From an uncultured Pseudomonadota bacterium (GTDB taxonomy: Bacteria > Desulfobacterota > Desulfobacteria > Desulfobacterales > Desulfobacteraceae): a DNA stretch of 46,072 bases. Positions within the stretch are counted from its first letter, which is position 1, and every line of letters starts with the position of its first letter. Under the pieces are notes generated by a model that worked only from the letters and a program-made list of their open reading frames with translations, did no database searches and had not been told where the DNA came from. Both the position numbers and the translations under genes were made by a program. The stretch lies in NCBI GenBank assembly GCA_937880875.1, contig CALGRI010000196.1, positions 1-46,072 on the forward strand, in the 5' to 3' direction. Below, in pieces: positions 1 through 46,072 of the stretch.

Positions 1-365
1 TGGAGCCCAAAGACGGGAATGTGTATATTCCCATTAAAAACGTTAATGATGGGAAGGCCCATTATTTTAATGCAAAGGCTGATGATGGGACCACGGTAGA
101 TTTTTTTCTGGTTCAAAGTGAGGATGGTGTGATCCGTGCGGCCATTGATTCCTGCGATGTCTGCTATCGTTCCGGCAAAGGGTATGTACAGGAAGGCAAT
201 GTCATGGTCTGCACCAATTGCGGCAGAAAATTTGCCACGGACAGGATCAATGAAATCAAAGGCGGATGCAACCCGGCCCCGTTAAAACGAGTGGTAGACG
301 GGGATAATCTTGTGATTTCCATGAAGGATATCAATGCTAATGCATGGTATTGCAAGTATAAATAG
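1..365 (+). CDS. DUF2318 protein, C-terminal part (5' end outside window)
   Basis: The reading frame is open from the first bases of the window and encodes E-P-K-D-G-N before the GTG at 21, so that GTG is internal and the gene starts upstream. The visible part matches the DUF2318 family: a DGKAHYF segment, a CDVCYRSGKGY motif and a second CTNCG motif, which give two CxxC pairs suited to metal or FeS binding. DUF2318 proteins are found beside FTR1-type iron permeases and in p19-like iron-uptake loci of Campylobacter (Cj1660 type). The permease and ATPase genes that follow support that setting. The membrane-spanning N-terminus common in the family cannot be seen here. The family call is firm; the iron role is an inference from context. 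Confidence 0.8.
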   Translation, partial: EPKDGNVYIPIKNVNDGKAHYFNAKADDGTTVDFFLVQSEDGVIRAAIDSCDVCYRSGKGYVQEGNVMVCTNCGRKFATDRINEIKGGCNPAPLKRVVDGDNLVISMKDINANAWYCKYK

Positions 366-385
366 TGCAGAGAAAGGATGTTGAT

Positions 386-826
386 ATGGCATATGATCCG
401 GAAAAATATCGGGAAAAAAGAGAAAAAGTCCTTGGAATAAGAAAAAGAGGCATGGGATTTGGCACCATTGCAATGGTGGTATCCCTGGTAATTATCGTGG
501 GCTTAAGTGTTGTGACTATTCCCCAGGCGATTTCTTATATGACCACACGCCATCTGGATGATGCGATTTTCAAGCTGGAATCAGACTCTAAATGGCCAGC
601 GAGTGTCATCACGGGAATAAGCGCCATCCAAGGGGTGAAAAACACGGTTAAAGACGAGCATACGACACGCCTTGTTGTTACTTATGACCGGCGCGTAGTA
701 AGTCTTTCCAACATCACTGCAAAGTTTGATCAGCAGAATCTGAATGTAACGCTGCTTAATCAAATCAACCATCGTCAGCATAAAAACACAATGAAAAAAG
801 AGGAGAAAGAACTTGAAGCTTCATAA
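386..826 (+). CDS. Single-TM protein of the DUF2318/ABC iron-uptake-like locus
   Basis: The protein has 146 aa. I start it at ATG 386, which has AGAAAGG eight bases upstream; the in-frame GTG at 365 overlaps the previous stop and lacks such a site. The N-terminus is highly charged (YDPEKYREKREKVLGIRKRG), followed by one hydrophobic helix at about residues 28-50. A C-terminal domain (about 60-135) has the alternating pattern of a small ferredoxin-like or HMA-like fold (GISAIQGVKNTV, then TRLVVTYD and a late LNVTLLNQI strand) but no CxxC. It lies between DUF2318 and the FtsX permease and overlaps the latter by 14 bp, so it is probably translationally coupled. I cannot name a family; it may be an accessory subunit of the transporter. 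Confidence 0.7.
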   Translation: MAYDPEKYREKREKVLGIRKRGMGFGTIAMVVSLVIIVGLSVVTIPQAISYMTTRHLDDAIFKLESDSKWPASVITGISAIQGVKNTVKDEHTTRLVVTYDRRVVSLSNITAKFDQQNLNVTLLNQINHRQHKNTMKKEEKELEAS

Positions 827-1973
827 TATCTCTTTTGGGAATATTAAACGTAGAAAAGGTAAAATGCTTTTTCTGGTTTTAGGTCTTGTGATTGGCATTT
901 CAACTGTTGTCACCCTTCTTTCCATCACGGAAAGCATGACCAAAAATATTGAGGAGCGGCTCAATCAGTTTGGAGCCAATATTGTCATGGTTCCTAAAAG
1001 TGAAAATCTGTCACTCAATTACGGTGGTATTGATGTGGGCGGCGTAAGTTATCAGGTCCGGGAATTTGATCAGGAAAAGCTTGCAGGCATCAAAACCATA
1101 AAAAATTATAAAAATCTTTCCATCATTGCCCCGAAAGTCCTGGGGCCAGTAATGATAAATGATAAAAATGTCCTGTTAATGGGAGTATTATTTGAAGAAG
1201 AACTTGCCTTGAAAACATGGTGGCATAAAACCAGCGGAGCATTTCCTGAAAAAGAAGATGAGGTGATGCTTGGGTCTCAGGTAGCAACTTTGCTGGGATT
1301 TAAACAGGGTGATACCATAAGCCTTTCTGGAACATCTTTTAAAGTGGCAACGATTTTAAAACCTACTGGTGCAGCTGAGGATGATGCCATTATTGCAAGT
1401 TTAAGCTCAGCCCAGAAACTCCTGGGAAAACAAGGCAAACTTTCAATGGTTGAGATATCGGCCTTTTGCCAGGGATGTCCCATCTCAGAACTGACATTGC
1501 AGATTGCAGAGAAATTTCCAGATGCAAAAGTTACGGCCATGAAGCAGGCAGTCATGTCTAAAATGCAGTCCATTGACATGTTTAGATCTTTCAGCCTGGG
1601 TATATCCATTATTGTGATTCTCATTGGCTCATTGCTGGTTCTGGTCACCATGATGGGATCAGTAAACGAAAGAACCAGGGAAATCGGAATTTTCAGGGCC
1701 ATCGGGTTCAGAAGAGGGCATGTCATGCAGATTATCCTGCTGGAAGCCCTGTTGCTGGGTATCATTGGCGGTATCCTGGGATTTGTTATCGGAAATCTGA
1801 TTGCTTACGGTATTATTCCTCTAGTGATGAAAGATGGAGCGTTTGCCGGAATCAATGCAAACCTTGGAATTATCTCCATACTCATGGCCGTGGCCCTAAG
1901 TCTTCTGGCAAGTCTTTACCCTGCGTTTAAAGCCAGTAACATGGATCCAAGCGAAGCATTAAGATCACTTTAA
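813..1973 (+). CDS. ABC transporter permease, FtsX/MacB family
   Basis: This is a 386-aa MacB/FtsX-type permease. It starts at TTG 813 with AGGAGAAAG just upstream, inside the end of the previous gene. A first TM helix (about residues 17-40) is followed by a long extracytoplasmic MacB-like periplasmic domain (about 41-255). Three C-terminal helices follow (about 260-285, 305-330, 345-370), with the typical NERTREIGIFRAIGFRRGHVM loop and the closing SNMDPSEALRSL motif of FtsX proteins. It pairs with the ATPase 18 bp downstream. Such permeases are mechanotransmitters or lipoprotein/metal-related exporters rather than classic importers. In p19-type iron loci (Cj1661-Cj1663) the same arrangement is linked to iron acquisition; that role here is inferred from the DUF2318 neighbour. 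Confidence 0.9.
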   Translation: MKLHNISFGNIKRRKGKMLFLVLGLVIGISTVVTLLSITESMTKNIEERLNQFGANIVMVPKSENLSLNYGGIDVGGVSYQVREFDQEKLAGIKTIKNYKNLSIIAPKVLGPVMINDKNVLLMGVLFEEELALKTWWHKTSGAFPEKEDEVMLGSQVATLLGFKQGDTISLSGTSFKVATILKPTGAAEDDAIIASLSSAQKLLGKQGKLSMVEISAFCQGCPISELTLQIAEKFPDAKVTAMKQAVMSKMQSIDMFRSFSLGISIIVILIGSLLVLVTMMGSVNERTREIGIFRAIGFRRGHVMQIILLEALLLGIIGGILGFVIGNLIAYGIIPLVMKDGAFAGINANLGIISILMAVALSLLASLYPAFKASNMDPSEALRSL

Positions 1974-1991
1974 AATAGGAAGAGAATAAAA

Positions 1992-2672
1992 ATGACACAG
2001 GTTAATCATTTAATCGAAATTCAAGGATTAAAAAAAACATATCAAAGTGGTGACACTAAAGTGGATGCCATTAAACACATGGATTTTTTTATTGATGATG
2101 AAGAGTTTATCGCCATTATGGGACAGTCCGGCTCTGGTAAGAGTACATTGTTGTCCATAATGGGTGCACTCAATCACCCGACCCAGGGAAAAGTTCTTGT
2201 GGATTCCCTTGATCTCTATTCTTTAAGTGGTGAACAGCGGGCTGATTTCAGGAGCGAGTATATTGGATTTATTTTTCAGTCTTTTCAGCTCATTCCCTAC
2301 CTGACAGTGCTGGAAAATGTCAAACTTCCCATGGCCGTTACAGGGCAGAAAAAAAAGATCAAAAACCAGATGGCTTTAGAGGTGATCCAACGGGTGGGCC
2401 TTGAGACCAAAGCACACCGGCTGCCGGATCAGCTGTCAGGTGGAGAGCAGGAGAGGGTGGCCATTGCAAGGGCCCTTGTAAACAAACCCCCTATTATACT
2501 GGCTGATGAGCCTACGGGAAATCTGGATTCAAAAACAGCCAATGAAATCATGATGTTGCTACAATCTTTGAATGACGAAGGGCATACCATCATTGTGGTT
2601 ACCCATAACTCAGAGATGGGAGCCTATGCAACAAGAAGTATCAAGGTTCAGGATGGGGAATGTTTTGCTTAA
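1992..2672 (+). CDS. ABC transporter ATP-binding protein, LolD/MacB type
   Basis: This 226-aa nucleotide-binding subunit has all canonical motifs: Walker A GQSGSGKST, Q-loop FQSFQLIPYLT, signature LSGGEQERVAIARAL, Walker B ILADEPTGNLD and H-loop VTHN. The DEPTGNLDSKT stretch is typical of the LolD/FtsE/MacB group that partners with FtsX-like permeases. It follows the permease gene by 18 bp behind an AGGAAGAGAATAAAA leader and is the last gene of the operon. It would power the adjacent permease at the inner membrane. The exact substrate cannot be read from the sequence. Confidence 0.93.
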   Translation: MTQVNHLIEIQGLKKTYQSGDTKVDAIKHMDFFIDDEEFIAIMGQSGSGKSTLLSIMGALNHPTQGKVLVDSLDLYSLSGEQRADFRSEYIGFIFQSFQLIPYLTVLENVKLPMAVTGQKKKIKNQMALEVIQRVGLETKAHRLPDQLSGGEQERVAIARALVNKPPIILADEPTGNLDSKTANEIMMLLQSLNDEGHTIIVVTHNSEMGAYATRSIKVQDGECFA

Positions 2673-2804
2673 AAAAAGACCACTATAGTAAAAGCAGGCT
2701 GATTTTTTTACCTCCAAATTGTTAATATCGTTTTTTTATGCCATACTATTTTATGTGAAGTCACTCAATGTCATTTGTTTAACAGAATTATAAAGAGACT
2801 CACA

Positions 2805-3608
2805 ATGAAATTGTTCATACAGATTATCAGTTTCGGTATCGTGTTTTATACCCTTATCCTGGTTGCGCTCTATTTTTTTCAAGGCAAGATGTTATTTTTT
2901 CCTTCCACAAGCCAATTTGGTGACTGCCCTGAAATGGAAAGGCGTAATGCCAGGGCCCAAACCATCAGGGGCATCCGCTACTATCTTGAGACAAAACCGG
3001 ACCCTGACAGCTGGATCGTCATCTTCCACGGAAATGCCGGCAATGCATGTGATCGAGTCTATTTTCTGGATCTTTTAAAGGAGTTTAATTCCAACCTTAT
3101 AGTATTTGAATACCCTGGTTATGGAAAAGATTTGAATGTGCCCGGCGAATCCATTTTTCTTCAACAGGCCCTTGACCTGATTCTTCATATTAAAAAAAAG
3201 GATCGTCAGAAGTTGCCCGTTTATCTTATGGGAGAGTCCCTGGGAACGGGGGTGGCAACCTTTATTGCAGCTCAGACTGATATCAACGGCTTGATTCTTA
3301 TCTCAGCGTATCCTTCCCTGGCCAAGGTGGCACAGTATCATTATCCTTTGTTTCCTGTAAAATTTTTAATGAAACATAAATTTCCGGCTCATACCTGGGC
3401 CGGACATACCACAACCCCGGTTATCCTCTTTCATGGCATCAATGATGATATTATTCCGGTTCATTTTGCCCGGCAGCAGTATTTGAATTTCAAGGGAGGA
3501 AAAGAACTGGTTGAGATTCCCGATTGCGGTCACAATGATATTATTGATACAGGCGAAAAAATTCTTCAGCAAAAAATTCGTGATTTTTTATCCAATACCA
3601 GGCCATGA
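2805..3608 (+). CDS. Membrane-anchored alpha/beta hydrolase
   Basis: This is a 267-aa alpha/beta-hydrolase-fold protein. I start it at ATG 2805 (AAAGAG upstream), which places a clean TM anchor at about residues 5-25; a TTG at 2775 would add ten residues. After the anchor comes the FFPS motif of the Bem46/ABHD17/YfhR-like group. Visible catalytic features are the oxyanion region FHGNAGNA, the nucleophile elbow GESLGTG, the acid in HGINDDIIP and the His in CGHND. The active site would face the periplasm if the single helix acts as a signal anchor. The substrate is unknown. The gene stands alone and ends in the strong terminator shared with cobT. Confidence 0.85.
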   Translation: MKLFIQIISFGIVFYTLILVALYFFQGKMLFFPSTSQFGDCPEMERRNARAQTIRGIRYYLETKPDPDSWIVIFHGNAGNACDRVYFLDLLKEFNSNLIVFEYPGYGKDLNVPGESIFLQQALDLILHIKKKDRQKLPVYLMGESLGTGVATFIAAQTDINGLILISAYPSLAKVAQYHYPLFPVKFLMKHKFPAHTWAGHTTTPVILFHGINDDIIPVHFARQQYLNFKGGKELVEIPDCGHNDIIDTGEKILQQKIRDFLSNTRP

Positions 3609-3632
3609 CAGACATTGCCATGGCCTGGTATT
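3594..3632. terminator. Bidirectional terminator between hydrolase gene and cobT
   Basis: A perfect 14-bp inverted repeat, AATACCAGGCCATG and its complement at 3619-3632, is separated by an 11-nt loop. It lies between two convergent genes whose stops are about 30 bp apart. The left arm runs into the end of the hydrolase gene. A/T-rich flanks on both sides allow it to work in either direction. Confidence 0.85.
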
Positions 3633-3640
3633 ATCAATTT

Positions 3641-4702
3641 TTATTGAACGTCTGTGATTCCCACTTCTTCAAAGGTTTTAATGTCTGCAAGAATCCTTGT
3701 GGAAAGGTCCAGAAGTTCCATGCACACGGCAGCACCAGTACCTTCTCCCAGTCTGAATTTTAAATCAATCAAGGGTTCAAGACCAAGCCTTTCATGCATA
3801 TATTGATGCCCGATCTCCACGGATTTGTGGCTGGCAAAGAGATAATTTTTTGCCGTAGGACAAAGTTCACAGGCAATCAATGCGCCGGCAGTAGATATAA
3901 ATCCATCACAGATAACAGGAATGCCCCTGGCTGCAGCGCCCAGGACAAGGCCTGCAATACCGCCGATCTCAAGGCCGCCGACTTTTGACAAGACATCAAT
4001 GGGGTCATTGGGGTCAGGCCGATGAAGGGCAAGGCCTTTTTTAATGACGGCTATTTTGTTTTTTAGGGTCTGATCATCTATGCCCGTACCGCGGCCTGTA
4101 AGTTTTTCGACCTCAATACCTGAAAAAGCAGCAATGATGGCTGAAGACGGAGTTGTATTGCCGATCCCCATGTCACCGGTTCCCAAAAGATCAATTAATG
4201 CCTCAGCCGAAAGTTCGTTTACAATCTCAATCCCTGCTTCAATGGATAAAATGGCTTCTTGCCGTGTCATGGCTGGTTCTTTTGTGAAATTGGCTGTCCC
4301 ATATCTTATCTTTTTATGAAAGATGGGCAGGTCAGGTTCAAAGTCATGGTTAACCCCTAGGTCAGCAGCCTTTACCATGGCTCCGGCATGTTTGCCGATT
4401 ACATTGACCGATGCCCCATTGCTGGCAAAATTATACACCATCTGGGGGGTGACTTCTGACGGGAAAAGACTTACCCCTTCCTGGCACACCCCGTGGTCGC
4501 CGGCACAGGTAACGATCTGTTTATTGGAAAGTTTGACGTCAATGGTGCCTTTTATCGCTGCAAGTCTTGCAGAGATCTCTTCCATGACCCCAAGACTTCC
4601 GGCAGGTTTGGCCTGGTTGGCAAGGCGTTCCTTGGCCGCATGAAATACATCTTCATTAAGTGTTTTTGAAATGGACAAAAGGGTTTGTTCTAATAATGAC
4701 AT
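3641..4702 (-). CDS. cobT: Nicotinate-nucleotide--dimethylbenzimidazole phosphoribosyltransferase
   Basis: CobT (353 aa, normal family length) transfers phosphoribose from nicotinate mononucleotide to the lower-ligand base, giving alpha-ribazole phosphate for cobalamin nucleotide-loop assembly in the cytoplasm. Recognisable blocks are QAKPAGSLG near the N-terminus, CAGDHGV, the central LGTGDMGIGNTT, the GRGTGIDD loop, and the C-terminal FRLGEGTGAA carrying the catalytic glutamate. ATG 4702 has GAGGAG about eight bases upstream. The gene stands alone and is preceded by a cobalamin riboswitch and an intrinsic terminator, so its expression should fall when B12 is plentiful. No other cobalamin gene is in the window. 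Confidence 0.97.
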   Translation of the reverse strand: MSLLEQTLLSISKTLNEDVFHAAKERLANQAKPAGSLGVMEEISARLAAIKGTIDVKLSNKQIVTCAGDHGVCQEGVSLFPSEVTPQMVYNFASNGASVNVIGKHAGAMVKAADLGVNHDFEPDLPIFHKKIRYGTANFTKEPAMTRQEAILSIEAGIEIVNELSAEALIDLLGTGDMGIGNTTPSSAIIAAFSGIEVEKLTGRGTGIDDQTLKNKIAVIKKGLALHRPDPNDPIDVLSKVGGLEIGGIAGLVLGAAARGIPVICDGFISTAGALIACELCPTAKNYLFASHKSVEIGHQYMHERLGLEPLIDLKFRLGEGTGAAVCMELLDLSTRILADIKTFEEVGITDVQ

Positions 4703-4743
4703 GATATAGTCTCCTCGCTATTGACTCTCCTGTAAAACCAAAA

Positions 4744-4782
4744 AAAGGGTTTTGCAAGAAATGAATTCTTACAAAACCCTTT
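4744..4782 (-). terminator. Riboswitch-controlled intrinsic terminator upstream of cobT
   Basis: Read on the minus strand, a 17-bp stem with one wobble pair (AAAGGGTTTTGTAAGAA against TTCTTGCAAAACCCTTT) closes a 5-nt loop and runs into a row of T residues. It sits between the riboswitch aptamer and the cobT start, about 40 nt before the ATG. This is the expected expression platform for transcription attenuation. Confidence 0.88.
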
Positions 4783-4804
4783 ACCATCAGATTTTACAAT
4801 TATT

Positions 4805-4955
4805 GTTACCTGGCTCGTCTTCTGACTTCCGGCATTAAACCTGTTTTTTTCAGCCTTCCCGTTTTTACAGTGACCATTATAAAAAAAACAGATATTTCCG
4901 GTTACAGCGGCGGGACCGTCACGGAGTTTCACCGTGTTCCGTTGGCCCAGGCAAC
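4805..4955 (-). promoter_or_regulatory. Cobalamin (adenosylcobalamin) riboswitch
   Basis: On the minus strand the leader carries the conserved cobalamin aptamer blocks in order: GGAACACGGTGAAACTCCG, then GACGGTCCCGCCGCTGTAA, and near the 3' end GGAAGTCAGAAGACGAGCC, the B12-box equivalent (about 4809-4830). The outer ends pair as P1: GTTGCCTGG at 4947-4955 with CCAGGTAAC at 4805-4813, nine base pairs with one wobble. It lies directly upstream of the terminator and of cobT, which is the logical target. Short protein reading frames across this region are not genes. Confidence 0.95.
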
Positions 4956-5063
4956 CAAAAAAAATGTGACAATTATTTACAAAATAAGAGCGAGCAAGTC
5001 AATAGTCCTTTGAAAATTTTTGCCCATCCATAATTAATTGGAATTATTTGATAGTCGGGAAAG

Positions 5064-5597
5064 TTAAATTTTCTGTTCCACATCCTGGAAACACGGGATA
5101 CACAAACTTTTACCATCAAACAGCCGAATGCGGGATTCCATGGTCAGTTCCTGACAGCTATCACATGGAATGCTTTTTAATATCCTGGCAGGGCTTACAG
5201 GAGGTACGTCCACCTCTTGTGTCGTAAAAAGATCTGTTAACTCAGCCTGCAGTATTTGTTTGATCCGATTGTCCCTGTCCGTTTCATCCCTTGCAAGATC
5301 ATTGAATACGGCTCGAAACCCTTTTTTTGCATCCCTGTCATAAAAGGTAAATGCGGATTTCCCGTAATCTTTATGGATCAGGTTCCCTTTGCCAAAGGAA
5401 CACCCTGTTAAAAACTGGATGGCATCCACACCACACATGTCTGTTTCAGTAACGCATACTGGATTTTCTGCATTATGGATATCCAGTTTTTCCATTGCAA
5501 GTTCCGAGGCCCGGATCCCTATTGTAAGTCCCGGGCAGTTATGGCCATGGAAGGCGATTGTTTTTTCGATCAACTCTTTTTTTAATGAGCACGTCAT
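5064..5597 (-). CDS. FmdE family protein with C-terminal zinc ribbon
   Basis: This 177-aa protein has the FmdE (formylmethanofuran dehydrogenase subunit E-like) core: the N-terminal FHGHNCPGLTIG motif, TDMCGVDAIQ, and TGCSFGKGNL, all with conserved Cys/His likely to bind metal. A C-terminal CDSC...CIPC pair forms a zinc ribbon (about residues 144-170). ATG 5597 has AAGGAG upstream. In methanogens FmdE is linked to formylmethanofuran dehydrogenase, but no Fmd/Fwd subunits lie nearby, and in sulfate reducers such proteins are found alone or near molybdopterin enzymes. A role in metal or pterin-cofactor handling is possible but unproven. Confidence 0.87.
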   Translation of the reverse strand: MTCSLKKELIEKTIAFHGHNCPGLTIGIRASELAMEKLDIHNAENPVCVTETDMCGVDAIQFLTGCSFGKGNLIHKDYGKSAFTFYDRDAKKGFRAVFNDLARDETDRDNRIKQILQAELTDLFTTQEVDVPPVSPARILKSIPCDSCQELTMESRIRLFDGKSLCIPCFQDVEQKI

Positions 5598-5718
5598 TTG
5601 TAAACTCCTTACGCAAGGCTGTATTTAGATCATGCATGGTCATGAACAGCAGCAGCGATAGCCCCATACAGATTAAAGAACCAGCTGATTTGAAATGGTT
5701 TCATAAAGGGATATAGCA

Positions 5719-5782
5719 AACATCCTGGTTTTTAATAGTTTGAGTTGGAGAATAAGACTAAAAGACAAAAAACCAGGATGTT
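5719..5782. repeat. Inverted repeat with long spacer downstream of zinc-ribbon gene
   Basis: Two 15-bp arms, AACATCCTGGTTTTT (5719-5733) and its exact complement (5768-5782), are separated by 34 nt. The structure lies 20 bp past the stop of the zinc-ribbon gene on the minus strand and 120 bp upstream of fmdE. It could act as a terminator or processing stem in the RNA, or be a paired protein-binding site. Confidence 0.55.
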
Positions 5783-5802
5783 ATAGGTTGATAATGTCAG
5801 GC

Positions 5803-5988
5803 TTATAAGCCTGCATCATAGGTACATGAGGTGAAATCTATTTCTTCGCCACATTTGTCGCATTTATGGGTTTTTTCAAATTCATCGGAGAAAATTTCCT
5901 TTGGTGCATTGCATTTAGGGCAATTGCAGGTAAAGGATTGTAAATTCTTAAATTGTTCAAACCCGGGGCAATGTGCTGGGGTTGTCAT
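5803..5988 (-). CDS. Small zinc-ribbon protein
   Basis: This is a 61-aa protein with a good ribosome site (AAGGAGG, about six bases before ATG 5988). It carries CNCPKC and CDKCG motifs plus one further late Cys, the pattern of a treble-clef or zinc-ribbon domain. The N-terminus PAHCPGFEQFKNLQSF is not a known targeting signal, so the protein is probably cytosolic. It stands alone. I do not know its function; a nucleic-acid- or metal-binding role would fit the fold. Confidence 0.75.
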   Translation of the reverse strand: MTTPAHCPGFEQFKNLQSFTCNCPKCNAPKEIFSDEFEKTHKCDKCGEEIDFTSCTYDAGL

Positions 5989-6085
5989 AATATCCTCCTT
6001 CTTAGATTTGATTGTTGGAACGAGAGTTCCATTAAAAATTAAAGGTTAATTTGCCATCATTGTCAAGATAAAATAGTGTTTGTAC

Positions 6086-6138
6086 GAAAACCTGAAAATT
6101 TTTGCCCAACGCAGTAATCGGTAAAATTGGCGGTTTTC
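6086..6138. repeat. Dispersed repeat, copy A, with imperfect stem
   Basis: The 32-bp segment at 6107-6138 (starting CAACGCAGTAATCGG and ending GCGGTTTTC) recurs at 43974-44005 with 29 of 32 positions identical. Here it is part of a longer imperfect hairpin whose outer arms are GAAAACC (6086-6092) and GGTTTTC (6132-6138). A 16-bp piece of the left side (TGAAAATTTTTGCCCA) also occurs at 5011-5026. It behaves like a small intergenic repeat family. Confidence 0.6.
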
Positions 6139-6165
6139 TGTCGAGCACTAAACAAAAGATTTAAT

Positions 6166-7158
6166 TTAATCCAAATTTACCAGGGTTCTGCCTTTTAATT
6201 CTCCTTTTAATATAAGCTGGATTTTATCATTTAATTGATCAAGAACAATTTCCTCATATATGCTGTCAAGATAATCAAATTTCCAGTCTGTGGCAAGATT
6301 TTTCCAGACCTTTGACCGAAATGCCATGGGGCAATGCTGTGAATCTATTCCAAGAAGGGATATTCCCCTTAATATGAAGGGGAAAACATTTATGGGCAGA
6401 TCCGGGGATGCCACATTCCCGCAGCAGGTTACGATCCCATCCTGCTTTGTTGATTTTATGGCCGTTGCAAGGATTTCTCCTCCAACTGTATCAATCACTC
6501 CCGCCCATTGGGGTTTTAAAATGGGTGGGTTCGTGTTTTCAAGAAAATCATTTCTGGAAATAATTGTTTTAACGCCCAGATTATTCAGCAACGAGGTGTC
6601 TGTTTTCCCGGAGACAGCTGTTACACAATATCCAAGATGGGACAATATGCCGGAAGCTAAGCTTCCCACACCTCCTGTGGCACCCGTGACAAGGATATCC
6701 CCGTGTTCGGGCCGGATGGTTTGGATTAATTTAAAAATTGACATGCCTGCAGTAAATCCGGCTGTTCCGAATATCATACTCTGTTTGAGATCAAGGCCGT
6801 CCGGAAGCTTGACCACCCAGTCCTTGGGCACCCGGATATATTGTCCAAATCCCCCTGATGTGTTCATGCCCAGATCATAGCTAGTAACAATGACCTTTTC
6901 TCCTTTTTTAATGGTATCAACAAGGCTTTCTTCCACAATCCCGGCTGCATCAATCCCTGGTGTGTGTGGATATTGCCTTGTAACACCGCGGTTTCCCGTG
7001 GCAGATAAGGCATCCTTATAATTCAAGGAAGAATACAAAACCCGAATGAGAACATCACCCTTTGGCAGATCATTAATATTCGCATTTTTGATCTGGCGAA
7101 CAAAGTTGTTTTTTTCAGGTTCTTCAACAATCAATGCTTTGTACGAAAAATTATCCAT
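6166..7158 (-). CDS. acuI: YhdH/AcuI-type quinone oxidoreductase (acrylyl-CoA reductase-like)
   Basis: This is a 330-aa medium-chain dehydrogenase/reductase without structural-zinc cysteines. The hallmark of the YhdH/AcuI subgroup is near the N-terminus: SSLNYKDALSATGN followed by PHTPGIDAAG. A Rossmann motif TGATGGVGSLA binds NADPH. AcuI reduces acrylyl-CoA to propionyl-CoA and protects cells from acrylate, for example during DMSP or 3-hydroxypropionate metabolism. ATG 7158 is preferred because AAAGGA lies eight bases upstream; the ATG at 7167 overlaps that site. It diverges from the MFS gene. Assignment to AcuI rather than another YhdH-family enoyl reductase rests on motif similarity alone. 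Confidence 0.82.
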   Translation of the reverse strand: MDNFSYKALIVEEPEKNNFVRQIKNANINDLPKGDVLIRVLYSSLNYKDALSATGNRGVTRQYPHTPGIDAAGIVEESLVDTIKKGEKVIVTSYDLGMNTSGGFGQYIRVPKDWVVKLPDGLDLKQSMIFGTAGFTAGMSIFKLIQTIRPEHGDILVTGATGGVGSLASGILSHLGYCVTAVSGKTDTSLLNNLGVKTIISRNDFLENTNPPILKPQWAGVIDTVGGEILATAIKSTKQDGIVTCCGNVASPDLPINVFPFILRGISLLGIDSQHCPMAFRSKVWKNLATDWKFDYLDSIYEEIVLDQLNDKIQLILKGELKGRTLVNLD

Positions 7159-7217
7159 AGGCCCCATCCTTTATAAATCTTTTTACTTTTTTGAATAAAT
7201 TTGATAGTTATGCCGGG

Positions 7218-8372
7218 ATGAAAACTCAAAAATTCCAGACCGGCAGAGTGGCACTTGTCTCATTCTCTCATTTTATCCATGATATGTATACCAGTTTTCT
7301 TGCGCCATTACTGCCCTTAATCATAGAGAAACTGTCTTTGTCATTAAGCCAGGCAGGCCTTTTATCCACTGTTATGCAGATTCCAGCTCTGCTAAACCCT
7401 TTTATCGGACTGTTTGCAGATAACAAAGGCCTGGCCAGGTGGCTGGTTATTCTTGCCCCGACGTTCACTGCCATACCCATGAGTCTCATCTTAAATGCAT
7501 CCTCCTACTCTGTATTGCTGGTTCTGGTCTTTTTTGCCGGCATCAGCGTTGCACTATATCATGTTCCTTCGCCTGTCCTGATTGCAAAGTATTCCGGGGA
7601 GAAAAAGGGACGCGGCATGAGCCTTTTTATGACAGGCGGAGAATCTGCAAGAACCCTGGGGCCCATATTTGCTATAGCCGCCGTATCATTTTTGGGGATG
7701 GACCATTTTTATGTGGTTATAGGATTTGCAGTGTTAACATCAGTTCTGCTTTATTTTACCCTTGAAAAAGAGGAACAAAAAACTTCTTTTAAAAGAAACG
7801 GGTCTTTAAAGGCATCATTTCAAGAAATCAAACATGTGCTGATTCCATTGTCCGGCATTCTGGCGGCACGATCCTTTATGCACGCCTCCATGGGGGTTTT
7901 TCTAACGGTTTTTGTGGAAAGAGAGACAGGAAGTCTCTGGTACGGCGGTGCTGCCCTTGCTTTGTATGAGGCATTTGGTGTGGCAGGTGTGTTAAGCGCC
8001 GGAACTTTCAGTGACTGGCTGGGAAGACAAAGAGTATTGTTCTGGGTATTGGTGGCAGCACCCATCGCCATTTTAATATTTGTTTTTTCAACCGGCATTT
8101 TAAAAATTATCATGCTGGCTATTACCGGGTTTACTGTTCTTTCAACAACCCCTGTCATGCTGGCCATTATCCAGGAAAATGCAAAAGACCATCCTTCGGC
8201 AGCCAATGGCCTGTTTATGATGATCTCTTTTGCTGTCAGATCCATTGCTGTACTTTTAGCAGGAATAATTGGCGACCTGGCAGGCCTTGAGAATATGTTT
8301 ATTGTAAGTGCAGTCATCGGGTTTACAGCGATTCCCTTTTTATTAAAACTGGGCATTAAAATTAAGCATTAA
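7218..8372 (+). CDS. MFS transporter, fosmidomycin-resistance (Fsr) type
   Basis: This is a 384-aa inner-membrane protein with about twelve TM helices in two halves. The start of helix 1, SFSHFIHDMYTSFLAPLLP, is the signature of the Fsr/AraJ-like branch of the major facilitator superfamily. I start it at ATG 7218; an upstream TTG at 7191 lacks a ribosome site. It probably exports a small organic compound. The gene lies 15 bp before the DUF4438 gene and is likely co-transcribed with it. The substrate cannot be deduced. Confidence 0.87.
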   Translation: MKTQKFQTGRVALVSFSHFIHDMYTSFLAPLLPLIIEKLSLSLSQAGLLSTVMQIPALLNPFIGLFADNKGLARWLVILAPTFTAIPMSLILNASSYSVLLVLVFFAGISVALYHVPSPVLIAKYSGEKKGRGMSLFMTGGESARTLGPIFAIAAVSFLGMDHFYVVIGFAVLTSVLLYFTLEKEEQKTSFKRNGSLKASFQEIKHVLIPLSGILAARSFMHASMGVFLTVFVERETGSLWYGGAALALYEAFGVAGVLSAGTFSDWLGRQRVLFWVLVAAPIAILIFVFSTGILKIIMLAITGFTVLSTTPVMLAIIQENAKDHPSAANGLFMMISFAVRSIAVLLAGIIGDLAGLENMFIVSAVIGFTAIPFLLKLGIKIKH

Positions 8373-8387
8373 AATATGGAGATAATA

Positions 8388-9305
8388 ATGTTAAAAACCA
8401 ATGAAGACAGGCTTGTTGAAATAGCCATGCAGTGCGAACCAGGGCCTCCTCGGATCAGACCCGGCTGGAAGGTGGATCATGAAGGCAAGCCCTTTCTCCT
8501 TCCTGGTATTGGTGGTATTACTTTAAATATCCGGGTGGGAGATTCGGCTTTCGGGCTTGCCGGAGACCATATTGAGCCCTGCGTCAGTTGTTCGGCAAAT
8601 GCGGAAAAACCCATGGAATTTCCAAATAATTCACTCCAGCTTTTATCCTGTGTGGGCAATAAGGCTATTATTGTATCTGGAGATGCAAAGGGTGAAAAAG
8701 GCATTGTTACAGGCCACCATGGAGGCTCGGAACATGTCATGATCGATTTTCCGAAAAAGGTTCTCAATTTGCTGACCTATGATGATAAAATAATGATTCA
8801 AACAAAAGGCCAGGGTCTGAAATTGATGGATTACCCTGGCATCAAGCTGTTTAACCTTGATCCCGGTCTTTTAAAAAAAATGAAAATTAAAAGGATGCCG
8901 GACAACAGGCTTAAGGTGCCTGTAACAACCATTGTGCCGGCCCAGTGTATGGGATCAGGCCTTGGTTCAGCCCATGTTGCAGCCGGAGATTATGATGTAA
9001 TGACCAGTGATCCTGGCACTGTTAAGAAATATAAATTAGACAGGCTTAAATTCGGTGATTTTGTGGCCTTGCTTGACCATGATAATTCCTATGGCAGGGC
9101 ATTTGTAAAAGGTGCGATCAGTATTGGTATTGTGGTTCATTCAGATTGTCTGCTTGCAGGACACGGTCCCGGTATATCCACTTTGATGACCTGTTCTTTA
9201 CCCTTGATTGAGCCTGTTCTGGATGCAAAAGCTAACATTGCCGATCTCCTGCAAATAGGAACAAAAAGAAAAAAACCTAGTCCAAAAACAATTAAGATGG
9301 ATTAA
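8388..9305 (+). CDS. DUF4438 family protein
   Basis: The protein has 305 aa. I start it at ATG 8388, with GGAG six bases upstream; the ATG at 8376 overlaps that site. It matches DUF4438, a family of soluble proteins of unknown function found in anaerobes and Thermotogales. Conserved-looking blocks are [42 protein letters not shown] and [18 protein letters not shown]. The Gly-rich GHGPG segment and several His/Asp residues suggest an enzyme or a ligand-binding protein, but no reaction is known. It sits between the exporter and the RNA methyltransferase. Confidence 0.83.
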
Positions 9306-9310
9306 AAAAG

Positions 9311-10516
9311 TTGAATACAACTAAGAAAACTATCCTTCAAAAAGGAAAAGGCAAGACCAGGAAACAGGCAAAACTTGAATATCTGTATGAAAAAGAATCA
9401 TTGTATTTTGCTCAGATTGCCGAAAGTGTAAAAGACATTGCCATAAAAGAACTCAGAAACTTAGGGGCTTATGATTTAAAACCGGTTTTCAGAGGGATAT
9501 GGTTTAAGGCAACAAAAAAAGATTTTTACCGGATTACATATTTCTCAAGACTTATTTCAAGGATCCTGGCACCCCTTGTTTCCTTTGAATGCCATGACAA
9601 GGATGACCTGTATAAGGCGGCCAGGAAAATAAGATGGGAAGAATTCTTAACTCCTGAAAAAACCTTTTCCATTATGGCCAATGTATCTGAATCAGACATT
9701 ACCCATTCCAATTTTGCAGGTCTGCGGGTCAAAGATGCCATAGCCGATTATTTCAGGGACAGGGCCAACAAAAGACCGAATGTGGATTCAAAAGTGCCTT
9801 ATATCACCATCAATATCCATATTCATAAAAATTTGGCAACCCTTACCATTGATGCCTCGGGCGGGCCGTTGCACAAACGCGGTTACAGGGAAGAATCTGT
9901 ATCAGCACCCATGCAGGAGACCGTTGCCGCAGCCATTATCAGATTGTCTGAATGGGATGGAAACTTGCCCTTGTATGATCCCATGTGCGGATCAGGGACG
10001 CTTTTGTGCGAAGCCCTCATGATGTATTGCCAGATACCGGCACAAATATTTCGAACCAGTTTTGGATTTGAAAGACTGCCGGATTTTGATGCCATTTTAT
10101 GGGAGCAGATTAAAAAAGATGCCCGGGATAATTTCAGGGATCTTAAAAAGGGCCTGATTTCGGGAAGTGATGTGTCTGAGCAGTCTGTTAATGCTGTTAA
10201 AACCAATATTATGGGACTTCATTTCGGCAGTGAAATTACCATAGAACAAAAAGACTTTCAGGATATTGAATCCATAGACAACAGTGTGATTGTTACCAAC
10301 CCTCCCTATGGTATCCGAATGGGAAAAGAGCAAAATCTTAATAAGTTTTATGAAAATTTTGGTCTTTTTTTAAAAAATAAATGCAGAAAATCAACGGCTT
10401 TTGTATATTTTGGAGAACCCAGATATATTAAAAAAGTTCCCCTGTCCCCATCCTGGAAACGTCCTTTGAAAATTGGCGGTCTTGATGGCAAACTTGTGAA
10501 ATACGAATTATATTAA
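9311..10516 (+). CDS. THUMP-domain class I SAM-dependent RNA methyltransferase (RlmL-like)
   Basis: The protein has 401 aa and starts at TTG 9311, five bases after the DUF4438 stop. An N-terminal THUMP domain (about residues 30-175) presents RNA. A Rossmann methyltransferase domain follows with the SAM motif YDPMCGSGT and the catalytic NPPYG motif of N2-guanine methyltransferases. The organisation equals the N-terminal half of E. coli RlmL, which makes m2G2445 in 23S rRNA; the second, RlmK-like half is absent. A 23S rRNA guanine-N2 role is therefore likely. An N-terminal basic extension (about 25 residues rich in K) may help RNA binding. Confidence 0.88.
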   Translation: MNTTKKTILQKGKGKTRKQAKLEYLYEKESLYFAQIAESVKDIAIKELRNLGAYDLKPVFRGIWFKATKKDFYRITYFSRLISRILAPLVSFECHDKDDLYKAARKIRWEEFLTPEKTFSIMANVSESDITHSNFAGLRVKDAIADYFRDRANKRPNVDSKVPYITINIHIHKNLATLTIDASGGPLHKRGYREESVSAPMQETVAAAIIRLSEWDGNLPLYDPMCGSGTLLCEALMMYCQIPAQIFRTSFGFERLPDFDAILWEQIKKDARDNFRDLKKGLISGSDVSEQSVNAVKTNIMGLHFGSEITIEQKDFQDIESIDNSVIVTNPPYGIRMGKEQNLNKFYENFGLFLKNKCRKSTAFVYFGEPRYIKKVPLSPSWKRPLKIGGLDGKLVKYELY

Positions 10517-10539
10517 ATTCAACTGAGAATAGTTAAAAT

Positions 10540-10707
10540 ATGGAAAAGTCAAATAAGGGTGGACAATACACATGCAATGAATACAGAGAGGAGATGATCC
10601 TTTTGGGATTGCAGAAAAGGCTTTCTTCCAAAGGATTAACTCAGAAAGAAAAGGAAAGCCTTTTAAACGAGATTGCTAAAGTTGAAAAGCAGATGGGACT
10701 GGATTAA
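10540..10707 (+). CDS. Conserved 55-aa small protein
   Basis: A short open frame starts at ATG 10540, 24 bp after the methyltransferase gene. It encodes MEKSNKGGQYTCNEYREEM, then LLGLQKRLSSKGLTQKEKESLL and ends KVEKQMGLD. The composition is that of a real protein: an N-terminal CNEYREEM segment and two charged amphipathic helices. I recall similar YTCNEYREEM miniproteins from other deltaproteobacteria, but could not check this. Its stop overlaps the stop of the convergent ctlX gene by four bases. Function unknown. Confidence 0.7.
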   Translation: MEKSNKGGQYTCNEYREEMILLGLQKRLSSKGLTQKEKESLLNEIAKVEKQMGLD

Positions 10708-11663
10708 CTAATTTCCTTTTCTCTGATGGAAAAAATTTCCGCCATCATACATCTGGCACTGCCGCCACCAATGTTTTCTATGAAAGACAGATCAAAACTT
10801 AAGATTTCACCATATTGTTCAAGAAATTTTTTCTGATCCTTTGTAAATCCCTGCCTGGCTTTTTCAGACATCACAATAAAGGATTCATTTTTCTGGTTTC
10901 TCACCTCAAGAATATTGCCACAAAAATGGTTTTCCATCTGGTCCATGGTTATTTCCATGACATCAAAGGATTTGTTTAAGGTTTCAAGGACATGGTTCCT
11001 CTGTTTTTTATCTGAAATGCAGGCAAGACATATAACCGCGTATTTTTCTCCAAGGCTCATCATGACATTGGTGTGGTAGATGGGGTTTCCTGAAGAACTT
11101 TTTGTATCAAACAAAATTCCTTCACGGTAAAATCTTAAGCGGATAAAATTGTCAAACTGATCTGGATGGCATCGCTCAGACCGCGCAGCATACACCACTT
11201 CATCAACATGATCTATGATCAGGCTGCCCGTGCCTTCCAGAAACTTTTTGGGTTCATCAATTCTTCCTACATTGATGCAATTGCGAATGGTATATCTATT
11301 TTCATTGAGAAGTTTTTCTATCTCCAGAAGCCGCCTTTCAGCTTTTCTGTTTCTTGCCATCATGGGATAGGTTAAAATGGTACCATCATGTTCCGTGGAA
11401 AACCAGTTGTTAGGGAAAATAGCATCCGGTGTTGTGATATCGTGGTTAATGGGCGGTTCCAGTATGAGCACGGTTATCCCTTTACTTCTAAGACCATCCA
11501 CCATGGCTTGAAATTCTTTATTGGCTTTTTTTTTCAGTTCCTCCTGGCCTAGTGCCGGTTTTTTCTGGAATTCATTGTCAAACCCTGTTTCAATATTATA
11601 CCCAAAATCCCTGGGCCTGACCATGAGGACTGTATCGGCTGTCCTGGTAATTTTTATTTCCAT
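10704..11663 (-). CDS. ctlX: Citrulline-utilisation hydrolase / amidinotransferase-fold protein CtlX
   Basis: This 319-aa enzyme of the guanidine-modifying (arginine deiminase/amidinotransferase) superfamily has the pentein-fold motifs typical of the CtlX branch: PDAIFPNNWFST, LEGTGSLIIDH, NPIYHTNVMMSLG and the C-terminal GGGSARCMMAE with the nucleophilic Cys. CtlX proteins are linked to citrulline use in Francisella and to arginine/citrulline hydrolysis elsewhere. The gene is monocistronic. It would act in the cytosol on a ureido or guanidino substrate. The family call is firm, but citrulline as the actual substrate here is not shown by the sequence. Confidence 0.85.
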   Translation of the reverse strand: MEIKITRTADTVLMVRPRDFGYNIETGFDNEFQKKPALGQEELKKKANKEFQAMVDGLRSKGITVLILEPPINHDITTPDAIFPNNWFSTEHDGTILTYPMMARNRKAERRLLEIEKLLNENRYTIRNCINVGRIDEPKKFLEGTGSLIIDHVDEVVYAARSERCHPDQFDNFIRLRFYREGILFDTKSSSGNPIYHTNVMMSLGEKYAVICLACISDKKQRNHVLETLNKSFDVMEITMDQMENHFCGNILEVRNQKNESFIVMSEKARQGFTKDQKKFLEQYGEILSFDLSFIENIGGGSARCMMAEIFSIREKEIS

Positions 11664-11946
11664 GTTTTAATTTGTCCCGGGTTTAAATATTAGAATAGGT
11701 CCTTTGCGATTATACAAATCATCTTTTAATTGTTCAATCCAGACAACAAATAATTAAAACCAGATAAGAAAAATTTATCAAAAAGTCAATATTTAACAAC
11801 TATTAAGGCAGGGGTTTTGGAATATTTACATGGGTTGCCCAGGGCAGGGTTTCTCTTCCATTGCATTCTTATGCTGTTTTTAATATACTTTAATCAAAAA
11901 AATTCTGGGTTAACAATATATCAAATCTTTACAAAGGGTTATACAG
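11664..11946. other. Divergent intergenic region, no defined element
   Basis: This 283-bp, A/T-rich stretch separates the divergent ctlX and PEP-binding-domain genes and must hold both promoters. I found no convincing -35/-10 pair, sigma-54 site or palindrome long enough to name, and no open frame with a ribosome site. Confidence 0.4.
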
Positions 11947-14900
11947 ATGAATACTCCCACTGAATCGACAAAGGCGACGTCTCTCAAGCTATATCATGAA
12001 TTAATGGCCAATAAAGTGGGTGACATTCTTTTGGTATCCTGCCCCTATGATGCATTTATCATGGAGGAGGAAGGCCGTCTTTCAACAAGAATCATAAATG
12101 AATACAAGGGGCTTAATCTGTCAAAACCCCCAAGGCTTACATGGGCATCCTCTGCTTCAGAGGCGTTTCAAAAGCTTGAGGAGAAAAAATTTGATTTAAT
12201 CCTTGCCATGCCAAGCCTGGATGAAATGGATGTATATTCCTTTGGTGCAAAGGTAAAGCAAAAATATACTGATCTGCCCTTTTTTATGCTGCTTCATAAT
12301 ACCTGCGATATTGATCAATATATCTGTGTAGACAATTCTACGGCCATTGACCGGACATACATCTGGGGTGGCAATGCAGACCTTTTGCTGGCCATTATCA
12401 AAAATTTTGAAGATGAAATGAATGTTGCCTTTGATACTGCGAATGCCAATGTCAGGGTGATCATTCTGGTGGAGGATTCACCCTATCATTTTTCCTCCTT
12501 TTTACCCGTGCTTTACAAACAGATTGTGATGCAGACACAGTCTGTTATTGATGAATCCATTAATGAAGAACACAGGCTGTTAAAAATGAGGGGTCGTCCT
12601 AAAGTATTGGTTGCCCACAACTATGAAGAGGCTATGGTTCTTTATGAAAAATATAAACCTTTTCTGTTATCTGTTTTTTCTGACATGCGGTATCCGAAAA
12701 ACGGGGTATTGGATGAGCTTGCAGGGTACAAGCTTTTAACAAAAATCAAAAAGGAAATTCCAGATCTGCCTGTTCTGATTCTGAGCACTGAAGATCATAA
12801 CGAGGCAAAGGTGGTTGATATTCCTGCCGTGTTTATCAATAAAAATTCAAGCAATTTAAATGATCAGATTAAAAGTTTTTTTGTTTCCTATCTTGGGTTT
12901 GGTGCTTTTGTGTTTCGCATGCCAAATGGTGAGGAAATTGCCAGGGCCAGTGACCTGAGGGCCATTGAAAAACTTTTGTCTGAAATTCCCGATGAATCCA
13001 TTGTTTATCATGCCATGAACAATGATTTTTCAAGATGGTTCATGGCCAGAAGTGAAATTGAATTTGCACTCAGGCTCAAACCTTATACAATCAGTGATTT
13101 TCACGACCCTAAAGATATGAAGAAGTTCTTGATTGATAGTATTCATGCCCGACGAAAGGGATCAAGGCAGGGTCAGATTATTGATTTTGATTCTGAAAAA
13201 TTTGATTCAGATACGGATTTTATGAAAATCGGGACGGGGTCACTTGGTGGGAAGGCCAGGGGCCTGGCTTTTATGGCCTCCCAGATCAGGCGGGACACTT
13301 CTTTGCGGGATAAGTTTCCAGACGTGGACATCAGTATTCCCCAGACCTTTGTGATTTCAACGGAAGGGTTTAAAACCTTTATTGAGACGAATGATCTGGC
13401 AAAGCTTCTTGAATCTGACGAGAAATTGGAAGATAACCAGATTGTTGAACAATTTATCCAGGCCAGGTTTCCCAACGCCTTGAGAAAAAGCCTGAGCGCT
13501 TATCTGCAAAGTGTCAAATATCCCATTGCAGTCCGGTCTTCCTCGCTTTTTGAAGATGCTCATTATCAACCCTTTGCAGGACTTTATAATACCTATATGC
13601 TGCCAAATTCACATCCAGATCTTGAAAAACGGCTTGAACAATTGATCATGGCTGTTAAACTGGTTTATGCTTCTACCTATCTTAAGGCACCAAGGTCCTA
13701 TGCAAAAGCCACCATGCATCGAACCGAAGATGAGGAAATGGCCGTGGTTCTTCAGCAATTGACGGGCATGGCATATAACAACTATTTTTACCCGTCCATT
13801 TCAGGTGTGGCCCAGTCCTATAATTTTTATCCCATCTCCCATTTAAAAGCAGAAGAAGGGGTTACCTATATTGCTCTTGGGCTTGGGAAAATTGTCATGG
13901 AAGGTGGCCGGACATTAAGATTTTGTCCGAAATATTCCCAGTTTTTACCCCAGTTTTCCGCTTTGGATGATATTCTTGAAAATTCTCAAAAATATTTTTA
14001 TGCCTTAAAACTTGACGAATTCCCGATTGATGAGAAATCCATATCCGGCTCCACTGAAGATCTTACCCTTGCAAAACTTGATTTAACTGATGCAACGGAT
14101 CACCCCGTTGTCCGGTTCTTGTCCTCAACTTTTTATGCCCAGGATAACAGGATCAGGGACTCTTTTTCCAATAAAGGATTCCCTGTATTAACCTTTGCCA
14201 ATATTTTAAAATATAATTCGTTTCCTTTGGCAAAAATTCTTGAAGAGGTCACAAAAATAGGCAGTAAATGGATGGGGTCTTCTGTTGAGGTTGAGTTTGC
14301 AGTTAATCTGCCCCAGGACGAGCAGCAAAAACCCCAGTTCTCGCTGCTTCAAATCCGGCCCATGGGCCGTTATAAACAAAATATGGGCGTTCAAATAAGC
14401 AAAAAAGAGATCCAGGAGGCGTTTGCGTATTCCACCCTCTCGCTTGGGAATGGAGAATATAAGGATATCTATGATGTGGTGTATGTGGACCCTGAAACCT
14501 TTGATTCTGGAAAAACCATGGAAATCGCAGGAGAAATAAACAAAATTAATGCCTTGTTTAATGGAAACGGCAAAAAATACGTTTTGATCGGGCCGGGCAG
14601 ATGGGGATCTTCTGACCGGTGGCTGGGAATTCCCGTGGTCTGGAATGATATTTCCAATGTAGGGGTGATGGTGGAAACAACCATTGAAAGCATTAAAGCT
14701 GATCCGTCCCAGGGTTCCCACTTTTTTCAAAATATTACCTCCCTTGGGATCAGCTATATTACCATTTCCAATAAGGGGGACGATTTTATTGATTATGAAT
14801 TTTTCAAGTGCCAGGACTGTAAAAACACAACAGCTTATTTAAAACATATAAAATTTGAAAATCCCATAAAAATCCTGGTGGATGGAAAGACATCCCAGGC

Positions 14901-14967
14901 AGTATTGATGCCCTATAAAAATGAAGAATTGGATATGATCATGGATGACATTCCAGTCATCCTCTAA
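11947..14967 (+). CDS. Receiver-domain / PEP-synthase-type ATP-grasp fusion protein
   Basis: This is a large 1006-aa cytosolic protein. Residues about 25-155 form a degenerate receiver-like domain. Residues about 168-315 form a second receiver domain with acidic pair E176-D177, a candidate phosphoacceptor D246 in FSDMRYP and K299. From about 425 there is a PEP/pyruvate-binding ATP-grasp domain like that of PEP synthase and PPDK: GSLGGKARGL (431-440), IAVRSSSLFED around 527-537, and LLQIRPMGR. The central phosphohistidine domain and the C-terminal PEP/pyruvate TIM barrel of PPDK are missing, so ordinary PEP synthesis is not possible. A final segment has a GPGRWGSSDRWLGIP motif and a CQDC pair. 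A signalling or protein-phosphorylating role is an inference. Confidence 0.8.
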   Translation: MNTPTESTKATSLKLYHELMANKVGDILLVSCPYDAFIMEEEGRLSTRIINEYKGLNLSKPPRLTWASSASEAFQKLEEKKFDLILAMPSLDEMDVYSFGAKVKQKYTDLPFFMLLHNTCDIDQYICVDNSTAIDRTYIWGGNADLLLAIIKNFEDEMNVAFDTANANVRVIILVEDSPYHFSSFLPVLYKQIVMQTQSVIDESINEEHRLLKMRGRPKVLVAHNYEEAMVLYEKYKPFLLSVFSDMRYPKNGVLDELAGYKLLTKIKKEIPDLPVLILSTEDHNEAKVVDIPAVFINKNSSNLNDQIKSFFVSYLGFGAFVFRMPNGEEIARASDLRAIEKLLSEIPDESIVYHAMNNDFSRWFMARSEIEFALRLKPYTISDFHDPKDMKKFLIDSIHARRKGSRQGQIIDFDSEKFDSDTDFMKIGTGSLGGKARGLAFMASQIRRDTSLRDKFPDVDISIPQTFVISTEGFKTFIETNDLAKLLESDEKLEDNQIVEQFIQARFPNALRKSLSAYLQSVKYPIAVRSSSLFEDAHYQPFAGLYNTYMLPNSHPDLEKRLEQLIMAVKLVYASTYLKAPRSYAKATMHRTEDEEMAVVLQQLTGMAYNNYFYPSISGVAQSYNFYPISHLKAEEGVTYIALGLGKIVMEGGRTLRFCPKYSQFLPQFSALDDILENSQKYFYALKLDEFPIDEKSISGSTEDLTLAKLDLTDATDHPVVRFLSSTFYAQDNRIRDSFSNKGFPVLTFANILKYNSFPLAKILEEVTKIGSKWMGSSVEVEFAVNLPQDEQQKPQFSLLQIRPMGRYKQNMGVQISKKEIQEAFAYSTLSLGNGEYKDIYDVVYVDPETFDSGKTMEIAGEINKINALFNGNGKKYVLIGPGRWGSSDRWLGIPVVWNDISNVGVMVETTIESIKADPSQGSHFFQNITSLGISYITISNKGDDFIDYEFFKCQDCKNTTAYLKHIKFENPIKILVDGKTSQAVLMPYKNEELDMIMDDIPVIL

Positions 14968-14985
14968 AGAAATGGTTTTGCTGTT

Positions 14986-15750
14986 TTATTTCTGGGCAGA
15001 CAGTTTCTTTGTGATTTTGTCGGCAGCAGCCAGGGTTTGTTCAATAATGGACGGCATCTTTTTTCTGGACATGGAAGCCTTAAATCCAACCACCCAGATA
15101 GCCAGAACATAGGCACCATAGCCTTTGACAGGTGCTACAACCGCTCGGACGCCTGAAATATATTCTTCATCATCCGTGGCAAAGCCATTTTCTCGAACTT
15201 TTTCCAATTCTCTGGCATAGTTCACAGGATCAATAATAGTATTGGCCGTGAACTTGACCAAAGGATTTGAGTTTAGATATTTTTGTGCATCTTTTACTTC
15301 CATTTGGGATAAAAACAGTTTTCCAATGGCCCCTGCCAGCAATGGAAGGGTTGTGCCAATGGGAGATGTAATTTTAAAGTCTTTTCTGGATTCCACAATA
15401 TCGATAACTGTTACCTTGTGGGCATTCCTGATGCCAAGAAATACAGACTCCTGGCATTGTTCCATCAGCTCTTCCATAAAGGGGCGGGCAATATTTTTAA
15501 AATCAAGCCTTTCATAGGCTGCTTTCCCAAGTTCCATAAGGGTAATGCCGGTGCTATATTTTTTTGAAACAGGGTTGCGTAGAATGGCACCCAGGTCCTC
15601 AAGGGCGGCAGTGATGCCGTGAACCGTGCTTTTGCTGATATCCAAACGACTTGAAATTTCACTGATTTTTAAACCCTGGCTGCTTTTTGAAATTACATCC
15701 AGTATGAGAAAAGCCTTTTTAACAATGGGTGCCTGATATTTTTTTGTCAT
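14986..15750 (-). CDS. IclR-family transcriptional regulator
   Basis: This is a 254-aa regulator with an N-terminal winged HTH (KAFLILDVISKS ... KISEISSRLDISKSTVHGITAALEDLG, about residues 10-60) and a C-terminal IclR effector domain (about 75-250) with SPIGTTLPLLAGAIGKLFL. It diverges from the aldehyde oxidoreductase operon and probably controls it together with itself. Two similar palindromic sites in the shared region (15752-15770 and 15837-15855) are candidate operators; the first begins two bases from its own start codon. IclR proteins bind small carboxylic or aromatic effectors. The effector here is unknown. Confidence 0.9.
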   Translation of the reverse strand: MTKKYQAPIVKKAFLILDVISKSSQGLKISEISSRLDISKSTVHGITAALEDLGAILRNPVSKKYSTGITLMELGKAAYERLDFKNIARPFMEELMEQCQESVFLGIRNAHKVTVIDIVESRKDFKITSPIGTTLPLLAGAIGKLFLSQMEVKDAQKYLNSNPLVKFTANTIIDPVNYARELEKVRENGFATDDEEYISGVRAVVAPVKGYGAYVLAIWVVGFKASMSRKKMPSIIEQTLAAADKITKKLSAQK

Positions 15751-15751
15751 T

Positions 15752-15770
15752 GTTCACCATAATGAATTTT
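15752..15770. promoter_or_regulatory. Candidate IclR operator 1
   Basis: The sequence GTTCACCATAATGAATTTT contains a TTCA-N6-TGAA dyad and matches operator 2 at 16 of 19 positions. It overlaps the translation leader of the iclR gene on the minus strand, which suggests autoregulation. Confidence 0.45.
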
Positions 15771-15799
15771 TTTATATTACAATACAGCTAAAAATTAGC

Positions 15800-15830
15800 T
15801 TGACAACTATATAATAATAATATTTATTAT
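15800..15830 (+). promoter_or_regulatory. Candidate sigma-70 promoter of the aldehyde oxidoreductase operon
   Basis: A perfect -35 box TTGACA lies at 15800-15805, with A/T-rich -10 candidates TATTTA (15821) or TATTAT (15825) at 15 or 19 bp spacing. Operator 2 begins seven bases downstream. The leader to the first gene would then be about 170 nt. Confidence 0.45.
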
Positions 15831-15836
15831 ATTCGT

Positions 15837-15855
15837 GTTCATTATTATGAATTTT
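15837..15855. promoter_or_regulatory. Candidate IclR operator 2
   Basis: The sequence GTTCATTATTATGAATTTT holds a perfect TTCAT-N4-ATGAA dyad. It is a direct repeat of operator 1, 85 bp away (about eight helical turns), and lies just downstream of the candidate TTGACA promoter, a position suited to repression. Confidence 0.45.
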
Positions 15856-16003
15856 AATAAAATGCAATAATTAATTGTGCACTTGTCATGGGCCGGGCGG
15901 GATAAAATAAATTGTTTTAGCGATAAGTCATTTTGTCACGATAGGCTCAATAAAGGTAAAGAGTTTATTTTTATATATTAATCCTTAACAAAGGAGGGTC
16001 ACT

Positions 16004-16267
16004 ATGGCAGTAGATACCAATAAGATGTCAGGTGCCGAAAGTCTGCGTAAAACCAGAACCTATGGTAAATTTAGATGCCATAATCCAACCTGTATGGGCA
16101 GGCTGGAACCTAAGCCGGGTGACAAACATGTGAAATGTCCGGTTTGTACCTGTGAATTCCGTGTTGCATGGATTCGGCCTGATTTTCCAAGAATCCGCGG
16201 ACCTGTCTGGGAAGTAAATAAAAAACTTGCCGATGCAGCATTCAAAAAAAAGATGGAGGGTAAATAA
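16004..16267 (+). CDS. Small zinc-ribbon protein of the aldehyde oxidoreductase operon
   Basis: This 87-aa protein follows a strong AAAGGAGGG ribosome site. It carries a CHNPTC motif and a CPVCTC motif about 20 residues later, enough for one zinc ribbon (about residues 25-55); the remainder is basic and lacks a signal peptide. It is the first gene of the AOR operon, and the ribosome site of the AOR gene lies inside its 3' end, so the two are coupled. It may be an accessory or maturation factor, or a regulator of the enzyme. I do not recognise a named family. Confidence 0.78.
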   Translation: MAVDTNKMSGAESLRKTRTYGKFRCHNPTCMGRLEPKPGDKHVKCPVCTCEFRVAWIRPDFPRIRGPVWEVNKKLADAAFKKKMEGK

Positions 16268-16268
16268 T

Positions 16269-18209
16269 ATGGCATTGGATAGAAAAATAGCATATATTGA
16301 CCTTACCACCGGAGAGATAGAGGTCAAAACCATTCCTCTTGATGTCAGAAGAAAATTCCTTGGTGGTCGGGGTCTGGATGCTTATCTGTTACTGAATCAT
16401 TCTAAAAAAGGGTGTGATCCGCTGGGACCTGATAATCCGCTCATCGTCAGCGGCGGCATCCTGACGGCTACCTGCGCATCTGCAACAGCAAGAACCCATG
16501 TCATGGCAAAATCCCCCTTAACAGGGCTTCTGGGTTCATGTAACATGGGCGGGTTTTTTGCGCCTGAAATGGCCTGGGCCGGGTTTCATCACCTTGTCAT
16601 CAAAGGAAAAGCTGAAAAACCCTGTTATATTTATATTCACAACGGGAAAATCCAAATTCGTGATGGAGAAAATATCTGGGGCAAAACCACCACAGATACC
16701 CAATGGGCCATCAGGGATGAGTTGAATGATCAGGAAGTAAAATCACTTGTGATAGGACCTGCCGGTGAAAATCTTGTGGCATTTGCAAATGTCATGACAG
16801 GGATTAAAAATGCCGGAGGCAGAACGGGAATGGGTGCGGTTATGGGCTCCAAAAACCTTAAGGCAATCGCCTGCAGAGGAACCATGGATATTAAGATTGC
16901 CCATCCTGTTGAAGCCCTTGAATACAACAAACGCTTTATCGACCAGATTACATCTGCAAAAGTGAACAAGACCCAGGGAACCCTGGGAACACCTTTTATC
17001 TGGGGTGCAACCAATTCATGGGGCGGGGTAAGAACCCGTAATTTTCAATACAACCAGTGTGAATATGCAGATGATATAGAACCTGAAGCAATTGATGAGA
17101 TCTGTGAAGATACAATGGGACCCTATCACATGTCAGGCTGTTTTGGATGCCAGGTTCATTGCCGTGCCCAGTACAGAATTCCTTCCGGGCCCTTAAAAGG
17201 AAAATACGACGAAGGCCCTGAGTATACATCCCAGGGAGCATTTGGCTCTGAAACAGATACGCCAAGGGCTGAAACTGTTCTTGTTGGGAACCATCTTGTT
17301 GATCAATATGGCATGGATAACCTTGAAACAGGGTCCTTGATTTCATGGGCAATGGAACTTTACGAATTAGGTATTCTTACCAGCAAAGATACAGACGGAC
17401 TTGATCTTAAATTCGGCAATGATGAAGCTGTTCTTGAAATGATTGAGCGCATCTGCTTTAGAAAAGGTAAAGTTGCCGATGCCCTTGCAAATGGTGGTAT
17501 TCCAGCTTCTAAAACCTTTGGCAAAGATTCTTTTAATTATCTTATCCAGGTAAAAGGAATGAGCAACCTTCATTCCGATGAAAGGGCTACCCCGGCACTG
17601 GCATTGAATATTGCAACCTCTTCCAGGGGATCTGACCATTTAAGAAGTCGTCCGGCAATTGATCTTTATCATTTGCCTGTGGATGTTTTGAGAAAAATAT
17701 ACTCCAGTCCCATCCCCTATGAAGGGCCTCTGTCTTCCGAGCATACCGAATACATTGGAAAACCCTGGCAGGTCTTCTGGCAGGAAAACTGCTATATGGG
17801 TGTAGACTGTCTGGGTATCTGCAAATACCATACAACCTTTCTGGGTGCGACATTGCCAAACTTTGAAGACTGGCCCAAAGTGTTGTATTACAACACCGGG
17901 CTTGAATTTACCCCGGAAGAGCTGTGGGATATTGCAGAGCGCTGCAACATGGTGGAAAGACTTTTCAACTTAAGGGAAGGTTTGACAAGAGATGACCTTG
18001 AAAAAGGCGATATGATCAACCATCGTTATTTTGACGAGCCCACAAGAAGGGGTGCTCCTGATGTCGTGGGAACAACCATTGACAGGGAAAAATTCAGCAA
18101 AATGATTGATGAATTTTATGCGCACAAAGGTCTTGATCAAAAAGGCAAACCTACAACAAAAACCCTGAAACGGCTTGGGCTGGCAAATGAGCCATCCCAT
18201 ATGCTGTAA
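16269..18209 (+). CDS. Aldehyde:ferredoxin oxidoreductase, tungsten-pterin catalytic subunit
   Basis: This is a 646-aa AOR-family enzyme. Start ATG 16269 has GGAGGG nine bases upstream; longer frames to 16227 overlap the previous gene. The N-terminal domain has the family signature FLGGRGLDAYLL and SPLTGLLGSCNMGGFF. The 4Fe-4S ligands are C291, C294 and C298 (CFGCQVHC) and C518, within the DCLGIC tungstopterin-binding motif. AORs oxidise aldehydes to carboxylates with ferredoxin, or the reverse, using a W-bispyranopterin. With the adjacent polyferredoxin it resembles the two-subunit AORs of aromatic-degrading anaerobes. It could detoxify or oxidise aldehydes, or reduce acids; the substrate is unknown. 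Confidence 0.93.
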   Translation: MALDRKIAYIDLTTGEIEVKTIPLDVRRKFLGGRGLDAYLLLNHSKKGCDPLGPDNPLIVSGGILTATCASATARTHVMAKSPLTGLLGSCNMGGFFAPEMAWAGFHHLVIKGKAEKPCYIYIHNGKIQIRDGENIWGKTTTDTQWAIRDELNDQEVKSLVIGPAGENLVAFANVMTGIKNAGGRTGMGAVMGSKNLKAIACRGTMDIKIAHPVEALEYNKRFIDQITSAKVNKTQGTLGTPFIWGATNSWGGVRTRNFQYNQCEYADDIEPEAIDEICEDTMGPYHMSGCFGCQVHCRAQYRIPSGPLKGKYDEGPEYTSQGAFGSETDTPRAETVLVGNHLVDQYGMDNLETGSLISWAMELYELGILTSKDTDGLDLKFGNDEAVLEMIERICFRKGKVADALANGGIPASKTFGKDSFNYLIQVKGMSNLHSDERATPALALNIATSSRGSDHLRSRPAIDLYHLPVDVLRKIYSSPIPYEGPLSSEHTEYIGKPWQVFWQENCYMGVDCLGICKYHTTFLGATLPNFEDWPKVLYYNTGLEFTPEELWDIAERCNMVERLFNLREGLTRDDLEKGDMINHRYFDEPTRRGAPDVVGTTIDREKFSKMIDEFYAHKGLDQKGKPTTKTLKRLGLANEPSHML

Positions 18210-18229
18210 AAGTTTGAAAGGAGGATATC

Positions 18230-18730
18230 ATGGAAACAAAGGATAAGGTCCTTATGATAAACCCTGAAAAATGTACAGGGTGCAGATTGTGTGAACTGGT
18301 ATGTGCGGTAAAGCATGACGGGGTTTCCAACCCTGCCAGAAGCCGCATAAGAGTAATGAAATGGGAAATGGACGGGGTGTACATCCCCATGGCCTGCCAG
18401 CAGTGCCAGGATGCCCCCTGCATGGGTGTATGTCCTGCCAATGCGATTTCCCGCAATGATGAACTTAACAAAATTGAAGTGGATTATGACAAATGTATCG
18501 GCTGCCGCTCATGCGTGGCAGTCTGTCCCTTTGGCGCCATGGGATTTAACTCCATTGACAGAAAAGTGTTCAAATGTGACCTGTGTGATGGAGACCCCCA
18601 GTGTGTAAGATTCTGTGAAGTTCAATGTGTTGAATATGTGGATGCAGATGATGTGGCCATTCTCAAAAAACAGGATGCTGCAAAAAAACTGTATGCCACA
18701 AGTCATAAAATTGCTCTGAAAGAAGCTTAA
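18230..18730 (+). CDS. Four-cluster 4Fe-4S ferredoxin subunit (HycB/AOR-associated)
   Basis: This 166-aa electron-transfer protein has sixteen clustered Cys in four sets: CTGCRLCELVC, CQQCQDAPCMGVCP, CIGCRSCVAVCP and CDLCDGDPQCVRFC. The arrangement equals that of HycB/DmsB-type subunits. There is no signal peptide, so it is cytosolic. It starts 20 bp after the AOR stop with a GGAGG site and should carry electrons between the tungsten enzyme and ferredoxin or another partner. A strong hairpin terminator follows, so the zinc ribbon, AOR and this gene form one operon. Confidence 0.92.
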   Translation: METKDKVLMINPEKCTGCRLCELVCAVKHDGVSNPARSRIRVMKWEMDGVYIPMACQQCQDAPCMGVCPANAISRNDELNKIEVDYDKCIGCRSCVAVCPFGAMGFNSIDRKVFKCDLCDGDPQCVRFCEVQCVEYVDADDVAILKKQDAAKKLYATSHKIALKEA

Positions 18731-18766
18731 GTTTATAAAATCTTTATAAAGGATTTAAGTTAGTTT

Positions 18767-18810
18767 ATACTGCACGTTCCAGGATTAGCCCGGAACGTGC
18801 AGTATTGTTT
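18767..18810 (+). terminator. Rho-independent terminator of the AOR operon
   Basis: A perfect 14-bp stem (ATACTGCACGTTCC at 18767-18780 with its complement at 18792-18805) closes an 11-nt loop and is followed by TGTTTT. It lies 36 bp after the ferredoxin stop and before the radical SAM gene. Confidence 0.9.
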
Positions 18811-18828
18811 TAAGGGGTGTTGTAAAAC

Positions 18829-20247
18829 ATGAACGGAAAAATAAAGAAACTGGTGATCCTGACAGGCTATTTTAAAGGGGAGTCCTATGGGCTTTTAGGC
18901 CCCCAGATGGCAGCCACCATCATCAATAGTCATACTGATTTTAATGCCATTGTTGTGGGGGTGACCAATGAGAATGATATAAAGGATGTCAAAACGGCTT
19001 TAAATCACTATTTTGGAGACCAGCAAAAGATTCTGGGCTTTTCATCCCTTGGGGGAAGATCAGACCTGTTTGATCTTGCCAGGGAATTAAAGGAACAGGG
19101 TGCAATCACCATTCTTGCCGGTTCCCAGGCAGGGCCTGATTATAAAGGAGAGAAGGGCTGGCAATCCTATCCTCACCGCTTTAAGGGAGTTTCTGATTGT
19201 TTTTCCTTTGCCCTGCACGGCCCTGCCCAGCAGATTATCCCCATTCTATCATCTGGTTTTGATAAAGACATATCAAAATTTGACGGGGTGTTATGCAAAG
19301 ATGCCAATGGCCGGATCAATGAAACCCCTTCCACTGATTGGGATGACACCTTTCTTTCAGCGGTTGACTGGCAAACTTTGTATCTGTTAAATGGTTCTGT
19401 CTTTGAACCCATAACCATCACAACGGCCCAGGTATTGCAGCAGATCGGATGCCAGCATGCAGCAAAAGAAAGGCAAGTCTTCATTGATTATCCAGCAGGG
19501 CTTGTTAAAAATGGGCCTCAACCTTCTTATATAACCATTTGTCAGAAAGGATGCAGCTTTTGTGATGTGGCAGTTGATAAAGGGTATTTCGGAGGTGTGG
19601 GTGAGGCTGCATTTAAAAAACAATTATGGTGTTTGCCAGAGGATGGTGACGGCAGGAAAATACCCTTTGAGCTGATTAATGAAAGTCCTCTGTTTAAACT
19701 ATCACAGCTTTTCAAGCTGGCAGATGAACTGGCCATTGAATTATCCCAGATCAATCTGACCCTGCGGGCAGACTATCTCATAAAGGGTCTCAAACCGCTG
19801 GCAGCAGCATTGGACATCGCCACAAAGAAAAATGTCCGGATTTTATTGTCCTCCATTGGATTTGAATCCTTTGATGATTCGATTTTAAAGAACCTGAACA
19901 AAGGACTTGATCGACAGACAAACCTGGATGCCATCAAGGCTATAAGGCAGTTAAAATCAAGATACCCCGCCAATCTGGGCTACCTGAAACAGGAGGGGGC
20001 TAATCATGGGTTTATCCATCCAACACCCTGGGACAACCCACAGATTTCCCATGAAATTAATAAAACCATCAGCATGTACCAATTGTCACACGATATTTTA
20101 CCCCATCACAGCACGCCCTTGATCATCCACCATGCTTCCGGTCTTGCCGACTGGATAAGGCAGATTGAATTAAAGGAAAATATCCAGTTCCAGCGAGTCG
20201 GTACCACCATTGGGTGGTGGCAGACAAAGGAAGAGTTTTTGTTATGA
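18829..20247 (+). CDS. Radical SAM protein with B12-binding-like N-terminal domain
   Basis: The protein has 472 aa. The N-terminal part (about 1-140) has the alternating beta-alpha pattern of a cobalamin-binding Rossmann domain (VILTGYFKGESYGLLGPQMAA; LGFSSLGGRSDLFDLARELK; ITILAGSQAG) but lacks the DxHxxG motif, as in many B12-radical SAM proteins that bind B12 base-off without His. The radical SAM CxxxCxxC is C238, C242 and C245 (ICQKGCSFCDV). The C-terminus has no extra Cys cluster. Transcription is probably separate from the AOR operon because of the terminator between them. The reaction is unknown: methyl transfer, ring contraction or another radical rearrangement are all possible. Confidence 0.8.
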   Translation: MNGKIKKLVILTGYFKGESYGLLGPQMAATIINSHTDFNAIVVGVTNENDIKDVKTALNHYFGDQQKILGFSSLGGRSDLFDLARELKEQGAITILAGSQAGPDYKGEKGWQSYPHRFKGVSDCFSFALHGPAQQIIPILSSGFDKDISKFDGVLCKDANGRINETPSTDWDDTFLSAVDWQTLYLLNGSVFEPITITTAQVLQQIGCQHAAKERQVFIDYPAGLVKNGPQPSYITICQKGCSFCDVAVDKGYFGGVGEAAFKKQLWCLPEDGDGRKIPFELINESPLFKLSQLFKLADELAIELSQINLTLRADYLIKGLKPLAAALDIATKKNVRILLSSIGFESFDDSILKNLNKGLDRQTNLDAIKAIRQLKSRYPANLGYLKQEGANHGFIHPTPWDNPQISHEINKTISMYQLSHDILPHHSTPLIIHHASGLADWIRQIELKENIQFQRVGTTIGWWQTKEEFLL

Positions 20248-20391
20248 ATAGTGTAACACAAAAAAACTGCCATATTAAACTTCAAATGGCAACAATCGAT
20301 TCCTGGTCCTTTTTTCTGGAGGTATTGATCCGTTCTCCAATCACTTCAAACATCTTTTTAAGAATACAAGCTGAATTTGCATGGTTTCAGT

Positions 20392-21396
20392 TTATGTGTG
20401 CGAATCTGGCACCAGGACAATTTTTGCCGCAGCAGTTAACCCTTTGTCAAGATCGGAAAAGGCTTGAGCCCCTTGGGAAAGGGGGCGGGTTTCAACCCAT
20501 CTGAGATCTCCCAGCAAACCTGCATCAAGAGCCTTTACTGCAGCCCTTACATCAGCAGCTGTATAGCAATAAACCCCGATCAATGTGACTTCAAAAAGGG
20601 TGAGTTTTCGAATATCCAGGCCGTCTTGTGAATCCATCAAGCCTATATGTACCAGTGTCCCGCCTGGTTTTACGGCTGACATGGCAAGCTTTCGGGTTTT
20701 ACCTCCCCCAACACAGTCGATTACCAGGTCAAAGCTATCGTTTTGAAAGGTGGAATCTGTTATAGGGTTGAAGACTTGGCATCCAATATGCTCAGCCGCA
20801 GATTTTCCTCTAAGATCATTGGTTTCAGCTAAAAGGATATCAAAACACCCATATCCTCTCAACAGGAGGGCCGCCAGCATGCCGATAGCACCACCACCGA
20901 TGACCATAATCTTTAGCTCTGCAAGGGGGCGGGGAGATTTGATTCTGGCCAGGTTTAAGGCATGAATGGCAGTAGCTGTTGGTTCAGCAAGACTTGCATT
21001 AACTGAACTCAGGGTTTCAGGAAGTGCAACAAGGTTTCTGGTTGGTATTTTGACATACTCTGCATAAGCACCTGCCAGCCGCATGCCAATCAGTTCTCTT
21101 TGGTCACAGAGGTTTGAAAATCCTGTGTCACAATATTGGCAGGCACAGCAGGTAATTAAAGGGTTGATCACAGCACGGCTGCCTTCTTGAGTGCCCGATG
21201 CAATAGTGCCTGCTACTTCGTGACCCAGAATCAGCGGGGGAACCCGCCGTGGGTCAATGCCATGGTAAGCATGCATATCAGAACCGCAGATGCCTGTGGC
21301 TTCTATTTTTAATAAAACTTCGCCGGGATCAAGAACCGGATCTGGCTCTTCCCGGTAAACGATTTCATTGGTATCCGTGTATACGAGTGCTTTCAT
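20392..21396 (-). CDS. Zinc-dependent MDR dehydrogenase (HpsO/HpsP-position)
   Basis: This is a 334-aa zinc alcohol dehydrogenase of the sorbitol/threonine dehydrogenase type. The N-terminal GroES-like domain has the catalytic-zinc motif TGICGSDMHAYHG and GHEVAG, and a structural-zinc cluster CCACQYCDTGFSNLC. The Rossmann motif is VIGGGAIGMLAA. It is the last gene of the long minus-strand sulfonate locus. In known DHPS-degrading bacteria two dehydrogenases (HpsO, HpsP) interconvert the enantiomers of dihydroxypropanesulfonate through the 2-keto form. This gene and the SDR upstream fill those two positions. That role is an inference from context; the enzyme class is firm. Confidence 0.85.
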   Translation of the reverse strand: MKALVYTDTNEIVYREEPDPVLDPGEVLLKIEATGICGSDMHAYHGIDPRRVPPLILGHEVAGTIASGTQEGSRAVINPLITCCACQYCDTGFSNLCDQRELIGMRLAGAYAEYVKIPTRNLVALPETLSSVNASLAEPTATAIHALNLARIKSPRPLAELKIMVIGGGAIGMLAALLLRGYGCFDILLAETNDLRGKSAAEHIGCQVFNPITDSTFQNDSFDLVIDCVGGGKTRKLAMSAVKPGGTLVHIGLMDSQDGLDIRKLTLFEVTLIGVYCYTAADVRAAVKALDAGLLGDLRWVETRPLSQGAQAFSDLDKGLTAAAKIVLVPDSHT

Positions 21397-21475
21397 AATA
21401 TAGCCTTTTTTTCAAATCTATGACTGTTGATAATGCCGGGGGTTTCATATGTTCCCGCAAATTTTAAACATTGGC

Positions 21476-21504
21476 AGTCCCCCCCGGCAAAACCAGGGGG
21501 GACT
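21476..21504 (-). terminator. GC-rich hairpin between SDR and MDR genes
   Basis: A 9-bp stem AGTCCCCCC / GGGGGGACT with an 11-nt loop lies 26 bp after the SDR stop on the minus strand. No clean T-tract follows, so it may reduce rather than stop read-through into the MDR gene. Confidence 0.55.
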
Positions 21505-21529
21505 ATCCATAATAGTTAATTGTTGGGCT

Positions 21530-22312
21530 CTATTTTGCAGTCCAGCCGCCATCCAGATAAATAGTTTGTCCGGTAATATAATCAGAGGCTGGGGATGCTA
21601 AAAAGATGGCAACCCCTTTTAAGTCATCCAAAACCCCGTTCCGCCCGATGATGGTCTGCCGGGCTAAAGCTTCAATCACATCATTCTGCTTATACAGGTC
21701 CTGGGTCAGGCCGGTTTTGAAAAAACCAGGGCCAATGGCATTACAGGTAATCCCGCTCTGGTCCCTTGACCAGGCTTCGGCCATGGCCCGTGTAAGCTGC
21801 ATCACCCCACCTTTGGATGCTCCATAGGGAACACTGTTGGGAAATGCACGTTCAGATTGAAGTGAGGCAATATTAATGATTTTCCCCCATCCTTTTTCCT
21901 GCATACCGCCAATAAGGTGCCGGGCCAAAAAGAAGGGGGCTTTTAAATTAATATCAATTTGTTTGTTCCAGCTTTCAGAGCTGATTTCGTCCCAGGGCTG
22001 GCGCAGGTTTATACCTGCTGCATTGACCAGAATATCCGGGGCACCAAAAAAAGAAGCCGATTGTTTGGCTGTCTGCGCCAGGGCATCCATGTCGGAAACA
22101 TCACAGGTCAGAAAGGCGGCTTTTCCCCCTATATTTTCAACATCCAGGACAGCTTGTTTTAATGCCTCCTCTTCGCCGGGCAGGGCAACATGAACCACAG
22201 CAGCTCCGGCTTCGGCAAGGCAGAACGCAATGGCCCTGCCAATTCCAGAACTTCCTCCGGTAACAAGGGCCACATGGCCGGTTATACCAAATAATAGATC
22301 AATGCATTTCAT
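21530..22312 (-). CDS. Short-chain dehydrogenase/reductase (HpsO/HpsP-position)
   Basis: This is a 260-aa classical SDR with cofactor motif TGGSSGIGRAIA, NAAGI, the active-site Ser in NIASLQSE and YGASKGG (Tyr-x3-Lys). I start it at ATG 22312, which lies five bases after the HisD-family stop behind GGAG; the longer frame from 22336 overlaps that gene. The tight spacing shows co-transcription with the HpsN-like gene. By context it should oxidise or reduce the secondary alcohol of dihydroxypropanesulfonate or sulfolactate, providing one half of an enantiomer-inverting pair with the zinc dehydrogenase downstream. Sequence alone cannot separate this from sugar-alcohol SDRs. Confidence 0.87.
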   Translation of the reverse strand: MKCIDLLFGITGHVALVTGGSSGIGRAIAFCLAEAGAAVVHVALPGEEEALKQAVLDVENIGGKAAFLTCDVSDMDALAQTAKQSASFFGAPDILVNAAGINLRQPWDEISSESWNKQIDINLKAPFFLARHLIGGMQEKGWGKIINIASLQSERAFPNSVPYGASKGGVMQLTRAMAEAWSRDQSGITCNAIGPGFFKTGLTQDLYKQNDVIEALARQTIIGRNGVLDDLKGVAIFLASPASDYITGQTIYLDGGWTAK

Positions 22313-22316
22313 CGTA

Positions 22317-23639
<1,323 letters not shown>

Positions 23640-23732
23640 TTAAAAATTAAAACACCTGTTGCGTTGTCTTTATATTAAAGGTTCTTTGATAACTAAATTA
23701 GTATAATTATATTAACAATATTTGTTTATAAT

Positions 23733-23764
23733 ACAGCTTTTTCCAGGGTGCTGTTAAAAGCTGT
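23733..23764 (-). terminator. Intercistronic hairpin after the TRAP large-subunit gene
   Basis: The arms ACAGCTTTT (23733-23741) and AAAAGCTGT (23756-23764) pair over nine bases with a 14-nt loop, touching the stop codon of the DctM-type gene. Without a long T-tract it is more likely a processing or attenuation stem than a full stop. Confidence 0.4.
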
Positions 23765-25071
23765 TACAAAAGCCAGAGCGTAATGCCCGGCACCAGCATT
23801 AAAAAGATAACGACGACCAGCATGCTGAAAACAAAATAAATAGCATGCCGGGAAATGGATAAAACCGGTTCTCCGGCAACACCGGATACCACAAACAGAT
23901 TCAATCCCAAAGGAGGCGTGATAAATCCGATACCCAGAGCGCTGACCATCATGATGCAAAAATGAATATCATTCATGCCGATTTCCTGGGCCAGGGGCAT
24001 TAAAATTGGTGCCAATATAACGATGTTCGGCGTGGTTTCCATGACACAGCCGGCAATAATCAGGATGGCGATCATGCTGAGCATTATCAGATATCTGTTT
24101 TCCGTCATGGAGGTCATGGCATAAACAAAATACTGGGGGACTTCAAGGGCTGCCAGTGTCTGGGCAAAGGGCAGTGACATGGCAATGATGGGGACGATGA
24201 CACCGCTGACCTTGGCAGATGTTTCCAACATTTTAGGCACATCTGAAAGCCTAAGATTTTTTTGGTAAAATCCGATGATTAAGGTTGCAATCACCGCTAC
24301 TGATGCCGATTCGGTCGGGGTAAAAATACCTGAATAGATTCCGCCCAGTATGATAAAAGGGATCAAAAGGGCATACCGTCCGTCCCAGACAGTTCTAAGC
24401 CAATGATGTACATCAAAACTTCCCCTGGAATCTTCGTATCCCTTTATCCGGTTGACCAGAAAGTTTGTGACCATTACAGACATTAATACCAATACCCCTG
24501 GAATGGCTGCTGCCAGAAACAAAGTGGAAGCGGAGATGCCCAGGACAAGGCCAATAATAATATAGGAAATGGAGGGCGGAATCAGAATCCCGGTACAGGC
24601 GCCGGCAGCTACAAGTGCGCAGGCATAGGCTTTGGGATACCCTTTTTCCACCAGACGATCTATGGTAATCCTGCCAATGGCAGCGGCATCGGCTGCATCA
24701 GACCCTGAAATACAGGCAAAAAACCCGCAGCCAAGGACCGTTGAGGTTCCAAGACCGGCCCGCTGCCATCCCATGGTTGCTTCGGCCACATCCAGCAGTT
24801 TGTTGGACAATCCGCTTCTAACCAGCACATCGCCGGTTAAAATAAACAAGGGCACGGCGATCAGGGCAAAGGAGTCAACACCGTCAAACAGGGCCTCTCC
24901 TAAAAGAGTCGCCGGTAAAACCTCGGTGGTCATCAGCATGATGACCGAACCCAGACCGATAACAGCCCAGATCCTTACCCCCAGGAGAATCAATATGACC
25001 ATTCCCAGCAGTGGTCCGTAAAAGTCCCAGCCAAGAGATAGTTCAGCGGTATTCATAAGATGGCTATACAT
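23764..25071 (-). CDS. TRAP transporter large permease (DctM/HpsM-like)
   Basis: This is a 435-aa integral membrane protein with about 12 hydrophobic helices of the TRAP DctM type. The family motifs ALIAVPLFILTGDVLVRSGLS, CGFFACISGSDAADAAAIG and ITPPLGLNLFV are clear. It works with the small subunit and the periplasmic binding protein encoded just upstream in the order P, Q, M. TRAP systems import organic acids with sodium symport. The locus suggests an organosulfonate such as DHPS or sulfolactate as cargo. It starts at ATG 25071 behind AAAAGGA. Confidence 0.93.
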   Translation of the reverse strand: MYSHLMNTAELSLGWDFYGPLLGMVILILLGVRIWAVIGLGSVIMLMTTEVLPATLLGEALFDGVDSFALIAVPLFILTGDVLVRSGLSNKLLDVAEATMGWQRAGLGTSTVLGCGFFACISGSDAADAAAIGRITIDRLVEKGYPKAYACALVAAGACTGILIPPSISYIIIGLVLGISASTLFLAAAIPGVLVLMSVMVTNFLVNRIKGYEDSRGSFDVHHWLRTVWDGRYALLIPFIILGGIYSGIFTPTESASVAVIATLIIGFYQKNLRLSDVPKMLETSAKVSGVIVPIIAMSLPFAQTLAALEVPQYFVYAMTSMTENRYLIMLSMIAILIIAGCVMETTPNIVILAPILMPLAQEIGMNDIHFCIMMVSALGIGFITPPLGLNLFVVSGVAGEPVLSISRHAIYFVFSMLVVVIFLMLVPGITLWLL

Positions 25072-25089
25072 TTTCAGATCCTTTTTTCC

Positions 25090-25611
25090 TTAATCAAACA
25101 GTTTTTTGCCTTCAAAAACAGACCGACCTGCTTTCAGATCACTTAAATCCCTTTTCATGGACTGGAGCAACCGCCAGATGATCATGGTAAATCCCAGTGG
25201 TACTGCAGCAAGAAACCAGGCATGACTGATCCTCAACCCATGGGTAACTGACCCGAAATGAATGGAGTTCAATACCGGTTCCATGGACCAGTAAAGTGCA
25301 ATACAGGCAAGGATCAAGGTAATAATATCGCCAAAAATAAACACGATTGCTTTCCCTTTATTTGGTAGTAAAGGCAGGATAACATCAATCCTGATGTGGG
25401 CCCGCTCCTTAATGGCAGCAGCTGCACCGATCCAGGTGATGTAAATAAACGCGTAACGGGCGATCTCTTCAGACCATATGGAAGAGTAGGAGAGGAAAAA
25501 CCTTCGGAACACCTCCATGAAAATCGTTATGACAACCAAAGTGTATAACGGCAGGGTTAAATATCGTTCACCATTTCGGTCAATTTCTAAAAAAAACGCT
25601 TTAATACCCAT
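25090..25611 (-). CDS. TRAP transporter small permease (DctQ/HpsL-like)
   Basis: This is a 173-aa membrane protein with four TM helices, the normal DctQ size. The helix 2 region WSEEIARYAFIYITWIGAAAAIKERAHIRID is the standard DctQ signature. ATG 25611 is preceded by GGAGGAAG. It lies 18 bp upstream of the large-subunit gene and follows the binding-protein gene after a strong stem-loop. Confidence 0.92.
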   Translation of the reverse strand: MGIKAFFLEIDRNGERYLTLPLYTLVVITIFMEVFRRFFLSYSSIWSEEIARYAFIYITWIGAAAAIKERAHIRIDVILPLLPNKGKAIVFIFGDIITLILACIALYWSMEPVLNSIHFGSVTHGLRISHAWFLAAVPLGFTMIIWRLLQSMKRDLSDLKAGRSVFEGKKLFD

Positions 25612-25692
25612 GAACTTCCTCCTGAAAACACTTTTCTACTCTGTCAATCATTAGTACCATGCCCGGAATATCAAATTGCCTTTAATTTGGCT

Positions 25693-25756
25693 GGCTGTGA
25701 CCGGACGACACCCAGATTTTTTTTAATAAACTGGGTGTTTTCATCCGGGCACAGCC
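25693..25756 (-). repeat. Long intercistronic stem-loop between dctP- and dctQ-type genes
   Basis: The sequence GGCTGTG-A-CCGGA...ACACCCAG pairs with CTGGGTGT...CCGG-G-CACAGCC across an A/T-rich loop, giving about 20 paired bases with a small internal bulge. It follows the binding-protein stop by 15 bp. Such stems commonly protect the upstream mRNA and reduce downstream expression, giving more binding protein than permease. Confidence 0.75.
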
Positions 25757-25770
25757 TCAACCTGATTTGA

Positions 25771-26946
25771 TCAGGCTTTTACGTCATCAACATGGTAACT
25801 GCCTTTTGTGTTGGCAGCCTCTACAAGCTTGTCGAATTTGGATAATGAACCGATGAGTTCCATTTTAATATCATCCCAGGCAGGAAGCTGGGCTCCTGCG
25901 GCCTTGACCCAGGCCTCTTTTTCACTGGGTGTTGGCACATAGAAATTAACACCAAACTTTGTCAGTTCTGACATGGCATAGGCGCGGGCAGCCGGTACTT
26001 TGGCATGGTTCTGTCTCATGGTTACTTCACTGGCATAATCAATCCCGTCCTGAACATCCTGGGGCAGACTTTTAAACCATTTGAGATTGCAGGAATAAAC
26101 CTGGGAATCGGGAACAGCACCGTTGAAAGTAATGCTGGAAAGCACATCCTTGAATCCAAATATCAGCAATGCTTCAACAGAAGGATCAAGGGCATCTGCA
26201 ACACCCTGTTTGATGGCAGATGCAGTTTCACCCCATGCTATGGGTGTCGGGTTTGCGCCTAACAGCCTGTAGAACTGCTGGAGAATATTAGATCCAGGCA
26301 CACGAAATTTAAGTCCCTTCATATCATTCGGGGTTTTAATCGGCCCTTTGATGCCTTTGCGAAGGGCCACAACCCTTGGGTCAATGGTCACATACCAGAG
26401 GGCCTTAAATCCCTTGGCCTCAATTTTGGGATTGATTTCATCCTTCCAGGCCTGGGATGTCACAAGGTTTACAAATTTCTGATTTTCTCCGCACCAATAG
26501 GGGATATTGATAAGATCGGCTGCCGGTGCAAATGGTGCAAAATTGGAAATGGAATGCTGTGCCGCCTGTATGGTGCCGGTCTGAACCTTCTGAACCAGGG
26601 CACTTCCAGCTCCTAGCTGACCTGCCGGCGCGAGTTTGACATATACCTTGCCATTGGTGAAATTCTGGATATTTTCTTTCATATCCAGTTGCATAATGGG
26701 ATAGGTTCTAGAGGCACCAAGGATATAGCCGGTGGCAAGATTCATGGTGTATTTTGCTGCACTTTTCCGCTCTTTTTCCTCATTGCTGACCGTGGCAGCA
26801 TGGGCCTCGGGTGCGCCCACAACCCCTGTTGTCATGGCAATGGCAGCAGCTGTGAATCCGAATTTGGCAGTTAGTTCCATGAAACGTCTACGATCAATTT
26901 TACCCAAACTTTTGATTTCATTTTCGTTATTCATTTCTTTAGACAT
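25771..26946 (-). CDS. TRAP substrate-binding protein with Tat signal (DctP/HpsK-like)
   Basis: This is a 391-aa periplasmic binding protein of the DctP family. The N-terminus carries a twin-arginine signal: DRRRFMELTAKFG followed by a hydrophobic stretch and an AHAA cleavage region near residue 50. Family motifs visible include APAGQLGAGSALVQKVQTGTI and LKFRVPGSNILQQFYRLLGA with the carboxylate-binding Arg, and GVADALDPSVEALL. The SD GGAGG precedes ATG 26946. It captures the substrate for the two downstream permeases. Tat export is seen in some TRAP binding proteins. Substrate (DHPS or sulfolactate) is inferred from the locus. Confidence 0.92.
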   Translation of the reverse strand: MSKEMNNENEIKSLGKIDRRRFMELTAKFGFTAAAIAMTTGVVGAPEAHAATVSNEEKERKSAAKYTMNLATGYILGASRTYPIMQLDMKENIQNFTNGKVYVKLAPAGQLGAGSALVQKVQTGTIQAAQHSISNFAPFAPAADLINIPYWCGENQKFVNLVTSQAWKDEINPKIEAKGFKALWYVTIDPRVVALRKGIKGPIKTPNDMKGLKFRVPGSNILQQFYRLLGANPTPIAWGETASAIKQGVADALDPSVEALLIFGFKDVLSSITFNGAVPDSQVYSCNLKWFKSLPQDVQDGIDYASEVTMRQNHAKVPAARAYAMSELTKFGVNFYVPTPSEKEAWVKAAGAQLPAWDDIKMELIGSLSKFDKLVEAANTKGSYHVDDVKA

Positions 26947-26969
26947 CGCTTACCTCCATTAAATTATGA

Positions 26970-27209
26970 TTATTTATTGTTTTGCTTAGTATTTGACTCG
27001 CGTTGCAAAGCAGCTGCAACAAAAGCTATCGAGGCAAACAGGAGTAGTAAAAACTCACTGACATTCCCAAGATAGAAAACATCCCAGCCCCATTGGATTG
27101 AAGCTTTTCCCAATAAAATATTCAAGAAATAAAGGGCCACTGAGAAGGCAAAAACAAGTAATGTCAAACGTTCACCAGTTGTATAGCTGCTATTTTTCTT
27201 TTTTTCCAT
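26970..27209 (-). CDS. Small two-TM protein of the sulfonate locus
   Basis: This 79-aa protein has two hydrophobic helices (about residues 14-33 and 43-67), a Lys-rich N-terminus (MEKKKNSSY) and a charged C-terminus. It lies between suyB and the TRAP binding-protein gene, 23 bp before the latter, so it is in the operon. A weak AAAGGC site precedes ATG 27209. It may be an accessory subunit of the transporter or a sulfite-related membrane factor. I do not recognise a family. Confidence 0.65.
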   Translation of the reverse strand: MEKKKNSSYTTGERLTLLVFAFSVALYFLNILLGKASIQWGWDVFYLGNVSEFLLLLFASIAFVAAALQRESNTKQNNK

Positions 27210-27260
27210 AACTTAAGCCTTTTATTCTTTTTTTAAATTTATAATAGTATCTTATTTGTT

Positions 27261-28424
27261 TTATGCACTTTCATAAAGCTTGGTAAAAACATATTCCTCA
27301 TGCCCCAGTGCTTCCTGGGCAGTCCGCCTGCCATTGCAGGTCCGAACCAACATTGCAAGCAAATTATCTCCGGATTCATCCAGGGTCATTTCACCCCTTA
27401 GAATACCAGAGCAGTCATAGTCAATATGCTCAGACATATCACCCGCTGTGCGCGGATTGGCTGTCAATTTTATCACAGGTTCGATGGCATTACCAATGAT
27501 GTTGCCCTGGCCTGTAGGAAACAAATGTGCGACAAAACCTGCGGCTGCCCATAAGGTCACTGCCTCGGCTGCAGCACTGGATGAATCCATGTACCAAAGT
27601 CCTGGTCCTGGAGGTGTTACCGCTTTGTCTAAGGCCCCCAAGTAGTTTATCTTTTTACCAATTTTTTGGACGTTACCGAATGCTTTTTCTTCGATGGTGG
27701 TCAGTCCGCCTGCAATGTTACCCTTGGTAGGCTGGCTTCCGGAAAGGTCATCGGTCTTATTGCGGTCAATCATGGCAGCATAGCGATCAAACAGCGCCAT
27801 AAATTGTTCCCCTGCTTCCGGGGTTGCTGCTCTTTCCTTAACGCCCAACTCAGCACCGGTGATTTCACTGGTCTCACCAAAAGAACAGGTTCCGCCCATT
27901 TCAACCAATTTTTCAAATGCATTTCCAACCGTCGGGTTGGAAGCCAGACCGGAAGTGGTATCGGACTCTCCACATTTGGTGGATACCCAGATTTCGCTCA
28001 GGTCACATTCCTGCCTCTGGATTTCACTTGCCCATTGGACATATTCTTTGGCTTTCCAGCTGGCCATTTGAACTGTTTTGATATCCCCATGGCGCTCAAT
28101 GCCAAAACCGGTAACCGGTTTGCCGGTTTTGGCAATACCTTCCACAACCCGGTTGGTCCATTCCGGTTCAATACCGATGACAACAACAGCAGCCACATTG
28201 GGATTGGCACCCGTGCCGATCAGGGTTCTAAAAAAAAGTTCCAGGTCTTCGCCAAACTGTAGACGTCCATAGGCATGGGGAAGAGCCTTGCACCCTTTAA
28301 TATTGTGTGCCACATTTTCACAAGCCGCATTGCTCAGGTCGTCCAAGGGCAGAATCACAACATGATTACGGATGCCAACACGTCCGTTTTCTCTTTTATA
28401 GGCCATTACTTTGGGGTTGCTCAT
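27261..28424 (-). CDS. suyB: (2R)-sulfolactate sulfo-lyase, large subunit SuyB
   Basis: This 387-aa protein belongs to the altronate/galactarate dehydratase C-terminal family. The start [15 protein letters not shown]-type motif, the block [41 protein letters not shown] and [18 protein letters not shown] match my recollection of SuyB proteins rather than sugar-acid dehydratases. With SuyA it eliminates sulfite from (R)-sulfolactate to give pyruvate. Several conserved Cys ([23 protein letters not shown]) could hold iron. The start is ATG 28424, nine bases after AAGGAG; the ATG at 28433 overlaps the suyA stop. The HpsN-like gene in the same locus supports this call. Confidence 0.87.
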
Positions 28425-28426
28425 GA

Positions 28427-28705
28427 TTACCATCTCCTTGTTTTCAAATTTTGAGTGTGAACATGACCGCCTTTTTTGATATCGGCAACAACTCTTCCAA
28501 TATCAGCACCATATTTGATGACGGCTTCGTCAACCTTGAGATCAGTTACAGCCATTTTGTGTCCCAACGGGATATCCACCAGGATTTTTATTTCCATCGG
28601 CTCCTGTGAGTCCATATACAGCCCTTTAGCCGTCTCGCCTGCTTTGATGTCGACAGTGGCAACACCGACACTATCTCCTTTTTCATGGATCAAGAATTGA
28701 ATCAT
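28427..28705 (-). CDS. suyA: (2R)-sulfolactate sulfo-lyase, small subunit SuyA
   Basis: This 92-aa SAF-domain protein corresponds to the small subunit of sulfolactate sulfo-lyase, which in sugar-acid dehydratases is fused as the N-terminal domain. Diagnostic segments are [48 protein letters not shown] and the C-terminal [12 protein letters not shown]. It is the first gene of the operon, with AAGGAG before ATG 28705, and its last codons hold the ribosome site for suyB. A sigma-54 promoter lies about 70 bp upstream. Confidence 0.88.
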
Positions 28706-28775
28706 CTAAATTACTCCTTAATTGATAAATAGGTTTGTTAATAAATTTAATCAGTGAATCCTTTACTAAATAGGT

Positions 28776-28791
28776 AGCAAATATGATGCCA
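28776..28791 (-). promoter_or_regulatory. Sigma-54 promoter of the suyAB/TRAP/hpsN operon
   Basis: On the minus strand the sequence TGGCAT-CATAT-TTGCT matches the -24/-12 consensus (TGGCAY-N5-TTGCW), with exactly ten bases between GG and GC. The predicted start of transcription is near 28764, about 58 nt upstream of the suyA ATG. A sigma-54 activator gene is divergently encoded next to it. Confidence 0.85.
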
Positions 28792-28867
28792 TTCACATGT
28801 TTTTTTATAACCTGCTGTATTTTAAAATTTTTTTATTTAATAGACCAAACAGACATTGTGTTTTGGG

Positions 28868-28900
28868 GCCCAATATTGGGCGCTATGCCCAATATTGGGC
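28868..28900. promoter_or_regulatory. Tandem palindromes, candidate enhancer (UAS)
   Basis: Two identical perfect 14-bp palindromes, GCCCAATATTGGGC, lie at 28868-28881 and 28887-28900 with centres 19 bp apart. They are about 100 bp upstream of the sigma-54 promoter and 80 bp upstream of the activator start, the expected position for enhancer-binding protein sites. Confidence 0.75.
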
Positions 28901-28980
28901 TTGACTTTCTTTCTGAAATCAGTCTAAACCATTTGGAACAGCAAAGATACCTGAGATTATTTTTTAAATATGGAGGTTAT

Positions 28981-30531
28981 ATGCAATGGAATCTTGCCAC
29001 CAGGCACCAGATACTTTTAGAAATAACAAATGCCGTAATTTCCAAAACATCAAAACAAGATTTTTTTAATGCCCTTGCAGCAGAACTAAAAAAACATTTT
29101 CCCTGTGACCGCTTGAGTATCAATCTTTATGACAAAAAAGGCCAGTCCCTGCAATACTTTACCATTGCAGACGGGATTGATCCCAAAGGCATTTCAAGTT
29201 TAGAAAAGCGTCCATTTTTGAAAGGTGCTATCGCAAAAATGGCCATACAATCCAGGCAACCCGTAATTATTGATGACCTGTCACGCTATAAGGATATGTT
29301 TTCCATCGGACAAATGGTTAAAGCAGGGTTGATGTCAACCATGGCATTTCCGCTGATTATGCGAAATATTGTTTTTGGGACGCTTCATTTTTCGTTTAAA
29401 ACCGCCCCTCCTAATCTGTCTGAATTATCAGGATTACTCACGGAAGTATCTAAACAGGTGGCCATAGCAGTTGACAATCTGGTGGCCTATAACCGGCTGA
29501 AAAATGAAAAACAGAACCTGGAAAGAGAAAAACGATATTTAATTGGGGCTTCTGAAGATTACAAATCAAAAGATTTCTGTTACACATCTCCTCAAATGAC
29601 TGAAATTATGAATGTGGTTAAGAGAGTTGCAGAAATTGATGCCCCGGTCTTTCTGACGGGTGAAACAGGAACTGGAAAAGATTTTATAGCACGGTTCATA
29701 CATCATATCAGCCCCCGCAAAGATCACATGTTTGTTAAAGTCAATTGTCCGGCTATTCCCCCTACGCTGTTTGAGAGTGAATTGTTCGGTCATGCCAAAG
29801 GAGCGTTTACCGGTGCAGATTCCCAGCGTGTAGGGCGTTTCGAAATGGCTCATATGGGAACAATTTTTCTTGACGAGGTAGGTGAATTACCTGAAAATCA
29901 GCAGGTAAAGTTATTGCAGGTATTACAGGAAAGCCGCTTTGAACGTGTGGGTGACAGCAAGCCCAGAGAAGTCAATTTTCGTTTGATTGCAGCCACAAAT
30001 AGAGATCCTGTAAAAAGTATTCAAGAAGGCAAGTTAAGAAATGATCTATACTACCGGCTTAATATTATTCAAATTCATGTACCTCCTTTGCGGGAAAGGG
30101 TGGGTGATATTCCATTATTAATTGAGCATGTCACGCTCAATGAATCTTATCTCATCCATCAACCCGCTCCTCGATATAGCAAGCAGGCAATTAAGCTTTT
30201 AAATGCATATCATTGGCCTGGAAATGTCAGGGAATTGAAAAATTTTGTCAAACGAATGATAATTCTCAAACCTGGAGAGTTAATAAATCCTCATGACATC
30301 GAAAAAATGATTGAACTCGAAGAACAAACGAATATTGAGAAGAATATTCCCATTAAAACTTTGGCGGAATCCGAACGTATTTCCATTGAACAAGCCCTGA
30401 TTAAATGCAAGGGAATCATTGGGGGTAAAAAAGGGACAGCCCGCCTTTTAGATGTCCCCCGATCTACTCTTCAATATCGGATGAAAAAATATGGCATAAA
30501 ACCTAAGATAACAGTCCAGATGGAGGATTGA
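28981..30531 (+). CDS. Sigma-54-dependent activator, GAF-AAA+-Fis type (sulfonate locus)
   Basis: This 516-aa activator has an N-terminal GAF domain (about 10-170), a short coiled linker (NRLKNEKQNLEREKRY), a sigma-54 AAA+ domain with Walker A GETGTGKD, the sigma-54 contact loop GAFTGAD, Walker B IFLDEVGEL and arginine-finger region, and a C-terminal Fis-type HTH (ARLLDVPRSTLQYRMKKYGI). The start is ATG 28981 with GGAGG six bases upstream; the open frame extending to 28783 runs through regulatory palindromes and is not coding. It is divergent from suyA. The GAF domain probably senses a pathway metabolite such as DHPS or sulfolactate. Confidence 0.92.
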   Translation: MQWNLATRHQILLEITNAVISKTSKQDFFNALAAELKKHFPCDRLSINLYDKKGQSLQYFTIADGIDPKGISSLEKRPFLKGAIAKMAIQSRQPVIIDDLSRYKDMFSIGQMVKAGLMSTMAFPLIMRNIVFGTLHFSFKTAPPNLSELSGLLTEVSKQVAIAVDNLVAYNRLKNEKQNLEREKRYLIGASEDYKSKDFCYTSPQMTEIMNVVKRVAEIDAPVFLTGETGTGKDFIARFIHHISPRKDHMFVKVNCPAIPPTLFESELFGHAKGAFTGADSQRVGRFEMAHMGTIFLDEVGELPENQQVKLLQVLQESRFERVGDSKPREVNFRLIAATNRDPVKSIQEGKLRNDLYYRLNIIQIHVPPLRERVGDIPLLIEHVTLNESYLIHQPAPRYSKQAIKLLNAYHWPGNVRELKNFVKRMIILKPGELINPHDIEKMIELEEQTNIEKNIPIKTLAESERISIEQALIKCKGIIGGKKGTARLLDVPRSTLQYRMKKYGIKPKITVQMED

Positions 30532-30583
30532 TGATAAAGGGAACACCTCTTGGATTGTGGATCGGCATTGTGTAGGGCTCTGT

Positions 30584-31357
30584 TTATTCCTTTACATATC
30601 GGGGATATGTCATCTTGGCATTTCTGGCATCATTGATATCAATATCAAGGGTTAGAAAGTTTTGATCCAAAGCAGTTGTTCCCAGAACATCCCCCCGTTC
30701 CGGTTCAATTATCCAGCCCGTGCCGCCAAAATCTTCTTCCCGGGTATTCGGGCCATTGTAATTGGATGAAAGGCAGAAGGCACCGGATACAATGGCAGCG
30801 GCTTTTCCCCCGGTAACCCAGATGTCTACTTTGCTTTTCGGGGTGGCCCTGGGACAGACCAGGATATCAATACCCTGTTTTAAATACTGCCGGGCTCTTT
30901 GGGTAAACCATATCTCAGTGCAGATGAGAAATCCAATCCTGAGCCCGTTGATATGGATAATATTAAAATGGTCCTCTCCTTTTTCATACCAGGAGGCTTC
31001 ATAATATCCGGGTTCATCCGGCAGATAGTATTTGTCATGAACAGTGATAACACCTTTTTCCCGGGTAAAGATAAAGCCGCGGTTTAAATGCCGGCTGTTT
31101 TCTATTACCGGTCTTGTGGCAATGGTCATTGCCACGGGCAATTCATATAATCTGTCAATCCATTTGTCATGGGCTTTTACGGCCTGCTCCCAAAGGCGTG
31201 TATCAACCTTGTCTGATTTTGTAACCCATTCAAAAAACGGCATTTCAGGCAGCACCAGCATGTCTGATTTTTCTGTTTCAAGATGATGGATAAGCTTGTT
31301 CCAATAGATGTCAGATTCTGTCCAGGAATTGGGCAGTTCGCAAACACTCACTCTCAT
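30584..31357 (-). CDS. Carbon-nitrogen hydrolase (nitrilase superfamily)
   Basis: This 257-aa cytosolic enzyme has the complete nitrilase triad: Glu in MLVLPEMPFFEW, Lys in VHDKYYLPDEPG and Cys in LICTEIWF. ATG 31357 lies about seven bases after AAAAGG; a TTG at 31375 is less likely. It lies 26 bp downstream of the PLP ammonia-lyase gene and is co-transcribed with it. Family members hydrolyse amides, nitriles or carbamoyl compounds. Here a role in releasing ammonia from an amide of the nearby amino-compound pathway is plausible but unproven. Confidence 0.87.
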   Translation of the reverse strand: MRVSVCELPNSWTESDIYWNKLIHHLETEKSDMLVLPEMPFFEWVTKSDKVDTRLWEQAVKAHDKWIDRLYELPVAMTIATRPVIENSRHLNRGFIFTREKGVITVHDKYYLPDEPGYYEASWYEKGEDHFNIIHINGLRIGFLICTEIWFTQRARQYLKQGIDILVCPRATPKSKVDIWVTGGKAAAIVSGAFCLSSNYNGPNTREEDFGGTGWIIEPERGDVLGTTALDQNFLTLDIDINDARNAKMTYPRYVKE

Positions 31358-31383
31358 GTTGTTTCCTTTTTTCAAACAGTATT

Positions 31384-32328
31384 TTATAATTTCAGAATTA
31401 TCCCCATGGTTTTAGCGTCAATATTGCCGCCGCTTAAGATAACACCGACTTTTCCCTTTGGCACAACCTTTTTGTTTAAAAGGGCTGCAAGCCCGAGAGC
31501 GCCGGAGGGTTCCACCACAAGTTTCATGCGGAAAAATAAAAATTGTACGGCAAGAATAATATCTTTTTCCGAAACCGTTACCATATCGTCAACATTCTCC
31601 AATATCAAAGGAAAGGTGATTTTTCCAAGGGACTCGGTTCTGGTGCCGTCGGCAATGGTATCGGGATTTTTAACACGGTGAAGGATTCCGGTCTTAAATG
31701 ATTTGCAGGCATCATCTGCAAGCTCAGGTTCCACACCAATGACCTTGCAGTCAGGGTTTTTGCCTTTTGCTGCAATGGCGCAGCCGCTTAACAGACCTCC
31801 GCCCCCGCAGGGGGTCAGCAGCATGTCAAGGGTTCCTGCCTGGTCAAACAGCTCCAGAGCAGCTGTTCCCTGACCGGCTATGACATCCAGATGGTCAAAT
31901 GGCGGGATCATGGTCAACCCCTGCTCTTCCTGGATTTTTAATGCAATATCTTCCCGGCTTCCTTCCTCAGGATCATATTCAACCACAATGGCACCATACT
32001 CTTTTGTTGCAGCCAGTTTTGTTGCCGGTGCATTTTTCGGCATGACAATGGTTGTTTCCACATTGAGCATCTTTCCCACAAGGGCAACGGCCTGGGCATG
32101 GTTCCCCGAGGAATAGGTGATGACCCCTCTTGCTTTTTCAAGCGTTGTAAGTTTTGAAATGCTGTTGAACGCCCCCCTGAACTTGAACGCGCCCATTTTT
32201 TGAAAGTTTTCACATTTTAAATAGATGTCCGCCCCCACCAGTTTATTTAAGGTACCCGAGGTCATTACCGGGGTATGATTGGCATGGCCCTTTAATCTTT
32301 CAGCGGCATTGATAATATGGTTAAACAT
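31384..32328 (-). CDS. PLP-dependent threonine/serine ammonia-lyase or racemase family protein
   Basis: This 314-aa fold-type II PLP enzyme lacks the C-terminal ACT domain of biosynthetic IlvA. The PLP-lysine is in AFKFRGAFN, the substrate loop is SSGNHAQAVA, and the phosphate-binding loop is PCGGGGLLSG. Its length and motifs fit catabolic threonine dehydratase, serine racemase, threo-3-hydroxyaspartate ammonia-lyase or the EutB-like enzymes of ectoine degradation. GGGAG precedes ATG 32328 by about ten bases. It diverges from the racemase/amidohydrolase genes. The exact amino acid substrate cannot be read from sequence. Confidence 0.87.
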   Translation of the reverse strand: MFNHIINAAERLKGHANHTPVMTSGTLNKLVGADIYLKCENFQKMGAFKFRGAFNSISKLTTLEKARGVITYSSGNHAQAVALVGKMLNVETTIVMPKNAPATKLAATKEYGAIVVEYDPEEGSREDIALKIQEEQGLTMIPPFDHLDVIAGQGTAALELFDQAGTLDMLLTPCGGGGLLSGCAIAAKGKNPDCKVIGVEPELADDACKSFKTGILHRVKNPDTIADGTRTESLGKITFPLILENVDDMVTVSEKDIILAVQFLFFRMKLVVEPSGALGLAALLNKKVVPKGKVGVILSGGNIDAKTMGIILKL

Positions 32329-32520
32329 GGATGAACTCCCTAAGTTTTATTATTTGAAAATTCATTATTTCAGGTTGCAGACAAGATGTAAATATTTTTG
32401 GCGTGTATTTATTCAAACAGTAAAAAATCTTGTATTTGCTTTAAAAAGATAGTTGGTTTAACTTAAAGATAGTTTTTTTATGGTAAATAGCAGTTGAATT
32501 TTTTTCTAAGGATTTTTCAA

Positions 32521-33561
32521 ATGAAATTTTTCAATGATTTTTCAAAGGCATCAAAGGGGTTTGAAAATTGCGTTACAACTATTGATTCCCACACAGAAGG
32601 GGAAACCACACGTCTGGTCGTTAATGGCCTGGGGGATATCAAAGGGAAAACTATGATGGATAAGCTGGATTGGTTTAAATCCCGCTATGATAATATCCGG
32701 TGTCTTTTAACAAAAGAACCCAGAGGGTCCAAAGAAATTCTGGCTGCCGTGCTGACTGAGAATGTAAGCAGGACGGCAAAGTTTGGATTGATTTACATGG
32801 ATGCCAAGCGGTATCCATATCTTTGCGGGCATGCAACCATTGGCGCTGTCGTAACCCTGGCAAGAACAGGCTTTCTATCACTTTCCCAGGGAGAAAATTT
32901 TGTACGGGTGGATACCCCGTCCGGACCAATGGAGGCAAGCGTATTCGTTCATGGGGATAAGATTGATGCTGTGGCGATTAATATGGTGCCCTCCTTTGTT
33001 TATGATACCGGTCAAAAGATTGAAGTGCAGGGGTTTGGAACAATAAAGGTGGATCTTGTATGTACTGGCGGTTTTTTTGCCATGGTGGATTCAACCCAGA
33101 TCCCAATGGAACCGGTTCTGGAAAACAAGGCATTTTTAAGTGATCTGGGCATGAAAATCATTGATGCGGCCAATGAGCAGTTGAGTGTGTCCCATCCTGT
33201 CAGACCGGATGTCAGAACCATTGATGTGACGGAATTCTATGATTCAAAAGATGATAAAGGATGCGCCTCTGGCAGGGGCATGGTAGTTTATGGAGAATCC
33301 CATGTTGACAGGTCTCCCTGTGGGACGGGCACGGCAGCTAAACTGACCCTTCTTCATCATTATGGGAAAATCAAAATGAATCAGAGATATATTAATTACA
33401 GTCCTCTGGGGACTTCTTTTGATGCGATGATTATCAAAAAAGAAAAAATCGGGCCTGTGGACGGGTTTATTGTGCAGATTAAAGGTATGGCATATTTAAC
33501 GGGAGTTCATCATTTTATCATTGAAGATGACGACCCTTTTCAAAAAGGATTTATCATCTAA
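32521..33561 (+). CDS. Proline racemase / hydroxyproline epimerase family protein
   Basis: This is a 346-aa member of the proline racemase family. ATG 32521 has AAGGA about eight bases upstream; the TTG at 32494 is rejected. The N-terminal TTIDSHTEGETTRLVV motif is characteristic. Both active-site positions are Cys: YLCGHATIGA and DRSPCGTGTAA, which fits a racemase or 4-hydroxyproline 2-epimerase rather than the Thr-containing 3-hydroxyproline dehydratases. Its last base is shared with the start codon of the amidohydrolase gene (TAATG), so the two are coupled. Proline-type betaine or imino acid use is possible. Confidence 0.87.
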   Translation: MKFFNDFSKASKGFENCVTTIDSHTEGETTRLVVNGLGDIKGKTMMDKLDWFKSRYDNIRCLLTKEPRGSKEILAAVLTENVSRTAKFGLIYMDAKRYPYLCGHATIGAVVTLARTGFLSLSQGENFVRVDTPSGPMEASVFVHGDKIDAVAINMVPSFVYDTGQKIEVQGFGTIKVDLVCTGGFFAMVDSTQIPMEPVLENKAFLSDLGMKIIDAANEQLSVSHPVRPDVRTIDVTEFYDSKDDKGCASGRGMVVYGESHVDRSPCGTGTAAKLTLLHHYGKIKMNQRYINYSPLGTSFDAMIIKKEKIGPVDGFIVQIKGMAYLTGVHHFIIEDDDPFQKGFII

Positions 33562-35171
33562 TGAAAGCTAACGCAGATATTATTTTACATAATGGCAATA
33601 TTCACACCCAGGATGATGGTTATCCAATGGCCCGGGCCGTTGCCATATCCGGAAACCGGATATTAAGTGTCGGGTCTGACCGGGATATTTTAGGTCTGGC
33701 ATCGGAAAACACACAGGTGATGGATCTGGGTAACCGGCTTGTGTTACCCGGATTTACAGATACCCATTTTCATTTTTATGAATGGGCATTGAACTATGAC
33801 CATATCGATTTTTCAAAGGTTCTCTCTTTTAAGGAAATGGAAGAAATCGTTTCAAAGAAAGCCCTGGCCCTTGGCCCTGGAAACTGGGTATTGGGACAGG
33901 GTTTTAATGAGTCGGACTGGCCGGAAAATAAAATGCCGGATCGCCATGATCTTGACAGGATTGCACCCGATAACCCCGTCTGTATCTGGCGGTGTGATCT
34001 CCATCTGGCGGTTGCCAATTCTCTTGGCTTAAAGCTTGCCGGCATTGGCCCGGCAACCCCTGATCCCAAAGATGGTGTGATTGAAAAGGATGCCTCGGGT
34101 CATCCCACAGGTGTCTTAAAAGAACTTGCCCTGAATCTGATCCGGAATGTTTTACCCAAGCTTTCAAGGAAAGCCGTGCTTGAAAATATGCAGAAAGCCA
34201 TAGGAGATGCCCATGGACTGGGTCTGACGTCAATTCATGATATCCGGCTGATGGGCGGATTAGATGGAGCAGATGCCTTAAAGTCCTGGCAGACGCTCCG
34301 GCAGGAGAATAAACTTATAATCCGTTGCCACGTGGCGCTCCCTGGTGAAATGACAGACCAGGCAATTGATCTGGGTATTTTTACAGGGTTTGGAGATGAT
34401 TTGCTGCGCATAGGGTATTTAAAGTTTTTTTCCGACGGCGGCATGGGCGCAAGAACCGGCTGGATGACCCAAAAATATCTGGATGCTGAATATGGGATGC
34501 CCTTAACCCCGGTGGCGGTCATTGAAAAAGCTGCATTAAAAGCAGATCAGGCCGGTCTTAGTGTTATGGTGCATGCCGTTGGAGACAGGGCTAATAAAGA
34601 AATTATAGATATGTTTCACCGCATTGAAAGCAAAGGTAAAACCCAATGCACCATACCCCATAGAATAGAACATGTTCAGATGGTTCTGCCCGAAGATCTT
34701 GAAAAACTGTCTACCTTGAAAAATATGGCAGTCTCCTGCCAGCCCAACAATTTAAGCCTTGATATTTCCATGATTGATACATGTGCAGGGCCCCGGGGAA
34801 AATATGCCTATAACCTGAAAAGTATTTTAAAAAAGGGTATTCCCTTGATGCTCAGTTCTGATGCACCCGTGGCAGATCCCAATCCTCTGGCAGGAATTTA
34901 CTCTGCTGTTACCAGAAAAAGAATGGATAAGACCCCGGAAAAGGGGTGGTACATGGATCAGGCACTCAGTGTTGAAGAAGCGGTAAGAGGGTACACGATC
35001 ACCCCGGCTCTTGTCTCAGGAACAGGTGATCGATTGGGATCCATTTCAAAAGGCAAGCTTGCGGATTTGATTGTTCTTGATCAGGATATCTTTAAGATTG
35101 ATCCGGACAGAATAGCAGATACAAAAGTGGATTTAACCCTTTTTGACGGAAGAATTGTTTATGAAAGATGA
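33561..35171 (+). CDS. Amidohydrolase family 3 protein (YtcJ-like)
   Basis: The protein has 536 aa. The composite-domain start ILHNGNIHTQD, the first metal pair in FTDTHFHFYEW, a GQGFNESDWPE segment, the catalytic region FSDGGMGARTGWM and HAVGDRANKEIIDMF, HRIEHVQM and the terminal Asp in LMLSSDAPV are all characteristic of the YtcJ/amidohydrolase 3 group. These metal-dependent enzymes hydrolyse amides or deformylate small molecules. It is cytosolic (no signal). It starts within the racemase stop and ends 11 bp inside the regulator gene, so it is in one operon with both. The substrate is unknown. Confidence 0.87.
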   Translation: MKANADIILHNGNIHTQDDGYPMARAVAISGNRILSVGSDRDILGLASENTQVMDLGNRLVLPGFTDTHFHFYEWALNYDHIDFSKVLSFKEMEEIVSKKALALGPGNWVLGQGFNESDWPENKMPDRHDLDRIAPDNPVCIWRCDLHLAVANSLGLKLAGIGPATPDPKDGVIEKDASGHPTGVLKELALNLIRNVLPKLSRKAVLENMQKAIGDAHGLGLTSIHDIRLMGGLDGADALKSWQTLRQENKLIIRCHVALPGEMTDQAIDLGIFTGFGDDLLRIGYLKFFSDGGMGARTGWMTQKYLDAEYGMPLTPVAVIEKAALKADQAGLSVMVHAVGDRANKEIIDMFHRIESKGKTQCTIPHRIEHVQMVLPEDLEKLSTLKNMAVSCQPNNLSLDISMIDTCAGPRGKYAYNLKSILKKGIPLMLSSDAPVADPNPLAGIYSAVTRKRMDKTPEKGWYMDQALSVEEAVRGYTITPALVSGTGDRLGSISKGKLADLIVLDQDIFKIDPDRIADTKVDLTLFDGRIVYER

Positions 35172-36567
35172 TGCACCACATATGGCCATGACATATCTCC
35201 AGACGATTTTTGACCGGTCGGCTGATGGTTTGATGATTTGTGATGCCCAGGGGAAAATCTTAAAGCTCAATAAAGCTGCTGAAATTTTAAATGGGGTTAA
35301 GGCATCTGAGGTGCTGGGAAAAGATGTTAGAACCCTTGTAAAAGAAGGACAGATTGACAGGTCAGCCACCCAGGAAGTACTTGAAACAAAACGCCAGGTC
35401 AGTGTAATTCAGACAACACCGCGGTCAGACTACACCTTGCTGGTCACCGGAACCCCGGTTTTTGATGATAACCACAACATTCTTTTTGTTGTTGTAAATG
35501 AACGCGATATTTCTCTTATTGAAAGCATGAGAAAAGAGCTTGCGCTTGTAAGGCAGGAATCTGAAAAAATAAAGGATGAGTTGACGGAGTTAACCCTGCT
35601 TGAATTAAAAGAGAATAATATTGTGGCCCAGAGTGATTCAATGAAACAGACACTAACGCTTGCCTTAAAACTATCTGCTATTAATGCCTCCAATATTCTG
35701 ATCCAGGGAGAATCAGGTACAGGCAAGGGGTTGCTGGCAAAATTTATTCATAAGCATAGTAGCGGAAGTAAGAAGCCGTTTATTCAGATTAATTGTGCAG
35801 CCTTGCCTGAAAACCTTCTGGAAGCAGAATTGTTCGGGTATACAAAGGGAGCATTTACCGGAGCCAGTGAAAAGGGAAGGATCGGATTGTTTGAATTGGC
35901 ATCCGGGGGGACGATTTTCCTTGATGAAATTGGGGAAATGTCCATCGGGGTACAGGCCAAGCTGTTGCAGTGTCTGGATGATCATGAAATTATGCCTATT
36001 GGTGGCACCGTTCCAAAAAAAATAGACTGTTCGATTATTGCCGCCACAAACTTGGATATTGAGACCCGGACATTCAATAAGAAGTTCAGACTGGATCTTT
36101 TTCACAGGCTTAATACCTTTACGCTTTTGATTCCACCATTGAGAAATCGACCCGAGGATATTCTTGAGCTGGTTCGAATCACCCTTAAAAAATACAACAA
36201 ACAATACAATCGCAGAGCACGTATCGGTTACAAGGCTTTTGAGACACTTCAAACTTATGACTTCCCGGGGAATGTCCGGGAACTCATCAATATCATTAAA
36301 CAGGCCATAGTTATGTGTGACAGAAGGTCTTTAGATGATTATCTGATAAAAGCATTAAACAAGACCAAACCCCCTGGAACAAAAAAGGAACCAATGAAAG
36401 AAGGCAGCACTCTTTCGGATAAAATATGGGCAGTTGAAAATGAAATGTTGATACAAGCAGCTATGAAATGCTTTACCACCAGGGAGGCAGCCAGGTTTTT
36501 GGGGATCAGTCAGCCCTCTGTGGTGAGAAAATTTAAAAAGCACGGGATTGCCATTACAAAAAAGTAA
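35161..36567 (+). CDS. Sigma-54-dependent activator, PAS-AAA+-Fis type
   Basis: This 468-aa activator has an N-terminal PAS domain (about 8-115: [26 protein letters not shown]), a short coiled coil, an AAA+ domain with Walker A GESGTGKG, the sigma-54 loop GAFTGAS and Walker [10 protein letters not shown], and a C-terminal Fis HTH ([23 protein letters not shown]). The start is ATG 35161 (GGAAG upstream), overlapping the amidohydrolase gene. It lies directly upstream of the sigma-54 promoter that precedes the ABC transporter operon, so it most likely activates it. It is like the RocR/TyrR-type amino-acid regulators in architecture. The PAS ligand is unknown. Confidence 0.92.
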
Positions 36568-36569
36568 TA

Positions 36570-36655
36570 TTGATCCGTTTTTGTATCAAACATGTGAATA
36601 AGCCCTCCCTTTAAGGTTTTGGATAAATATAGTTTTGATCCATTTTTAAATCGTA
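36570..36655. promoter_or_regulatory. Candidate enhancer repeats for the PAS-AAA+ activator
   Basis: Two direct copies of TTGATCC-R-TTTTT-N2-ATC lie at 36570-36590 and 36635-36655, 65 bp apart (about six helical turns). The first is palindromic (TTGAT...ATCAA). They lie 145-240 bp upstream of the sigma-54 promoter, a normal enhancer distance. The remaining part of the 318-bp intergenic stretch is A/T-rich and shows no gene. Confidence 0.5.
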
Positions 36656-36797
36656 ATAGATAGTCAATTATTTTAAATAGTTGACTGAATATAAGTGATT
36701 TATAAATGAATCAAATTCGATTTTGTTCTTTCTATTCGCGTCCCTATTAATAAAAACTTCTTTTATTTTCAAATATTTATAAAATTATTCAAGGCAC

Positions 36798-36813
36798 TGG
36801 TACAAAGATTGCT
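36798..36813 (+). promoter_or_regulatory. Sigma-54 promoter of the ABC transporter/KamA-like operon
   Basis: TGGTAC-AAAGA-TTGCT fits the -24/-12 consensus with ten bases between GG and GC. The predicted transcription start is near 36825, about 60 nt upstream of the first permease ATG. A sigma-54 activator gene lies directly upstream. Confidence 0.82.
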
Positions 36814-36885
36814 AAAGATTGTTATGATAAATAGTTTTTTATGCAGCGAGAATCGTATGAACGCGTAAAGGTATAGGATGGTTGA

Positions 36886-37755
36886 ATGAAAAATAAATCT
36901 TGGAAACCCTGGATCTTATTATCCCCCTCTTTGACAGCCGTCTTTCTCCTTCTGGTTATCCCTATCTGTTTTGTGATTGTATATAGTTTTTGGCTCAGAG
37001 CACCAAGCGGCGCTGATATACCTGCCTTTCAATTTGGTAATTATGCTAAATTTTTCGCAGATTTTTTTTATCCGTCCATTCTTTTAACTACACTTCGTGT
37101 TGCCCTTGAAACGGTTGTTTTATGTCTGGTTCTGGGCTACATCCCGGCATACTTTTTTTATAAGACAGAGTCCCGGTTCAAACCCTTTCTCATGATACTG
37201 GTCATGCTGCCATTCTGGATCAGCTTTATTATCCGGACCTTAAGCTGGATAAACATCCTGGGAGATTCCGGGTTGATCAATCACCTGCTGTTGAAGTTTA
37301 ATATCATCTCAAGCCCCTTGGCCATGCTGTATAACGAAGGGGCAGTCATCATGGGCCTTTTACAATACCTTCTGCCATTCATGATTTTAAATATTTACGT
37401 CAGTCTTGACGGCATTGACAAGAGTCTGGCTGAAGCGGCAAAAAGTCTTGGATGCACAGAATGGCAGGCCTTCAAAGAGGTGACACTTCCTTTAAGCCTG
37501 CCGGGTGTGAGTGCCGGGTGCCTGCTTGTTTTCGTGTTGACCTGTGGGACATACCTTCCCCCGATGATTCTAGGTGGTCCCGGAAATGAAATGATCGCAA
37601 ACCTGATCTTCAAGCGGATAATCGGAACCCTTGACTGGCCCTTTGGTTCGGCTATCAGTACTATTCTGATGTTGCTTTTGATGGTCATTGTCTACACCTA
37701 CAACCGGTATATGGGGATCAACCAGATATTTAAAACCCTAAGCAATGAGTCGTAA
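36886..37755 (+). CDS. Spermidine/putrescine-type ABC permease (PotB-like)
   Basis: This 289-aa inner-membrane permease has six hydrophobic helices and the binding-protein-dependent transport motif EAAKSLGCTEWQAFKEVTLPLSLPG that contacts the ATPase. It resembles PotB of polyamine transporters (ABC-type, DUF-free). ATG 36886 follows AGGATGG. It heads the sigma-54-driven operon, with the PotC-like partner gene 13 bp downstream. Such systems also import other cationic or zwitterionic amino compounds. Confidence 0.92.
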   Translation: MKNKSWKPWILLSPSLTAVFLLLVIPICFVIVYSFWLRAPSGADIPAFQFGNYAKFFADFFYPSILLTTLRVALETVVLCLVLGYIPAYFFYKTESRFKPFLMILVMLPFWISFIIRTLSWINILGDSGLINHLLLKFNIISSPLAMLYNEGAVIMGLLQYLLPFMILNIYVSLDGIDKSLAEAAKSLGCTEWQAFKEVTLPLSLPGVSAGCLLVFVLTCGTYLPPMILGGPGNEMIANLIFKRIIGTLDWPFGSAISTILMLLLMVIVYTYNRYMGINQIFKTLSNES

Positions 37756-37767
37756 CAGGGAAAAAAT

Positions 37768-38571
37768 ATGAAAAAATTGATTTCAGGATGGTCATTGATA
37801 AAAATATTTACACTCCTGGTTTATATTTGGATGTTTACCCCGATTATTGCCGTTGTCCTTCTCTCATTCAATCCCCAGCAGTTTGGATCATTCCCAATGG
37901 AGGGGTTCAGTTTCAAGTGGTATGTAAAGCTCTCGCATAATTCAACTATTTTGGATGCCTTTAAAAATTCCCTGGTGCTGGGATCTTGCACAGCGGTATT
38001 GGCTACTGCTTTTGGCGTGCCTGCCGCCATGGCGTTTATTCGATATGAGTTTAGGGGCAAGGAATTTTTAAACACCCTTTTAATTGCGCCCATCATGATT
38101 CCAGAGGTTGTACTGGGGGTTGCCCTGCTGTTGTTTATCCGGTGGCTGCAGCAACCAAAGAGTTTTGCCCTGCTGCTCATAGGGCACGTGGTTTTAACCC
38201 TGCCCTATGTCCTTCTTATTGTCCAGGCAAGACTTGTGGGAATTAAAAAAGAATATGAGGAAGCTGCATTGTCCCTTGGTGCAAACCCGTTTCAAACATT
38301 CAGGGAAATTACTTTCCCTTTGCTTGCGCCTGCGATCTTAGCAGGGATGCTGTTCGCCTTTACCATTTCCTTTGATGATGTAACAGCAACGCTTTTCTGG
38401 GCCACGGCTCAGAACCAGACAGTTCCTGTGAAAATATTTGGTATGCTGCGAAACTCCATCAGCCCTGAAATTAATGCCCTTGGTGCAGTCATGATTGTGT
38501 TGACAGTATCAATGCCTTTACTTGCCGGATATATATCCCGGCGGTTTGCAAGGGGCAATAATAAGACATAA
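37768..38571 (+). CDS. Spermidine/putrescine-type ABC permease (PotC-like)
   Basis: This 267-aa permease has about six helices and the conserved cytoplasmic loop EAALSLGANPFQTFREITFPLLAPA. The start of helix 1 and the FAFTISFDDVTATLF segment are typical of PotC. It forms the membrane channel with the PotB-like protein. ATG 37768 has CAGGGAAA upstream. A small stem-loop follows before the binding-protein gene. Confidence 0.92.
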   Translation: MKKLISGWSLIKIFTLLVYIWMFTPIIAVVLLSFNPQQFGSFPMEGFSFKWYVKLSHNSTILDAFKNSLVLGSCTAVLATAFGVPAAMAFIRYEFRGKEFLNTLLIAPIMIPEVVLGVALLLFIRWLQQPKSFALLLIGHVVLTLPYVLLIVQARLVGIKKEYEEAALSLGANPFQTFREITFPLLAPAILAGMLFAFTISFDDVTATLFWATAQNQTVPVKIFGMLRNSISPEINALGAVMIVLTVSMPLLAGYISRRFARGNNKT

Positions 38572-38580
38572 GCAGACACA

Positions 38581-38610
38581 CAAACACCGGATGTTAACCT
38601 CAGGTGTTTG
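38581..38610 (+). repeat. Intercistronic hairpin before the binding-protein gene
   Basis: CAAACACC (38581-38588) pairs with GGTGTTTG (38603-38610) across 14 nt and is followed by AAATTTTAAT. It may give partial termination or protect a separately processed, more abundant binding-protein mRNA. Confidence 0.5.
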
Positions 38611-38642
38611 AAATTTTAATCATTTGGTTAAAGGAGAAAAGA

Positions 38643-39803
38643 ATGGAAAAAGATTTAAAGAAAAAGTTTGATGATGTTTATGAAAGTTACAAAGAAGGGA
38701 AGATTTCAAGACGTGATTTTGTAAAATTCATTGGTGTTTCAGGTGCTGCACTGGGCCTTTTGGGCGGACCCTTCGGACTGGTTCAAAACGCATTTGCCGC
38801 AAAATCAATTACCTGTCATTCCTGGGGCGGGTCAACCTCTGAAGCTTTGAGAAAATTTGCCTTTGATCCCTTTACCAAAGCCACGGGAGTTAAAGTCATT
38901 GATGCAGCTTTTACGGGTATGGCTGCATTTTTAACACAGGTAAAAGCCTCTTATCCACCTGGCGGAGAATTTAATATCGCCCATTTAAGCGCTGTTTATG
39001 ATTATGCCCGCTACACAGATCTCGGGTTTGGTGTTGAATTGGATGAAAGTAAAATACCAAATCTCAAGAATGTAATGAGCAAAATGACGAACACCCTGAA
39101 AGCTATCAGCAAGGGAACTCTTTCTGCAGTGCCTTATGATTTAGGTCAGACCGGTATTGCCTATAATACAGATAAAATATCCAAGGAAAAAGCTGAAAAA
39201 CTGGGCGCATCTTTATTATATGATAAGAGCCTTAATGGAAAACTGGGATCATGGGGCGGAGATCACATCACCAACATGTGGTATGCAGCGCTTCATACGG
39301 GACAGGACCCAAACAATATCAAAGACGAGAAAGCAGTCTGGGAAGCTTTGAAAGAACAAAGAGGCATGATTAAAAAATATTGGGCATCCGGTTCTGAGCT
39401 GATGAGTCTTCTGGGAAATGGTGACATTTATGCAACTGTTGCCTGGTCAGGCAGAGTAGGATTATTGCAGAAAGAGGGTCATCCAATTGGATATCTTGCA
39501 CCAGATGGTACATATTCCTGGATGGAATACATGTATGTCCTTAAGGGGACAGACCTTGACGTGGCTCAGCAACTACTCAATTTTATGATTGAACCTGAGG
39601 CTGCCAAAGCCGTTGCCATCGGCCAGGGCTATCCGTCAAGTCTTGACCCGACAAAAGTTGACATGCCGGATGAAATCAAAAAATTACCGGCATATGACCC
39701 TACCGGCAAGCTGGAGGGGTATAAGTTTGCAGATCCTGCGTATTGGAATGGCCATCAACTTGATTGGGCTGAAAAATGGGACAGGATTATGGCTGGCAAA
39801 TAA
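38643..39803 (+). CDS. Polyamine-type ABC substrate-binding protein with Tat signal (PotD-like)
   Basis: This is a 386-aa extracellular solute-binding protein of the PotD/PotF family. ATG 38643 has AAAGGAG upstream; the longer frame overlaps a hairpin. A twin-arginine signal is near residue 20-35 (KISRRDFVKFIGVSGAALG) with cleavage after NAFA. Mature blocks such as CHSWGGSTSEALRKFAFDPF, VPYDLGQTGIAYN and the AMMIEP-like FMIEPEAAKAVAIGQGYPS are typical. It should deliver a polyamine-like or other amino compound to PotBC. Real ligand unknown. Confidence 0.92.
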   Translation: MEKDLKKKFDDVYESYKEGKISRRDFVKFIGVSGAALGLLGGPFGLVQNAFAAKSITCHSWGGSTSEALRKFAFDPFTKATGVKVIDAAFTGMAAFLTQVKASYPPGGEFNIAHLSAVYDYARYTDLGFGVELDESKIPNLKNVMSKMTNTLKAISKGTLSAVPYDLGQTGIAYNTDKISKEKAEKLGASLLYDKSLNGKLGSWGGDHITNMWYAALHTGQDPNNIKDEKAVWEALKEQRGMIKKYWASGSELMSLLGNGDIYATVAWSGRVGLLQKEGHPIGYLAPDGTYSWMEYMYVLKGTDLDVAQQLLNFMIEPEAAKAVAIGQGYPSSLDPTKVDMPDEIKKLPAYDPTGKLEGYKFADPAYWNGHQLDWAEKWDRIMAGK

Positions 39804-39816
39804 GTTAATCACAAAT

Positions 39817-39851
39817 ATCTTCAGACCCCGGCCTGGCCAGGGCCTGAAGAT
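39817..39851 (+). repeat. Stem-loop after the PotD-like gene
   Basis: ATCTTCAG-A-CCC pairs with GGG-C-CTGAAGAT (8+3 bp around one mismatch) and is followed by TAATTTG, 13 bp after the stop. It probably stabilises the binding-protein message and lowers read-through to the ATPase gene, mirroring the stem after the TRAP binding-protein gene. Confidence 0.6.
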
Positions 39852-39893
39852 TAATTTGCCCGAAGATTACGTTAATGGATAATTGGGGAGCGT

Positions 39894-40997
39894 ATGGCTT
39901 TGAAACAGGAAAAAGACCCTGCATTTGTAAAGTTCAAAGGAATTGAAAAACGGTTTGGAAAAGTTGTTGCCGTTAAAAAGATGGACCTTGAAATTCCGGA
40001 AGGGTCTCTGGTAACACTTCTAGGTCCCTCTGGATGCGGAAAAACAACACTTTTGCGAATGCTTGCAGGCTTGGAAGAACCCACCCATGGTGATATTTTT
40101 ATCAAGGGTAAGCGGATTAATGACACACCCATTCACAAGAGAAACCTGGGCATCATTTTTCAAAACTATGCACTTTTTCCCCATAAAAACATTTATGATA
40201 ACGTGGCATTCGGGCTTAAATACAGAAATGTTTCAAAATCTGCAATAAAAGAGAAAGTTGAAAAAGCCCTGGAAACAGTCCGGCTTCCCGGAGTCGGGAA
40301 CAGGATGCCATCCCAGTTATCTGGTGGTCAGCAACAGCGTATTGCCCTTGCAAGAGCAATTGTTATTGAACCGGATGTGTTGTTGATGGATGAACCCTTA
40401 TCAGCTCTTGATGAAAATTTAAGGGAAGATATGAGAAGAGAGATTGATAATCTCCAACAGGCTTTGGGAGTGACCACTATCTTTGTTACCCATGATCAAA
40501 GGGAAGCATTGTCCATGTCAGATAAGGTAGTGGTCATGAAAGACGGGTTTATTCAGCAGGAAGGTGATCCTGAAGAGGTTTACAACAATTCCATCAACCA
40601 TTTTGTTGCAGACTTTTTAGGGCATTCCAATTTTCTCAATGCCATTGTAAATGAGAAACAAGGCGATTATTTGAGTGTAACCCTGGAAGATAATAATACC
40701 TGTCTTGCGGTTCCGGCAGGAACATTTAATAAAGGGGACAAGGTGGAAATGGTAATCCGGGCGCAAAAATTTAACCTTGGTTACAGAGCCGACCATGTCC
40801 CGGAACAAGGGGAGAATGTTTTTTTCGGAAAGATAGTGGATCGCAGTTATATGGGGGGAGAAGTCAGTTATTTTGTAGAACTTGAAAACAAGCTTGTGCT
40901 GCATGCGATCAACTTTGTCAAACGATCTCCATATCGGCGGGGTGATGAGGTGTTTATGAAAGTTATGCATGAGCATTGCCGGTTACTTAAAGTTTGA
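39894..40997 (+). CDS. Polyamine-type ABC ATPase (PotA-like)
   Basis: This 367-aa nucleotide-binding subunit has Walker A GPSGCGKTT, Q-loop FQNYALFPHKNIYDN, signature LSGGQQQRIALARAI, Walker B VLLMDEPLSALDENLR, H-loop VTHDQ and a C-terminal TOBE domain (about 280-360), as in PotA. It starts at ATG 39894 behind GGGAG. It completes the permease pair and binding protein, in the order B, C, D, A. Confidence 0.94.
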   Translation: MALKQEKDPAFVKFKGIEKRFGKVVAVKKMDLEIPEGSLVTLLGPSGCGKTTLLRMLAGLEEPTHGDIFIKGKRINDTPIHKRNLGIIFQNYALFPHKNIYDNVAFGLKYRNVSKSAIKEKVEKALETVRLPGVGNRMPSQLSGGQQQRIALARAIVIEPDVLLMDEPLSALDENLREDMRREIDNLQQALGVTTIFVTHDQREALSMSDKVVVMKDGFIQQEGDPEEVYNNSINHFVADFLGHSNFLNAIVNEKQGDYLSVTLEDNNTCLAVPAGTFNKGDKVEMVIRAQKFNLGYRADHVPEQGENVFFGKIVDRSYMGGEVSYFVELENKLVLHAINFVKRSPYRRGDEVFMKVMHEHCRLLKV

Positions 40998-41098
40998 TGC
41001 GCAAAATAAAGATCAGCTAAATCCTAAAATCAGATAAAAAATAAAATGAAGATTAATTCAAATGTAGAGTTGCGTTAAAAAAAGGTTAAAGTAGAGTG

Positions 41099-41422
41099 AT
41101 GCTTAAGGATTTTTCAGACCATAAAATAATTCAAAAAAGTTTTGGCTGGATTAAGAAAAATCTTGATCCTTTAAGGAGCTATATTATTCTTGAAAATGAT
41201 TTAAACAAACAGACAGACTCTATTTTTCCCAAATCCCTTATCGCATATCAATACTTGGAAAAGGGAAACTATGCCTGGAAAAAGGTTTATGATTCTAAAT
41301 ATTTGAAAGAATACCTGGTCATACAAATTGATCCGGGAAATGAAGATGACACATTGGGAAGCGTTATGGGGTATGGGTTTTCGAAAGAAACCATATCCTA
41401 TTTGTACAAGGCGGAAAAGTGA
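41099..41422 (+). CDS. Hypothetical 107-aa protein
   Basis: A short open frame between the ATPase and KamA-like genes starts at ATG 41099. The protein is soluble and rich in Lys, Tyr and Asp (FGWIKKNLDPLRSYIILEND; YLKEYLVIQIDPGNEDDTLG), with no Cys, signal or TM helix. The ribosome site is weak (GTAGAG), but its codon use resembles its neighbours and it lies within an apparently continuous operon. I recognise no family; it may be a partner of the next protein. Confidence 0.6.
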   Translation: MLKDFSDHKIIQKSFGWIKKNLDPLRSYIILENDLNKQTDSIFPKSLIAYQYLEKGNYAWKKVYDSKYLKEYLVIQIDPGNEDDTLGSVMGYGFSKETISYLYKAEK

Positions 41423-41505
41423 TTATAATGCATAAAAATATCCAGTGATGATTGTGTTTCTGGATGATGTGAAAATGAAAATTTTTGTTTAAAGGAAATA
41501 GGGTA

Positions 41506-43968
41506 ATGGAAAGTAAAGATCGTTCAATAAACATAGAGTTCAAACATTCAGGGGAAAAAACTCATGTCAGTCTTGCTGCTTTGACAAAAGCTGTAATTGA
41601 ATTCCTTGATATCTATGGGACGAAAACGCTTGCAGGCGAACAATTCTGCAAGATCACAAAAGATGGCACCGGGGCGCAGAAATTTTCCAATCTATTGGAA
41701 AAAACAGGGTATCCCAATGACCCGAAAGGGTTTTTTGTCCAAATTTTTTCCGCTATTGTTAAAGGGGAAATGAAAAAGATAAGGGTGAACCAGATCGAGA
41801 TTCCCCATCTCATGCTCGTGGCAATCCTTGAGCAGGCCCTGCCGGGACATGGATATATTTCCATTAAAGATACCCATCAGCTTGAGAAAGCCACTCATAT
41901 TGAAGTTCCTGAGAAGGATCGTGCACAACTTCAACAGGTGATTGAAACATATCCGGTCCGGTTGTCACGCCATACCATTCGCCAGATGCTGGTATCAAAG
42001 GATGTGGCTTATCAGTATCTGCCCTTTATTGAAGAGCTGGATTCCGGCGGTCATACCAACACCTGGATTGGCCAGTTCCATGACGGTCTCTTGGAACAGA
42101 TGTACCAGAACCGGGTTATCTTTCTTTTAAACATGGCCTGTCCCGTTTATTGCAGGTTTTGTTTCAGAAAACATAAAGATTCCAGAAATGAAAAAAACCC
42201 GACCGTGGCGGGTGTTCAAAAAGCGATTCAGCATGTCAAGGATTCTCCAGCCATCAAAGAAATTGTTGTTACTGGTGGTGATCCCTTCATGAACAGGGCC
42301 AATATGGCGGCTACCATAGACGGACTCATGCAGGTGGATCATGTTCAGACGCTGCGTCTTGCCACACGATCCATTGCCTATTATCCAGACCTTTTCCTTG
42401 AAAATGAAGGAGCTTATCTGAAATACGTTAAGCAAAAGAACTTTGAACTTCAGCAGCACGGCAAAAGGATGGAAGTGGCCACCCATTTTATTCATCCGGA
42501 TGAAGTGTCGCCTGAAAGTCTTGAGATTATATCCGATCTTGTCAACAATGGTATTGCCGTGTATATTCAGACTCCGTTTTTGAATGCCTGCAATGACAAA
42601 GGCCCTGAACTGGTAAGGCTTTTCAGTCTGTTGCGGGGCGCCGGTGCCGAGCTTCATTATATTTATATCCCCTGCAGTCCCATCCATGGGAACAGCATTT
42701 ACTGGAGTTCTTTGTCTCATGGGATAAAGATCGCCAATTACCTTCGCGCTCATCTGTCTGACAGGGTTATTCCCAGCATCTGTACGGCAACCCCCATTGG
42801 AAAAATTGACTGGTATACCAGTGGATGGGCAGTGGAAAAGGTGAAAGACAATGAAAGTTTCATCTGGATCAGAACGCCCTATACACCGGGTTATTTTAAA
42901 GCCTTTGCCCCTCTTGCCGGTGAATTGACCAATATAAGGGTCAATGATGAAGGAACCATTGATATTCAGTATATGGCACAAATCGGTGATGAATCTCTTC
43001 TTCATGGGCCCAGACCTAAAAGAGTCGTCAAAGAAAAAACATCTGCTTCAACAAATGATATTGAAACCCTTAAATTTATTTTAGCTAATGAAAGGCAGAC
43101 CGGGCCATCCATTGTAAATACGGGTTTTGAAAAACTTTCGCGGCTCCACGAAACCAGGGTTGAGATTGATGCTCTTGCATCTGAAAGCGAGATCGATTAT
43201 ATCAGATCAGATGACAGGATTACAGATGTCATCATATCCTCGTCAAAGGATGCCATAGAATCTCTTTTTTACATAAAAAAACTCATTAAAGACTTAAAGG
43301 ATATTCCCCATGTAAATGCCGTCCGGCTTTTCAGCATGAAGTTTAACAATGAGCCCCAGGCTTATACACGGGCTGTGATCAATACTCTTGGGGATTTGAA
43401 TAATCTTTGTGTGGTGAATCCTTTAAGACTGGAAATCGAAACCTGGTTTACCCTGTCAGATGAAATAACCGATGCCCATACAAAACTTGCCAGAAGATTA
43501 AATAACAAGGGCATAACCGTGTATTGCAATACCGCTCTTTTAGGGGGTATCAATGATTCAGATGAACACATCCATTCCCTTGCCAATTCAGTAAGGAAGG
43601 CAGGAATTGAATTTCATCACCTCTATGTTGCAGGGCTTCCTGTTCAGCAAAAGTGGAATATAGACCATCCCGTGGATTCCTATGATGTAGTCGGTATTGC
43701 CACAAAAGTCAGAAGAGAAGGATCAGGAAGAGAGATTCCGAGATATATGATTTCAACTTGCTTAGGCGAAGTGGATTATGGCCTGACATCATCTTTTGTT
43801 CACGATAATGGTCAACTAAAGATAAAGCCTGGCTGTTATGATTTATCCTATTATAAAGGCCTGGATGAAAACTTTGTGCTTCCCAAAGGCATTACCACAG
43901 ATGATGATGGATCTCTTGTGGTGCCTATAGAAGGACTTATAAAAACAAGCCAATTCCCTGTTTCCTAA
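41506..43968 (+). CDS. KamA-family radical SAM protein with internal duplication
   Basis: This 820-aa protein starts at ATG 41506 behind AAAGG. The N-terminal part (about 100-500) looks like lysine/glutamate 2,3-aminomutase: CPVYCRFCF with C212, C216 and C219, IVVTGGDPF at about 253-261, and a candidate PLP lysine K433 in CTATPIGKIDW. The C-terminal half (about 560-790) repeats the barrel pattern: GIAVYIQTPFLNACND is echoed by GITVYCNTALLGGIND, and the final IPSICTATPIGKIDW by IPRYMISTCLGEVDY, but it lacks the CxxxCxxC triad. KamA enzymes shift an amino group between alpha and beta carbons; normal length is about 400-470 aa. Substrate is unknown and a dual-domain aminomutase is unusual. Confidence 0.85.
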   Translation: MESKDRSINIEFKHSGEKTHVSLAALTKAVIEFLDIYGTKTLAGEQFCKITKDGTGAQKFSNLLEKTGYPNDPKGFFVQIFSAIVKGEMKKIRVNQIEIPHLMLVAILEQALPGHGYISIKDTHQLEKATHIEVPEKDRAQLQQVIETYPVRLSRHTIRQMLVSKDVAYQYLPFIEELDSGGHTNTWIGQFHDGLLEQMYQNRVIFLLNMACPVYCRFCFRKHKDSRNEKNPTVAGVQKAIQHVKDSPAIKEIVVTGGDPFMNRANMAATIDGLMQVDHVQTLRLATRSIAYYPDLFLENEGAYLKYVKQKNFELQQHGKRMEVATHFIHPDEVSPESLEIISDLVNNGIAVYIQTPFLNACNDKGPELVRLFSLLRGAGAELHYIYIPCSPIHGNSIYWSSLSHGIKIANYLRAHLSDRVIPSICTATPIGKIDWYTSGWAVEKVKDNESFIWIRTPYTPGYFKAFAPLAGELTNIRVNDEGTIDIQYMAQIGDESLLHGPRPKRVVKEKTSASTNDIETLKFILANERQTGPSIVNTGFEKLSRLHETRVEIDALASESEIDYIRSDDRITDVIISSSKDAIESLFYIKKLIKDLKDIPHVNAVRLFSMKFNNEPQAYTRAVINTLGDLNNLCVVNPLRLEIETWFTLSDEITDAHTKLARRLNNKGITVYCNTALLGGINDSDEHIHSLANSVRKAGIEFHHLYVAGLPVQQKWNIDHPVDSYDVVGIATKVRREGSGREIPRYMISTCLGEVDYGLTSSFVHDNGQLKIKPGCYDLSYYKGLDENFVLPKGITTDDDGSLVVPIEGLIKTSQFPVS

Positions 43969-43973
43969 GCAGT

Positions 43974-44005
43974 CAACGCAGTAATCGGGGAAATTAGCGG
44001 TTTTC
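43974..44005. repeat. Dispersed repeat, copy B
   Basis: This 32-bp segment differs at three positions from 6107-6138. It fills the gap between the KamA-like stop and the ribosome site of the M23-fold gene, so it sits inside an operon rather than beside one. Confidence 0.6.
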
Positions 44006-44015
44006 AAAGGAAAAA

Positions 44016-44681
44016 ATGATGAATTACCCCTATATAGCATACAGTCAAAACATTGATATCCAGCCCATCTTTAATAATTTGAAAGGTGATCCCCTGGTCG
44101 TAGATATGTCGATCAACTCACCCCTTTTTGATACCATTGATGTCAGGGATCAGAAAGGGTTTCAGGAATTTCTGGATGATGATATGAAAGACCGGTACAC
44201 ATGGGGGGTTTCATCATATCTTGAAAACCGGGAAATTGTTCTGTCACAATGCCCCCAGATGGTTGAAGAACAAAGGTTCTACCATCTGGGACTTGATATT
44301 ATTGTTCCTTTGGCCACACCCTTGCACGCCCCTTTGGATGCCAGGGTCAAGGAAAGTGGATATGAAGAGGGTGAAGGAAATTATGGGGGCCATGTACTTT
44401 TAATGCATGAAAGCCCCTGTTTTGATACTTTTTACAGCTTTTATGGCCATTTAAACAAGGAACGACTCCCTGGTGTCGGCACCTTTTTCAAGGCTGGAGA
44501 CCCCTTTGCCTTTATCGGGGATTTTCATGAAAACGGAAACTGGTTTTACCATACCCATCTTCAGGTTATTACCCGGAAAGGAGTTGACCAGGGATATCTT
44601 TCCAAGGGATATTGTGCGGCCAAAGACCTGGCTATAATGGATTCCTTATGTCCGTCACCTTTGTCCCTGTTCAAGATCTGA
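44016..44681 (+). CDS. Cytosolic M23/LAS-fold metallohydrolase-like protein
   Basis: This 221-aa protein has the lysostaphin/M23 metallopeptidase fold. Metal ligands are complete: H90 and D94 (HLGLD), H181 with catalytic H179 (HTH), plus YGH at 143-145. The block YHLGLDIIVPLATPLHAPLD is like those of secreted M23 peptidases, yet there is no signal peptide or TM helix. The gene lies 47 bp after the KamA-like gene and 28 bp before an aminotransferase gene. Similar M23 modules occur fused between a kinase-like domain and class III aminotransferases in other bacteria, so a role in amino-compound metabolism rather than cell-wall cleavage is likely. Reaction unknown. Confidence 0.8.
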   Translation: MMNYPYIAYSQNIDIQPIFNNLKGDPLVVDMSINSPLFDTIDVRDQKGFQEFLDDDMKDRYTWGVSSYLENREIVLSQCPQMVEEQRFYHLGLDIIVPLATPLHAPLDARVKESGYEEGEGNYGGHVLLMHESPCFDTFYSFYGHLNKERLPGVGTFFKAGDPFAFIGDFHENGNWFYHTHLQVITRKGVDQGYLSKGYCAAKDLAIMDSLCPSPLSLFKI

Positions 44682-44709
44682 TCGGGTAACCTGTAAATGG
44701 AGAAATACC

Positions 44710-45858
44710 GTGGATATTAACCAGACCCTCCCGCAGGTTGATCTTCCCCCAAACATGATCCACCTGGGACTGGGGCAGCCGAGCAACCATTTACTCCCCA
44801 TAAAAGAGTTGGAAAAAGCCGCTGGTCATTGCTTGTCAAAAGAAAATAGCTTTTTTCTTGCCTATGGAGAAGAAAGGGGCAATGCTAACTTCAGGCAAAC
44901 CCTGGCTGATTTTTTAACTGCCCAATATCCAAATCCAGTGGATCCGGGACAATTGCTGATCACCAATGGAAACTCTCAAGCCCTGGATTTTATCTGCACA
45001 TTGTTTACCCGTCCCGGAGATACAGTGCTGGTGGAGGAACCCAGTTATTTTCTGGCCCTTAGGATATTTGCCGATCACAAACTCAACCTGGTGAGTATCC
45101 CTGTGGATGATAACGGGATAGTAACAGATATCCTCAAAAAAAAGCTTGAAACCCTGAGGCCTTCCTTCCTGTATGTCATTCCCACTTATCATAATCCTGC
45201 CAGTGTTACCCTGTCTTACAAACGGCGGCAGGACCTGGTTAAAATCTGTGCACAAAAGAATTTGCTGGTGGTGGCGGACGAAGTCTACCATTTCCTCAAT
45301 TATTCAGATGAGCCGCCCCCTCCCATGGGCAACTGGATCGACAAATGCCCCTTGATCAGTCTGGGATCATTTTCAAAGATTCTGGCACCGGGCTTAAGAC
45401 TGGGATGGATGCATACAAGCCCTGATTTAATTAAAAAAATGGCAAAGTCCGGTCTTTTAGACAGTGGCGGCGGTTTTAATCCCTTTACGTCTGAAATTGT
45501 AAATTCAGTCATTTGCCTCGGGTTTTTAAAGGCCAATATCCAACGCCTTAAAAACGTCTACCGTCAAAGGATTAAAATTTTCTGCGATCAATTGCGCATT
45601 CACCTGCCGGATCAGGCCGCGTTTAAAATTCCAAAGGGCGGATATTTTATCTGGGTGCGGTTCTCGGATGGTATTGATACCAACTCCTTCAGAAAAGCAG
45701 CCCAAAAACAGAATGTAGATTTTCATCCGGGAACCTTGTTTTCACACAAAAAAGGCTTAAAGAATTACATACGCCTTTCCTTTGCCTTTTATGATGAAGA
45801 AGTATTGGCAGAAGGTGCCCGCAGGCTGGGGAAAGTGATTTCGGAAAACTTATCTTAA
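44710..45858 (+). CDS. PLP-dependent aminotransferase, class I/II
   Basis: This 382-aa aminotransferase begins at GTG 44710 with GGAG about eight bases upstream. The fold-type I motifs are clear: IHLGLGQPS, YGEERGNANFR, NGNSQALDFICTLF, PTYHNPASVTL, DEVYHFL and the PLP-lysine in LGSFSKILAPGLRLGW. The features (PTYHNPAS, SKILAPGLR) place it with LysN/2-aminoadipate and MocR-related aminotransferases. It is the last gene of the operon. It likely removes the amino group of the compound made by the KamA-like enzyme, but donor and product are unknown. Confidence 0.92.
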   Translation: MDINQTLPQVDLPPNMIHLGLGQPSNHLLPIKELEKAAGHCLSKENSFFLAYGEERGNANFRQTLADFLTAQYPNPVDPGQLLITNGNSQALDFICTLFTRPGDTVLVEEPSYFLALRIFADHKLNLVSIPVDDNGIVTDILKKKLETLRPSFLYVIPTYHNPASVTLSYKRRQDLVKICAQKNLLVVADEVYHFLNYSDEPPPPMGNWIDKCPLISLGSFSKILAPGLRLGWMHTSPDLIKKMAKSGLLDSGGGFNPFTSEIVNSVICLGFLKANIQRLKNVYRQRIKIFCDQLRIHLPDQAAFKIPKGGYFIWVRFSDGIDTNSFRKAAQKQNVDFHPGTLFSHKKGLKNYIRLSFAFYDEEVLAEGARRLGKVISENLS

Positions 45859-46072
45859 CCCGTTGTTTCTATCGCCTTATAGTGGCGGGAAATTGATACC
45901 CTGCTCGCTGATAGGGATAAAGAACACAGAGAGTATGTGGACCTTTTTCGCTTAAGCCATAACCAGTTGATCGACGCCAAACTGCGGGCAAGAAAACAGC
46001 TTTTATGAAATATTTAGAGACTGGGTCATAGTTAAAAATATGATTTCTTAAGCGCTTTGCCGGGTTTGGACT
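45859..46072 (+). other. 3' end of window; short protein-like remnant
   Basis: No complete gene is seen. A frame open from 45883 to the TGA at 46006-46008 encodes a charged helical peptide (LADRDKEHREYVDLFRLS, then IDAKLRARKQLL) but lacks a start codon and ribosome site. It could be the tail of a decayed gene. No terminator for the operon is obvious here. Confidence 0.25.

Follow-up and report, generated by a model that had tools for sequence, protein, structure and literature searches.

The question raised by this locus is whether a sulfate reducer carries a complete pathway, built of enzymes thought to be aerobic, for the degradation of 2,3-dihydroxypropane-1-sulfonate (DHPS), and what would become of the sulfite. 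DHPS is a product of sulfoquinovose breakdown. It is also a globally abundant phytoplankton sulfonate (PMC11131964). The window analyzed here (the whole stretch of 46,072 nucleotides, positions 1-46,072 of the forward strand of contig CALGRI010000196.1, assembly GCA_937880875.1) has on its minus strand, at 20392-28705, a run of nine genes for SuyA, SuyB, a small and probably membrane-bound protein, an HpsKLM-type TRAP transporter, HpsN, HpsO and HpsP (Table 1). The first-pass annotation had recognized the SuyA, SuyB, TRAP, HisD-family, SDR and zinc MDR genes, and all of them were recovered on this strand; the 79-aa ORF was missing from its gene list. In our view this is very probably a catabolic DHPS operon of a Desulfobacula-type sulfate reducer, which would turn DHPS into acetate, CO2 and sulfide by respiring the sulfite with Dsr.

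Table 1. Features of the suy-hps operon and its upstream region (window coordinates; functions are predicted).
Feature	Position	Strand	Remarks
Divergent sigma-54 activator (GAF, AAA+, HTH_8)	28981..30531	+	516 aa from proposed ATG behind GGAGG
Enhancer-like palindrome GCCCAATATTGGGC, first copy	28887..28900	.	19 bases from other copy
Enhancer-like palindrome GCCCAATATTGGGC, second copy	28868..28881	.	exact copy
Predicted sigma-54 (-24/-12) promoter of the operon, TGGCATCATATTTGCT	28776..28791	-	begins 86 bases before suyA start
suyA, sulfolactate sulfo-lyase, small subunit	28427..28705	-	92 aa; weak match to the SAF domain (23.6 bits, cut-off 21)
suyB, sulfolactate sulfo-lyase, large subunit	27261..28433	-	identity to SuyB; GD_AH_C
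79-aa ORF, probably a membrane protein, before hpsK	26970..27209	-	small-ORF matches in aerobe clusters
hpsK (DctP), TRAP solute-binding protein, predicted for DHPS	25771..26946	-	PDB 24gc match
hpsL, TRAP small permease	25090..25611	-	DctQ 101 bits; 55% to Rhodovulum HpsL
hpsM, TRAP large permease	23764..25071	-	DctM 317 bits; 58% to Rhodovulum large permease
hpsN (HisD-family), DHPS 3-dehydrogenase	22317..23615	-	identity, residues, tree
hpsO, SDR-type DHPS 2-dehydrogenase	21530..22336	-	50% to C. pinatubonensis HpsO; adjoins hpsN in relatives
hpsP, zinc MDR-type DHPS 2-dehydrogenase	20392..21396	-	51% to C. pinatubonensis HpsP; order conserved

The HisD-family protein is 64% identical to the HpsN of Cupriavidus pinatubonensis and matches the solved HpsN 8v35 with an E value of 8e-182. 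It keeps the sulfonate-binding His126 (in the motif GRFAH), where both E. coli HisD and the genome's own HisD have Leu, as well as the residues for zinc, catalysis and the sulfonate (Gln248, His251, Glu318, His319, Asp352, Lys353 and His411). In a tree of 89 rows, from which seven duplicate contigs and 52 of the 72 aerobe loci had been left out beforehand, the HpsN family, including the operon's protein and the characterized HpsN, is split from HisD, whose two rows are long branches; a Polaromonas hisD with a broken reading frame was left out of the trees and residue tables, and L162, with an internal stop, was also dropped. Within the family, the clade of the operon's HpsN is sister not to Cupriavidus HpsN but to a clade of paralogues linked to a DegT-family aminotransferase (99* for the union). 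A three-residue signature (S226/V or I228/A257 versus T226/S228/V257) at first appeared to split the hpsO/P-linked from the DegT-linked enzymes, but all seven alphaproteobacterial hpsNOP enzymes compared together also have T-S-V, and it was therefore rejected as a substrate marker; an eighth such enzyme (L020) has T-I-A.

SuyA (45% identical to that of C. pinatubonensis) and SuyB are two separate subunits, whose genes overlap by 7 bases. SuyB is the sole protein of the genome that matches GD_AH_C. It shares 68% identity with the SuyB of C. pinatubonensis and 66% with that of Paracoccus ferrooxidans, versus 27% for E. coli UxaA and 29% for GarD, so that by pairwise identity it lies with SuyB. 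The families to which these proteins belong could nevertheless mislead, and the cluster might be a sugar-acid or histidinol-type catabolic one: NCBIfam names one protein hisD and the other, below its cut-off, galactarate dehydratase. The identities, His126 and the tree rule out the histidinol dehydrogenase and UxaA/GarD readings, a true hisD is present elsewhere in the genome (contig C328), and we regard a misleading resemblance as extremely improbable. The solute receptor HpsK, 58% identical to Rhodovulum HpsK, matches PDB 24gc, a "DHPS TRAP transporter", at E 1.2e-151 (the next best match is at 3e-21); it is nearest to a known DHPS receptor and, judged by this likeness, is predicted to bind DHPS. 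The 79-aa ORF has no Pfam match, and its sequence reads as that of a probable membrane protein. It resembles the small ORFs that stand ahead of the TRAP genes in Sulfitobacter S190 (E 1.6e-8, 41% over 53 aa) and Leisingera caerulea (50% over 30 aa, E 9e-7) but does not match those of Rhodovulum and Paracoccus seriniphilus, the other two of the four aerobe clusters compared.

The clustering of these genes is not a matter of chance, since a further MAG of the Desulfobacteraceae (L008/L178) has the order regulator – suyA – suyB – small ORF – TRAP – hpsNOP unbroken; its small ORF is 56% identical. Of twelve loci of this type (the operon's own, L011 and ten stretches of other genomes), ten have hpsN followed by both hpsO and hpsP; in the other two (L179 and L184) the contigs end inside or before them. 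All four loci with 3.6 kb or more of sequence upstream of hpsN contain both suyA and suyB, and a fifth (L177) has a partial suyB. SuyB accompanies a close (at least 75%) HpsN in 5 of 11 genomes, a figure limited by contig ends, since the remaining six contigs stop 0.6-2.5 kb upstream of hpsN and suyB here begins at 3.6 kb; in those six the gene may be either lost or cut off. An aldehyde:ferredoxin oxidoreductase gene at 16227-18209 was considered as a pathway partner and rejected because no such gene occurs in the six stretches of this type running more than 4 kb beyond hpsP (L011, L175, L176, L177, L182 and L183); in Desulfovibrio sp. DF1 an enzyme of this family is induced by DHPS, and no activity was found when it was tested (PMC6278857).

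The upstream region suggests how the operon would be controlled. A TGG-N10-GC element precedes it in all four loci compared; a consensus scan of itself gives no evidence, the 34 matches being at chance level (30.8 expected). The exact palindrome GCCCAATATTGGGC is present in three of these four loci, with one copy each in L008 and L175, whereas L011 has by eye only imperfect copies. The divergent activator has homologues in L008 (73%), L011 (51%) and L175 (50%); its longer ORF, from 28783, would overlap both the promoter and the palindromes. This activator, bound to the twin palindromes, would switch the operon on. In the available text of a D. vulgaris sigma-54 paper, sulfolactate appears only in the title of a reference (PMC4641369).

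The host is a fragmented MAG of 528 contigs with 5% contamination, and its dsr, apr and sat genes are on contigs other than the operon's. Contig C225 has dsrA (592 bits), dsrB (478 bits) and dsrD (114 bits), and aprA and sat are also present, which bears out the earlier supposition that the host reduces sulfate. No glycyl-radical DHPS enzyme (HpsG/HpfG) scored above cut-off in the genome. A DHPS lyase or dehydratase of that kind elsewhere in the genome can be rejected: the sole PFL-like match is a trans-4-hydroxyproline dehydratase (1249 bits, cut-off 1100), which scores 559 for HpsG and 483 for HpfG against cut-offs of 1000.

With substrate and stereochemistry inferred from characterized homologues, the pathway would run as follows. 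HpsKLM would import DHPS, HpsO and HpsP would interconvert its enantiomers via the 2-ketone, and HpsN is predicted by analogy to oxidize R-DHPS with two NAD+ to R-sulfolactate, which SuyAB, predicted to be Fe2+-dependent, would cleave to pyruvate and sulfite. The sulfite would be kept in the cell and reduced to sulfide by DsrAB. Two NADH from HpsN and two electrons from pyruvate oxidation would make six electrons, exactly the need of sulfite; the balance closes, and DHPS should therefore be fermentable, with no need of sulfate, to acetate, CO2 and sulfide. The earlier proposal that SuyAB supplies pyruvate along with sulfite for Dsr thus stands, and the same coupling operates in Desulfovibrio sp. 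DF1 (PMC6278857).

Sulfolactate could instead be the real substrate, with SuyAB and the TRAP transporter serving sulfolactate respiration and HpsNOP contributing little, as may hold in Taurinivorans muris, which has hpsN-dctPQM2-suyAB and uses sulfolactate but did not grow on racemic DHPS (PMC10507020). That suyAB stand first in the operon fits this too. However, the receptor's type is that of the solved DHPS receptor, hpsO and hpsP follow hpsN wherever the contig is long enough, and by family match none of the operon's nine genes is a slcC/comC-type sulfolactate dehydrogenase; we consider this explanation unlikely. Still less likely is that DHPS is only a carbon source whose sulfite is exported or assimilated. 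Aerobes do get rid of sulfite by oxidation and export, but dsrABD, aprA and sat are in this genome and DF1 respires the sulfite made by SuyAB (PMC6278857). No exporter match was found among the operon genes, a weak argument because, although sulfate exporters are annotated beside two aerobe clusters (P. ferrooxidans and Rhodobacteraceae SC52), the annotation of the hpsN regions retrieved from C. pinatubonensis, Rhodovulum, Leisingera caerulea and Sulfitobacter lists no exporter either.

The genome has a second cluster, on contig C361, which encodes TRAP permeases with their receptor, a paralogue of HpsN, an aminotransferase of the DegT family, a CuyA cysteate sulfo-lyase, an Asp/Glu-type racemase and the start of a GntR-like regulator. 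This HpsN type occurs in 31 of 389 Desulfobacteria-class genomes (our own and 30 fetched), a count made with the partial matches G120 and G311:C405 and about six weak ones (42-45% identity) left unfetched; the DHPS type was found in 11 of the 389. The four enzyme genes are together in all ten Pseudomonadota plasmid records bearing a closely related DegT. P. seriniphilus has clusters of both types, on two plasmids. Cysteinolic acid (2-amino-3-hydroxypropanesulfonate) is an abundant algal osmolyte, and we tentatively propose, with somewhat less than even confidence, that the cluster degrades it. The HpsN paralogue would oxidize the amino alcohol to cysteate, as HisD does histidinol, the racemase would set the enantiomer, DegT would link cysteinolate to its 2-ketone, and CuyA would release pyruvate, ammonium and sulfite, the last to be respired by Dsr. 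We found no degradation pathway for this compound in the literature searched; the cluster looks more novel than the DHPS operon and may explain the consumers of cysteinolic acid. Contamination was rejected as its source, and the contig kept as the host's, because it fits both in GC (0.44) and in tetranucleotide profile (r 0.97, against 0.95-0.98 for pieces of the window itself) and a genome of the same genus has the cluster at 94-99% identity; since even a relative of a different family attains r 0.90, C361 may be a near relative's contig. Independent origins of the DegT linkage were likewise set aside: a 19-row tree needs three changes, two of them forced by starred branches, and losses are possible.

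The first-pass annotation is wrong in stating that the anaerobes known to date rely on DHPS enzymes of the glycyl-radical type. In Desulfovibrio sp. DF1 (2018), DhpA and SlaB oxidize DHPS, SuyAB splits the sulfolactate, and the sulfite is respired (PMC6278857), and HpsNOP with SuyB was noted in Desulfobacteria/Thermodesulfobacteria genomes in 2024 (PMC11382572). In view of these reports and the hpsN of T. muris, ours is not the first sighting of the HpsN branch in an anaerobe. A 2025 paper describes the HpsN route as demonstrated in aerobes only, and the single anaerobe with hpsN and a published growth test that we found did not use DHPS. The pieces of the pathway are thus known and the HpsNOP-SuyAB-Dsr combination in an anaerobe is predicted; what is new here is the conserved sigma-54 promoter with its palindromes, plus the retention of the operon in relatives. 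If the reading is true, DHPS entering anoxic habitats can feed sulfide production without sulfate, and organisms with the whole operon make the question of HpsN in anaerobes directly testable.

Compared with the hpsNOUP-suyAB genes of C. pinatubonensis (PMC11382572; the sequence used is that of strain HN-2, plasmid p2), the operon shares HpsN, HpsO, HpsP, SuyA and SuyB at 45-68% identity, but where it has HpsKLM and predicted sigma-54 control, that aerobe has an MFS importer and a regulator of LacI type; here, moreover, suyAB come first and the genome encodes Dsr. The TRAP-hisD-SDR-MDR-suyAB clusters of P. seriniphilus (p420573) and SC52, along with Rhodovulum hpsKL, have the same enzymes and transporter type. 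In the aerobe clusters, too, the TRAP genes come after a small ORF, recognizably similar only in Sulfitobacter and Leisingera. In P. seriniphilus and SC52, however, suyAB come last, the regulators where annotated are of LacI/GntR type (in SC52 a substrate-binding-domain protein), and the SC52 cluster has its sulfate exporter downstream. DF1, like the pathway predicted here, ferments DHPS to acetate and sulfide and respires the sulfite from SuyAB, but in place of HpsNOP and HpsKLM it uses DhpA, SlaB and a candidate ABC transporter, whose locus tags are not contiguous with those of suyAB (PMC6278857). T. muris is another sulfite-respiring anaerobe with hpsN, a TRAP transporter and suyAB; it differs in that, in the portion of the report available, hpsO and hpsP are unmentioned and the HpsN protein was undetected (PMC10507020).

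The first-pass annotation had read suyAB, TRAP transporter and hpsNOP genes as one cluster, and this is confirmed, with all of them on the minus strand (table below). Within this hps operon suyA runs 7 bases into suyB and hpsN 20 bases into the longest hpsO reading frame, and a sigma-54 activator gene lies divergent from suyA.

Coordinates of the hps operon and of its paralogous cluster
Feature	Location	Strand
suyA, suyB, 79-aa ORF, three TRAP genes, hpsN, hpsO, hpsP (transcription order)	window, 20392-28705	-
TRAP-HpsN paralogue-DegT-CuyA-racemase cluster	same genome (G000), contig C361, L088:210-8276	

The HisD-family protein, suspected to be HpsN-like, falls with HpsN and is split from HisD in an 89-row tree (a quick method, with long-branch warnings), within an 11-row sulfate-reducer clade (support 91); its nearest row is Candidatus Desulfobacula maris, at 94% identity. 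Among solved structures it hits HpsN of C. pinatubonensis (8v35) with E 8e-182 and another (R)-DHPS dehydrogenase (8wwe) with E 7e-138, versus 6e-76 or weaker for HisD. His126, the sulfonate binder, is kept in the window HpsN and absent from HisD, and Gln248, His251, Glu318, His319, Asp352, Lys353 and His411 are all kept as well (residue roles from a section of PMC11382572). The genome encodes three HisD-family proteins: this HpsN, a separate true HisD on contig C328 and the paralogue on C361. SuyB is 68% identical to the C. pinatubonensis enzyme and 66% to that of P. ferrooxidans, versus 27% to UxaA and 29% to GarD. HpsO shares 50% identity with the C. pinatubonensis protein, and HpsP 51%. 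The solute receptor scores 508 bits against a DHPS TRAP receptor (PDB 24gc; next match 79 bits), and all three TRAP proteins share 55-58% identity with their Rhodovulum counterparts, of which two carry the names hpsK and hpsL in the annotation. Elsewhere, at locus L175 (genome G097), DctP and DctQ are each matched twice in the hps operon, as would result from a partial duplication of the transporter. More distant HpsN-like proteins (loci L156-L165; 46-51% identity), in which Met or Leu replaces His126 in all nine read and near which a weakly HpsO-like SDR match occurs at nine of ten loci, are unlikely to act on sulfonates.

The same assembly contains dsrA (592 bits, cut-off 393), dsrB (478, cut-off 342), aprA (940, cut-off 642), dsrD and ATP-sulfurylase, and its single PFL-like match is a hydroxyproline dehydratase. 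The pathway proposed earlier, from DHPS through sulfolactate to pyruvate and sulfite, is judged sound as predicted from the genes. By our own arithmetic, oxidation of DHPS to sulfolactate would yield 4 electrons and that of pyruvate to acetyl-CoA 2, and reduction of sulfite to sulfide would consume 6. Convergent with the operon, at 16227-20247 of the window, are genes for an aldehyde:ferredoxin oxidoreductase, a 4Fe-4S protein and a weakly radical-SAM-like protein, which were not found beside the hps operon in relatives.

HpsN of at least 75% identity occurs in 11 of 389 genomes of the class (one partial). Both hpsO and hpsP follow hpsN at 10 of 12 loci (including L011, from a named collection), the remaining two being cut off. 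SuyB is present in five of the 11 genomes; in the other six, only 0.6-2.5 kb of contig lies upstream of hpsN. Class-wide, SuyB is found in 26 of the 389 genomes, 21 of them without window-type HpsN, implying either that sulfolactate is supplied otherwise or that HpsN is missing from the assembly. The whole operon and its regulator are kept in one relative (L008/L178).

A -24/-12 element, TGGCATCATATTTGCT, starts 86 bases upstream of suyA, and the exact palindrome GCCCAATATTGGGC occurs twice, starting at -195 and -176. A consensus scan of the window alone did not rise above chance; the evidence for a sigma-54 promoter is conservation across loci. A TGG-N10-GC element is found in each of L008, L175 and L011, preceded by one exact palindrome 107 bases upstream in L008 and 111 in L175 (109 in the window); imperfect copies only were spotted by eye in L011. 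Position 28981, behind a GGAGG, is the probable start of the activator, because the longer reading frame covers the promoter. We have met no published account of an operon of this kind under sigma-54 control, the dedicated search being confined to one D. vulgaris paper. Further along (32494-36813), a proline racemase-family gene is accompanied by genes for an amidohydrolase and a sigma-54 activator of the PAS type; a sigma-54 element with one mismatch comes after them, at 36798, ahead of the next gene at 36886.

Contig C361 (8,276 bases) carries DctP, DctQ and DctM, a 436-aa HpsN paralogue (58% identical to the window HpsN) and CuyA, which scores 523.5 bits in NCBIfam (cut-off 450). It further encodes an Asp/Glu-type racemase, a DegT aminotransferase that has the conserved lysine and, in our own reading of the ORF, the beginning of a GntR-like regulator. 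Such clusters are frequent in Desulfobacteria: of C361 and 30 further loci, at least 29 have DegT, at least 24 CuyA and at least 23 the racemase, which are lower bounds because several stretches are short; in these same stretches HpsO or HpsP (at 42% identity or more) was found in none of the 31. Nine related loci (L166-L174) have HpsN relatives of 64-67% identity, with DegT in seven (the L172 match spans only a third of its length), an HpsP-like gene in one and no CuyA match near HpsN in any. In a plasmid collection DegT matches 856 records; among the best 15, ten reach at least 49% identity and the next 35%. In all ten, which come from Pseudomonadota, DegT has CuyA, a racemase and a member of the HpsN family as neighbours no more than 6 kb away (in the Polaromonas record CuyA is unannotated and the hisD frame broken); no HpsN-family gene turned up in 15 kb of the 35% record. 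Seven of the ten stretches have an annotated tauA (taurine-type ABC receptor), one has TRAP, and seven have an exporter (TauE/SafE, YeiH or "putative sulfate exporter"). Paracoccus seriniphilus has both cluster types in one strain: TRAP-hpsNOP-suyAB on p420573 (L197) and cuyA-degT-racemase-hisD on p449297 (L186).

Gene content makes the C361-type cluster a candidate pathway for cysteinolic acid, the amino analogue of DHPS, with the role of DegT as the weakest step. Microalgae are rich in cysteinolic acid (in part of PMC8703288), and the inhibitor L-cysteate is bound like sulfolactate in the CpHpsN crystal (PMC11382572, same section). A residue signature considered as a marker of this substrate was rejected, as it does not mark substrate. 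Judged by titles and abstract openings, our literature searches yielded no paper on cysteinolic acid degradation or on such a gene cluster.

With respect to known systems, the novelty claimed in the first-pass annotation was overstated. Already in print, in the sections of these papers used here, are the DF1 route, in which DHPS is degraded via DhpA, SlaB and SuyAB and the sulfite respired (PMC6278857), and the occurrence of HpsNOP with SuyB in Desulfobacteria and Thermodesulfobacteria (PMC11382572); T. muris has hpsN-dctPQM2-suyAB, yet does not grow on DHPS (PMC10507020). It is the paralogous cluster outside the window whose content is most novel.
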